Assembly: GCA_034401795.1 (NCBI GenBank)
Contig: CM067359.1
Location: 142,668,233 to 142,732,232 of the forward strand
Source of the DNA: Chaetoderma sp. LZ-2023a
Lineage: Eukaryota; Mollusca; Caudofoveata; Chaetodermatida; Chaetodermatidae
DNA: 64,000 bases
Direction of reading: 5' to 3'
Shown: one piece after another, positions 1 to 64,000 of the stretch
How positions within the stretch are numbered: position 1 is the stretch's first letter
Layout: each line of letters begins with the position of its first letter
Translations under genes and position numbers: made by a program
The notes under the pieces: model-generated
What the model was told of the DNA's origin: nothing
Database searches by the model: none
What the model saw: only the letters and a program-made list of their open reading frames with translations

Positions 1-101
<101 letters not shown>

Positions 102-194
102 CTAGACACACAGTGATTGGTGTACACGTGACCTGCTACGTCACTTCACATATCTATACATATCTAAATAAATAGTTATTTGTGCATACGTCAC

Positions 195-3194
195 AGTATT
201 CTAGTACGCTGATTGGCTGGTACAGCGGCCGCCGATTGGTCCAGGCAGTCAGTTCTAACGTTCCAGCAAGTATAAAAGGGGGTGAAATTCGAAGATCAGA
301 GCATCGTCGGCGTGGAGGCCGAAGAGTCGAGAGCTGACTGGAGGTGTGGACTAGACGAGTGGACCGGATTACCTGTGGATAAGAATGATACAGAACATCC
401 CCTACATTTCCTTACGGCTTTGAGATCACCCACACGTAAAAGCAGTTCTAGGCTAACCCGTATTACGTACAATTTTGGATGCTCCCGGATGGCCATCCAG
501 GAGCAATAATAAACTAGTTATGGTTCCCGTTTCTGAACACCTACAAGTGGAACTTTGCGGGAGGGCCCTTGTGGCCCGATATGTAAAGTCTACATAATGT
601 AGAGCAGCGATGTTTCTTGGCGGATGACTCGCCGGATCTGCCAACCACGCGAAAGTGGACTTCAACCACCGCACTGCATGGCATGTGAGATACCATTTTA
701 ACTTTTTGACCGCAGTCGAGCGACGCATCCCGCACCGTGCGCTTCAATATGTACATGCATTAATTATATTTTTTATAAGTAACCCTCTTTGTTAATGTGT
801 TATGCTTAACTTTTATACTTCCGTAGCTGGATGGAGAACTTTCTCACCACCTTTTAAATTATGATTTAGTTATAGAGATGATCTAGTAGATATTACTTCA
901 TTGCTCTGTTTTACTGTTTGGAGTTCGTACCGTATCTACTTCGGAGTCAGCATGCGGAGACCCTTCTACAGAAACCAGCTGTGGAGATCTGCTTGCGGAA
1001 ACCTTCCATCCTCATAGAACGTGTCGACTCATGCTACCACTATGTTAGCGCCTCAATTTCAGTAACATAGTAGCGTCTACCGTCCAAGTAACTACTAGGT
1101 ACTCAAGTAACTACATATTATGTCTTATTGCTATAATTTATGTCCGTATAAGGTACTGATGACTAATAGGTACCGTACCGGTCTTCGGACCGCAATTTAT
1201 GATTTCTTTATTACTGTGTATATTATCCTTGTTTACTGTGGGTGCATTGACTAACCGCACCGTTTAGGTTATTGACCTATTATATACTTACTACCTCACT
1301 TAATCATTGTGTAAATTGTTTCATTGTCTTGGTTAGTTATGTATATGGCAGTTAGTCATCCAGTTGATATGTTTTGTTATTTGTAAAAAACTCTGGACCG
1401 CAGTACGCTAGGAAATACTAAACAGCAACAATATACGCATCACTTATTCCTGCCATCAACAATTTTTTACTGACGTCGTTGACCGTGCTCTAAATGTTCA
1501 AGCCCGGCATGCTACCGACTAACCTGACTATTCAGCTCGATAGTATAGGTTAGTGGTTAGGGACAATTTCTTCATTATGAGACATATAGTGTACGCCTCT
1601 TTTCTGGTTGTTGCGGTAATCTAGCTCCGCACTCCGGCACGGTTGTGTAAGATTGGCCAAATACCTATAGGGCCTCATATTTATCAAGTCATTGTCTCTT
1701 TCCACGATCCACCAAGCCGTAAGGCTTCTCAATTGTTTGGATACCCCACCCATACGTTGGACTGATCCGACTTTGGGAAACTATCGCGGTGATGGCCAAA
1801 GTGCGGGTTCACATACATCTCCTCCGTATCCATAGATACTTGATAGTTAGATACTTTGCTAACGAAGGAAAGCACTGCGATAACATATAGTTATTATTGT
1901 AGGATGATATTTTATTCCCGGCCTGCAGTGCATATTGGGCATATTGGAATACAAACCTAACGACAGGCCAAAAATTAGGTCCATAGGACTGGTGACGGAC
2001 GAGACGCGCATCTCCACCCAACTCAGTGTAGTGTCTGGGCAGGATCTTTGAATCCGCCATGCCCTCACGGGAAGGACACTCACGGTGGATATTCGTCTCT
2101 CTACCCCCAACCGTAACGATATGTCAGTCACTAAATTTGCTTGTGTAAAATGTAGCCATCGTCCAGTGATGTTTTATGTGGTTATGGAGCAGGGTATCCA
2201 GATTCTCACCCAGTTCGGATAGGTTGCGAAGTAACATGTACGCTTGCTATCCATGGAGGTAGATGCTTTCCAAAGCAACCCACGGGAAGCGGAGAATCTG
2301 CGCCCATTGGACGGCCATATCTAATGCTAGGTAGGAATCTCTGCCACTTGCGGCCAAAACTAGTTCCTGTTTCTAACACCTAAAAGGTAGGTCAAGGATT
2401 AGCAGAAGGCCCACACAAAAAAAAAGCGGCACCCACCAATACAGTATCTTAGAATAACATAAGACGGGGACTAGTGAATCCTTCGGGAGTCGCTCGCCCC
2501 GTCTTCACGTAAACCAGTATACATCACGTTAATTATATTTTCACTAGGGTGGTCTTTTCCCCTTGCATTTTTGTTGAACAAAAGAGTGGCCCTTTTTGCC
2601 AGCTCTTTTCCTCCGCTTCTGCGTCGAAGGCATTTTCCTGTGACGGAGGCCCGCGAGAGTACTACGTCTCGCATCATCATGAAAACATCTATAGGTGACG
2701 GAGGCCCGCGCGAGGCACTTCCCTCTCGCATATTAAGTTAAACAGTGACCTCGTGTGGATGCTTCCCTTCCGGGGATACATCTGCAGGTTTACCAATCCG
2801 TGTGGTACCTCCGCCGACCCCACGTGCAAAGTACACCAACTAGCTTTACTTTATGTATTATCATTATATGCTCAAATAATGTTAAACGATTCACCTTGTT
2901 TGACTAAATAGTTACATCTTTCTATAATTTATTTTCCATAATCCTAAATTGATATGGAAAGACATACCGATGCCACCAATAGCTGGGATGATACCGTGCA
3001 GTTCAATCTCAACGGCAATGGTCACACGGCCCCACCGGAACGATTGAGTTTCACCGGCCTTAGGAGCCGGTCTATGTATTTCGCTGAGCGACGTCACACA
3101 GGATCCGGAACCCCGCGACTCGGAGCTAGCCAGCCCCCTCGTTCGGGGCGAGCATCTCGTGCCGGAACGACCCGACGGACCCGCGAGCTGCGCA
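195..3194 (+). mobile_element. Solo LTR of a long-LTR Gypsy family (fossil)
   Basis: About 3 kb that is alignable by eye, with much divergence, to the 5' LTR of the plus-strand Gypsy element at 52,168-55,218. Shared landmarks are inverted CCAAT boxes near the start, a stretch ATGACTCGCCGGATCTGCC, and a 3' part with the GGTCACACGGCCCCAC block. Similarity stops near 3,194, where the other copies end their LTR (GAGCTACA) and show a primer-binding site. No primer-binding site, gag or pol follows, so this looks like a solo LTR. The start is uncertain by about 100 bases, and I could not fix a target duplication. It is old, judged from divergence to its relatives. Confidence 0.6.
211..278 (+). promoter_or_regulatory. 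LTR promoter: two inverted CCAAT boxes and a TATA box
   Basis: GATTGG occurs at 211 and 234 and TATAAAAGG begins at 271. The same pair of inverted CCAAT boxes stands at the start of the LTR at 52.2 kb and in the partial LTR at 63.9 kb. This is read as the U3 core promoter of the solo LTR. Confidence 0.5.
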
Positions 3195-3199
3195 GGTAG
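2954..3199 (+). pseudogene. LTR-resident start of the gag leader frame (fossil)
   Basis: An open frame of 81 codons at the 3' end of the solo LTR. It begins MERHTDATNSWDDTV and is clearly related to the frame starting MDRHTGDTHSWDETV at 54,958. In the larger plus-strand element this frame continues through the primer-binding site into gag. Here it ends at the LTR border. It is a remnant and has no function on its own. Confidence 0.5.
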
Positions 3200-3489
3200 A
3201 CTGTACGCCCACCAGTTGCTAACATTCTACACGGATTTCTAGCTTTCTCTAATGATGAAATGCGATCTCTGGCGTATAATTTTCTCGCTAACAACGCGTT
3301 AAGGAGTCTCATGGGCCACGAAATGTCAGTCGTTATTTCGTACAAGTGAGGTCGGTGAGCTGCAGAACTTTGGTTCGAGGCCAAAAACACAATACAACTC
3401 AGTAATAACTTAAACAGTTCCAAAAAAAACAACAACTAATGCTGAGTATTTTGAACATAATTGGATAAGAAGACAAGTGCTGCCAATTC

Positions 3490-3842
3490 AATGGACCTTT
3501 CCAGTTTTAGCTATGCCCCGCCCATCAATAGCTAAGCACCACCGACACCTCGATCGATCGATCTCTGAACTCCATGACAATCAATTTCCAGAAATCTATA
3601 AAGGTAAGCTGTTGAATATCTTGAGACTAATTTGACTGGGTGCTGTTGCTCGCCCGGTAAAATTAGTTTCAAAATATTCAACACATTTTTTATTAAGTAG
3701 TAGAGACATACAATTCTTACGTGTCTATTAAGAGTTTAAGACGGGCCGGGCCGTATAGAATCATTTACGTCATGATGATTATGACGTCATCCTACACGCC
3801 GCTTAGCTGATTATGACGTCATTACTCTGGTAAAGATCCATT
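3490..3842 (+). mobile_element. MITE family M1, copy 1
   Basis: A non-autonomous DNA transposon of about 350 bp. The ends are inverted: AATGGACCTTTCCAG at the left and a weaker TAAAGATCCATT at the right. Inside is a second inverted repeat: GTTGAATAT..TGAGACTAATTTGACTGG on one side and the mirrored arm ending AAATATTCAAC. The tail carries several TGACGTCAT-like motifs. At least eight more copies lie in this window. I could not settle the target duplication, so the superfamily is open. Confidence 0.7.
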
Positions 3843-4588
3843 ATGTCAAAATATTCAACACCATGTTTTGCTTTATTTCTGAGCTGTACTGTGTTTGTTG
3901 TATGGTTGTAAGCCTGGTGGTCGTATATCTACTGCTTATCATAAAATTGCTAATACCATCAAGCGCCTCCACCCACCCCAGGCGATTACATAAATTAGAC
4001 CACGTGATGACACTAATATTCGCCATCACCCTTCATCTTCCCGCAATGGTGTATTGCTCAAATCTTACACGTGTCGACGTAAACAAGCCGCATCCGGGAT
4101 TCGGTGATAAAAAAAATTCACCTATTTATTTTCTTCTCTTTTTAGCCTGGCATCTCGCCAAAATCGGTTAGACAGGATCGCGGCCAGCCAAGTGGCGGCG
4201 CTGTACTGAGGTTGTGGAGGCGGAAACCCGTATTACAATATTTATTTTCAATACACACGGTATACAATCCACCTGTGGATTATTTTGAAAACAACTTGAC
4301 TGAACGTTGTGGCAGTCGATAGCAGCCACACATTCAGTGAAATTTATATTTAACACGTTTCATATTGCATAATTTTAAAGAATTTCAGGATGAAAAGTGG
4401 CAATAACTATCATATATCGTGTTAGACGAATTGACGCCATTAATAATAACTGTTCCGGGACTTCTACGTCAACCGGGACTGAAATCGTCAATAATTACGC
4501 GCGTATGAACTTGGGTGAACCCGTAATATGGCGAACTCTGCGTATCTGTAATAACAATTGTTGGTTGTACGATTTATTTCGTGTCGTA

Positions 4589-4592
<4 letters not shown>
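3843..4592. other. Gene-free interval
   Basis: No supported gene. An open frame of 102 codons (3,863-4,171, plus) has no recognisable domain or flanking splice signals. A faint, decayed version of the M1 core inverted repeat lies around 4,230-4,370. Confidence 0.5.

Positions 4593-4675
<83 letters not shown>
4593..4675. repeat. (AT)n microsatellite
   Basis: About 41 AT dinucleotides in a row. The open frame that runs through it reads as alternating Tyr-Ile and is an artefact. Confidence 0.97.
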
Positions 4676-4676
<1 letters not shown>

Positions 4677-4856
4677 GTGTAACGTAATACGTACGAAGTT
4701 TATTTTAGATATTAATCTTTGTACGTGTTTATAATTAAGATATATCTCGTAGTATTATCGTCTAGCAATGGGGTGGTTCAGTTTCTAGTCGTAGTGGAAA
4801 GGTTAACTCTTTCATCGTGGAAACCGGCTTCTACAATGTTCTTGAGAAACATATAT

Positions 4857-4967
4857 TTGCAGACCAAAACTATTTTTTAAAATTTTATCACTGGAATGAC
4901 TGGCTCGATAACCAAGCCAGTCGTCCCACTGGTAAATTTAAAAAATAGGCTTCCCTTGGCCTGCGAA
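4857..4967. mobile_element. Hairpin element family P2, copy 1
   Basis: An imperfect palindrome. The left arm runs TTTGCAGACCAA..CACTGGAATGACTGGC and the right arm mirrors it through GCCAGTCGTCCCACTGG to CCCTTGGCCTGC. Six or more relatives occur in the window (7.9, 21.3, 22.1, 22.3, 32.6 and 47.7 kb). They are best explained as foldback MITEs. Confidence 0.7.
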
Positions 4968-5432
4968 CTGACACTCTATGATGAAATATTTTGAGATTCC
5001 TAACGAAATTGGATCATTAAATCAGAGTTAAATTTGATCTCGAATTTTACATTAAATGCATATCGCTCGTAGCCAATTTTATTTCTATGTCTACAATATT
5101 ATAGTATTTATAATATTGTTGATATATTTGTCAATTGGATTGAACATGTTTCCATCACTTTTTTTATTGTCTTTATAGCAGATTTGCGCGATCTGACGCT
5201 ATCAGTGCACGCCTGTGTCTGTACGTGTCGTGCACACGTATGTGAGCGCTTGAGTGCGTTTATGTGCATATACAATTGGAAGTGCGTGCGTGCGTGCGGT
5301 GGGGGTTAACCTAAGTTGGAGGATATGTGGCTAAAGACACATAAAAAACGGCATAGCAAAATGATGTGCAACAGTATAAAAATAAACTGTTATTATGTCT
5401 TTGGTAATGCTCCAAGGCCATATAAACTCGTC
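4968..5432. other. Gene-free interval
   Basis: No supported feature. A short stretch near 5,215-5,300 is rich in GTGCGTG/GTGTGT motifs. Confidence 0.5.
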
Positions 5433-5789
5433 CTAGAAAAAGGATAGATTAGAAATGCACTGAGCTTGTCCTGGCACGAATCCACTGATTGCGTAACCAG
5501 AGCTGTCAGACGGTAGATACGCCCATGATGCATATATGTTACATGTATCAGTTATTTCTGGGTTCATCAGTAGGACGATTGGCTCCTGTATACAAGAGTG
5601 GTCTCCCTTGAATGCGGTATTGTTTATCCGTAAAGAGTTACCTGCCATATAAATACTCGCTCCACTAGCAAATAGTATGGTGGAATAAAACACACTTGCC
5701 CAATAAAGAGGTCCATTTCCAGCTAGGCTCCGTCCATGCTTTGCGCCTGTTGGGATAGTTTTATATACTTTGAATTCTGATATCCCCAA
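5433..5789 (-). CDS. Unrecognised open frame, 118 codons
   Basis: An unusually long frame for this AT-rich stretch, ending in VPGQAQCISNLSFF. It holds a few scattered cysteines and no motif I can name. An AG at about 5,765 on the minus strand could be an acceptor, so it might be the last exon of an unseen gene. The nearest inverted-repeat relic begins just upstream at 5,825. No polyadenylation signal was seen close behind the stop. It could equally be chance or a relic of a transposon. I assign no function. Confidence 0.2.
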   Translation of the reverse strand: MGISEFKVYKTIPTGAKHGRSLAGNGPLYWASVFYSTILFASGASIYMAGNSLRINNTAFKGDHSCIQEPIVLLMNPEITDTCNIYASWAYLPSDSSGYAISGFVPGQAQCISNLSFF

Positions 5790-5824
5790 ATCCCAAATTC
5801 AGGGTAAATATAGGTACCGTAACC

Positions 5825-5892
5825 TGTTGAATATTTTGAATCTAATTGGCAAGCAACAGTGCCCATTCAAATTAGTTTAAAAATATTCAACA
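5825..5892. repeat. Isolated core inverted repeat (M1-type)
   Basis: TGTTGAATATTTTGAATC and its mirrored arm TTTAAAAATATTCAACA face each other over a short spacer. The M1 outer ends are absent, so this is either a truncated MITE or the core used by another family. Confidence 0.6.
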
Positions 5893-6239
5893 AAATGTTT
5901 ATGAAATAGTAAGAATATAAAATTCGTACACTTGACGGACTATTTAATTTTATGGTCTGCAAATGGACATTTTCTAGGAGAAAATTTAAATTTGCTTGAA
6001 GAAATTTGAGTGTCAGGTGCTGGAAGTGATTACAGCCATAACCTTTGTAGGGGTGTGTATTGCTGAGGACCGCGCGATACAATACGTATCATGATACACC
6101 TATCCCGATACAATAGGCCTACATATCACGATATAAATGACTAGAATGACAAAACCTAGTGAGTAGTGACGACTTGCATCTTGTCTGCGTTGAACAAATG
6201 ATATGATGGATGATAACTTGTATTAAATATTTGAACCAT

Positions 6240-7449
6240 TTGCATTTAAATAGATATGATGGATAATTTTCGGAAAATCCAAGATGGCCACCCAAAAAAT
6301 TTACAAATCAAAATTCTGAATAGAAATTTTAGTCTACCTTGATAGGGTCACCACAGCCAAATTTGTTTGAAATATGTCACGCAACTAAGGAGAAGCAGTG
6401 TTTTGACAATTTCTGGTAAAGTTTTCATAAAATCTAAGATTTTTACGCAAAAAATTCATGAATCTATCATAATAGAATCCTTTCAGTCCAATTTGGTTGA
6501 AATCTGTCAAAATGGTAAGGGGTAGAGATTTGACAATTTCCGGTAAATTTTTAATTAAAACTAGGATTTTCACCCAAAATATTTACGCACCAAAATTATG
6601 AATGGAAGTTCTAGAGCCTATGACGATAGGATTCTTTCAGCCCAATTTGATTCAAATTGGTCAAAATGGTAAGAAGAAGCAATTTGACAATTTCCGGTAA
6701 ATTTTTAACAAAATCTAAGTTTTTCACCAAAAATATTTACGAATCAAAATTCTGAATGCAGGTTCTATAACTTATGATCACAGGATCCTTTCAGCCAAAT
6801 TTGATTGAAATCGACCAAACGGGTAAGGAGAAGCAACTTGACAATTTCCGGTAAATTTTTAATAAAATCTTGGATTTTCACTCAAAATATTCACGCAACA
6901 AAATTCTGAATGGACGTTCTAGAGCCTATGACCATAGGATACTTTCATCTCAATTTGGTTGAAATCGGTCAAAATGATATGGAGAAGAAGCAGTTTGACA
7001 ATTTCCGGTAAATTTTTTATAAAATCTAGGATTTTCACTCAAAATAATTACGCAACAAAATTCTGAATGGATGTATGTTCTAGAGCCTATGACCGTAGGA
7101 TTCTTTCAGCCCAATTTGGTTGAAATCGGTCAAAATTCTAAGGCGAAGAAGCAATTTGACAATTTCCGGTAAATTTTTGATAAAAGCTAAGTTTTTCACC
7201 CAAAATATTAATCAAAATTCTGAATGGAAGTTCTATAACCTGTGACCATAGGATCCATTCAGATTGAAATCGGTCAAATGGGTAAGGAGAAGAAGCAATG
7301 TAACAATTTCTGGTAAATTCTTAATAAAATCTAAGATTTTGACCCAAACAATTTATGAATCAAAATTCCAAATGGAAGATCCGGATCTGAGCACAATAGC
7401 ATCCTTTGACCAAAATTTAGTTAAGATTCGGCTATTAGTTAAGGAGTAG
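6240..7449 (+). repeat. Degenerate tandem array, about 150 bp period, about 8 units
   Basis: The landmark GACAATTTCCGGTAAATTTTT recurs near 6,404, 6,535, 6,687, 6,840, 6,997, 7,157 and 7,302, a spacing of roughly 133-160 bases. Each unit also holds variants of CAAAATTCTGAATGGA, TATGACCATAGGATTCTTTC and TTGGTTGAAATCGGTCAAAA. The copies differ by small indels and substitutions. A diverged relative lies near 43.2-43.6 kb. Confidence 0.85.
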
Positions 7450-7463
7450 CGTTTTAAAGCAAA

Positions 7464-7528
7464 CGTAGACGGACGGACGGTCGCCACGGGATAAGCTCAC
7501 TTGGCCTTTCAGGCCAGGTGAGCTAATA
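7464..7528 (+). repeat. ACGGACGG run and hairpin closing the 150 bp array
   Basis: The array ends in GTAGACGGACGGACGG, followed by a near-perfect stem of AGCTCACTTGGCC and GGCCAGGTGAGCT around a short loop. A defined hairpin end suggests the array belongs to a mobile element whose terminus is here, but this is inference. Confidence 0.6.
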
Positions 7529-7912
7529 CGATGGTATAATGCTAAAATGCATGCTATTCAGTCATGTTAGTATATAATTTTAACATCTAACTGCCAACCG
7601 CGGTGTACCTCGGTATATTCAGCCATGCGGTACCTGCACACACACTTGACACACGACGGAGCGCGAAGGACCAACGGAATCACTAACTGGTTCCAAATTA
7701 ACCACTACAGCACAGAGCTAGTGAATTATTGCTTTTTCTCAAATTATTCCGATTCATTTCCGCTTTTTTATCGGTGGTAATATATTTAATATTGCATGAA
7801 ATTACCAATAAACAGCATTTAATAGTTCCGTTTTAACTTCGTTAAAGCAGTCTACAGGTGCAACACGCACACTAACCTTTTAACCCACACATTTCATAGA
7901 AAATGTTAATTT
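7529..7912. other. Gene-free interval
   Basis: AT-rich. I see no gene or repeat that can be defined. Confidence 0.5.
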
Positions 7913-8030
7913 TCAGACCAAGAGAAGACTATTTTTGAAATTTTTATCACGGGAATGACTGGATCGGTTATCGAGCCAGTCATTCCAGTGGTAAATTGTC
8001 AAAAATAGTCTTCTCTTGGTCTGCAAATGG
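7913..8030. mobile_element. Hairpin element family P2, copy 2
   Basis: A near-perfect palindrome. The left arm has CAGACCAAGAGAAGACTATT and GGGAATGACTGGATCGG; the right arm has CGAGCCAGTCATTCCAGTGG and AATAGTCTTCTCTTGGTCTG. Arms are about 55 bases. Confidence 0.85.
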
Positions 8031-8534
8031 GCATTTCTCAAGGCCACTGCAGATGCCGTTTTGGCTGATATGAGTGTTAAAGCGTTAATGTACATTTCGG
8101 GATTCGTTTTGTTATGGTGGTCATCATGAAAATATTACTGTTGGGCAAAATTATTGGTCTCTCTCCCTCCCTCACCCCCCCCCCCCCCCACCACCCCCAT
8201 TTTTTATACAGAAAATTATCATACGGTTTAGGATGACAACATCGCACGGTCCTATTGAATGTCCCTGTTGCATCAGAATGATGACCTGACATACATTATT
8301 ATTTAGGCATATTATAAGGTTTCATTTCAGCTGTAGTTGGATGGTGATATCCAAATGAGTACATGTTATAATTTCGCAACAGAAAATCTGCCTGTCTGTC
8401 TGTGTGTCAGCAGCTGTTTCATATATAATCTTATCCGATATGGTTCAGATTTTAACATAAGATACAGTTACCGGATAAACGAGGAATGCTCAACTTTGGT
8501 GATGATGAAATATTGAGAAATTACACTCATTCAT
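8031..8534. other. Gene-free interval with a poly-C run
   Basis: A C-rich run sits near 8,176-8,207. No gene can be supported. Confidence 0.5.
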
Positions 8535-8538
8535 TTAA

Positions 8539-8835
8539 AGGTGCATATTCACAGCAGAATAGTTCAAAATAAAATTGTTAAAATGCTATACTTTTAAAGG
8601 ATTAAATTGATTGCGTAGATGTAATGAAACGAAATAAATTTTAGCATATGATGATTTCATTACGTATAAATTAATATAATTTTTTTAATTGTCAAATTGA
8701 ATTAGAGGCACGAATGAAATCATCATATGTTAAGTTTTATTTCGTTTTATTATATTGAGGTACACAATTTAAGCCTCTAAAAGTATATAATTTCAACAAT
8801 TTTATTTTCAAGCATTTAGGTGTTAATATGCACCT
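8539..8835. mobile_element. piggyBac-like MITE with TTAA target sites
   Basis: A 297 bp element flanked on both sides by TTAA. It starts AGGTGCATATT and ends AATATGCACCT. The inverted arms extend inward for more than 100 bases (both contain GAAATCATCATATG or its complement, AAATAAAATTGTT and ACGAAATAAA) with roughly one difference in four to five. There is no coding capacity. TTAA duplication and this form fit piggyBac-type MITEs. Confidence 0.7.
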
Positions 8836-8839
8836 TTAA

Positions 8840-9652
8840 TTCTTTTTATAGTAATACATGCCCCGGGGTAATTCCATAAAGTGTCAATCTAAGTAAATCG
8901 AAAACACATTTTCACAGTGTTTACCCAAATTGGCGTCAGCTAGGATATCAATATGATATACAGTTTCTTGCTTTACGGTTTACACAGACACATAGTAATG
9001 TATATAATTATTTGACTAAGACACACGTACAGCTTACTTGAAAGGTGGTCATTTGGTGGAATGTTTTGTTTAGATTAAATGGTAACGGGTTTGAAATCCT
9101 GATTATATCTAGCACTATAAGCTTACTTACACTTTTTGTTTCATGTGATATAGTGTTGATGGTCGCCGAACTATGCACTGGACTAGAGTCGAATAGGGTA
9201 TTATTGCTGTAACGCCTTTCTTCGCAATGGTAGAAAGTAACCAACACAAATTTGCCCAAGTCAAATGCACCACTCACCAGACATGTCAGGAATTATCATA
9301 GTCACCTGCCCAGTCCACAGAACTATTAATCATGGCTAACTTTGTTAGAAGCAACTGACATTAGGAGTTATGCCCCATTTCTAGACATTGCCAAACAAAT
9401 TGGGGAGAAGGAAATCCCCCCCCCCCCCCAACAAAACACCCACCTGTTTCACAATGAAAAGGGAATTGGAGACTGCATCGGCCAACAGATGGCACTTTCA
9501 GTAATGGAGCTGATAGCAGCGGTTGTTCAATAAAAAGGCCATCTAGACAATCCTCACCAGCATCAAGAGCATATGATCCTTCCTAACATTTTCTGTGGAA
9601 AGGCAAAGTAACTGAGGCGGTAGCATCGCGGGAGAGCTTGAGAAAGCTACAC
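8840..9652. other. Gene-free interval
   Basis: Open frames at 9,008-9,277 (minus) and 9,342-9,533 (plus) have no motif or splice context that I can support. A poly-C run sits at about 9,416-9,429. Confidence 0.4.
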
Positions 9653-9978
9653 AATGGATCTTTCCATTTTTAGCAATGCCACACCCATCTATAGCTAAGA
9701 TCCACACATACCTTGCTCATGTTGGGATCAATCGATCTCTAACTCCCCGACTAATAATTTCCAGAAAACTATACAGGTAAGCTATTGAATATTTTGGGCG
9801 TCCAGTCAAATTAGTTTGAAATAGTAGAGACATACAATTCGTACAAGGTGTTGGACTATTAAGAGTTAAAGACGGGCCAAATCGAATCATTTATGACGTA
9901 ATGATTATGACGTTATTCTACTCGCCGCGTAACTGATTATGACGTCAGATGATAGATAGATACTCTGGAAAGGTGAAC
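9653..9978 (+). mobile_element. MITE family M1, copy 2
   Basis: It starts AATGGATCTTTCCATTTTTAG and ends CTCTGGAAAGGTGAAC. It holds CTATGCCACACCCATC, the GTAAGCTATTGAATATTTTGGG core and the TGACGT-rich tail. The core inverted repeat is shortened relative to copy 1. Confidence 0.65.
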
Positions 9979-10336
9979 AGAGGGTTGACCAAAGACTCCG
10001 GGAATGTGCAGTTATAACGGGAGATGGAAATATTTTAGCAGTTACTAGTCGAGGTACTGTAGAATAGAGGCCCATTATCATGATTCACGATATAAGAACT
10101 GTACAAGATGCAAGATAAATGGCCAAGACGGCCTGGATAAGGTCAGGAACGAGGACAAAACATGTGCTTACGAACTATACCAAAAGGTAGAAGCAAAATC
10201 TTATACACAACGTTTACAGTACATGATGATCCGAACTGTTATCATACCCAATAAGCATAATGTCAATGATCACTTCAGTGACAGCCAAATTGGAATCTCC
10301 TTAAATGCAGTCCAGTGGAGTTAAACTAGAGTTCAA

Positions 10337-10556
10337 AAGGATAAAGATGCTATATCAGCAGTTGTAAGCGTCATACAAAACTGGGTAAACCCATTCACCG
10401 AGAACCAGGATCTCATTAGTATGGCTACTGCAAAGGCAGCGCCTCGAGATGTTGCATTTGATACGAGAAATGCGTTCAGATTGAGGAAAACTATGTCAAC
10501 TACAGAGATGAGAGTCTAGAGAAAGACCCACACGCAGGGTTCCTCAAAAGCGTCAA
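10337..10556 (+). pseudogene. Decayed end of an unclassified repeat-encoded protein
   Basis: The plus strand reads AISAVVSVIQNWVNPFTENQ followed by DLISMATAKAAP, and then, in another frame, NYVNYRDESLEKDP. From memory, similar text (Q-D-L-V-x-I-S-T-A-K, then FRDERL) occurs near the C-terminus of uncharacterised, repeat-borne proteins common in cnidarians, molluscs and fishes. I cannot verify this without a search. The copy is clearly decayed. The 21 bp satellite begins 200 bases downstream. Confidence 0.35.
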
Positions 10557-10761
10557 TATAACTGGGGACCCCTAAAAGTTGTGGTAGTGGGTTCCGTGGG
10601 AACCTGAAAATCTTCCATGATTATTAAATATTAATTAGTTTTATAGGTTTTTGCACAAACATACCCACAAAATCTAGCATGGGAGGCCCATAATTCATAG
10701 CTGTGCACCCTTGATACTCTCTAATTTTAGCATGGACGAGGAAAACTGCATGGGAACAACA

Positions 10762-11300
10762 AATTTCAGTTTGGGACGCCCAGATTTCAGGTTGGGACCC
10801 CCAGATTTCAGGTTGGGACGCCCAGATTTCAGGTTGGGACCCCCGGATTTCGGGTTGGGACCCCCAGATTTCGGGTTGGGACCCTCAGATTTCGGGTTGG
10901 GACCCCCGAATTTTGGGTTGGGACCCCCAGATTTCGGGTTGGGACCCCCAGATTTCAGGTTGGGACCCCCAGATTTCAGGTTGGGACCCCCAGATTTCGG
11001 GTTGGGACGCCCAGATTTCGGGTTGGGACCCCCAGATTTCGGGTTGGGACGCCCAGATTTCAGGTTGGAACCCCCAGATTTCGGGGTGGGACCACCAGAT
11101 TTCAGGTTGGGACCCCCAGATTTCGGGTTGGGACCCCCAGATTTCAGGTTGGGACCCCCAGATTTCGGGTTGGGACCCCCAGATTTCAGGTTGGGACCCC
11201 CAGATTTCGGGTTGGGACTCCCAGATTTCAGGTTGGGACCCCCAGATTTCGGGCTGGGACCCCCAGATTTCAGGATGGGACCCCCAGATTTCGGGTTGGG
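10762..11300 (+). repeat. 21 bp minisatellite, array 1
   Basis: About 25 units of TTGGGACCCCCAGATTTC(A/G)GG. The period is 21 bases, a multiple of three, and the unit has no stop in several frames, so long open frames appear on both strands (LGPPDFR, GWDPQIS and PEIWGSQ repeats). These are by-products of the repeat, not evidence of a gene. Units with AGG and CGG endings alternate in blocks. Confidence 0.95.
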
Positions 11301-11388
11301 TCACCCTGACTTGTAGGTGTGAGGTCCTGGGACCTACAAAATTTAGATGCCATGAGAAACACTGCCCACACGAAAAGAAATTTCATGA
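11301..11388 (+). repeat. Spacer unit of the higher-order repeat, copy 1
   Basis: Unique sequence beginning TCACCCTGACTTGTAGG and containing GAGGTCCTGGGACCTAC and CACGAAAAGAAATTTCATGA. It recurs almost unchanged after array 2 (11,806-11,892), so array plus spacer form a higher-order unit of about 505 bases present twice. Confidence 0.9.
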
Positions 11389-11805
11389 TTTCAGATTTCG
11401 GGTTGGGACCCCCGAATTTTGGGTTGGGACCCCCAGATTTCGGGTTGGGACCCCCAGATTTCAGGTTGGGACCCCCAGATTTCAGGTTGGGACCCCCAGA
11501 TTTCGGGTTGGGACGCCCAGATTTCAGGTTGGGACCCCCAGATTTCGGGTTGGGACGCCCAGATTTCAGGTTGGAACCCCCAGATTTCGGGGTGGGACCC
11601 CCAGATTTCGGGGTGGGACCCCCAGATTTCGGGTTGGGACCCCCAGATTTCAGGTTGGGACCCCCCAGATTTCGGGTTGGGACACCCAGATTTCAGGTTG
11701 GGACCCCCAGATTTCGGGTTGGGACCCCCAGATTTCAGGTTGGGACCCCCAGATTTCGGCTGGGACCCCCATATTTCAGGTTGGGACCCCAAGATTTCAG
11801 GTTGG
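11389..11805 (+). repeat. 21 bp minisatellite, array 2
   Basis: About 20 units of the same 21 bp repeat. The variant order near its start matches that of array 1, for example the pair of GGGACGCCC units and the TTGGAACCC unit. It therefore arose by duplication of the whole block, not by independent growth. Confidence 0.95.
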
Positions 11806-11892
11806 GACACCATGACTTGTAGGTGTGAGGTCCTGGGACCTACAAAATTTAGATGGCATGAGAAACACTGCCCACACGAAAAGAAATTTCAT
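11806..11892 (+). repeat. Spacer unit of the higher-order repeat, copy 2
   Basis: Same sequence as 11,301-11,388 with a few changes. It continues rightwards into AAGAAATTTCATGACCCAAT, which reads KKFHDPMNMNKLKTL. That text resembles the motif that follows RDERL in the repeat-borne protein noted at 10,337. Confidence 0.85.
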
Positions 11893-12549
11893 GACCCAAT
11901 GAATATGAACAAATTGAAAACTTTGTACTCAAATTGTTCTTCAATTTTCCCTGAGAATCATATAGTGACACAATCGTGTGAATGATTGTTGTGGTATGAC
12001 GTCATCACGTGGATAGTACTTTGTTCGTGATGATTGATAGCTCACAACAGCTCAATCAGCCACCACCATATTAATGAGATGCAAGCGAAATACATGTTTG
12101 TTAAACTCGAACTTGAATCCGAGCTAATGTCGCTCTTTGTAACTGCATGAGATACTTGTTTCTTCTAGTTTGAATGGCGTACAACATTAACGGAAATCTT
12201 AACAACGATAGAATGTGTGAAACTCTGGCAACTTCTTTTTAATTTCTAACATATAACAAGATCCTTTTTTGTTGTTTTTTTTTAAAATCCTTTTGACAGA
12301 CTAAGTAGTAACCATTATAGACAGGTTTGACTTGGTATATATAGATTGAACTATAATTGACAATCACAAGTGATCATTATCGCTAGATTAACATTCTGCT
12401 AGATGTTATCGGATTAATACAAACTGACGACCGTCACCTACATGTGCTGATTAGCATCACATTGCCAGTTTTGTAGATGCTGACCACTGTCTCTTAGAAA
12501 GAGACACATGGTGCAACGTTTCGCATTATATCAGCATTTATGTCATTAA
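11893..12549. other. Gene-free interval
   Basis: No supported gene. A T-rich patch (TTTTTTGTTGTTTTTTTTT) is at about 12,266-12,284. Confidence 0.5.
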
Positions 12550-12952
12550 AATGGAGAAATCCTGTTTTAGCTATGCCACGCCCATCTCTAGCTAAGCTCT
12601 ACCCACGCTTTGCCCATGTTGGGATCAATTGATCCCTGCACTCTCTGAATCTCAAGTTTCAGAAAGCTTTACAGGTTAGCTGTTGAATATTTTGAATTTG
12701 ACTGGGTGCTGTTGTCACCATATGTTGCTGCCTATGGCAGCAACCGCGCCCAGTCAAATTAGTTTCAAAATATTCGACAGAATGCTTATTAAATAATAAA
12801 GACATACAATTCGTACAATGTGTTTTACTATTAAGCGTTTAAGACGGACTAAATCTAGTAACTCATGCTGTAATTGATTTTGACGTCATCCTATATTCCA
12901 CGTAGTTGATTATGACATCATATACTGGATGGATAAACTGGAAAGGTCCATT
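12550..12952 (+). mobile_element. MITE family M1, copy 3
   Basis: It starts AATGGAGAAATCCTG and ends ACTGGAAAGGTCCATT. The internal inverted repeat is well kept: TTGAATTTGACTGGGTGCTG and its mirrored arm CCCAGTCAAATTAGTTTC around GGCAGCAACC. The tail has TGACGTCAT and TGACATCAT. Confidence 0.75.
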
Positions 12953-13451
12953 CATTTAAAGTGTGGGTGATATATGAAAAGCATGAGATACGGACTCGCT
13001 GTGCATAAAAAGAAATATAGGAATTTGTGCTCGTATAGAATACATGATTGAAAACAAAACAAAACAACTAGCGTCTTTCCCGGTTTTAATAAGACATCTA
13101 CAAGTACAATGCAGTCTGCGAACGAACAAGCCTATTAGAGTAACGATTGTCATGTCCTAAAATGAATACCACCAAATATTTCTCATAAGCTTTGAGGAAT
13201 AGAAAAATAAGACTATTCTTTAAAACAAAATATCGTCTGTTTGCTGAATGCCTTCAAATTGTAAAAAAGTATATGGTGAAAATCTTGCAAAATCTTAGAA
13301 AGATCAGTAAATGGTTGAATAGTCATTTAGTGTTTGATTGTGCACTTTAATTACAAGACTGGTTAAAATCAATTACATCACAGGCTAATGTTTCCTGATA
13401 AAACGCAAGGGAGATAATGCAGTTTGATTAGTCTGTTGGAAATGTACACGT
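12953..13451. other. 3' flank of the host gene
   Basis: AT-rich. I see no defined feature other than the polyadenylation signal that follows at 13,452. Confidence 0.4.
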
Positions 13452-13457
13452 TTTATT
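13452..13457 (-). promoter_or_regulatory. Candidate polyadenylation signal of the host gene
   Basis: AATAAA on the minus strand, 262 bases past the stop codon of exon F, is the first canonical signal found downstream. Use of this site is inferred. Confidence 0.45.
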
Positions 13458-13719
13458 GACAGATCATATCTAAGGATTGAAATTACTAATGATTAAAAAT
13501 ATCTGTACCAATTTTAGTAAACTACATACTTAACAGATTCGAGATTAGTCATGCATACCGTTCAAGACCATCACAGTCATATCCTTAAGGGCAATTTTAC
13601 ATCACCATCGAGGTAAAAATAAAAACCTGTCAATCAACACAAATGGCCAGGTAGAAATATGAAGATCATGCATTACAATTTCCATGTTAGTGACCACGTT
13701 GAGAGATTGTTACGCCGCC

Positions 13720-13862
13720 TCAGACATTATAGCCTGCAAATGAGAATACACCGTCTACAAGATATTTGATCATGTGACCTTTTTCCTTGATAACATTGAC
13801 CATCTCGTGCCGTGTCTCTTCTAACTGTTTCTTGGAGACCTGCTGGCTTCCACGCTCCCACG
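13720..13862 (-). CDS. Host gene, terminal exon F (47 codons and stop)
   Basis: The minus strand shows a clear acceptor (TTTCATATATTGCATTTGTAG), then CG TGG GAG and an open frame of 47 codons ending in TGA. It encodes WERGSQQVSKKQLEETRHEM and then KGHMIKYLVDGVFSFAGYNV. The exon starts in phase 1 and so fits the donor of exon E, the split codon being G|CG (Ala). The mixed charged, helical text ending in a stop looks like the C-terminus of an ordinary cellular protein. The acceptor and first bases of this exon recur about 120 times in the satellite directly upstream. In this gene I see a host protein, not a transposon product; the closest guess is an Asteroid-like protein. Confidence 0.65.
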
Positions 13863-16800
13863 CTACAAATGCAATATATGAAACTTGATTAAACGCTTTT
13901 CAACAAACACTCCCATGACGTAGGGACAACATATTAAACGAGATGAAACACACTCAAGTGCTTCCCGTACAATATATGAAACCAAATCTAACACCCCAGC
14001 CACCCCACCTGCGCATGAAGCAACGCCTCTATTTTTAGATTATCCTCCTGCTACATGTATAATAGATGAAACCAGATGAACGCTCTCCAATGCTTCAATC
14101 ACAATAAATGAAACCAGATGAAACGCTCTCCCATGCTAGAAGTACAATAAATGAAACCAGATGACACACTCACCCATGATAGATGCATAATAGATGAAAC
14201 CAGATGAAACACGCTCCCATGATACAAGTACAATAAATGAAACCAGATGAAACACTCTCCCATGCTACAAGTACAATAAATGAAACCAGATGAAACATGC
14301 CCCCATGCTACATGTACAATACATGAAACCAGATGAAACACTCTTCCATGCTACAAGTACAATAAATGAAACCAGATGAAACACTCGCCCATGCTACAAG
14401 TACAATAAATGAAGCCAGATGAAACACTCGCCCATGCTACACGTATAATGGATGCAACCAGATGAAACACTCTCCCATGCTACACGTATAATAGATGAAA
14501 CCAGATGAAACAGTCTCCCATGCTACAAGTACAATAAATGAAACCAGATGAAACACTCTCCCATGCTACACGTATAATAGATGAAACCAGATGAAACTAT
14601 CTCATGCTACACGTATAATAGATGAAACACTCTCTCATGCTACACGTATAATAGATGACACTAGATGAAACATTCTCTCATGCTACAAGTACAATAAATG
14701 AAACCAGATGAAACACGTATAATAGATGAAACCAGATGAAACGCTCTCCCATGCTACACATATAATAGATGACATGAGATGAAACATTCTCTCATGCTAC
14801 AAGTACAATAAATGAAATCAGATGAAACACTCGCCCATGCTACAAGTACAATTAATGAAACCAGATGAAACACTCGCCCATGCTACACGTATAATGGATG
14901 CAACCAGATGAAACACTCTCCCATGCTACACATATAATAGATGAAACCAGTTGAAACTAGCTCCAATGCTGCAAGTACAATAAATGAAACCAGATGAAAC
15001 ATTCTCTCATGCTACACACATAATAGATGACACCAGATGAAACACTCTCTCATGCTACAAGTACAATAGATGAAACCAGATGAAAGACTCCCATGCTACA
15101 CGCATAATAGATGAAACCAGATGAAACACTCTCATGCTACAAGTACAATAAATGAAAACAGATGAAACACTCTCCCATGCTACACGTATATTAGATGAAA
15201 CCAGATGAAACACTGTCTCATGCTACACGTATAATAGATGACACCAGATGAAACACTCTCTCATGCTACAAGTACATTAGATGAAACCAGATGAAACACT
15301 CTCCAATGCCACACATATCATAGATGAAAGTGGACGAAACACTCTCATGCCACAAGTATAATAAATGAAACCAGATGAAACACTCTCCCATGCTACGAGT
15401 ATAATAAATGAAACCAGATGAAATGCTCTCCCATGCTACAAGTACAATAAATGAAACCAGATGAAACACGCCCCCCATGCTACAAGTACAATAAATGAAA
15501 GCAGATGAAACACGTATAATAGATGAAAGCAGATGAAACTCTCTCATGCTACAAGTACAATAAATGAAACCAGATGAAACACTCTCCCATGCTACACGTA
15601 TAATAGATAAAACCAGATGAAAAACTCTCATGCTACACGTATAATAGATGACACCAGATGAAGCACTCTCTCATGATACACATATAATAGATGAACCACT
15701 CTCCAATGCTACATGTACAATAAATGAAACCAGATGAAACTCTCCCATGCTGCACGTATAATAAATGACACCAGATGAAGCACTCTCTCATGATACATAT
15801 AATAGATGAAACCAGATGAAACACGCTCCAATGCTACATGTACAATAAATGAAACCAGATGAAACACTCTCCCATGCTACACGCATAATAGATGAAACCA
15901 GATGAAACTCTCTCATGTTACAAGTACAATAAATGAAACCATATGAAACACTCTCCCATGATTTTTTGTATAATATATGAAACCAGATGAAACACTCTCC
16001 CATGCTGTAAGTACAATAAATGAAACCGGATGAAACACTCTCCCATGCTACAAGTAGAATAAATGAAACCAGACGAAACACTCCCATGACACATATATAA
16101 TAAATGAAACCAGATGAAACGCTCTCCAGTGCTTCAAGCACAATAAATGAAACCAGATGAAATGCTCTCCCATGCTACAAGTACAATAAATGTAACAAGA
16201 TGAAACACTCCCATGCTACACATATAATAGATGAAACCAGATGAAAGACGCTCCAATGCTACATGTACAATAAATGAAACCAGATGAAACACTCTCTCAT
16301 GCTACAAGTACAATAAATGAAACCAGATGAAACACTCTCCCATGCTACAAGTAGAATAAATGAAACCAGATGAAACACTCTCCCATGCTACATGCATAAT
16401 AGATGAAACCAGATGAAACTCTCTCATGCTACAAGTACAATAAATGAAACCATCTGAAAGACTCTCCCATGATACATGTATAATAGATGAAACCAGATGA
16501 AACACTCTCCCATGCTGCAAGTACAATAAATGAAACCGGATGAAACACTCTCCCATGCTGCAAGTACAATAAATGAAACCGGATGAAACACTCTCCCATG
16601 CTACAAGTAGAATAAATGAAACCAGATGAAATCTGCCCTGTAGGTGGGGCTTAGAATACACCTTCCGTATCCTCTGCGTGTCGTAAGAGGCGACTAAAGG
16701 AGGTAAGGGCGAGGTAACCCCGACAGAAACCTCGAGTGCTGAAGACGTAGGTTCCAGGCCGCACGGCGCACTCTAATAAACCATGGATCTACGCACTTAA

Positions 16801-19640
16801 TGCTTATGATCATGTCGATAGTCACTTACAGGACTGGCGGTATGATCAGCGAACGAAAAGAAGAAGAAACCAGATGAAATACTCTCCCATGCTATACGTA
16901 TAATAGGTGAAACGAGATGAAACACTCTCCCATGCAACATGTATAATAGATGCAACCAGATGAAACAGTCTCACATGCTACAAGTACAATAAATGAACCC
17001 AGATGAAACATTCTCTCTCATGCTACAAGTTCAATAAATGAAACCAGATGAAACACTCTCATGCTACAAGTACAATAAACAAAACTAGATGAAACACTCT
17101 CTCATGCTACACATATAACAGATGACCACAGTTGAAAAACTCTCATGCTTCAAGTATAATAAATAAAACCAGATGAAACACTCTCATGCAACACGTATAA
17201 TATATGCCACCAGATGAAACACTCTCAAGCTACGCTTGCAATAAATGACCCCAAATGAAATACTCTCTTATGCTACAAGTACAATAAATGAAACCAGATG
17301 AAACACTCTCTCATGCTACGCATACAATTGATGACACCAGATGAAACATTCCCATGCTACACGTATAATAGATGACACCAGATGAAACACTCCCATGCTA
17401 CAAGTAAATAAATGAAACCAGATGAAACATTCGCCAATGCTACATGTATAATAGATGAAATCAGATGAAACACTCTCATGCTACAAGTACAATAAATGAA
17501 ACCAGATGAAACACTCTCCAATGATACAGAGAATAAATGAAACCAGATGAAACACTCCAATGATACAGAGAATAAATGAAACCAGATGAAACACTCTCTC
17601 ATGCTACAGGTACAATAAATGAAACTAGATGGAACACTCTCCCATGCTACACGTATAATAGATGAAACCTGATAAAACACACTCTCATGCTACAAGTACA
17701 ATAAATTAAATCAGATGAAACACTCTCTCATGCTACACATATACTAGATGAAACTGGACGAAACACTCTCTCATGCTACAAGTACAATAAATGAACCCAG
17801 ATGAAACATTCTTTCTCATGCTACAAGTTCAATAAATGAAACCAGATGAAACACTCTCTCATGCTACGCGTATAATAGATGACACCAGATGAAACACTCT
17901 CTCATGCCACAAGTACAATAAATAAACCTAGATGAAACACTCTCTCATGCCACAAGTAAAACAAACGAAACCAGATGAAACACTCTCTCATGCTACAAGT
18001 ACAATAAACAAAACCAGATGAAACACTCTCTCATACTACACATATAACAGGTGACACCAGATGAAAAACTCTCTCATGCTTCAAGTATAATAAATAAAAC
18101 CAGATGAAACACTCTCTCATGCTACACGTATACTATATGCCACCAGACGAAACACTCTCAAGCTACGCGTGCAATAAATGAACCCAAATGAAACAATCTC
18201 TCATGCTACAAGTACAATAAATGAAACCAGATGAAACACTCTCTCATGCTACGCAAGTACATTGATGAAACCAGATGAAACACCCCCATGCTACACATAT
18301 AATAGATGGCACCAGATGAAACACTCTCTCATGCTACAAGTACAATAAATGAAACCAGATGAAACACCCCAATGCTACATGTATAATAGATGAAACCAGA
18401 TGAAACACTCTCTCATGCTACAAGTACAATAAATGAAACCAGATGACACTCTCCAATGATACACATAGAATAACTGAAACCAGATGAAACACTCTCTCAT
18501 GATGAAACCAGACGAAACACTCTCTCATGCTACAAGTACAATATATGAAACCAGATGAAACACTCTCCCATACTACAAGTACAATAAATGAAACCAGATG
18601 AAACACTCTACCATGCTATAAGTACAATAAATGAAACCAGATGAAACACTCTCACATGCTACGCGTACAATAAATGAAACCAGATGAAACACTCCAATGA
18701 TACAGAGAATAAATGAAACCAGATGAAACACTCTCTCATGCTACAAGTTCAATAAATGAAAGCAGATGAAACACTCTCCCATGCTACACGTATATCAGAT
18801 GAAACTGGGCGAAACACTCTCTCATGCTACAAGTACAATAAATGAACCCAGATGAAACATTCTCTCTCATGCTACAAGTTCAATAAATGAAACCAGATGA
18901 AACACTCTCTCATGCTACAAGTACAATAAACAAAACCAGATGAAACACTCTCTCATGCTACACATATAACAGATGACACCAGATGAAAAACTCTCTCATG
19001 CTTCAAGTATAATAAATAAAACCAGATGAAACACTCTCTCATGCTACACGTATAATATATGCCACCAGACGAAACACTCTCAAGCTACACATGCAATAAA
19101 TGAACCCAAATGAAACAATCTCTCATGCTACAAGTACAATAAATGAAACCAGATGAAACACTCTCATGCTACACGTACAATTGATGACACCAGATGAAAC
19201 ACTCCCATGCTACACGTATAATAGATGACACCAGATGAAACACTCCAATGCTACATGTATAATAGATGAAACCAGATGAAACACTCTCTCATGCTACAAG
19301 TGCAATAAATGAAACCAGATGACACTCTCCAATGATACACATAGAATAAATGAAACCAGATGAAAGACTCTCTCATGCTACAAGTACAATAAATGAAACC
19401 AGATGGAACACTCTCCCATGCTACACGTATAATAGATGACAGCAGATGAAACACTCGCCCATGCTACATTTATAATTTATGACACCAGATGAAACACTCT
19501 CTCATGCTACATGTATAATAGATGAAACCAGATGAAACACTCTCTCATGTTACAAGTACAATAAATGAAACCAGATGAAACACTCACCAATGCTATACGT
19601 ATAATAGATAACACCAGATGAAACACTCTCCCATGTTCAA
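13863..19640 (-). repeat. 42-44 bp minisatellite made of the exon F 3' splice site
   Basis: Roughly 110-130 tandem units fill most of this stretch. On the gene strand a unit reads TTTCATTTATTGTACTTGTAG|CATGGGAGAGTG and then TTTCATCTGG. The true exon F border is TTTCATATATTGCATTTGTAG|CGTGGGAGCGTG, so the unit is the intron end plus the first dozen exon bases. The units nearest the exon (13,870-14,090) are the most degenerate. Further out they are crisp, with sub-variants: GTATAATAGATGA against GTACAATAAATGA on the plus strand, and TCTC against TCCC. Long minus-strand frames (SSGFIYCTCSMGE type) are by-products of the repeat. Confidence 0.95.
16633..16868 (+). mobile_element. SINE-like insertion in the minisatellite
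   Basis: About 235 bases unlike the satellite interrupt it. They start with CTGCCCTGTAGGTGGGGC, contain CGTGTCGTAAGAGGCGACTAA and GGTTCCAGGCC (box-B-like), and end in GAAAAGAAGAAG before CCAGATGAAA resumes. CCAGATGAAA borders both sides, but because it is satellite sequence it cannot prove a target duplication. A short element with an AAG-rich tail suggests a SINE or the 3' tail of a LINE. Confidence 0.5.
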
Positions 19641-19796
19641 AGCCAGATTAATGCCAGGACTAACGGGCCTAGAGCACTGGGACCCCGACAAATAAGGTCC
19701 TCTCCAAAAATATGTATATAAAACAATTATCACAGTTTAACCCATTTAAACCTGAAATCCCATTATCTAACATTTATGGTCATGATATTCGTAAAT

Positions 19797-19873
19797 TGTT
19801 GAATATCTTGAAACCATTTTGAATGGAAGCTGGTGCTGCCATTCAAATTTGGTTTGAAATATTCAACAATTTT
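19797..19873. repeat. Core inverted repeat in segment A
   Basis: TTGTTGAATATCTTGAAACC faces TTTGAAATATTCAACAA around a GCTGGTGCTGCC centre. The matching pair in segment B is at 31,438-31,512. It shares its arms with the M1 MITE core. Confidence 0.7.
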
Positions 19874-21329
19874 GACACATACGTAACGACTTTGTTATAT
19901 TTGGTCTGGTTGGTTGAATCTGTCAATACAGTAGTGACGGCGGCAGTGGCAGCACCAGTAGTAGTCATTACACCATTGACCCACCAGATAAGCGGCCGCT
20001 CAACTAATTAGTTCTGGGGTTCGTAATATAATAGGCTGAATCAGCTGCCATGCTACGAGTACACTATGTGAAATCAAATGAGACAAACGTACTAAGGATA
20101 TGACCACTATCTCAGTAATGATCACTGTCATGCTGACGTCAACGGGAAGATCCATGCTTCTTGCTCTCATTGAGGAGAATCATATAACACATATTACACA
20201 AAGTCGGGTTGGACGAACTTGAGTTATCACTGCAACACGGAAATGTTGGTATGGTGATAGTGACCCTTGAGACGACAAATAAATACATTGCATCTTCTTG
20301 CTTCATTTCAATTTTGCAAACCAAAGCCTAGACAGCGGAGCATGCACGCACATATGCACAGTGAGATACACAGACTGAGAGATGAACAAATGCATGTACA
20401 GCAGGTCAATGCCGTAAGACTCATGAATGGGGAGATGCCCGAACATGCACAGAGACATAATAACATGCACACACATGCTCATACACGCACGCACGCACTA
20501 ACACATGCACACGCACAATGCCCCACAAGATATATGGACTGAGAGAAACACAGACCATACCAAGCCAGGCTTGGATACAAGTGCAAATGCATTTGAATCT
20601 CATGTATTTGCATTTGCATTTCTATGAAAAGGGTTGCATTTGCATTTGAGTTTTCAAATGCATTTGAATTTTGTCAAGAGCACTACTTTTCTGATTTTGT
20701 ATTTCTTTCAAAATTGATTGGAACTTGCTGTTGTTGTAAATAGCAGCAACAGCACCCAGTCAAATTAATTTTTAAAAATTCAACCAAATTATTTGTTAAA
20801 TCATTAAATGCTAAATGCCATTTCTGTTGCTAGAAATTAGAAATGTAATTCCCTGTGATTTATTAACCCATTTCACTCTGAATTTCTTAGCATGTAGCTC
20901 TCAGCCATCAAAATACCTAAATATGCAAAATCATGTATATTTTTAAATTACTTTGACATAAGTCAGTTGAGATCTTAGCAAGCCAACAAATTTTAGCTAA
21001 TTTGATTCTGAGATAAGTTACAGCAACGTATCTCTAAAATATAATAAATATGATCACCTTATAAATCGTAAGGAATGGGTGCCTGCATTCTCCTGTCCAT
21101 TCTGTTGACCCTTTAACACATACATACATGATCACTGAAATAATTGGCTCAGTGATTGTCTTCTATTGGCCTGCAAATGGGCATTTGTAAAGACCACGAC
21201 AAAGGCCGATGTTGGTCTGTTTGGGCACCAACAGGTTAATGAAACAATTGAACTAAACGTGGTTGCTGCTTTTAGTCAATACGTTGATTTTCAGGAAAAT
21301 TAATAATATTCACATGATCATAGATTGTG

Positions 21330-21450
21330 TTAAAGAACCGCAATCTTTTAGCCCAAAACACAGGTGGTCACTGACTGAGATGACTGGCTTGGTAATCGAG
21401 TGAGTCATTCCAGTGGTAAAATTTCAAAGATTATCTTCTTGGAAGGCAAA
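21330..21450. mobile_element. Hairpin element family P2, diverged copy inside the hAT-like element
   Basis: GAGATGACTGGCTTGG faces GAGTGAGTCATTCCAGTGG, with outer arms that only partly pair. It is older than the copies at 7.9 and 47.7 kb. Confidence 0.5.
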
Positions 21451-21661
21451 TAGACATTTACCAAGATCAATAAATAATAGATGCTGATAATTCTGTTGAC
21501 ATGGGTTAATTTACTGTTCGCCCATTGTGATTATAAGCGCCTGTCATTCAGTCTGACTATAAGCGCACACTCAGCCATGTGTGACTAAGATGATCTCAGA
21601 CAAAGTTAACATTTGAACATTTTAATCTAGAAGTGTCAGAATCTTAGTTCAGGTCTTGATT

Positions 21662-21740
21662 AAACTGATGAACATTTTGAAACAAATTTGACTGGAAACT
21701 GATCTACAGCTGCCAGTCAAATTATCTTCAAAATATTCAA
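21662..21740. repeat. Core inverted repeat, diverged
   Basis: TGAACATTTTGAAACAAATT with a mirrored arm AAATTATCTTCAAAATATTC. Further weak copies follow near 21,785-21,870 and 21,890-21,970. Confidence 0.5.
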
Positions 21741-22074
21741 CAGAATATTTGTTAAATGCATACAGAAATTGCATACGCTGATAACTATTTTGAATGTATT
21801 TTGACTGGAACCTGTTGCTGCCATAGGCGCAGTAGCAGATATCAATAAAATTCCTTTCAAAATATTGAACATAATATTTGATCATTATTTTGAAAGTAAT
21901 TTGACTGACACATGTTGCTTCCATAGGGTGAAATGGATATCAATGAAATTTACCCTTCAAAATAGTCAACATTATATTTAGGAATCTGAAAATTCAATGC
22001 TTTAATGGTTACCCCATAACCCTTTAAACCTCATATCAGCCAAAAACGACTTCTGCAGTGGTCTCGAGAAATGT

Positions 22075-22205
22075 TCATTTGCAGACTAAGGGAAGTATAT
22101 ATTTTTGAAAATTTACAATTGGAATGACTGGCTTGATAACCAAGCCAGTCATTCCAGTGGTAAATTTTCAAAAAAGGTCTTCCCTTGGTCAGCAAATAGA
22201 CATTT
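22075..22205. mobile_element. Hairpin element family P2, copy inside the hAT-like element
   Basis: GGAATGACTGGCTTGATAAC faces AACCAAGCCAGTCATTCC. The outer arms pair through GCAGACTAAGGGAAG and CTTCCCTTGGTC. Confidence 0.8.
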
Positions 22206-22293
22206 TCTTTGTGAAAATTGAAATTTTTAAAAACATATTCCAGGGTTAGTGTTAATGGTGAAATAAGTATTATTTTTTCATTGTAAAGTTTCA

Positions 22294-22402
22294 TGTGCAG
22301 AGAAAGACAGTATTTTTGAAAATTTTACGCTGAAATTATTGGTTCAATAAGCGAGTCATTCTAGTGGTAAAATTTCAAAAATAGTCTTCTCTTGGTCTGC
22401 AA
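22294..22402. mobile_element. Hairpin element family P2, diverged copy
   Basis: GTGCAGAGAAAGACAGTATT at the left faces AATAGTCTTCTCTTGGTCTG at the right. The centre is eroded. Confidence 0.6.
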
Positions 22403-22790
22403 AATGTTTTACAAAAAATAGTCACTACCAGCAGATACATAGATGGCAGATGCATACTCAGAATTTCAGTACCAGACGTGTGCCCAAATATTCAAATGCA
22501 AATTTGCAAATGCATTTGCATTTGCATTTGAATAAGTTGCAAACATTTGCATTTGCATTTAAATGCAATGGCGCCGGGCTGCATTTGCACTTGCATTTGA
22601 ATCATTTACAAACATCTGCATTTGCATTTAAATGCAATACCCTGCACTTGTACCCAAGCCTGTATCAAGCACGTCCATATGGTTTCCAAGATACATGGTT
22701 AAGTGAAAGTGAATACATTACTTCATATAAATCATGTGGGGGTGATGTCATCACATACAGTTAACGTAGTGTGGTTATTGTATAGGTTAC

Positions 22791-22890
22791 CTCTCCCATG
22801 CTACACGTATAATAGATGAAACCAGATGAAATACTCTCTCATGCTACAAGTATAATAAATGAAACCAGATGAAACACTCTCCCATGCTAC
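22791..22890 (-). repeat. Two satellite units next to the duplicated intron start
   Basis: Two units of the exon-F-type minisatellite, cut off from the main array. On the gene strand the inner one reads GTGTAG|CATGGGAGAG and runs straight into GTAACCTATAC, the 5' end of segment A. The outer one is broken off at 22,890 by the LTR beginning TGTAGCC. Confidence 0.9.
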
Positions 22891-24987
22891 TGTAGCCTCG
22901 GGTGTGCTCGCTGGTCTGCTGGACATTCCCGTTTCGCGGCACTGCAGGTGCGCGCCACAGCGGGGCAGGATAGCTGGTTAGCTGTGGATCTCGGGGTTGT
23001 GGAGCCGGTGTTGCATGCTGCCGGATCATACAGAAACTGACTTCGAGAGCCGGTGGAACTTTCACATTCCAGTGGGGCCGTGTGACCATCACCGCCAACT
23101 TGAACCTTACTGTTTCGTCTACGCTGTTGGTGTTACCATGTGACGGCTCCATTTTATGGCCGGGAAATAATATTAAAGATACATACAATAATTATTGTGA
23201 TAACAGTCAAACAATCATACTCGTTTGCTGCTACCTGGGGGAGGTCTAGTACATTGGACCGGGTTGACGACTCATAATTGTGGTCATTGCCAGAGGTACC
23301 TCACAGAGTGAGATCCGTGAGGTATTCCCGTAAAGTAGGGTCCTAGTGCGGCTACTTAACCAGTTTAATATAAACTAAATTAATCCCAACGGAACCTTAT
23401 TTTGCTGCAAGAGGAAAGTGCCTTATGCGGGGCTCCATCACAGGAAGATGCCTCCAACACCGAAGCGGAGGAAGAGAGATGGCAAAAACGGCCACTCTCC
23501 TATTAAAACTAAAGTATGTAAACAGGTCAACCTAATGAAGTTATATGGGAGTTGTGATGTATGCTGTTTTATTTGGGGTGGATGATTTCCGCAGAATTCA
23601 ACACCACCATCTTATGTAGGTTCGAAAACTCTGCGTTAGTAGTTGCCGCTTTATTTATGTTGGCCTTCTGCTAATTCCTACCCTATCGTTTAGCTATTGG
23701 GTCCAAGTCTAGTTTTTAGCCGCAATTGGCAATGGTAGCTAACTACCTTTTAATATACAGGTCTGATGGGCGAGAATATTCAGTGGTTGTGAGGCCACCC
23801 TACGAAACATTCCCCCCCCCCCCCCCCCCCAGTAGACGCATGCATACTTATCATATGAGAGTTCCAGAATCATATAATGATCATGTCACTGTCAAACATG
23901 AACATACATAGCATCACAAGGACAAATACGGGACATAAGCGTTTGAAAAACAGTCAAGACGCAGCCATCCAACTATACTGACCTTCCACGGAGGGTGTGG
24001 TGGGTTCTAAGACCGCACCCGGTCACTGGTAGAGTTAGATGGAGGGCTGAATCCTTTCCGTCACCGGCGTGTCTGGTACAGATTTATACTGATCCGTGTC
24101 TGGGGAGCTAACATTTACCTGTCGTTAGGGTTATGTAATATCGCCCAGAGATGCACTGCAGGCCAGTAATAAATTATATATATGTTTTCGCAGTGTTTCC
24201 TACTTTGGCGAAGTTTTCTAACTAACCAGTATCATAGGATACGCGGGGTATGTATGCGGTGATCGCCACTTTATTTCTATCCTCACTAGAATAATCCAGG
24301 TTTAGTCAGGCGCATGTCATGTTCACGTAATGAGAACATGAACAGCGACCTCAGTGAAAATTGATGCTGTGCGGGGAATAAGGTGATGCATGTGTTGTTG
24401 TGTAACCTAGTGATATTGCGGTCCAAGAGTTTTTATAATAAACAAAACAATTTAACATGGTTGGCTACTGCCATACCACTAACTTTAGGAAAATACAGTA
24501 AAATAGAATTATGTCACTCGAACTTGCGGTGCTTATAGGCACGGAAAATGAGGATAATATATACATAATAATAAACTATAAAAATGCGGTCTCAAATGAC
24601 CGGGAGGTAGCTATTAGTCATCACTACCTGTTACATAGACGTAAGACAATAATAATATAATAAGACAGAGTACCTATTAGTCATCAGTACGGAAGAAGTC
24701 TCATATTCATGATAGTTGAAAGCATAACACAATTTGGAATGCGAGGTGGCACGATGCGGAAGTTAGCTGCCAGGAAATTACTGCAGCCATACTACTGATG
24801 CGGCTCATTCTCAGGAAAAGTGAAGACGATCCTTCGCAGAGGAAGATGGCTAGTAGATAGTCACGTTCATATGAAGTTATTAAATTATCTGAATGGTCTA
24901 AAATGTTCTGTACTGATACAGATATCGAAAAATGCCCTACAGTTCTTGATGAGCTACGAAAGATTGTTAGGAAATGCGGATGCATTC
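22891..24987 (-). repeat. 3' LTR of the minus-strand Gypsy element (fossil)
   Basis: A direct repeat of 28,638-30,983. On the plus strand both start TGTAGCCTC and both contain GGCCGGGAAATAATATTAAAG, CTGCTACCTGGGGGAGGTC and AAACTATAAAAATGCGGTCTC. The left border abuts satellite units. Confidence 0.85.
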
Positions 24988-25035
24988 GCTACAGACGAAG
25001 GCGGTCTTCTCCCGGTATGCCTAATCCATGGCTAC

Positions 25036-25251
25036 CTACCAGTAACCACTTGCCAGGTCAAGGATGCAGAACCATCTGGCTCTGGACAAAGAATCTAATG
25101 CCTGATCTGTCTGAAGTAACAGATACACGTCCTTGACGCTTATATCATTAAGGCGGCGGTAGTCGACGCAAAACCGCAAAGATCCATCCTTCTTGCCTAC
25201 AAGTACAATGGAACTGGCCCAGGGGGATGCTGAGGGCTCTATGATGCCCAT
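25036..25251 (-). pseudogene. Reverse transcriptase, first part (fossil Gypsy pol)
   Basis: The frame reads SSIVLVGKKDGSLRFCVDYR and ends LDLASGYW, the standard fingers and palm opening of Gypsy reverse transcriptase. It is part of a broken element. Confidence 0.85.
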
Positions 25252-25428
25252 CTACAACATATCATTTACTTGTCGATGTGCCTCTGTCGCTTTATGTATG
25301 GGAAGATGATGTACCAGCTGCCGTACAGGTCGGTTGTTCCCAGTGTCGATGGAATGACACACGAGTTGAATTTCTCCCAGGTCCATATCCCCTGCGGAAA
25401 ATCTCTCCCGGTATTTAAACAGGATCCA

Positions 25429-26166
25429 TCATACATCACGCTTGTGGGATTGCATCAGTTCAACTGTGGCACGCAAATATAGGTCATGCAGATGTTCAGG
25501 TATGTTGTCGTCAGAAGCTGCTGTTGCTGTAGGTGTGTTGGGAGCTGTTTCCAGGGAAATCACATCCACCATATGGCCACAGCGAAAGCCTGGGACAAGC
25601 GTTATAGGATCGGCTGTTCCGTTGAATACCCAGTATGGTATATGGTTTTTGTTGGTGGTGTAAACTATCATCCGTGGACTTGCACATTGGGAGGCGATCA
25701 TGTATTCAGGGTCGGGTTCCAGCATGGCTATGTGTGTGTTATTTCCTAACTGTGGTTCAGTGGCCCATAGGATTTCCTCTTGTCCCAGCTCAACTGTTGC
25801 GGTTGATGCTAAAATCACTGCACATGTATCGTACAGCGATGACTCTGGTCCGAGGGGTATACGACGGACGTGTATGTCTAATTCCTGTTGTCTGCATTGA
25901 ATAAAGGCTTCACTGGCGCTGAGAAAATCAGAACCTAAGAGGGCATCGTTTTGGATAGAGGCGATGACAACTCGCTGAATGAATTGCATCTCCTCTATCA
26001 TTCCAGCCACGGGAACATCAGCCCCTGTGGCTGTTTGTAAAAATATGTAAGAATGCCTAAGGGGTGGTCTCTGATGAGGTGGGATGCTCTCATAGAGACG
26101 CTTGTTAAAGAAAGTGATGGAAGCTCCAGTGTCTAAAGTGGCACTGGTAGATATTCCACCAAACAA
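25429..26166 (-). pseudogene. Retropepsin-like protease region (fossil Gypsy pol)
   Basis: A 245-codon frame beginning MFGGISTSATLDTGASITFF; LDTGAS is the aspartic protease signature. It is followed by YIFLQTATGADVPVAG and ALLGSDFL, a second typical region. The plus-strand element has the counterpart at 57,806-58,369. Confidence 0.85.
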
Positions 26167-26213
26167 GCAAGCACACTTATAGATAACTTTGCGGTGTGCT
26201 TGCGGAAAAGTCT

Positions 26214-28612
26214 CTAAGATTGTGGTATGAGGCGACTTCCTAGCTGCGGTGGGGCCCTGTATGAAAGTGGTCTGCTTCTCGATTGCTTCCGTGAGTGTGA
26301 TTGGTGGCTGAGTGAGGAAGGGGCCAGCTCGTCGTCATTGCTGCTAATTTTGCTTAGGCAGCGAGGAAGCTGGGGGTAGCAGTGGTGCTGTATCTGAAGT
26401 TGATGGTGTGTGCTGTGAGTTGGAATAGACAATAGTTTGAATTGGACTGGAACGGAGCGGAGCTATTTGAGCCAGCCATTTTGGACAACACGTCATGGGG
26501 TGTTTAGGAGATGTGCAAAAGAAACATTGTCGTTACCACTGTTTACGCTGATGTTTTTGGCGGTCTTTTGCGGATTCATGATGCAGTGTGTTGGCTTCCG
26601 TCCATGTCACTGCTACTGCTACTGGGTGCTGGAGTTGATGATGATGGTTGGTGCGTGTTGCAGACCACCAGAGGGCACCGGGTGTTAAGTGCACTGGTTG
26701 TCCGTCGTGGTGCTTGTATAAACATTGTTTCAGTGGAGGAGCTACAACCAACTACTGTCGTTTTACATAGGAAAGAGGGTTTAGTAGGTATGGCTATTGC
26801 AGGGTCACAATTTTCCGTAAAGGGATGGATTGTTGGGGCTGCAGATGCAGTGTGCATCGTAGGTGCCAGCTTCTGTGAAACTGTTTTTTGTGTAGTGTTT
26901 GTACTATGTGATGAATCCACATGAAGTCGATGTTGAAGGACCACAGTTAAGCCGGGTTTGAGGATGGGGTACTGAAGTGACTCTCTAATCAGAGCCCGTT
27001 CGGGTTTAATGGATTCTCTGGCTGTGGTGTGCATTGATCAGTGGCCAACGGAGCAGAGGGGGTGGGGTGGGGGGGGTGGTGGTTTGGACACTGGTCCCTT
27101 CAATGGCCCGTCTGACCTGCCCGTAGCATGTGTTGGGCGGATGTGTGTAGGGTGTGTTGCCACTTGGTGGCCGTAATGTAGTTTGTTGGGTTGCCACCGC
27201 AGTGCTAAGTGTGGTGACCAGAGTGGTGAGGGCAGAGATCGGTTTCGTGATCTCTTCTAACCTATCGTGTGTTGCCTGCCTATTGTTGTTATTCTGCCCC
27301 TGGTCCCTCTGCGATGGGACTGGCCACGCCCTCTTCCATGGGGTGCGTGATCTCCTCGGGTAGGTGGTGCGGATTGTGTTGTGTTGTTGCTGTCGGTACT
27401 AGTTGCTGTATGTGGATGGTCTGTAGAAGTGAGGATGTTCGCATCATTTAGCTCATTGATGGGGTGGAGTTGACGACGAGCGTTTTTCTCCTACTCGAGG
27501 AAATTCTTGATGCGTACGGATGTCGCTGTACGAGTTTGAAGGTTCCCGTATTCCAAAAGGAATAGTTTTACCTTGAGGGCCTGTTCTCCACTCAATGCAT
27601 CAATGAAAGTATCTAAATGGAGGCGGGTGACTCCTTCATGGTTGGTGTTGGGGTATGCTGTGGTGACGAGGCGTCGAATGCGGCTAGCCAATTCTGGAAG
27701 TTTCCTCCGTACGTCTTCTTAGATTTTTCAATTGAAGATGGCTTGTTTCTCCAAATGTCGTATCTCCGAACCTCTCGGAAAGAGCGCTTTTCAACTCTGT
27801 GTATATGGCTGTGAGGTCTGCCCACATATCCGCCAGTGCCTGCAGGGCTTTCCCTGACAGCTTGACGGCCAGATACTCCACCATCTGTTGATCCATCCAT
27901 CTATTTATATGGCTTATGATTTCAAACTGACACCAGTAATTGGCCCAGTCACCATCCCCGCTGAATTCGGGTGGGAGGATGACTTGGCCAGAGCCATGAT
28001 AAGGTACAATGGGCGCGAATCCAGGTGGGGGCCGGGGAGTGAATGGGGTGAATGCAGATGTAGGTTGGTGTTGGTGGACATGGCTCCGCATATCCTGGTC
28101 ACTCCGCACATGGGGTGGGGGTGGGGGTTCCCATCTGTGAGGTTCCGTATGGTAAGTTGTGACGGATGAACGCGGGAGCTTCCGCCTCGGCATAGGATGA
28201 TGCACTGGTGGTGGTGTATTGTGCATTCGTCATGATGGGTCCGTAGGACATTGCTTGGGTAAAGTTGACATGGTGAACCATATGGGTGTGTAGGTTGCAT
28301 AGTGTGCCCCAAAGCGGGACTTCTCCGCTGCTGTCTGTGATACGGCTGATGTAGAGTGCCTAGCGCGGATGTCAGACAGGGTTATAAAAGACGCACCCGC
28401 CTGGGAGGCATCATGGAAAGCCTCCTGACTGATCGGCGAGTACTCTTGTGGTCATGCTAATGGTGTGTCCTCTAATTCAGAATAAGTTACCTCGTCAGCG
28501 GTGAGTGCTCGTGCCGCCCTTCCATCATAGTACTCCGCCTCTGAGTCGGGAGAGTACAGATTGTAGTAAAAGGGAGACCGGAACATTCGGGTGGGAGTGG
28601 GTTCACTTTGTG
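26214..28612 (-). pseudogene. gag region (fossil)
   Basis: Capsid-like text occurs in fragments: a stretch with LPPEFSGDGDWANYWCQFEI (27,684-28,226) and another with HLDTFIDALSGEQALKVKLF (27,491-27,691). The matching parts of the plus-strand element sit near 56.0-56.7 kb, before a CCHC knuckle. The region is proline-rich and broken. Confidence 0.7.
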
Positions 28613-28635
28613 TTCGAACCCCACATCGGGCACCA
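28613..28635 (-). other. Primer-binding site, tRNA-Lys type (fossil)
   Basis: On the minus strand TGGTGCCCGATGTGGGG, then TTCGAA, lies two bases inside the LTR end. It is complementary to a tRNA 3' end with CCA, a CCCCAC stem and a T-arm. The plus-strand element has TGGCGCCCGATGTGGGG, which matches animal tRNA-Lys closely. Confidence 0.75.
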
Positions 28636-28637
28636 TT

Positions 28638-31332
28638 TGTAGCCTCTGGGCATGCGCGCTGGTCCAACCGACATTCCAGTTTCATGGCACCGCAGGTGCG
28701 TGGCACAGGATAGCTGGTTACCCGTGGATCTCGGGGTTGTGGAGCCGCCAAAGTTGACACTTACTGTTTCGTCCACGCTGTTGGTGTCACCGGTGTGACG
28801 GTTCCATTTTATGGCCGGGAAATAATATTAAAGATACATACAATAATTATTGTGGTAGCAGTCAAACAAGCGTAATCGTTTGCTGCTACCTGGGGGAGGT
28901 CTAGTACATGGGGCCGGGTTGACGGCGCATAATCGTGGTCCTCGCCAGAGGTACCTCATAGAGTGAGATCCGTGAGGTATCCCCATAAAGGAGGGTCCTA
29001 GCGTGGCCACTTAGCCAGTTTAATATAAACCAAATTAACCCCTACGGAACATTATTTTGTTGCGAGAGGAATGCCTCGCGCGGGCCTCCATCACAGGAAA
29101 ATGCCTCTAACGCCGAAGCGGAGGAAGAGAGATGGCAAAAAGGGCCTCTCTCCTATTAAAACTAAAGTATGTAAACAAGTCAACCTAATGAAGCTAATTG
29201 GGATTTGTGATGCATGCTGTTTTACGTGAAGGTGGGGTGGATGATTTCCGCAGAATTCAACACCGCCATCTTATGTAGGTTCCAAAACTCTGTGTTAGGA
29301 GTTGCCGGTTTATTTATGCGGGCCTTCTGCTAATTCCTACCCTATCATTTATTTATTGGGTTCAAGTCTAATTTTTAGCCACAATCGGCAATGTGAGAAT
29401 GTTCAGTGGTCATGAGGCCACCCTATGGAACATCCCCCTCAGTAGACGCGTGCGTACTTATTATGAGATCAGAGTTCCAGAATCATATAACGATCCTGTC
29501 ATGACCACACATAACATCACAAGGACAAATACGGTACATAAGCGTTTGAAAAGCACAGTCAAGTTTTTAAGGTGGGGACAAAGACGCAGCCATCCATCTA
29601 TAGTGACCTTCACGGAGGGCGTGGTGGGCTCTAAGACCGCACCCACACTGGTAGAGTTAGATGGAGGGCTGAATCCTTTCTATCACCAGTGTGTCTGGTA
29701 CGGATTTATACTGATCCGTATCCGGGGAGCTAACATTTACCTGTCGCTAGGGTTATGTAAAATCGCCCAGAGATGCACTGCATGCCAGTAATGAATTATA
29801 TATATATATGTTTTTGCAGTGCTTCCTACTTTGGTGGGGTTTGCTAACTAACCAGTATCCGAGGATATGCTGGGGATGTATGCGGTGATTGCCACTTTAT
29901 TTCTAGCCACACTGGAACCCCAATAGTTCTAGAACTAACTCTAAATAACGTGACGGAAGGAGGTCCAGACAATTAATAAGCCTGAAGGCTGGTGGAGCAT
30001 AGACAGAGACAATTACTCATAACTGAGGCCTTACGGAAAATGGCCAATTTATACAATTTACCCGAGCACGGTGTTAGATATTCGCTACTCCGGAAAAGAG
30101 ACTAGCACAAAATGTCTCCTACCGATAGTCCTCCCTACTACTATAAACCTATCCTATCGAGCTAGAATAGTCCAGATTTAGTGGCCGCATGTCATGGTCG
30201 CATAATGAGAACATGAATAGCGACCTCAGTGGACAATTGATGCTGTGCGGGGAACATGGTGATGCAGGTGTTGTTACCGTATTGTGTAACCTAGTGACAT
30301 TGTGGTCCAAAAGTTTTTATAATAAACAAAACAATTCAACATGGTTGGCTACTGCCATATCACTAACTTTAGGAAAATACAGTAAAATAGAAGGTCACTC
30401 GACCTTGCGGTGCTTATAGGCACGGAAAATGAGGATAATATATACATAATAATAAACTATAAAAATGCGGTCTCAAATGACCAGGAGGTACATATTAGTC
30501 ATCAGTATCTGTTACATAGAAGACAGACAATAATAATATAATAAGACAGAGTACCTATTAGTCATCGGTACGGAAGAAGTCTCATATTCACAATAGTTGA
30601 AAGCGTAACACAATTTGGAATGCCAGGTGGCACGATGTGGAAGTTAGCTGCCAGGAAAATTAATTACCTATTAGTCATCGGTACGGAAGAAGTCTCATAT
30701 TCACAATAGTTGAAAGCGTAACACAATTTGGAATGCCAGGTGGCACGATGTGAAAGTTAGCTGCCAGGAAAATACTGCAGTCATACTACTGATGTGGCTC
30801 ATTCTCTGGAAAGGTGAAGATGATCCTTCGCAGAGGAAGATGGCTAGTAGATAGTCACGTTCACATGAAAAGTTATTAATTTATTTGAATGGTCTAAAAA
30901 GTTCCATACTGGTGCAGAAGTCAGAAAATGCCCTACAGTTCTTGACGGGCTACGGAAGATTGTTAGTAAATGCGGATGCATTCTGGCAGTCCACAAGACG
31001 AGATGCGTTGAATAGAATAGCTCACATGATGCATCAAGCAATGTTCCCGTAAGTTGGGTCGAAATGTCAAAAATGCTAACACATGATGTGCGGATTAATT
31101 TCCACCACTGGTTGTGTGGCATGGCCAATCTGGCGAGTCATCACTGAGTACATCACTTGCCCCACATACTGAACGATGAGCTACATCGGAGCCAAAAGGC
31201 CCATCCGCAAGAAAGGTCCCTTTGCGGAAGTAGTGTCTTGGGCTACCTGCCTTTACTTTGTTTATTGCCCCCGGGTGATATCTTCCCGGGAGCTTACAAA
31301 AACTGCAGTTGCAGATGTAGTGGCTTGTGCCC
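28638..31332 (-). repeat. 5' LTR of the minus-strand Gypsy element (fossil)
   Basis: The inner border is exact (TGTAGCC at 28,638). The outer border is set where segment B begins, about 31,332, and is uncertain by some tens of bases. It is longer than the partner at 22,891 and has a private internal stretch. Confidence 0.7.
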
Positions 31333-32340
31333 CAAATAAGGTCCTCTCCAAAAATATGTATATATAACAATTATCACATTTTGACCCATTTAAACCTGAA
31401 ATCCCATTATCTAACATTTATAGTCATGATATATGCAAATTGTTGAATATTTTGAAACCATTTTGAATGGAAGCTGGTGCTGCCCTTCAAATTAGTTTTG
31501 AAATATTCAACATAATTTTGACACATACGTAATGACTTTATTATATTTGGTCTGGTTGGTTGAATCTGTTAATGCAGCAGTGACGGTGGCAGTAGCAACA
31601 GCAGTAGTAGCCATTACCTCATTTACCCACCAGATAAGCGGTGGCTCAACTAATGAGCTCTGGGTCTGTAATATAATAGGCTAAATCAGCTGTCATGCAA
31701 CGAGTACACTATGTGAAATCAAATGAGACAAACGTACTAAGGAAATAAACACTATCTCAGTAATGGCCACTGTCATGCTGACGTCAACGGGACGATCCAT
31801 GCTTCTTGCTCTCACCGAGGAGAATCATATACATATTACAGTCAGATTGGACGAACTTGAGTTATCACTGAGACACAAAAATGTTGGTATGGTGATAGTG
31901 ACCCTTGAGACGACAAATAAATGCATTGCATCTTCTTGCTTCATTTCAATTTTGCAAACCAAAACCTAAACAGCGGAGCACGCACACACATGCACAGTGA
32001 GATGCACAGACTGAGAACTGAGCAAACACATGCACAGCAGGTCAATGCTGCTAAGAGTCATGAATGGGGAGATGCACGAACATGCACAGAGACATAATAA
32101 CACGCATGCACACATGTGCTCTACACGCATGCATGCAGAAACACATGCACACGCACAATGCCCAACAAGATATATGGACTGAAAGATACACAGACTATAC
32201 CAAGCACGTCCATATGGTTGGCAAGATACATGGATAAGTGAAAGTGAATACATTACTTCATTCTGTATTACTAAGTATGAATCATGTGGGTGTGATGTTA
32301 TCACATTCAGTTCACGTAGTGTTGTTATTGTATACGTTAC
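31333..32340 (-). repeat. Segment B: intron start after exon E
   Basis: About 1 kb that directly follows the exon E donor on the gene strand and is repeated as segment A. It keeps the empty site of the hAT-like insertion. It contains the core inverted repeat at 31,438-31,512 and a CA-rich patch near 31,980-32,160. Confidence 0.85.
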
Positions 32341-32467
32341 CTTGTTGGTTACAAATTGTATGATAAGCGATCCACGCTGATCCACAAAATAACTCTGTTG
32401 GTTCAGGAAACTCATGTGACAAGTAGAGGAGCTGTGATAGGTAGAGATAAGCGGTGAAATACAGTTC
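32341..32467 (-). CDS. Host gene, exon E (42 codons + 1 base)
   Basis: The minus strand reads ATTCTCTTTGCAG|GAACTG at the acceptor and CAACAAG|GTAACG at the donor, both strong. The frame is open throughout: ELYFTAYLYLSQLLYLSHEF, PEPTELFCGSAW, IAYHTICNQQ. It enters in phase 0 from exon D and leaves in phase 1 to exon F. A hydrophobic helix followed by E-L-F-x-G-x-x-W/H recalls the end of the Asteroid domain, where a similar LYDG-type motif occurs, but this is a weak resemblance. The donor side of this exon is the left edge of the duplicated intron segment. Confidence 0.65.
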
Positions 32468-33135
32468 CTGCAAAGAGAATTATATGATCATCCTGATAAG
32501 ATACCAGTGCTTAATAAATATCTTGTTGAAGGCAGTAAATTGCACATAATCAGCAAAGATTTAGCCATTTAATGCTCAAGCAACGCAAAAACGGGTTCAT
32601 CATTGGTCTTGAGAAATGGCCATCTGCAGATAAAGATTCGAGCCAATCATTTCAGTGGTTACTTTTTAAACATAATCTCGTGGTCTGCAAATGAACATTT
32701 TCTATGAGAAAACTATATTTTTTCTTGAACTAATGTGAGAGTTGAAGGGTTAAATATCGCATTAAAAAATTCTGTATATATAATCTTAAGCATAATGAAC
32801 GGATACCCATAGCTTTGGAGTTTGTAAGATTATAATCCATGAAATGTATTCATACACTGCATTCACTGATTTCATCACACAATGTCACAGAATCTCCTAA
32901 CTGTATTTGCAGGAGCATCTGAAAAACCTCCTTAAAGATTTGCACATTTTGTTGTGAAGATATAAACATCCATAGAGAACAGAAAATACTATCTGTAGAC
33001 CCTTCGTTACCATATCAATAGGTTTCAAATCTGGTATGGCGACAGTTCCTGTCTGTTGCGTGAGACTTGTTAGAAAATTTCATGATCTAAATAATAGGTG
33101 TCCTGACTAGAATGGCACCCTCAAATGCATCTCAC
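32468..33135 (-). other. Intron D-E
   Basis: About 670 bases between exons D and E. It holds an eroded P2 hairpin remnant near 32,610-32,705 (GGCCATCTGCAGATAAAG; AATCTCGTGGTCTGC). I see nothing else. Confidence 0.5.
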
Positions 33136-33291
33136 CTCTCTTGGCGCTGTGTATTTTGGAAATCTGGATAAGGTCCTATCTGATAAGTATACGATAGGAG
33201 GCTGGTCATTCGAAAGCCATGTTCTATGTGCCAGACGCACATGGTTGACCATATGTGGGTGTTTCACTGTGGTGGAATCTTCCACATTGAT
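33136..33291 (-). CDS. Host gene, exon D (52 codons)
   Basis: The donor is strong (AGAGAG|GTGAGA). The acceptor is weaker; TGTCAAG|ATCAAT is the only nearby AG that fits phase 0. The text is NVEDSTTVKHPHMVNHVRLA, then HRTWLSNDQPPIVYLSDRTL and SRFPKYTAPRE. Both flanking joins are phase 0, matching exons C and E. The reverse strand is also open here, but it lacks splice signals. I am less sure of this exon than of C, E and F because of the acceptor. Confidence 0.5.
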
Positions 33292-33676
33292 CTTGACACT
33301 TGCCACTTAAGGAAACTATAACCCAAAGATAGGTGCTCTTAATAAATTTACCATAGCATCTAAATCGATGCTGATTTGGCAGTGTTTTGTGTATACTCGC
33401 TTACTAAAAATAGTACTCTAATATTGACAAATTACTTGTATTAGTACCCAATGCTGTTATTGATGCAAAGCTAGCCAAGTTTATGTCATTTTCTTATTTG
33501 CTGTAACATGGGCTATTCTTTAAATTTGTTACTAGTTCAGGTCAGTGTTGTATAGAATAGCTTGACAAAAAATGACCAAAAAAAACCATTCAACAAAGAA
33601 ACACTGATTAGACTCTTAAACCTAAATGTTTCGTAGTATGATGCTGTCTTAATAATATCTTAATATTACATTTTAC
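33292..33676 (-). other. Intron C-D
   Basis: A 385-base intron. AT-rich, with no defined feature. Confidence 0.5.
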
Positions 33677-33900
33677 CTGAAGCCAGTTGATAATGGTGAC
33701 AGTCCGGGGAAGTGGCCTGATGCACATCCGCTGATATTTGGATTCTTGTTGATGTCCAAATACAAGAGAAATCAATGCCAGGAATTCCTCTTCAGCCAGG
33801 AACAAGTTCTGCTTCCAGTTCAGGACGAGGAAGTAGCGTAATAAATAGCAGGTAAAGCCTGTCTTGCGACCATAGTGATCAAAGTAGTTCAGGTGAAAAT
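33677..33900 (-). CDS. Host gene, exon C (about 75 codons)
   Basis: The acceptor is TTTCTTAATTGTAG|ATTTTC and the donor is GGCTTCAG|GTAAAA. The exon enters in phase 1 (split codon G|AT, Asp) from exon B and leaves in phase 0. It reads DFHLNYFDHYGRKTGFTCYL, LRYFLVLNWKQNLFLAEEEF, LALISLVFGHQQ, and ends in RPLPRTVTIINWLQ. The helical LRYFL...EEEFLALISLV pattern resembles the C-x-L-R-Y-x-L...E-L-x-A-L-L stretch of Asteroid-family proteins as I remember it. No domain name can be proven by reading alone. Confidence 0.65.
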
Positions 33901-34040
33901 CTACAATTAAGAAACAGTATAGTTTTAATACACGGACGCTGCGGACCAGTGTTTCTAACCTCGAACACAAATATTTGAGCAACGGTTGTTTTCTTAAAAT
34001 ATGACTGGAAGTTTACTTTCCATAAGCAACCCTACGCTTC

Positions 34041-34597
34041 CATCCCATATTGGTTATACTCATCACTCATCTTGTGACACTGTGGTGCCCATCCCAGGGT
34101 ATTTGGTTATACTCACCTTGTGACACTGTGGTGCCTATCCCATGATATTTGGCTATACTCACTTTGTGACACTGTGGTGCCCATCCTATATCTGGTTATA
34201 CTCACCTTGTGACACTGTGGTGCCCATCCCAGGGTATTTGGTTATACTCACCTTGTGACACTGCGATGCCCATCCCATGATATTTGGTTATACTCACCTT
34301 GTGACACTGCGATGCCCATCCCATGATTATACTCTCCTTGTGACACTGTGGTGACCATCCCATGATTTTGGTTATACTCACATTGTGACACTGCGATGCC
34401 CAGCCCAGGGTATTTGGTTATACTTACCTTGTGACACTGCGATGCCCATCCCATGATATTTGGTTATACTCACCTTGTGACACTGTGGTGCCCATCCCAG
34501 GGTATTTGGTTATACTCGCCTTGTGACACTGTGGTGCCCATCCCAGGGTATTTGGTTATACTCCCCTTGTGACACTGTGGTGTCCATCCCAGGGTAT
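34041..34597 (-). repeat. 46 bp minisatellite with a 5' splice site in most units, left part
   Basis: About 12 units. On the gene strand each reads TGTCACAAG|GTGAGTATAACC followed by AAATACCCTGGGATGGGC and ACCACAG. AAG|GTGAGT is an ideal 5' splice site. The array lies in the B-C intron and is split by the DIRS insertion, resuming at 41,630. Confidence 0.9.
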
Positions 34598-34639
34598 AAA
34601 CGAAATCAAGGATTTCTTTTTTCACGAGAGAGTTGATAC

Positions 34640-34815
34640 TTACCTCCCTAATACTTTTTGATATTGCTAAATATCGGCTTTCACTCAATAAAACACTCAG
34701 ATTAAAACAGTTAGGTGCCCCTACTGGGCAGGGAGTCAGAGTGTAGTCCGGCGGATGCCAGCCCCACCACCGCACATGCGCAGACTAGCACTTCCTCTGA
34801 CTAATTTATTGGCTG
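34640..34815 (-). repeat. DIRS terminal inverted repeat, left
   Basis: GATACTTACCTCCCTAATAC through AACAGTTAGGTGCCCCTACT to GACTAATTTATTGGC is the inverted copy of 41,440-41,614, with only a handful of differences over about 175 bases. Confidence 0.93.
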
Positions 34816-34883
34816 ACACACATGCAACTATTAAGAGCCTGAAGACCGAGCCTCTGTGGGCTGGAGAGGCCGGGTCCGTATCT

Positions 34884-34983
34884 AGGGAGGTAAGTATCAA
34901 CTCTCTCGTGAAAAAAGAAATCCTTGATTTGGTTTATTTCACTTCAAGAGTATACTTACCTCCCTAATACTTTTTGATATTGC
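34884..34983 (-). repeat. DIRS internal complementary region
   Basis: The first half (to 34,935) is the reverse complement of the extreme left end of the element; the second half (from 34,936) is the reverse complement of the extreme right end. The join CTTGATTTGGTTT|ATTTCACTTC corresponds to the two termini placed head to tail, differing from the present ends at about one base. This is the circle-junction template known for DIRS1, and it fixes both element borders. Confidence 0.93.
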
Positions 34984-35517
34984 CAGAATTCGACAGGGAA
35001 TTCGGCGGGAGGGAGGCGAGGTCAAAAGACCAGCTCATCCCTATACGCTTTTCTGCGTTTAAGGCACTTAAACTTCTGAAACTGTGTGAAAACAGTCAAG
35101 ATTTGACAACCCATCGGATAACACAACCGATGTATGAGAGATGACCGAATGTCATATGTGCTCCTCCCCACCCCCTTCCTGGGAGGAAGACTCGACTGAC
35201 CTCAATGTCCCATACGCTCTCTTCGTACAAGTGCCATGTACTATAGGACAGAGACGAAAAGGCTCCATTTTCCTATACTCTCAATAATGAACCACATAAA
35301 CACACAAACCATCACCATGTTAATAACAACGGGTAACGTGACAATACAATCAACAATGGACAACACATGAACAAGACTGACCTTGTTGAACTTGGCTGCT
35401 GACATCATCTCCCCAGTGGTGAAGACTGATGCAGACCCAAAAAGTGGTTGTTTCCATTAATTAATTGTGAAATATATAAGCAATGAGGAAACCCCATCAT
35501 AAAAAATGTACACCTAG

Positions 35518-36529
35518 TTATTTTTTCAAAATCGACAAGGCGAGAGGGTTCGAGGTGTCACGGAGATAATGGTCTGTAAAACTTGACTCACAATGCCACT
35601 GAGCAACCGACATAATGTCATCCACAGGGACCCCATTAAACAGGGCAGTGGATGTCACTACGCCGTGGACACTGTCAGCCTTGGCCATGTCAACCTGCTT
35701 CCCGGTGGCGGATTTATGACAAAACTGAATACATTCTACAATCCACCTGGAAATGGTGTCCTTAGACGCCCTGCCATGGGGTTCAATATATGACAACCAT
35801 AACGCTGACTGGTTGGTGCGCCACTCCGATGTACGTTGTTTGTCCCGGAGCAGCGCCCGGATGGGACACCATGCTTTAGAATTAGGATCATATCTAGTTA
35901 AATCTGGCAAAAAAATAGGTTGACCTGGATATTTCAAAGACTGATTCTTAGCCAAGAAATTAATCCTAGGTAGAAGCTTAAGGCCTTCCCCTGTAACCAC
36001 AAAACGGTCTTCCTCGGCTGATAAGGCATGAATCTCACTCCTACGCCTAGCCGAGGCCGCAGAAATTAAAAATCCAGTTTTAAGAGTTAACAGTTTCATA
36101 GAAATGGAACTAAGTGGTTCAAAAGGCTTATCTCCAAGTACCTGAAGCACCAGAGATAAACTCCAAGATGAAATCACTGGGGGATTCCTTGGTCTCAGAT
36201 TGCCCATGCCTTTAATTAATACATTTAATGTACTTACTTCATCACTCCCCCTATTAGCCAAGCAAGGGATAAGTCATTAAAGCTGATTTATAACCAGCAA
36301 TAGAGTTAGGCTTGAGGCTATAGGCATCATACAGGTGACAGAGGAAATCAGCCACTACCTGAATAGATGAATCCATTGGATCAATACACCTTGTTGAGCA
36401 CCATTCTGCAAATCTGTTGATTTTATAATTATATGCTCTGGAGGTTGACCCCCTCCTGGCTTTGGCCATAAACATGGCCGCTTGCTCAGAAAAGCCCTCC
36501 TTAATTCTAGATTCCTTGACAACATCCAC
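35518..36529 (-). pseudogene. Tyrosine recombinase (fossil DIRS)
   Basis: The first part (36,254-36,529) has the core-binding text STSRAYNYKINRFAEWC and DFLCHLYDAYSLKPNSIAGY. The second (35,518-36,261) has the catalytic-domain text TLKTGFLISAASARRRSEIH and, at the end, FTDHYLRDTSNPLALSI. This is the DIRS-type integrase-like enzyme of the lambda recombinase class. Confidence 0.9.
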
Positions 36530-36556
36530 GCAGTCAATCGGAACATTGACGGATTG

Positions 36557-38537
36557 TTATGAAGGGCCTTGCCCTGGAAGATAATGTCGTCCATCAGAGG
36601 CAGAGGAACCGGATTGCAGACCAGAAGGCCCAGCAGATCTGTATACCACGATCGGCGTGGCCAATCCGGGGCGATCAGAAGCACTAGCCACTCCTCCTGT
36701 CTGATTTTCTGAAGAACTTTTGGAATCAGGATTGCTGGAGGGAATGCGTATGCATACATTCCCGCCAGCTGATAGCCAACGCATCTGTTGCGAAAGCGCT
36801 TGGATCTGGAATCGGAGACGTACGTCGTCATCTTCGCATTCCTCTTCGTTGCGAACAAATCGATGTTGGGTTTCCCCCAATGGTCGAACAGACGATCCGC
36901 CACACATTGATTTAGTTGCCATTCCGTGGGTAAAACACTCATCCTTCGGCTCAATGAGTCTGCTAACAGATTTAACCTTCCCGGAATATGAACTGCTTTC
37001 AAGGTAATCCTGTGATCCAGGCACCAACAAAGCAGTCTCCATGTCATCATACAGAGACTGGGCGACTTCGTTCCGCCCTGGCGGTTTATGTAAGTCACTA
37101 CAGTTGAGTTGTCTGAACGAATAAGAACAATCTTGCCCTGAACTTTCAGTAAGAAATGTTCCAGGCCCAGGACTACTGCTTTTAGTTCCAGTAGATTGAT
37201 ATGTTCCTTCGACTGTTCCAGATCCCAAAGCCCTGATATTGTGGATTCTTCCAGGCAAGCTCCCACCCCTCCATCGATGCATCTGTATACACAGTCACCT
37301 GAGGGTGGGGAGGGGTTAGCAAAACCCCCACCAAGAGATTCTCTGTATTCAACCACCATTGCAGGTGGTGAATTAGAGGCGCAAACACTGACACGTTCGA
37401 GTCCAGCGAACCTGTACTCTGGGTCCATTGTGTCATGAGAAATAACTGGAATGGCCGCCTGCGTAAGGCGGCCTGAGGAATGACTGGTTCCAAGGAAACC
37501 ATCAACCCCAGCATCCTCAAGTAAACCCGTGCCAGGACATGACGACTGTCGCACACTGACTGTATTACTGAGATGAGTCTCTGAACCCTCTCCTGAGTAG
37601 GATAAACATATCCTGTCTCTAGATCGAAGAACATGCCCAGGTAAACAAACTTCTGGGATGGAGTCAGCTCTGATTTGTAGAAATTGATTATCCAGGCCAA
37701 GTCTGTGAGAGTCTTCAAAACAATCTCCAGATTGGCCGATAAACTTTCCTGTGTGTGTGCTTTCAACAGCCAGTCGTCTATGTACGTGTGGACTGATTTG
37801 CTTCTCCTGCGGAGGAATGCGGTGATCGCAAGAACCACACGGGTGAAAACCCGAGGAGCCGTGGAAATTCCGACGGGTAACACCCTGAATTCCCACTGTC
37901 TGCCCTGGAATGCAAATGTCAGGAAGCGATGGAAACTCCTCGCTATGGGGATGTGGAAATAAGCATCCTTCAAGTCTATTGAGGCTGTCCACATTGCCTT
38001 CTCCAACCCTGCCAACACCGAGCGCACAGTCTCCATCTTGAAACTGGGCATCTCTATGAACTCGTTCAACGGCTTGAGGTTGAGAATAGGTCTCCACCCT
38101 CCGGTGTTTTTTCTTACTAAGAACACGGTTGAATAGAAGCCCGGACACCTTTGTGCCGGCTGAATCGCTCCTTTTTGTATGAGGGAGTTTATCTCCTCCT
38201 CGATACACAACCTTTGCTCTGGATCTCTCGGATTTGGAGTCCAGATTGGCACCAGAGATAGCCGCGATGGCGGGCCTGTCATCCAATCGGGATGATACCC
38301 GACTGAAAGCCATCGCAAGACTAAACGGTCCTGAGTTAACCATTCCAACTCTTGCATGTGGTCGGCCAACCGGCCTCCCACCGGTCCACCTAGGGAGAGA
38401 GGTGGACATAAGGAGTGCAAGAGTGGCACTGTCTCCTTCGCCAGAAACACCGGAGTGGTTCCAACCGTGGTAACCGGCCCATCAGGCACGATTACCACGA
38501 CCAGATCCTCGCACGCCACGCCCAGCACCGCGCGCAC
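36557..38537 (-). pseudogene. Reverse transcriptase and RNase H (fossil DIRS)
   Basis: Reverse transcriptase: IQKGAIQPAQRCPGFYSTVF, WRPILNLKPLN, ASIDLKDAYFHIPIA, then TYIDDWL at the catalytic site. RNase H follows: SKEHINLLELKAVVLGLEHF, IRSDNSTVVTYINRQGG and the DLFATKRN block usual in DIRS pol. The two parts are read in different frames; overlapping frames are normal in this family. Confidence 0.92.
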
Positions 38538-40526
38538 CTCGGTGCGCGGGTGGCTGCCTGGCTGACTGCACCTGAGCCCCCCTCACTGCTGGCCAAATCG
38601 AACGCGGCCGAGGCCGACACTGCGATGGTGGCTGGCCACTGACCTGGCCACCTCCACCTCGAGCCTGCAGGGGACGAAACGCAGGGGGTGCCGCGCGAAC
38701 GCGCTCCCTACGGAGCACCTCAAACTGCTCGCGCAGCGCCCTCTGGTTATTGACCAGAGTAACCGTCTCCTGGAGGTGCCTACATCCCTCACCTCCAAAG
38801 AGACCAGGACCTGTCATAGGCGTACGCAGTAGCCTATTGTACAGGTCCTGGGATGGGCACAAGTTGTCCAAGGCAAACGTGCGCCTCGCCCGGACACTCC
38901 TGGTCACCACCCGCGTCATGCAGTCCAGAGCCAGGTTGATACCATCCTGGATGGCTCTCTGGACTGTGACCGGGCTCGGTTGGCGCGATGCGGATGCCGT
39001 TACTACCCCTTGTAACAGCTGGGAGACATGGGACAGAGCCGCAATAGAATCTCTCCCACTCTCCTCCACATCACCCAACGCGTTCGAACACAAAGCTCCC
39101 GTGTCAGAATGGGAGCCTGGCCGCACATCCTTGCCCAAAGCCGCGCGGTCATCCACGCTAGGCTTGGGCACCACACCGTACCTCTGGTAATCCACAGGCA
39201 CGATGCGGCAGCGCCTTGCCACCTCGCGAGGGGCCTTCGCGAGACGTCCATTCACCTTAATGGACGTCTCCGCCGCCGCGAACATATCAGCGACATGCTC
39301 TGCTAACGGCAGAGTTGGCATAGGGCCAGCAGCGGCTTTACCAGCTAACCACAGCCTGTGGTCACGCTGGCTAGCCGACTGCTCCATGGGCAGGTCTGGC
39401 CTAACACTAATCAGCCATTGACAAGCGTCAGACCAATCCTCCTCCGTGGCTAACTGCGAGTGCTCTACAAGACGGGGGCCTTCGTTTTCCTCCTGAGCAC
39501 ACGCAGCAGAGCTTATCGGCGGATATGCTGACACTCCTGGCAAGCCAGAGAAAGCATGCGGGCCCGAAAGCACCGGCATGGTAACCTGGCTGGCTTGTCC
39601 AGAAGCAGGCGCCGTGGTAGAGCACGGGGCAGATACCACCCCACCACGGCCCCGACCAGCACCAGCAATACCCTCGGCAAGCTGAGGTATGCGGTATAGC
39701 TGGCCATCAGCACCGCCCAGGGCCACCTTCTGAGCCGTGAACTCCACTCCTGCGTGAGTGGAGCCATGGAATATGTCGCCTACATTCGCCGCGAGGGGTG
39801 CACAGACGTCATAATCCGTGGTCACGTCCTCAGATGGCGACCCTAACAGGTAATCCTCTTCCTCCTGGCCAGACAGATTAGACTCCGGGTCAGCAAAGAG
39901 AGCTAACCCGGACTGACCAGGAAAGGTAGGAGGTACTGGCACCCGCGGCGTGCAGATACCCCTGGACTGATAAGCAGCCAGCGGGCTCCAGCGACAGCCG
40001 TCCATGACCCCTCGGCTCGGCAAGCCTGCTGCCAGGGTCGTGGAACGCCCCCTCCAATGGGGCCACCTCTGAATCCTCGAAAACTGGTAACGGCCTACGG
40101 AATGGCGATTCAGAGGTGGGGATTACCTGCTCCGAAGCAGATGATGAGGACAACAAAGGATTTGTCACAGGAAGCATGCCACGAAGCAACTCTGGAACCA
40201 AATCCTTTATGGTCCTCTGCATCTCTCCCAACATCTCAGCACGGAAGGCCTTCATGTCCACCGCGGACGAGGCCTTCCTCTTACCATTCTTACTTACACC
40301 CTCTCTCTTCTGCTTCCTCTCCTCCTCCACCACCTTGTCCTTCGCCTGTAAGCACAAGAATTCGGATATTAATTCGCTCCCCCCCGCAATGCTTACATAT
40401 CTCGCAATTAAGCAAGGGCCCACAAGGGCTACAATGATAACAGAGATGAGGAATAAATTTTTCCTTCAGGAAACGTCCACAGGACGAGCAACCAGGTCTC
40501 TGAAACAGGACAAAGGACGAGGACAA
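38482..40526 (-). pseudogene. gag-like region with a Cys-rich N-terminus (fossil DIRS)
   Basis: A 513-codon frame (38,482-40,023) of DIRS gag style, with a disordered Gly/Arg-rich end (QARGGGGQVSGQPPSQCRPR). Upstream, 40,290-40,526 begins MSSSFVLFQRPGCSSCGRFL and has several CxxC pairs (CSSC, CYHC, CEIC), a small zinc-ribbon-like start also seen in other DIRS gag proteins. An intermediate frame covers 39,890-40,423. Confidence 0.75.
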
Positions 40527-41084
40527 TGAGCAAATTTGTTAAAGTTAGAAACTCAAAACCAAACTAAAAGAGAGGGAAAATGATCATAAAGATCACTAAT
40601 CATCTAAAACCAGCGTTGGACAAAACTTTAATTGTTAATAAAGAGCAAGGCTGATCATGACGTCATTAATCCCATGACAGGAAAAAACCGATCCGTAACA
40701 AACATCCAAGTGCAAGGACGAATTGTATTCATACCCAGAACATCTTCAGAATGGATATTCCGACTACACAACCATCAGATACAGAATGATAACAATGGCA
40801 ATTACAGTTAATTTTCCTAAATAATTAACATCACCTCATATCATTAATTAAATACCTGACACTTTGTATAGACAACCCATCCAACGTGATGAACTGGAGC
40901 ACTCCACCAAGACTACTCCTCTTAACTCTCTCCACCTAGGGGAAGGAATTGGATCAAGAGGGCAAAGTGAGAAGACCTTTATACTAGGCCTCCGACTCAC
41001 TGGACATAGAATTTTTGGTTAGATAACCTAACAGTATTAGTAGGAAATGGAACCATGGTGGAGAGAAACAAACCCTCTGATGCT

Positions 41085-41160
41085 GTGATGTCCATTACAT
41101 ATCCTGACAGATACCTGTGGACATAACATTACATATCCTGACAGATACCTGTGGACATAA
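41085..41160 (-). repeat. Two 36 bp direct repeats in the DIRS leader
   Basis: ATTACATATCCTGACAGATA then CCTGTGGACATAA occurs twice in tandem, between the gag start and the terminal repeat. Confidence 0.85.
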
Positions 41161-41439
41161 ACACAAAGAGAGATTAGTAATATATAGCACCCAGTTGAAA
41201 TAAAACAACTAAACAAGGCGCTTATCAGGGTAAACGCAAGTCCCGGAAACACATTACACCGGGTAAAACTCGCTAAATCTTAATAGAAGTCACCTGATGG
41301 ATAGGTCCTGGGCCGTCCTCCGGCGAAGCAACTCTCTCAGACATTCCATACAGGCTTGAAACTTCTACTAAACAGGCTAAATCAACTTAAAAATGAGTAG
41401 AAAAGCGCAAAGCACAAAAACATGTGTTTACTCTCTGCC

Positions 41440-41614
41440 AATAAATTAGCAGAGGAAGTGCTAGTCTGCGCATGCGCGGTGGTGGGGCTGGCATCCGCCA
41501 GACTACACTCTGACTCCCTGCCCAGTAGGGGCACCTAACTGTTTTAATCTGAGTGTTTTATTGAGTAAAAGCCGATATTTAGCAATATCCAAAAGTATTA
41601 GGGAGGTAAGTATA
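41440..41614 (-). repeat. DIRS terminal inverted repeat, right
   Basis: Inverted partner of 34,640-34,815. The outermost bases to 41,629 (TACTCTTGAAGTGAAAT) differ from the left end and are represented in the internal complementary region. Confidence 0.93.
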
Positions 41615-41629
41615 CTCTTGAAGTGAAAT

Positions 41630-41871
41630 TTGGTTATACTCACCTTGTGACACTAGTGCCCATCCCATGATATTTGGTTATACTCACCTTGTGACACTGC
41701 GATACCCATCCCAAGGTATTTGGTTATACTCACCTTGTGACACTGGTGCCCATCCCATGATATTTGGTTATACTCACCTTGTGACACTGTGGTGCCTATC
41801 CAATGATATTTGGGTACGGTCAACTTGTGACACTGTAATGTCCATTCCATGATAGTTGGTTATACTCACGT
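41630..41871 (-). repeat. 46 bp minisatellite with 5' splice sites, right part
   Basis: About five units continuing the array at 34,041-34,597. The outermost (GCACAAC|GTGAGTATAACC) is the most diverged and may be the founder. Confidence 0.9.
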
Positions 41872-43229
41872 TGTGCGCAACATGCAGCCTCTACTCTACC
41901 AGGCAATCAGCTTTAGCAATGCAGTTTCCAGCAGGAGTTACCGCCAGCAGAGCTGCATCTAAAATTCTGTTTTCGTGGGACACGGTTCTAATCGGAGTTG
42001 AACCAAAATCAGTACGTCTTGAATTGTTAGGTTTATAATTGAGGACACCAACATCTATTCATTTTGTTCAAAGCTATATTAAACTCCTTTCATTGTTTAC
42101 CAGCCAAAATTTAATTGGACAATATTTAAGTAATCAGGTACAAACTGTGACAGTGTGAGGGGTATTAATGTTCAACCTGTAGTGACACACTGACAGAGGG
42201 CTCTTAATCTAACTATAAGAGGGAAGCTGTAACTACGGAGACTGGTCACTATCCATGCCGTTATTTCATACAGAGATGTTAATATCCATATTTCAGAGAT
42301 TTGAAGAATGGTCCGGTCACACAAATTTACATCATCACCATCTAGAGATAAAATGATTAAAGGTGTGGCTTACTAGGAAACTCGTAACGTTAAGGTTCAG
42401 AAACTTGAATGAAAGCTCATCACCTCTTTGCTTCGATTGCGAGTGTAGGCGGTCCTATTCTTATCTACATGCATCTTGTCATGAACTAAATATCGCTTCT
42501 AGACTTGTGGCCATTAATTTTGCAGTACAGTTATAATACATCAAATTTGGCTGTCTACTCAAACTGTAATGGAACGCAACATAACAGGATGGTTTCCCGA
42601 TGCTGACATGCCATTCTCTATCTTCACCATCCCTCTCTACTTTCAACCATGCTTCACTCGTTCATTTATTTGTCTCTTAAATGGTACCATTACACACAGC
42701 TAACATAACATAACAGTCTCTCTCTCTCTCTCTCCCTTCCTCCATCCCCAGCCCCCCCCCCCCCTCTCTCTCATTGCTCGGACCAGTGGAACAGGTTCAA
42801 ATTATTCACATGGACAACGCTGAGAAACAGCCGTAGCATCCAAGCGATTCAAGTTTCAACCCTTCACGTTTGAATAACAGGGAATGTCTACCAAAGTAAC
42901 CAATGGCAAAATATCCTTTGAACAGTGATGTTTCTTCACAGGCCTCTGAAGACCCAGACAACGCATTTGAAGCATTGTCTTCGCCCCAGTCTTTTACCTA
43001 TGGCGTCTTGTAGGTAATCAAACAATGGACGCCGACCAAATTAACTAATCAAATATCCACCTATCAAGTCTGAAGAATCATCACTAACGATATCCTGATA
43101 CATGTTTCGATGCCTACCTCCATAGCGGTCTTTCAGCGAAGCTTGGTAACAGTTGGCTAAGCAGTTCAGCAGTCTTTTAAATGATATATGGTAGATCTCG
43201 AAAAATTCAAAACGGTAGCGAACAGAATT
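41872..43229. other. Intronic interval with TC and poly-C runs
   Basis: Lies in intron B-C. A (TC)n tract at about 42,717-42,735 and C-runs near 42,751-42,764 are the only clear features. A minus-strand frame between 41,895 and 42,020 reads TPIRTVSHENRILDAALLAV but meets a stop before the nearby GTGAGT, so it is not taken as an exon. Confidence 0.5.
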
Positions 43230-43640
43230 GAATAATAAGTCCTAGAATTATAAGACCATTCTGGAAGTTTGGTTGAAATTGTCCATACGTTTCAAAGGAT
43301 TTATCATAAATTTTGGAAGCTTGGAGATACTTGCTGATCAATTAGATTCAATTATTTAGGTTCAGAATTCTACTCCGTTAGGGTTCTTTCAGTGAGGTGT
43401 GGGTCGAATTGATCAAACTGTTCAGGAGCTTCAAGGCACTTGCCGACCAAAATTGGTTCAGACCACTAATCTAGGGAATTTTGGTTGAAATCGGTTTCAG
43501 ATGAGTAGACATTTAAATAGAAAGAATGTTGGGTTTTTTACCGAAAAAGTTGAAATACGGATTGACCAAAAATCACGAGATTTACTTAGGCCACCAATAG
43601 TGGCAATCGATTTAGCAGAACTTGTGCTATGCATAAAACA
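43230..43640 (+). repeat. Diverged relative of the 150 bp array
   Basis: Phrases such as TTTGGTTGAAATTGTCC, GGGTTCTTTCAGTGAGG and GGTTGAAATCGGTTTCAG echo the units at 6.2-7.4 kb. Only about three degenerate units remain. Confidence 0.5.
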
Positions 43641-43837
43641 ACAATAAGTTTTTGAGTAAGGAGCGTGACATTTAGCCAGGATGGTGAGGGTTTATGTGGA
43701 CATATAACTGTGGGAAGATTAGTCTGCCCCACATGCTTTGTAAAAAGACTTGATATAAATAAAATTGAAATTGTAAAAGGATGGTGTATGGATCCAACAT
43801 AAGTCGGTCTTGCACAACATTGCTTGCCAAATACATA

Positions 43838-44308
43838 TCATTCGACCAGAAATATAAGTGTTTGCAATTGTAACCGCTTTTCAGCAAGCCAATTTAGCTT
43901 CATCCACATTTGTGTTCCAGAGAATGTTTCCGGACATGTTAGAGATACGACTATGATTCGTGTATGGTCGGCATTAAGTAAATATGCTTGATTACTTGAC
44001 TGAAGCAAACATAATACATACAAATATGAGGTATATCCCACGCCTTATTTACGAATGTTCTGACATGTTGTATCGTCTTTAAGGACAATGATATTATTAC
44101 TCAGACATGTGAATTCACAATCTTCGATATTGATGTCACTTGCCCGAGGGATGTAAAAGAAATACGTTAGCTTAGTCATACATGATCGGAATGAGATTGT
44201 TCTATCATGAAGGGAAACTAGAAAACTAGGAAGCTGATATATGCCCATGAAGCCAAATACATCTTTCACCAAGATAGCATAAGCGTCATTGCATATATAA
44301 AGCGTCAC
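43838..44308 (-). other. Two unrecognised open frames
   Basis: Frames at 43,838-44,041 (ending KRLQLQTLIFLVE) and 44,045-44,308 (with TISFRSCMTKLTYFFYIPRA and NIEDCEFTCLSNNIIVL) lie in the B-C intron. Both end in stops and neither has splice signals that would fit the phase-1 join of B to C. They may be an old exon or repeat relic. I assign no function. Confidence 0.2.
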
Positions 44309-44641
44309 TGACTATATGTACTAGTACATGGCACCAGGATAGCACAAGCATTGATGAACATGTGCATAAGTACCTGGCATCAGGATAAGATATGACCTAT
44401 GTGCACGTACCTGGTACCACAATATCACAAACGTCAATAGATATATGTACACGTACCTGGCACTAGGATAACACAAGCGTCATTAGATATATGAACACGT
44501 ACCTGACAGCAGGATACCACAAGCGTTATTAGATATATGTACACGTACCTGGCACCAGGATAGCACAAACCTCGTTAGATATATGTACACGTATCTGGCA
44601 CCAGGATAAGACAGCGTCATTACATATATATTTACACGTAC
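44262..44641 (-). repeat. 46 bp array made of the exon B 5' splice site
   Basis: About eight units begin exactly at exon B's donor. On the gene strand exon B ends GGAGCCAG|GTACGTGTAA, and each unit reads CTATCCTGGTGCCAG|GTACGTGTACATATAT with CTAATGACGCTTG between. Six or more units keep the CAG|GTAC core. The copies furthest from the exon are most eroded. Confidence 0.9.
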
Positions 44642-44756
44642 CTGGCTCCTGATGAATCATGATGTAATGGAATATCCTCATATTCTGGAATATGTTGTCT
44701 GGTTCGATATCAAGCAGAGACGGAACTTGTCTATCATCCAGAGTGTGGGCACGGCG
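44642..44756 (-). CDS. Host gene, exon B (38 codons + 1 base)
   Basis: The chosen acceptor is GATTCTCTGCAG|CGCCGT and the donor GCCAG|GTACGT. It enters in phase 0 and leaves in phase 1. It reads RRAHTLDDRQVPSLLDIEPD and NIFQNMRIFHYIMIHQEP. The frame stays open upstream to an ATG at 44,793-44,795 (MTFLRLLNVDSLQ), so a longer exon is possible. The phases fit exons A and C. The donor is the template of the array that follows. Confidence 0.6.
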
Positions 44757-45303
44757 CTGCAGAGAATCAACGTTTAACAACCTCAGAAATGTCATTTAAG
44801 CTTTATGCAGACTGAGCTTAGATGACTTATGAAAATGGCTACCGAAATAAAACAGTTGACAAGGCTGCACATATATAGCTCTGTCAACCTACATCAAACC
44901 ATTGCATTCCTGAAACCAGCGTACAGCATTGCATTTTCAGAGTAACATCTGCTATCTGTACAGGGCCGCAGAGATGTTCTGATGTTCTTTGGGGTGGGGG
45001 AAAGTCAAACTCAATGGATTGTCCTAAGTTAGAATCTAGATACTCTCAGATGGCACCTCAGGCTTGCCTGCGCACCCAATCAACTTCTGGATCTATGGAT
45101 ATCTCGGAAACCTCTGGTTCGATTTAGCTCATATTTAACACAAGAAACAGTGTGACCGTCCACTAGGATTCCACAGCTTTAGAGTAGACCACAAAATATT
45201 GATTAAGTTTAATCAGTATTTACGTATTACATTGTTTATCTTGAAACTGGGATTATCAGTCATGGTTGACCAAGGATAAGCATCACCCCCAGGTACGAAA
45301 CTT
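44757..45303 (-). other. Intron A-B, inner part
   Basis: No defined feature before the MITE copies at 45,304 and 45,820. Confidence 0.5.
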
Positions 45304-45640
45304 AATGGACGAGTCCACTTTTAGCTATGACCCGCCCATTTCTATGATCAGTTCCACCCACACTTTGTCCGTGTTGGGATTGATCGAACCCTGAAAACTA
45401 TACTGGTAATCTGCTGAATATTTTGAAACTAATTTGACCGAGTGCTCAGTCAAATTAGTCTCAAACTATTCACAGAATGGTTATTAAGTGGTAAAGCCAT
45501 CCAATTCGTACACATGGCGGATTTTTAAAGGTTCATGACGGACTCTGCCACATAATTCATTACGCATTTTGATTATGACGTCAGCCTACATGTGACGTAA
45601 TTCATTATTAAGTTATGCATTTCAGGAAAGTGCTTTTAAT
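45304..45640 (+). mobile_element. MITE family M1, copy 4 (diverged)
   Basis: AATGGACGAGTCCACTTTTAG, then GTGTTGGGATTGATCGAACC and the core arms GCTGAATATTTTGAAACTAA and GTCTCAAACTATTCACAG. The right end is eroded. Confidence 0.6.
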
Positions 45641-45819
45641 GGGTTATTTAAATACATTGGGTGAGGTCAAGTCTTGGTGTTAGTAGACTAGACCGTCGCT
45701 AGGCTTGTTGGGCTTATAGGATTGTGACGTCATGATATTAGCATTATTAGGTCACGCACCCAAAATGACCAGTTTGGATAAGTGGGTGACTAATATGCTT
45801 CGTCATAATCTTCTAAGAC

Positions 45820-46190
45820 AATGAACCTTTCCAGTTTTAGCTATGCCACGCCCATCTCTAGCTAAGACAAACCCACACCACGCTCGTGTTGGGATCGATC
45901 GATCTCTGAACTCCCTGACTATCGATTTCCAGAAATTTATGCAGGTAAGCTGTTGAATATATTGAAACTAATTCGACTGGATGCTGTTGCTGCCTCTGTA
46001 GAGCAAGATAGGCAGCAACAGCAGCCAGTCAAATTAGCAGACATACAATTCGTACGTGTTGGACTATTAAGCGTTAAAGACGGCCTATATCGAATCATTG
46101 ATGACGTCATGGTTATGACGTCAGCCTACACGTCACTTAGAGTTGATTATGACGTTATATGATGGATGGATCAACTTGGAAAGGTCCATT
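45820..46190 (+). mobile_element. MITE family M1, copy 5
   Basis: A good copy: AATGAACCTTTCCAG at the left and CTTGGAAAGGTCCATT at the right, a full core (GCTGTTGCTGCCTC / AGGCAGCAACAGC) and several TGACGTCA motifs. Confidence 0.8.
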
Positions 46191-46783
46191 AGAAGTAGGC
46201 ATAACGTCTACCGAGGGGTAATGGTGTTACAACAGCCATTGGCATATTAGGCTACGCACATCAAAAACATAATTTTCTTTCATATTTTGTTAAAATATGC
46301 CTGGTCAAGTAGAGGGTGGCCTAATATGGCAATGCGATGACGTCTCAGACCTCACACCCACTCACAAGTGTACCCTGCCGAGGGCAGAGTCTACTGATGA
46401 TGGTGTTAGTGCCGAGACTTTATCTAACCCAGTGACTAGCCGTGTGCATGCGCATAACAGTGACAGCAGAGCATCTGAGTTTTTGCACCAAACCCCCTAC
46501 ACCCCCAACACATCCCACCCCACCCCCACCTTCCGACACGCGCACGCACGCATTGTGAGTTGTCACATTCACTTAATTTGATGTGACATATAGGCATGGT
46601 TAGGAAACAAAGTAAGTATGGTGTGGTTATTTTGCTGTGGGCAGAATCAAGAGGCGAGGCGAGCACACCCACTCAGACCACACCTTCTGCAGCCATAGGT
46701 GTGCGTGCTTGAAAGTATGCCTGATTGTGTGCGTACGCGTACTTGCACACAAAAGTGTATATATATTTCTGCACAATTCGTAC
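46191..46783 (-). other. Intron A-B, outer part
   Basis: C-rich and ACGC-rich stretch near 46,494-46,550. I see no gene. Confidence 0.5.
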
Positions 46784-47122
46784 CTCTACTTTTTGAAAAT
46801 CACTTTGCGGTGTCCTGCCATACTCAGTGACAAATTGTTCCTGGTTCACAAGCACCATGCGATAGATATAACTACGTAATGGCCCGAGCACATATTCGAC
46901 AGTAGGGTATCTGTAACCATAGTCTTCCATCATGAACCTATACCAGTACAGATTGTTGTGCATAGCGATCAATGGACTGGAAAATTTCCCATCAGCTATT
47001 CCTTCCTCCAGAAGGTCAGTAAGAGGACCCTTCCGTCTCACTAAAATCGGCTCTGCATCGATTTCTAAGCTGAAGACTTTTCGTGAATACTCAATGGCAT
47101 CTTGTAACCTAGGGTTGCGTTT
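46784..47122 (-). CDS. Host gene, exon A (113 codons)
   Basis: The acceptor is TATTTTCTACTATAG|AAACGC and the donor AAGTAGAG|GTACGA, both phase 0. The exon is fully open: KRNPRLQDAIEYSRKVFSLE, then GKFSSPLIAMHNNLYWYRFM, YGYRYPTVEYVLGPLRSYIY and RTPQSDFQKVE. The PTVEYVLGPLRSYIYRMVL part resembles the L-R-P-L-R-Q-x-x-Y helix of Asteroid/FAM120 proteins as remembered. That is the main reason for the tentative family call. No further upstream exon was found between here and the window end, so the 5' part, where a PIN/XPG-like domain would be expected, is missing or beyond. Confidence 0.65.
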
Positions 47123-47166
47123 CTATAGTAGAAAATATTCAAGGGAGCAAGGAAGTTATTTAGCAA

Positions 47167-47562
47167 CGGACGGATCCATTTTTAGCTATGCCACGCCCAT
47201 TTCTAGCCCACGATGTGTTAGTGTTGGGATCGATTTATATACATATGTTGGACACTGAAATCTCAGTGTTCTATTTTCAAGGTAATTATACAGGTAAGTT
47301 GTTGAATATTTTGAAACTAATTTTACTGGGTACTGTTGCTGTGTATGACAACAACAGCAGCACGTGTCCAGTCAAATTATTTTCAAAATATTCAAATGAA
47401 AGTTTATTTAATAGTAAATACATCAAAGATTCGTACACTTGACAGACTTTTCCAGTTTCGCGATGGAGTAGCATTTGTCAGTTATGATTGCGACATTAGC
47501 TTAGACTACATGTGACGTAATTGATTATGACATCATATACTTGAGCGACCGATTGGATCCCT
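47167..47562 (+). mobile_element. MITE family M1, copy 6
   Basis: CGGATCCATTTTTAGCTATG at the left and GATTGGATCC at the right, with a good core (GTTGTTGAATATTTTGAAAC / TTATTTTCAAAATATTC) and CAGCAGCAC centre. Confidence 0.65.
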
Positions 47563-47702
47563 CTATTCGTACCCATGCATTTCATATTAAGTATTAAACC
47601 TACTGTAAATGTTTACGATGTAGAAATATATGCTCTACATCTCCACCAACTAACTCTCTAAACACTCGAATTTGTTCAAGAAAATTTCAATTTTCTCATA
47701 GT

Positions 47703-47836
47703 AAATGTCCATTTGCAGACCAAGAGAAGACTATTTTTGAAAATTTACCACTGGAATGACTGGCTCGGTTATCGAGCCAGTTATCCGGCGGTAAATTTTC
47801 AAAAATAGTCTTCTCTTGGTCTGCAAATGCGCATTT
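47703..47836. mobile_element. Hairpin element family P2, best copy
   Basis: Almost perfect palindrome: TTGCAGACCAAGAGAAGAC and GGAATGACTGGCTCGG mirrored by CGAGCCAGTTATCC and GTCTTCTCTTGGTCTGCAA. Arms are about 60 bases with very few mismatches. Confidence 0.9.
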
Positions 47837-47939
47837 CCCAAGACCACCGCAGAAAACATTTTTGCCTGATATGAGTGTTAGTGTTAAGCATGTCCAGCAA
47901 ATGGTATTAAAATATACCAATTCATGAATCCAGTTCCTC

Positions 47940-48208
47940 AGTCACTTGTACGAATTGTATGTCTGTACGATTTAATAAACATGCTGTTGAATACTTTGAA
48001 ACTAATCTGACTTGGCGCTGTTGCTGCCATAGGTGGGAACAGCAACCAGTCAAATTAGTTTCAAAATATTCAACAGCTTACCGGTATAGTTTTCTGGAAA
48101 TTGAGATTCAGGGAGGACATGGATCGATTGATCGCAACACTGGTAATGCGTTGGTGGAGCTTAACTAGAGACGGGGGGGGGGGGGGGCTAAAACTGGATT
48201 CCTCCATT
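47940..48208 (-). mobile_element. MITE family M1, copy 7, inverted and interrupted by poly-G
   Basis: Reads on the minus strand from AATGGAGGAATCCAGTTTTAG to the core arms and ACATACAATTCGTAC. A G-run of about 16 interrupts it near 48,172. Confidence 0.7.
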
Positions 48209-48338
48209 AAATTGCTTGCGGATATACATTGTTTCAGGTTACACGGGATAGCGTCATACATTAGGCAAATTCTAGTAAAACTGAAAGTTTGCAAAAAAAA
48301 TTTCAATCACAAAATACAACAATAAACTGCACACACAA

Positions 48339-48474
48339 ATGGAGTAATCCACTTTTAGCTATACCTCGCCCACCTCTAGCTAAGCTCCGCCCACGCTTTG
48401 CTCATGTTGGGATCAATCGAACCCTGAACTCCATGAATATTTCTTTCCAGAAACCTATACATGTAAGTTGTTTA
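48339..48474 (+). mobile_element. MITE family M1, copy 8, truncated
   Basis: Only the left third: AATGGAGTAATCCACTTTTAG, GCTCATGTTGGGATCAATCG and TTTCCAGAAACCTATAC. The core is lost. Confidence 0.7.
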
Positions 48475-48510
48475 TTTACCAAGATCTGCGCCTAACCGTA
48501 TTATGTTTCT

Positions 48511-48630
48511 GGGCCCATATTCCAGAACCTATCGTTAGGACAGCGATATCGTTACACTCATGTTATGCTATCGGAGTAACGATATCGCTGTCCTAAGGAT
48601 AGCTTCGGATAGCTTCCGGAACATGGGCCC
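48511..48630. mobile_element. 120 bp foldback element with GGGCCC ends
   Basis: GGGCCCATATTCCAGAA at the left and TTCCGGAACATGGGCCC at the right, with inner arms GGACAGCGATATCGTTAC and GTAACGATATCGCTGTCC. It folds almost end to end. No target duplication is obvious. It has no coding content. Confidence 0.8.
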
Positions 48631-48922
48631 TGGGCTTTACACGAAAACACACCATAATGTTATTGAGCCCAATAGGTAAATGGTTAATCCAACGGATATC
48701 GAATGGTTTAGAATTAATTTCTTTTTGTGCTCAGATATTCTTCCCATCCCATGTTTCGTGAATCGTTGGTTAATACCACTGAAACTATGTATTAAATGTA
48801 TAATTTGAATTAATACACATCTTCGTCTCGTTGCTTATCCACGGATATTTACGCTGTAATTAAATGGGAAATAGCTGAGGTGCGATTTAATAATTTACCG
48901 ATTGCGTTACCATGACAATCTG

Positions 48923-49281
48923 AATGAACCTTTCTAGGTTTAGCTATGTCCCGCACATCGCTAGCTAAGCTCCACCAATACCTTGCTCGTGTTGGGATCG
49001 ATCAACCCCTGACTATTAATTTCCAGAAAAACTATGCAGGTAAGCTGTTGTATATTTTGAAACTAATTTGACTGGGTGCTACCTAGTCAAATTAGTTTCA
49101 AAATATTCAACAGCATGTTTATTAAATAGCAAAGACAATACAATTCGGACACCGTGTCGGACTATTAAGCGTTTAAGATGTACTAAATCGAGTCATCCAT
49201 GGCGTCATCCTTCACGTCATGTAGTTGAGTATGACGTCATATTACGTCAGATGATGGATGGATAAAATAGAAAGGTTCATT
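48923..49281 (+). mobile_element. MITE family M1, copy 9
   Basis: AATGAACCTTTCTAGGTTTAG at the left and AATAGAAAGGTTCATT at the right, with core arms meeting in a short loop (GGGTGCTACC) and TGACGTCATATTACGTCAG in the tail. Confidence 0.8.
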
Positions 49282-49439
49282 GCCCTCATGAAGAAGAACG
49301 ACTTGCTGAACTGATTGCTTTGTAGACAATACAATAAAACATTGCGAATTAGGAAAACTACAATCGCAGTGTAGTAAATTCTAACCGTGGGCGCTGAAAA
49401 TTTGGTAGTCATTCCTGTACGTCCCGCTGATATGCGGCG

Positions 49440-49870
49440 GGATCTGATGGTTATTTAAAGAAAGTTTCTGAGCGCTAAATGCCTTTAAAGGGCATTTCTT
49501 GCAATTAGCCTACCTAGGGAGAAATCATGATATGGTCCTCTAAATGCCTGTCAACTTATTCCATTTGATTTCTGCAAGGATCGCAATGATTGTGTAACGT
49601 GAAAGCTCTTAAAAGGCATTTCCTGCATTTTTAGATGGCAATATCAGGATGTGGCACTACAAAAGGCTGTCAAATTATTTTTTTCTGCAGGGCTTTCACA
49701 CTTTTGGACTCTAAAGGTTCTTAAAGGGTTTTCTATGCATATATAGAAGGACATGTCATGGTATGTACATTGAAATTATCCTACTTTTAAAGGGATGCCA
49801 AAATTGATAAATCTACAAACCGTTAGAGGGCATTACCTGCATTTTCACAATTGGTCGTCTGAGCTGATGC
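49440..49870 (+). repeat. Four degenerate units of about 100-130 bp
   Basis: AAAGGGCATTTCTTGCA, AAAAGGCATTTCCTGCA, AAAGGGTTTTCTATGCA and AGAGGGCATTACCTGCA recur near 49,479, 49,612, 49,724 and 49,825. The tracts following the first three share a TCATGATATGG-like motif. Confidence 0.55.
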
Positions 49871-51425
49871 CTCGTATCAGTGGGCGACCTGGACTACTAG
49901 ACTCTTGCCACCAGGACCCCATTCACTTTGGCTCTGATATCGAGCTATTGGGTAGAAACGGCAACCATAGATGATAACAGCCTTCGCTGTTGTCAATCAT
50001 GACTATTCCACCATGGTCCTGGTCACTCTTCTTTTTAAAAAATATCTAACATAATCCACCATGGATCTCAAGAATATGCTCGAATATCAACACTCATGCC
50101 AAACTATTACATGATTGATGAGTAATGCAGACAACCCCAATGAAGCATCTGTGCATAGACCAATCTAAGATAGGAGAAACACTAGACATCGTTGGACCCC
50201 ATTTCACCAACGTGCCACCATCAGTGAAAAAATAATCACTGGAAGGTACTAGACAAAAAGCGGCTGGTGGTCGCAAATCATACATTAATTGCGCATTGTG
50301 ACATTCTGAACCCAGACATATAACTCATGTCATATTAGTAGAAGACATCTATCACAGAAGAAGTCTGTCATACTGTAGGATTAGTGGGCAGTTTTGGGAA
50401 CTTGTTTTGAACATGGCTTCGATGTCACCAGGGGCAACCAAAATGTGTTTGGGTATCCTTCTCAAATGTTTGGGGAGCGGCCACCAGGGGGAGTTTTCCA
50501 AGATGGCCAGTGGTAATATCTGGTTTCTTGCGGTGGACTATGTAATTATCAACACAAACCATGGCATTTATTAAGATACATTGTTGAAGAGCCCTAAAAT
50601 TGCGTTTTATCTTAATTTGACAATGCCATGCGAAATGTAATTTGTGATAATGCACGTAACCCATTAACCTGATGGAAATGCATATTAAAGAATCATTTAC
50701 TTTTAGTTTCCAGCTTGTTGAAACATACAAGAAATGTGCATCATTTGTAGTTCCAAACACACTCCCACAACATTGATCACAACTTCTACTATTTATTATT
50801 ATTTTTATATAAGAATACCAAATTAAAGCAAACCACTCTAGATTGAGATAAATCATCAAATATTTGCCAAATTTATAACCAATTAAATCTTCAACTTATA
50901 TTCCAAAGATATCCTATAAATTTATCTCAAGTCATCTAATCCAAAAGGGGCTTGAATTGGGATTGAAACTTCTAGATGAAGCAAAAGACCTGTTTTGAAT
51001 GTTGAGAAAATCTCGTGAGAATTTGCATCACTTAGCTTCCCCGAATACAGTGGCGTGGAGGCGTGGAGTCATACCCAGAGCTGTCATTCTATGTCAATAA
51101 ACGGTTAGAAATGTTAAAGGAGGGAAAGAGCCAGCCCACTGGCATTTGTTAGCTTGAGATGTCATCAATCGCTGCCGGACTTGGTGTTCATATCTGACCC
51201 ATTTTCCCAGTCAATGACAGGGAATCCATATTCCTGTATGCCATTCAATTTATGCATTGAGTGTACCATGAAGATAGGATCAAAATGGTGCTGACTGGAT
51301 ATGGTTACTTAAGACTGAAAAGGCATTGGAAACAATGTGAATGAGAAACGGAATTCCTTGCATACTGCTGCAAATTCTAATAGTATTAATTCAGCTTTTC
51401 ACAAGGGAAACACTAAAATATCGCT
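49871..51425. other. Gene-free interval
   Basis: Frames at 50,094-50,285 and 50,425-50,859 (minus) show no domain or splice support. Nothing else can be defined. Confidence 0.5.
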
Positions 51426-51688
51426 TGTCTAAAGATGAACAAGCAGTACAAAACATGGATTTCTAGATTGATGAATTGGCATTCCACCCATTTGATTTGA
51501 GCCACACAACTCTACGATCCCTGCAATCAGGGTTGATTGCATCTGGAACACTAAGTCCAGACTTCGAGACTGTACTCACTGATTATGAACGAATTGTTAA
51601 GTCCTTTAAGCAAGAAAGATTTTTACAACCATACATACAAAATCATGCAACAACAATCCACAGTGCAGTGTGCACCAAGATAAGATAA
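51426..51688 (+). pseudogene. C-terminal remnant of an unclassified repeat-encoded protein
   Basis: Reads LSKDEQAVQNM, then FHPFDLSHTTLRSLQSGLIA, SGTLSPDFETVLTDYERIVK and SFKQERFL. The layout (PF...L-x-S-L-x-S-G-x-x-A...D-F-E...F-x-x-E-R) resembles the same broad class of repeat-borne proteins suspected at 10,337. It is a decayed fragment. I do not know the element family. Confidence 0.35.
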
Positions 51689-52167
51689 CATAAACGACCG
51701 ATGATATGGAAAAGAAGGTCATGGAGTAGTTCGGATCGACCAGTCGAATACCGGCCGTACCAGTTAAGCTGGGTACACGCCGCCCGCCCCGGATTCGTTT
51801 CCTGAACACGCCCCCCCCCCCCTGGGTAGAGCCATAAGCGTGTATAGGCCTATGGGAGCGATAGCGTTGCCAAAACGTCTAAGTTCGTTAAAACGCATGA
51901 TGTGCATGCGCGCGCCAGGATGCTGATTTTGATCGAGCACGTAGTTTACAACCAAGATAGGATGGTGCTTTTAGTGTACCAAGATGGTACCCTGTAATCC
52001 TTATTGATTGCATGTTCCAGTTAAATCTGGCATTGATCAAGACCAGAATTTAACGGGCTTTTTAAATCTGTAAACCATTTCAAAATCGGTTGGCCGAGTT
52101 ATCCACGGAAAACCCTTCTTGATTACCTTCAAAATATTGCCGTGACGTCATAACCACGTGGACGCAG
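51689..52167. other. 5' flank of the plus-strand Gypsy element
   Basis: Contains a poly-C run near 51,811-51,822. No gene is supported. Confidence 0.5.
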
Positions 52168-55100
52168 AACTTCTAGAACATTCGGCTGCGCTATTATTAG
52201 CTACGCGCTGATTGGCTGTTGCTCGAACGATGATTGGTTGTAGCCTGCGCCTGTGACCAGGGGCCGAACAGGTTGGATCTGTACCAGCGACTATCAGCAC
52301 AACAGACAATACGCGTTTTACTTCGCTAAGTGTCAGGTTTTTATCCCGTAGCTGGCAGTTGTCCAACCCACCACAGTAAGAACAATTTTGTAACTCCCTA
52401 CCTACGGGAGTAATTTGGAACTTCTGATAATTGTTCACGAATATCAATATCTACTTCGGAACACAAATTTGCGGTGAGGCCTTTACAGCCTGAATATGTG
52501 AGTCTACAGATGTAGAGGCAGGATGTTCTTTGATGGATGACTCGCCGGATCTGCCGGCATCGCCTAAAAGTTGTATTTCAACCGTCACCGCACTAATATC
52601 GTGTAGGTTCTTCTAATTTTCGACCGCAGCAAGTAAACTCTGCCCGGTGCGTCTTCAGAGCTGGCTGACGTACCAAGCACCGTGACGCTTTGTTTTGTAT
52701 CTTCGTTTGCCTCTGACAACCCCCGCTTGTGATCGGGTTGTTTACACTTCCATCCGTACCATCGGTGTATGGGAACTTTCTTCACCACAGTAGTACTATC
52801 GTATCTTTTGCTGATTGCTCGTTAAACATCCTATTAGGCTTACAGCGCTGAGCGATGTTCTCCCGCCATGAGTGTTCTTGCGGACATCTTGTTTGTGGAA
52901 AACAGCTTGTGGGAACCAACCTGCGGGAACTTTCCAGCTTCCTGAGAATGCATCATCGCACGTCAACTACGGAATGACGTATCAATTTCAGTAACACGGT
53001 AGCCTAACTTAAGAATGACTACCGAGTATTCAAGTAACTATACTTAACAGTTTAATTATTTCTCTATATGTATTTCGTTAATTATATTGTATCCGTAAGA
53101 ATGGTCCCGATGACTAAAAGGAACTGTAACAGTCTTAGGACCGCTAGTTATAATTTCTGTATTTTTTTTATAGTTATTCTCATTTTCCTCAATGTGTTGC
53201 TAACCGCAGTATAGTAGGTTCGTTAACCTGTACTAATATATATAACTTTGATCATTTGATACCGTTTCGATTGTTCTGGTTAGATTATGTATATATATGG
53301 CCAGTGGCCATCAGTTCATATGTTTTGCTTAGTTATAGAAAATATAGGACTGCAGTGCACGTAGGAAACACTATACAGCAACACTTATATATGCAGAATT
53401 TCTCCCGCCACCAACAATTTTTCACTGAGGTCGCTGTCCATGCTATAGCTCTGTTTAGCCCGCCATGCTACCGACTAAACCTTTTCTATTCAGCTCAATA
53501 GGATAGGTTCGAAATGATTAGCGATACTTTCTTCATTGCATACTCTGTAATATACTCTTCTCTTCCGGCAGTGCGATAATCTAGCCCCGCACTCCGGTAA
53601 GACTCATAACCACAAGATTTTGTCTCTCTTCATGTTATGTTCCACTCAGCCTTGTGGCTTCTTAATTGTTTGGATGTCCCTATCCGCATCATGGGCTGAT
53701 CTGACTCTGGAAAACTATTGGAATTTCTGAGCGGTGATGGCCAGGGTGTGGTGTCACATATATTTCCCTTGTATCTCTGGATACTTAGTAGTTAGCACTT
53801 TAGCCAATGTAGGAAAGCACTGCGAAAACATATATTAATCATTATTTTTATTACTGACCAAACCTCCCGCAATGCAGTGCAAAACAGGGCAACTTCTATA
53901 TAAACCTAACGACAGGTTAAACGGTTAGTTCCATAGGACCGGGTACGGGCGAGGTACGTACCCCCACCGATCTGCCACGCCCTTGCGGGAAAGACGTTTA
54001 CGGTGGGTATTCGTCTCTCTTACCCCCACCATAACGATAGAACAATGGTCAAATAATGCTTTCGTGAAAAGTAACCAATGCCTTGTAACGTTCTATGTGC
54101 TTACGGGGCAGGATGTCCGGATTCTTATCCAGTTCGGAGATCTTGCTACGTAACATGTATGAGCGCTGTCTTCAGTATTGATGTCCTAGGGCATCTGTTC
54201 TCAGTGTCTAATAGCTAGGTAGATACCCGCCAGTTGCGGCCAAAAATAGTTCTTGTTTTGAAAACAACTAACAGCTAATTAAGCAGAGCAGAAGGCCCGC
54301 ATAAATAAAGCGGCAACTACTAATTCAGCATACCAAGAATCACATAAGACGGTGACGAGGGAATCCATCGGGAATTGCCTGTCCCGTCTTCACGTAAAAC
54401 AGTAAGCACCCCTATAGTCATCTCACTAGGTATGGTCTTTTCTTTCTAAAGCAATTTTGGTTGAAATATTAGTGGACCCATTTTTGCCTACTGCTCTTCT
54501 CCCGCTTTAAGCAGTGGCGACACCTTCCCGAGATGGAGGCCCGCGCTAGGCACTTGCCTCTTGCAAGGATTCAGCGACGACGGTCCACGCGAGGATAATA
54601 CTCCTCACCCAAACTAGCACTAGGAGTAGTGGCCGCGTGGGGCACATAACCTTTCGTCCTAGATAACCTTCCTTTCAGCATAGAGGTATAATAACTTATA
54701 TTAAGTTAATTAGTTAAGTCTCGTGTATGGAAGCCTCCCTTGCGGGGATACCTCTGTGGACCTACGAGTCTGTGTGGTACCTCAGGGAGCCCCATGTTTA
54801 AAAGTTCATCCACCTGTCTCTATGTCTCGTATTTTCGTATGCTCTTACTGTAGTAGTATCTAGCATATTTATAATTGTTTAGGTAAACTCATTGTATAGA
54901 CTTATATTTTTAGGTCACCAAATCAAATCTTGTAAGTCCATAGATCACGAAATTGCTATGGACAGGCATACTGGTGACACACATTCTTGGGATGAGACCG
55001 TTGTGTTTAATGTTCGCGACGATGGTCACACGGCCCCACTGGAACGATTGAGTTCCACCGGCCTTAGGAGCCGGTTTTTGTTTCCTGCAGGGCAGTCTCG

Positions 55101-55218
55101 TACAAGGTCCGTCACCCCGAGACCGGATGCTAACCAGCGTCATCACTCGTCGTGCACTTGCAGCGCGGCGAGTCGACATGATACACCGGAACGGCCCGAC
55201 ACTACCCGGCGAGCTACA
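52168..55218 (+). repeat. 5' LTR of the plus-strand Gypsy element (fossil)
   Basis: The left border is set by the match to 63,907 onward (TTCTAGAACATTCGGCTGC, then GATTGGCTGTTGCTCGAACG). The right border is GAGCTACA, two bases before the primer-binding site. About 3.05 kb, unusually long. Two inverted CCAAT boxes stand at 52,210 and 52,232; I see no clear TATA box after them in this copy. Confidence 0.75.
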
Positions 55219-57048
55219 AGTGGCGCCCGATGTGGGGCTCGAAGAACATCGGTAACGAACCGTAGCGAACTCACCCCCACATCATATAGCGAGCTCAGTT
55301 CAATACCTTCTCCATTTAGCAACGACTCTCTCGATCAAGAGGTAGCGTCATACGATGGATGTTCAGCACACATGCTCACTGACTATGCCAGAAATTCAGC
55401 GGGATCAACAACCCCGTACTATAACCTGTTTTCGCCTGTTAGCGATGGCACCTTTATGGATGCCTTACAGGCGGGAACAGAGTTCAGAACAATATCGGAC
55501 GCCCGCGACGTAGGCCACCACCAACAGGGCCGAATCGTGGACGACCCTGACAAAGACCCGATTATGGCCATATCAATAGCCCTTCAGACTACTATTGTTC
55601 ACCCATGTCATCTACGGAAACTGTATGGCCGGGTGATAATCCACAATACAGACAACCTCCCGCACCGCCCCCTTCTAGCGCAACGCTATACTCAAGGGGC
55701 CCACCGCGGCTTTATCGGGAGGAATCAGCACCACCATTTCGCTGGTATATCAGTCACGCAGCACATCATGACTGTCAGTCGACCGCACCACCGCCATATG
55801 AGGAACGTCAGTCCTCACCTCGGGAGGAATGACCACGCAATCTTCACAACAATCCACCTCCCGTCCATGGACCCATGCCGGTCTATGGCTCTACATAAGA
55901 GGCAGACTCATTGAATTGGAGTACGCATGTCCTGGCTCCTCGGCACCGACGGGAAACACCAACACCACCGCCACCTGCCCCACGACCAACCTCAACATAC
56001 TCATCAACTTCCCAGATACCCGCACCACCCAGATTTCAGCCGTTGCATTCTTCCCGTGGTCTTGGCCGAGTCATCCTCCCTCCCGAGTTTAGTGGGAAAA
56101 ATGACTGGACCAATTATAAAATTCAGTTCGAAATCACAAGTCGGACTAACCGCTGGAACGATCAGTAAATGGGTGAATAACTCGCCGGAAAAGCCCTTCA
56201 AGTTCTTGCGGATCTGGGAACTGATTACACACCCACCTACACACAGTTGGAACGAGCACTGATGGAGCGATTTGGCGACACAGCCCTCGGAGAAACCAGT
56301 CGTCTCCAACTTAAAAATCTCTGACGACGCATGGGAGAAACTCTTCCCGAGTTAGCTAGCCAAATCAGGAGGCTAGTCACCCGCGCATATCCGAGCACCA
56401 ATACCGAGGGCGTGATCCATTTGCATCTAGATACTTTCATCGATACATTAAGTGGTGAACCCGCCCTGAAAGAAAAACTGTTTCTCGGCGACCACAGGAG
56501 TTTGGCCCAATTAACGGCAACCGTGGTTCGCATAGAGAACTTTCTCGAGTGGGAGAAGAGTAACCGACGCCAACTCCATCCTATCAACGAGATAGAGGGT
56601 GCAGCTACCGCCCCGCCCGCTAGTGCTCCCCCCCCCCCCACACCCCAGTTCATCAACACCGGCCACACAAACATCACCATCACCAGATGTGCAGAATTCC
56701 AGTCAAAATCAAGCGCCTGGAGGAAGGGGGCGTGCCCGTAGAGGAAATTACAACGGGGCCCCCGGGCGCGGGAACCAGCAAAACAACAATAACAACAGCA
56801 ACAGGAGAGAACGTATAGATGAGATTAACAAGCAAATCTCCGCACTCACCAATTTGGTTACAGCACTTAGCACCAACCTCGCCACCACACAGTTTAGGAC
56901 AGCAAACAGCACCGCACCACCACCGAACACCTGTATTGGATGTGGTCAGCCAGGCCATTGGAGGGAACGGTGTCCTAGCCGACCTCCCTCTACAACGCCT
57001 GCCTCCAACTGTAGCACACCGCAGCCGGAGAAACAGTCACACTCCTAA
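54958..57048 (+). pseudogene. gag region, starting inside the LTR (fossil)
   Basis: A frame open from 54,892 to 55,914 has its likely ATG at 54,958, inside the LTR (MDRHTGDTHSWDETVVFNVR), and runs across the primer-binding site. Capsid-like text follows at 56,331-56,741 (HLDTFIDTLSGEPALKEKLF). A CCHC knuckle, TCIGCGQPGHWRERCP, lies at about 56,930-56,980. Confidence 0.7.
55221..55242 (+). other. Primer-binding site, tRNA-Lys type (fossil)
   Basis: TGGCGCCCGATGTGGGGCTC, then GA, complements the 3' end of animal tRNA-Lys apart from about two positions. It lies two bases past the LTR end. Confidence 0.8.
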
Positions 57049-57805
57049 GGGCACCGAATCACACCGAGCCACTTCGGTGCCCGTATTCGCCTCCCGGCTC
57101 AACTGCGGCTTTCATGCAACAACGTTCAGTGGCCAGCCATCATCCACCGAAAACAGCTTTCACACAGACACCAAAATGCACGGCTTCACATATGTCAGTG
57201 CCTACGTTGCCTCCCCTATCCGCAGCAATGACATCCTCCTCTTTTCCGCACACAATAAGCATTCTTTCCTATGTAAAATGGCAGCAGTAACATTGTAGCA
57301 CCTCCGCTGAAACAGCGTTTTTGCAAGCACCACGTCCCGCCACCAAGACACTAGATTCTAGGTGTCCTCTGGTGGTATGCAGAAGACCACCCCATTCAGC
57401 ATCATCTCCCGCATCCACAGACAGTAGCGACTCAGGAGACGATTCACTCCGCCTCATGGATTCGCAAGCGCCGACATAGATGGAGGAACGCACGTCCTTG
57501 GCGACATCACTGTTTCTTCTGTGCTTCACCAAAACATCCTATGAAGCATTGCAGGAAATGGCTTGCGCAGGTGGAGCTCATTCGTCATCCCGTACGCGCC
57601 ACCGTCTACACCAATACAGCCTACACAGAGACAGCAACAACAACACCCACCAATGCTACCCCCAGCTCCGCCTTCGAAGCAGCCTTCACACCATCAGCGA
57701 CGACGATCTGCCCCTTTCCTCACTCAGCCATCTATAACATTACAAGAAGCAATACGGAATACATAGAGTGATGCTGCCCCAACGCCATTATCCCGGACAG
57801 CATCA

Positions 57806-58369
57806 TTGGAAACTATTCTGCAGGTACATCGCACAGTAATATACAAATGTGCCTGTCTGTTTTGTGGCATTTCCATCAGTGCCACCGTCGACAACGGTAC
57901 TTCTATCACAGTATTTAACCAGCGCTTATATGAGAGCATCTCACCTCATAAGAAGCCTCCCCTTAAGCCTACAAACATTTACCTACAGACGGCTATGGGA
58001 GCGGATGAGCCCATAGCCGGTGTAGTCAATTTAGTTATCCAAATAGAGGAGATGCAATTCATTCAATGAGTTGTCATCGCCTCTATTCATAACGATGCCC
58101 TACTTGGCTCTGATTTCCTCAGTGCCAGCAAAGCCATCATGCACTGCAGACAACAGGAACTCGACATACACGGCCGACTGATACCTCTCGGACCAGCATC
58201 GTCATTGTACGATACATGTGCAGTAATATTATCAAGTACCGTCACAGTTGAGCCGGGACAGGAACAGATCTTATGGGCCACCGCACCTAGGTTAGGACAG
58301 TTATCCGTTACCACGGATAGATCAGGCCTTGGATTCCTTGTCCGGAGCCAAGTGGTTTTGTACCTTTGA
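57806..58369 (+). pseudogene. Retropepsin-like protease region (fossil)
   Basis: FCGISISATVDNGTSITVFN and NIYLQTAMGADEPIAGVVN correspond to the protease of the minus-strand element; ALLGSDFL recurs downstream. Confidence 0.75.
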
Positions 58370-58389
58370 CTTAGCTAGCGGTTACTGGC

Positions 58390-59330
58390 AAGTAGCCGTG
58401 GACGTGGGCTGACATGGAAAAGACTGCATTCGTTTGTAGGGATGGCCTTTTCCAATTCCGCAAGATGCCCTACGGTTTGTGCAATGTTCCCGGAACTTTT
58501 GAACGACTCATTGAGCAGGTATTAACCACCCTGCAATGGGAAATCTGTCTCTGTTACATCAATGACGTAATAGTCTTTGGACCCACGTTTGAGCAAACCT
58601 TAGTAAATTTGGACACCATGCTTTCAAGATTCCGCACGGCCAATTTGAAACTCAAACCGAAGAAATGTCATTTCTTTAGACAGCGCATTGAGTTCCTGGG
58701 ACACGTCATGTCCGGTGATGGAGTGGCTACTCAGCCATCAAAAACTAAGGCAGTAGCAGAGTGGCCTCGGCCCTCTTCAGTTACGGACACGTAGTTTTCT
58801 TGGCCTATGCCAGTACTATCGCCGTCACATCCGACATTGCTTCACCCCTCTACAGGATCACCGAGAAAGATCAACCATTCGAGTGGACGAGTGAGTGTGT
58901 AGGCTCATTCAGGGCGCTGAAGGAACTCTTGACGACCGCCCCAATTCTTGCTCACCCTAATCCAAACCTCGATTTCATCTTAGATAAATACACTATTGGC
59001 GTAGTTCTATCACAGGACACTGAAGACGGAACATAGCAGGTATTGGGTTATGGTTTGCGTACTCTGAATAAAATGGAGAGAAGATACGCAACCACCAAGC
59101 GAGAACTATTGGCAGTCGTCCTTTTCGTCAAGTATTAGAAGCACTTTCTGTACGGGTGCCCTATTGCACTCCGTACAGACCATGCCTCACTATGGTGGCT
59201 CCGGAACTTAAAAAAACTGGAGGGCCAGGTAGCGAGATGGCAGAAATCCCTGCATGCCTATAACTTTAATGTTGTTCACCATCCCGGCAAATTGCATGAG
59301 AATGCCAACGCCCTTAGTAGAATTGGCATG
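58390..59330 (+). pseudogene. Reverse transcriptase and RNase H (fossil)
   Basis: GLFQFRKMPYGLCNVPGTFE and IEFLGHVMSGDGV mark reverse transcriptase. RNase H follows with ILAHPNPNLDFILD, TTKRELLAVVLFVKY and LRTDHASLWWLRNLKKLEGQ. Confidence 0.85.
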
Positions 59331-59399
59331 GAAGCTGAACACGAAGAGGCCGCCACCGTGACACAGTCATCTCCGGACTTCCCCGAATTGAGGTGCGCA

Positions 59400-60716
59400 G
59401 AGTGGAATCCGGAGAAAATCGCACACCACCAAACAACAGACGTACAGACACAAAATATATACGCGTGGATTCAAAATCGGTAACACCTCTACCCACCACG
59501 GCAAAATATTCTTAACAACGGTTCGAAGAATGTCAATTAATAAATAACGTTCTATATATTAATGACCGTTTGGTAGTCCCAGAAAGTTATTGTGAAATTA
59601 TATTGAAACAACTACATGATAACGCCGGGCATCTGCCCGTAGAAAGGACTGTTGCTCGTATCAAATTGAAATTCCACTGGATCGGGATTCGCGATAGTGT
59701 CAAGGCATGGGTTGCCAAATGTATCCCATGCCAAAAACGAGCTGTTGGCCAACACTATATCACACCATCTCAAATTAAGATTGTTGGTGCACTGTGGGAG
59801 CGAGTGGCTATCGACGTGCTCGGACCCTTGAATACGACGGATGATGGAAATAAATACATCCTCGTATTACAAGATTATTTTACGAAGTGGGTAGAAGCAT
59901 TTGCTCTGCCAGACCAAGAGGCATCCACCGTAGCGGAGGTCATGGCCAGCAATATGTTCTGCCGCTTTGGTATGCCTTATGAGTTGCACTCCGATCAAGG
60001 AAGTAATTTTGAGAGCCGGCTCATATCAGAGCTCTGCAAATTATTCCATATCGTCAAGACAAGGACCACTCCATACCACCCCCGAAGTGACGGGATTGTA
60101 GAGAGATTTAACAGAACTCTCACGGAGATGCTTACCAAGGAAACACGCCTTGATTGTAGAGATTGGGACCTATGGCTCCCATATGTCCTCATGGCTTACC
60201 GCACTTCAGTACATTCCAGCACGGGCTACACTCCTGCTCGGTTAATGTTAGGCCGTGAATTAGCCTTACCGTGGATCTGACCATGCCACGAATACCAGGA
60301 GAGAAAAATTCACCATCTCTATATCGAACTCTTGCGGCAAAGGATAGAACAAGCCCATGAGTTAGTGACAGAAACCTTATCCACTGTACACCGGCGGCAA
60401 AAGACATGGCACAACCGGAGAGTGCATGGAGATCCGTATGAAGCAGGAAGAATGGTTTGGGTACACGATTCACGACGGTCTGCAAACGTGCCAAGTAAAC
60501 TGAGTTACCAGTGGAAAGGCCCCTATGTGCTAGTAGGTAAGACGTCGGATGTGACCTACCGTACCCGTGCTTCGGATGGCCTGACCTCAGTCATCCACTT
60601 CGATCGACTTAAACCTTGTGTCAGTGACGACCCAGCACCAGAGCTCGGACTGGGCGTTTCTCGTGACCCCGGTACCCAGACAGATATTTCTACGGAAATT
60701 AGTATTTCCACGGGTT
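59400..60716 (+). pseudogene. Integrase (fossil)
   Basis: HHCC zinc domain (LHDNAGHLPVERTVARI ... CIPCQKRAV), a catalytic core (VAIDVLGPLNTTDDGNKYIL, LHSDQGSNFESRLI, SDGIVERFNRTLTEML) and a C-terminal GPY-like part (YQWKGPYVLVGKTSDVTYRT, then FDRLKPC). Confidence 0.9.
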
Positions 60717-63281
60717 AGCGCAGAGCACCGCGGTGCCATTTCAACCCCGGTTCTACCAAGCCAGAATGTGGGTGAACAACCAGCTAACGCTGACGACGAT
60801 GACGAGATACGTACTCGCCCTCTCCCTCCTCAGCATGGGTCTACTAGATCCGGGATGTCGTATCTGAAGAATTTTGTGTTTTAGAACCGCAGAACCGTAC
60901 AATGAGGTGAAACCGACCAAGCCCCCAAACTGCCAAACCAATTCCCCCCCCCCCCCCCCAAGTGGAACCAAAATCCACTATCACACCGCTACCCCAAATC
61001 CAATTGGCGTCCCTCATCTATACACCAAGTTCGGACATCACCGGCCCAGTCCATTTCACACTCCACTCGTCATCTGTTGACCATCAATCTTCAGATATGA
61101 GAGAGACTGCTGCAACAGAGGGCCAACATTACCCTTCCCCCGCGGTGGGCAGGGAAGCAGCCTGTTCAGCAGACTCTCGGCTCGAATTTTCCCCGTGTCT
61201 AAAAACTACGACAAGCCACCAACCGTCGTGTATCGGGAGATGACCACATCCCCTTGTCCAAAGGCCACCACATCCAATTGGCCTACCATAACCCCTGTGA
61301 GCAGTCAGAACATCACACAACAGACAGAACGTCAACACCTACAGAACACACCTGCCTTCAAGACTGGATACGTCAATTCATCATTGCTCGTACATCACAT
61401 ACTTGCTCGGTTATACTCAGCATAACAGAGACATTCAACATCAGCAACAACAGCATTTAGCAGCACCCACCGGTATTAATTAATTCCCGGTAGACATACA
61501 AATTCCAGCGATAAATTCCTCCCGCACAAATTGCGAGAGAGATAATATCTCCCACAGACTACACCTCCTGCAAATAGCAACAGGTTTGGCATTCACCAGC
61601 ATGGAAAACTGGAATGCGCCCTCTTCGCTTATAACATTGGCATCATACAGCAGCCCGGACATCCCAACAACAGCATAATCATCAACAGACAACAGCTAAC
61701 AAATCTCCCACACACACCCTCTTATCCAGTCAAGGGAGAACTGATCATATGGATATCAGGAATGCACTACAGCCATCTACAGTACACATCACGGGAGGGA
61801 CATTTGTCCAACGCTTCTCCCCTTTCCCTTTTCTCGATGTCGTACGGAAACAGCTAAAATTACAGACTTCATCTACACGTAAATACACTCGATATTATTA
61901 AGAGAGCAAGATACCCGCATTGTCGGCAGTCACGAGTAGGATTTTGCTATAGAAAAGTTGAATTCGACAATGGATTGTTCAAAGTTACGAAAACATCCAA
62001 CAGGTCATCTGCGCTCTAAAGTAACTCCGTCACACCCACGGGCTCGGCCATTACAGAGTGAAATACCCTCAGGGTTCGATAAAGTTGACATTCACACTGC
62101 CTCTCCCTTTTCCTTCCCGCAACTGGCGGACAGAAACACGTCACCTTCACCACAGCACAAGTATCATCCACATATAACCAGTCACGCATATCAGATTCAA
62201 TTCACCAACATGTCATTAACACAGACACTCAGGATTGACTGTATTCACAATCTCCGAGCGACGGTATTGTAAATTGTAATAACTGTGTCACGCACTTTGT
62301 GAGTTGTACTGTAATTTAACCATTATTAAATGGTATTAATCTGTTTGGTCTAGGCCGGGACGTAGCTAGTTCTACACATTGAGGAGAATGCTTGGCCAGC
62401 CCTCCCGCTCGGAAAACACAGCTATCTTGACGGGATCAGTAACGTTGATCTACCGCCTGCATAGATCTGTTTAAACCACACATCAAATTACCTACAACTT
62501 TACTGTTAAATTTTTGATTAAGAACACAACTTCTCTACCGTGCTACAAATCATTAGCGCACCGGCCGGTAAAGCGGGATCAAAAATCTGATAGTAAAAAT
62601 ACAGAGAATTTCAAATATTCTCTTCCCTGCGTTCTAGTCTACAAATCAACATGGGCTGTGAACTACCTATTACAGACACATACCAAGACGCATGTTAAAG
62701 AACTCGCGCAAATACGGGACATTATAAAGATCTTGATGTAACATATATATTTCTATCTCTCGCTTCTACAGCAGACTACACCTCAGCAACAGCATTTTGG
62801 CCGTCGCCATAAACAGCATATATGTTTCCGATCAACCACATGCTATTTAGAGCCACGTGACATTTACTACTATTTCCAGTAAGTTGGATCACACGCTTTA
62901 AACAAAGAGCAGCCTAAAGACCACAGCGTGATGGAGGAGTGGTAAGGGTGAGTCCGGGAGATTACCGCTGACGTCACCTGGCTCCCACACACCCCATCGA
63001 GCGCTCCAGCCTAAAATTGGAATAGGCAAGTTTATATGCATCCAATCTGGAGAACCGCCTCACACGAATTAAAAGGTGAGACACCGCCAAGAAAAAAAAG
63101 TAGTACCACGTTTCTATGTTAATCGAAGGCTGTTAAATGCGCGAAATTAAGACAAGTTTAACGAGCCATTCTTCCTATAATTAAAAGTACTCCCTTTAAG
63201 AATTAATCCCTAGATGTCTAGGCCATGAAAAGAGGAAACTTTCACATAAGAATGACCGAATCACCTGTTAAAAGCTTTTAG
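60717..63281 (+). other. Long 3' region of the Gypsy element
   Basis: About 2.5 kb between integrase and the TATA box at 63,318, rich in ACA/CAC triplets, with a C-run at 60,944-60,959. Frames here (for example 61,958-62,272) show no domain. No envelope-like protein was recognised. A purine-rich patch occurs at 62,929-62,955. Confidence 0.5.
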
Positions 63282-63317
63282 GTGTGGTCATCCGCCGCCT
63301 GTGATGTCACCAAACAG

Positions 63318-63326
63318 TATAAAAGG
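63318..63326 (+). promoter_or_regulatory. TATA box upstream of the zinc-finger frame
   Basis: TATAAAAGG lies about 210 bases before the ATG at 63,538, preceded by GCCTGTGATGTCACC. Similar GCCTGTGATGACAC text ends the window just past the CCAAT boxes of the 3' LTR, so two promoter-like blocks may stand in a row. Confidence 0.45.
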
Positions 63327-63537
63327 AGGAAGCACGCTCTGAAACTTTGTCTTCCCATCAAAACTCGACACCAGGGAAGAACAGATAGCATTGGGCTTCC
63401 TTCATGTCGCAAACCAAATTCTGCTGTTTTATTATTATTTCATTATTATACTTGGCCTGGAAAGTTAAAAACAATGAAGAGATAGGCCATTAGGTTTTGA
63501 ATAAAGTTCCCGCAGCCAACTACCATGAGGGAACGAG

Positions 63538-63912
63538 ATGTCATTCCTTGAAGATTTGGCGTTATCAGATTCGTCTGAAGAAGAGTCGGTACCAGTTCCA
63601 AAACGGTTCCCGTGTAACTCGTTATTAGCTAGCGGAGAGCCATGTACAAGAACTTTCACTAGAAAATCCGACCGCACACTTCATGTTAATAAGGATCATC
63701 TCTTCCAGTCAGCCTTTTGTGTGATGTGCCAGTATCTCTACACCGCTACTCGCTACAGGGTGACCCACACGCTCCGTTATCATCACCGCGTGTTAGAAGT
63801 AACATTGGTTCCTGGAGAAGAGCACGGGGATCGTGCCGTTTTAGCCACCTGTTTCGAATCTCGGTTCCCGGTCAAAGTTCTTCCGGCCGAGAAAATGGCC
63901 CGCACATTCTAG
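63538..63912 (+). CDS. Small two-zinc-finger protein frame before the 3' LTR
   Basis: A 124-codon frame starting MSFLEDLALSDSSEEESVPV, an acidic leader. It has a first finger-like unit, FPCNSLLASGEPC with HVNKDH (C-x9-C spacing, unusual), and a second of ordinary spacing, CVMCQYLY with THTLRYHH (C-x2-C). A TATA box is 210 bases upstream. The stop codon falls in the first bases of the 3' LTR. It may be an accessory frame of the element or a captured host exon. The companion element at 22.9-31.3 kb shows no counterpart. Function is unknown. Confidence 0.45.
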   Translation: MSFLEDLALSDSSEEESVPVPKRFPCNSLLASGEPCTRTFTRKSDRTLHVNKDHLFQSAFCVMCQYLYTATRYRVTHTLRYHHRVLEVTLVPGEEHGDRAVLATCFESRFPVKVLPAEKMARTF

Positions 63913-64000
63913 AACATTCGGCTGCACTATTATTAGCTCCGCACTGATTGGCTGTTGCTCGAACGATGATTGGTTGGAGCCTGCGCCTGTGATGACACGA
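63907..64000 (+). repeat. Start of the 3' LTR, cut by the window edge (fossil)
   Basis: TTCTAGAACATTCGGCTGC and the two inverted CCAAT boxes repeat the start of the 5' LTR at 52,168 with about four differences in 86 bases. Confidence 0.75.

Follow-up and report, generated by a model that had tools for sequence, protein, structure and literature searches.

The closest described relatives of the array reported here are the mirages of amphioxus, tandem units that lie across exon-intron borders at the 5' or 3' ends of introns (PMC3087553). They were reported in Adh3 and in the globin genes BflGb6 and BflGb9 (PMC3087553), with troponin C and PGBD5 added by PMC3902484, and some of their units keep an AG or a GT (PMC3087553, PMC3902484). 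One mirage at a 3' border has six units in one haplotype and three in the other, and RT-PCR suggests regular splicing (PMC3087553). Within the open-licence literature, amphioxus is the sole host in which arrays go under the name mirage; border duplications that are single or short are also described for potato and human, as far as the available passages go. A tandem duplication across an intron-exon border that carried the branch site, the tract and the 3' splice site is reported in PMC4974935; that one duplication became a new intron, whereas the gene studied here holds many copies and has at most a predicted new intron. Internal tandem repeats or minisatellites alter exon-intron structure between human paralogs, some of them at boundaries (PMC2812944). 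According to the accessible text of that paper, they average about four copies of about 30 bp and are mostly seen through changed exons and proteins. An abalone TSSK1-like gene carries an intronic 27-bp minisatellite with length polymorphism, stated as 62 repeats (PMC6905558). It resembles our array in its molluscan intron and its short unit, but the accessible text of PMC6905558 states no link to a splice border.

We analysed a window of 64,000 nucleotides (the whole stretch of DNA presented here), in which the last coding exon of a minus-strand gene, exon F, is preceded by a 43-bp satellite. As in mirages, the unit crosses the exon-intron border, includes exon bases and stands in register beside a genuine border. 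Rounded, the array holds about 125 units head to tail, compared with three and six in the two BflGb6 haplotypes (PMC3087553). Unit lengths are 43 and 46 bp in the window, against 150-160 bp in BflGb6 and 10-72 bp in Adh3, in the portion of PMC3087553 available to us. The host is a mollusc and not a cephalochordate, its paralogs keep one-copy and few-copy states, and the start of the intron is duplicated too. The haemocyanin beta-sandwich domain PF14830 has 44 matches in the host's own genome and none in 14 control genomes, and we take these matches to mark the host as a mollusc. By structure, the array belongs to the mirage kind, and by length, host and preserved stages it is a variant, extending mirage-type arrays to molluscs. 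The features of the window, by rising coordinate, are as follows.

13,452-13,457, minus strand: AATAAA, a possible poly(A) signal, by pattern only
13,720-13,862, minus strand: exon F, last coding exon, with TGA at 13,722-13,720; its frame is coding and agrees in phase with exon D, and the paralogs conserve it
13,883-13,851, minus strand: border unit (intron end and first 12 bases of exon F), 28 of 33 positions identical to the consensus
13,884-14,048, minus strand: decayed and interrupted units between array and border
14,049-19,635, minus strand: 43-bp satellite array, from TRF and wrap-around alignment; 129 aligned segments, 121 near full length
about 16,869-16,632 (approximate ends), minus strand: unrelated insertion within the array, about 0.24 kb
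22,790-19,689, minus strand: copy B of the intron start, broken by about 2.1 kb of inserted sequence (roughly 20,566-22,656)
22,791-22,890, minus strand: island of 2.3 satellite units, 100 bp, at the junction of the duplicated intron start
32,340-31,333, minus strand: copy A of the intron start, from the donor of exon D
32,467-32,341, minus strand: exon D, with an open frame in phase 0 and its end in phase 1, newly found by reading the intron
33,900-33,677, minus strand: exon C, ending in phase 0
34,065-34,597 with 41,624-41,875: third array, with strong donor motifs
44,300-44,649, minus strand: 46-bp array from the donor of exon E, about 7.5 units
44,756-44,642, minus strand: exon E
47,122-46,784, minus strand: exon A, the most upstream exon identified, possibly preceded by others

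Exons A, E and C are open frames that fit together and were joined by hand. Through the TAG at 13,863, exon D connects with the 46-codon reading frame of exon F, and the frame opened from exon D reads AWERGSQQVSKKQ..., with 47 residues to the stop. Under a codon model trained on the gene's other exons and on open retroelement frames, exon F scored +4.24 bits in this frame versus -6.01 and -6.55 in the other two, and its last 40 codons placed in the top 2.3% when compared with 1,194 open windows of 40 codons (overlapping) from intron sequence. Its residues are 60-62% identical at three paralogous places; a fourth match, in the paralog P2 introduced below, runs into the intron and reaches 44%. 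Judging from frame and conservation, exon F is a real conserved coding exon, as the sequence-only reading, which had staked its proposal on this point, had assumed. If exon C were joined directly to F at the border, only 13 residues would follow from F. A model that spliced exon C straight to F, with an AG 20-23 bases downstream as the acceptor, was rejected after exon D had been found. Our protein search for homologs found none (361 and 479 word-sharing candidates, none of which scored); a Pfam search with the gene's protein gave nothing above the cut-off and a PDB search gave nothing.

We assessed the structure of the array. TRF assigned it a period of 43 and 132 copies; our unit counts take in the 121 of 129 segments with no more than six gap columns and leave out the other eight. 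The mean identity of these 121 units to the consensus is 89%. Each 43-bp unit corresponds to the last 31 bases of the intron and the first 12 bases of exon F, and all units are in sense orientation. The array consensus reads TTTCATTTATTGTACTTGTAG|CATGGGAGAGTG (the bar marks the splice border) and the exon F border reads TTTCATATATTGCATTTGTAG|CGTGGGAGCGTG. The sequence-only reading had given the latter exactly so, and its description of about 120 copies of a unit spanning the intron end and the first dozen exon bases was accurate. In the 16 bases upstream of the 33-position border, 11 match the array consensus. Decayed units bridge the array and the border, and the border is therefore the last unit of the array, in register. 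We found no gradient in the likeness of units to the border along the array (Spearman -0.13, p = 0.17). In a tree of the units, support was above 0.9 at 11 of 112 nodes, and the border formed a long branch inside the array, not its root. A search of the 2.44-Gb genome returned at least 55 satellite matches, a lower bound, and all 55 lie within the window (some in the array region, others in the island near 22.8 kb), which bears out the expectation that the satellite is not widespread away from the gene.

We searched the host genome with the joined protein and found paralogous loci on the same contig: P1 and P2, each with all five exons, and P3, with exon D and two F exons (P3a and P3b). The aligned ends of the paralogous exons coincide with corresponding splice signals, although our alignment cut 1-4 bases off a few of them. 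Four paralogous exon F acceptors were read (P1, P2, P3a and P3b). The whole 43-bp unit is present once in P1 and in P3b, at the exon F acceptor (...GTTTTATCTGATTTTATATATATTGTACTTACAG|CATGGGAGCGTGG, with one base different in the exon part of P3b), and no array of the unit was found in the whole D-F intron of P1 or in the 10 kb covered at P3b. The single-copy acceptor of P1 is identical to the satellite unit at 37 of 43 positions, and none of 200 shuffled units scored as high anywhere in the 10-kb locus of P1; together these figures exclude chance as the source of the homology between unit and acceptor. The border of P2 and P3a reads CTTTCATATATTGTACTTGTAG|CGCGGGAGCGTGG, and upstream of it lie a decayed unit (as read), a TA microsatellite and one intact unit (TTGTAG|CATGGGAGAATATCTCATCTGG in P2). 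The unit adjacent to the border is dead alike in P2 and the window gene (TACATC and TACGTC), which suggests one ancestral dead unit common to both. The exon F acceptors form a series, from one unit in P1 and P3b, through P2 and P3a, where the border is accompanied by an intact unit and what reads as a decayed one, to some 125 in the window gene.

We consider it probable that the 3' splice site of exon F gave rise to the array, making it a boundary-spanning minisatellite ('mirage'), and that the array is mostly passive. The single acceptor would be the ancestral state; the paralogs show the state itself, and parsimony points to its ancestry. The stretch from intron position -31 to exon position +12 (43 bp) would then have been duplicated in tandem to give two or three units, one of them dead. 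This state is seen in P2 and P3a, and from it we infer the duplication event. Unequal exchange, the usual course for minisatellites, may finally have raised the number to about 125. That the array grew from the exon F acceptor had also been the view of the sequence-only reading; it is supported by the paralogs, not by the tree of units. As a caveat, the single copy in P1 could reflect loss. Such a loss belongs to the reverse history, in which the satellite came first and supplied the exon F acceptor together with the first 12 exon bases, and the array afterwards disappeared from P1 and P3b. The homology of unit and border in register would fit this history as well, and the single copy in P1 alone cannot separate an ancestral state from loss. 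We nevertheless regard it as quite improbable: the whole D-F intron of P1 keeps one unit, exactly at the acceptor, with nothing else array-like, the satellite has no match elsewhere in the 2.44-Gb genome, and the exon E donor, described below, repeats the series of one, two and many. The lack of any match outside the window in those 2.44 Gb also tells against a dispersed satellite or mobile element that landed at the exon by chance. This idea could draw on the second patch of units 3.2 kb upstream, between two repeated stretches, but the patch marks where a local duplication within the intron was joined, and the unit is present once at the orthologous acceptor of P1, and we find such an insertion scarcely credible. 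An assembly artefact in copy number is very improbable; although there is a single assembly, and mirage length differs between amphioxus haplotypes in the available account (PMC3087553), the units have diverged from one another and a unique insertion lies inside the array.

The donor of exon E appears to have undergone a sister event to that of exon F, along the same course (one, two, about 7.5). In P1 this donor is single (CAAGAACCAG|GTAAGTAATG); in P2 it is doubled, 46 bp apart, and the second donor keeps its GT. In the window gene, the decoy nearest the real exon E donor is dead (ATACGT at 44,594). A genome search with the exon E array gave three matches, only in the window gene and P2. The third array is without a proven exon at its border and without a counterpart in the paralog loci read. 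A genome pattern search for three CAGGTAAGT gave 157 matches, with 19 arrays recognised by eye among the places listed, and the reversed-pattern control gave 859 matches. We detected no enrichment of donor arrays in the genome up to the middle of contig C3 (five donor arrays versus seven control arrays).

We compared the exons of the window gene with those of P1 and P2. Identities are given in the order window gene-P1, window gene-P2, P1-P2.

Exon A:.873,.841,.838
Exon E:.847,.896,.811
Exon C:.871,.853,.839
Exon D:.798,.724,.887
Exon F:.741,.832,.730

The window gene is nearer P2 in exons E and F and nearer P1 in exons A, C and D. Given this mosaic, gene conversion among the paralogs is likely.

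Acceptor strength was scored with a crude consensus; the acceptors of exons A, E and C scored 5.3-5.8 and the exon F border 5.3. Acceptors as good as these occur at 10.4 per kb in the array versus 4.4 per kb elsewhere on the strand. Each unit holds a plausible branch site (TTCAT), a T-rich stretch and usually a YAG, so that many decoys look competent. Donors at least as strong as the weakest real donor occur at 0.87 per kb in the array region versus 1.43 per kb elsewhere; one of the five sites concerned, a fair donor at 14,008, lies past the array and just upstream of exon F. Strong donors are present in both the exon E array and the third array. Because good donors are few in the array, most decoys have no donor near them, which leaves them no role but the start of a last exon. 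Of the acceptors, the real one lies closest to the AATAAA at 13,457, and no AATAAA was found in the array. Going upstream, the first unit to keep a YAG places its AG at 14,051, which is 188 bases away from the real AG.

The decoys might be used, either under regulation, to provide short-tailed alternative last exons, or as a slow splicing trap. The acceptor AG is kept in 102 of 121 units (YAG in 97), and the claim of more than a hundred decoy acceptors in sense holds when taken as this AG count; 54 of the 115 unit acceptors scored at least as high as the border. The AG columns (0.94 and 0.89), however, are no better conserved than their neighbours. When 103 decoys were followed in the real frame, 48 stopped after one residue and the median tail was 11 residues, and with such short, haphazard tails, decoy use would cost the protein its end (the last 47 residues). 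In addition, amphioxus mirages are reported not to disturb splicing, in the portion of PMC3087553 accessible to us. We judge regulated or trap-like use to be unlikely. On the reading of a mostly passive array, we think that decoys are spliced rarely and would yield at most minor isoforms. With exon F last and donors few in the array, a decoy would have little chance of being defined as an internal exon. Proximity to the poly(A) signal would favour the real acceptor as the place where the last exon starts, and the two units next to this acceptor appear dead or poor. The locus offers a natural test of acceptor choice, with about 100 near-identical acceptor cassettes in sense and one real site. 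Because the same genome holds related genes with one, about three and about 125 units, the effect of copy number on splicing would be measurable, and their series shows the birth of an intronic satellite.

A further duplication affects the first part of the D-F intron. Copies A and B are identical at 121 of 134 and 796 of 865 aligned columns, and the space between them is now mostly retroelement sequence. The start of copy B corresponds to the first base of the intron or lies as much as two bases earlier, an ambiguity due to a shared AG, and the copy is joined to a satellite unit ten bases past the acceptor of that unit. A genome search with the duplicated intron start returned copies A and B as the only long matches, along with 20 others of at most 80 bases. 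We rejected the possibility that it is an introner (a mobile intron), as there is no many-copy spread across the genome. This duplication, the island at 22,791-22,890 and the two donor arrays are absent from the sequence-only reading. Array units have ends at exon F +12 and some 12 bases into exon E, and the duplicated intron start has its ends at the edge of the exon D donor and at exon F +10. It is conceivable, and we offer it as a doubtful suggestion, that duplications start and stop at splice borders through seeding tied to transcription or splicing, and that last-exon definition lets about 100 competent acceptors accumulate unused. At 22,790, downstream of satellite acceptors, the joined copy carries a second donor (GAG|GTAACC), which would allow a new intron to form by tandem duplication.

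The minus-strand gene at 13,720-47,122 had no Pfam family above the cut-off and no homolog in a large protein search, and its paralogs were found within its own genome. Among these, P3a and P3b (the paralogous place with exon D and two F exons) repeat the facing ends of P2 and P1, the places with all five exons, at a distance of ~4.6 Mb. The features considered here are as follows.

34,065-34,597 and 41,624-41,875: 46-bp array with GTGAGT donors in its unit
10,763-11,808: 21-bp array, both strands open
22,891-31,300 and 54,900-60,700: Gypsy-like retroelement sequence
16,632-16,869: insertion of ~0.24 kb within the 43-bp satellite array
C4:23,326,039-23,326,839, same genome: repeat array, unit containing TTACAG|GTAAGT
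C1 138.45-138.47 Mb versus C1 143.09-143.11 Mb, same genome: the facing ends of P2 and P1 and their repeats P3a and P3b

The two stretches of the 46-bp array, which was found at this locus only, are apparently a single array interrupted by a DIRS-like element at ~34.6-41.6 kb. The donor is dead in unit 2. In the unit of the C4 array, the donor directly abuts the acceptor; recursive splice sites likewise have an acceptor and a donor back to back.

Several open frames of up to 366 residues were observed on both strands of the 21-bp array. In the D-F intron, the stretch that separates copies A and B of the intron start is filled by a Gypsy-like copy, and the insertion inside the 43-bp array gave us the impression of a SINE-like sequence.
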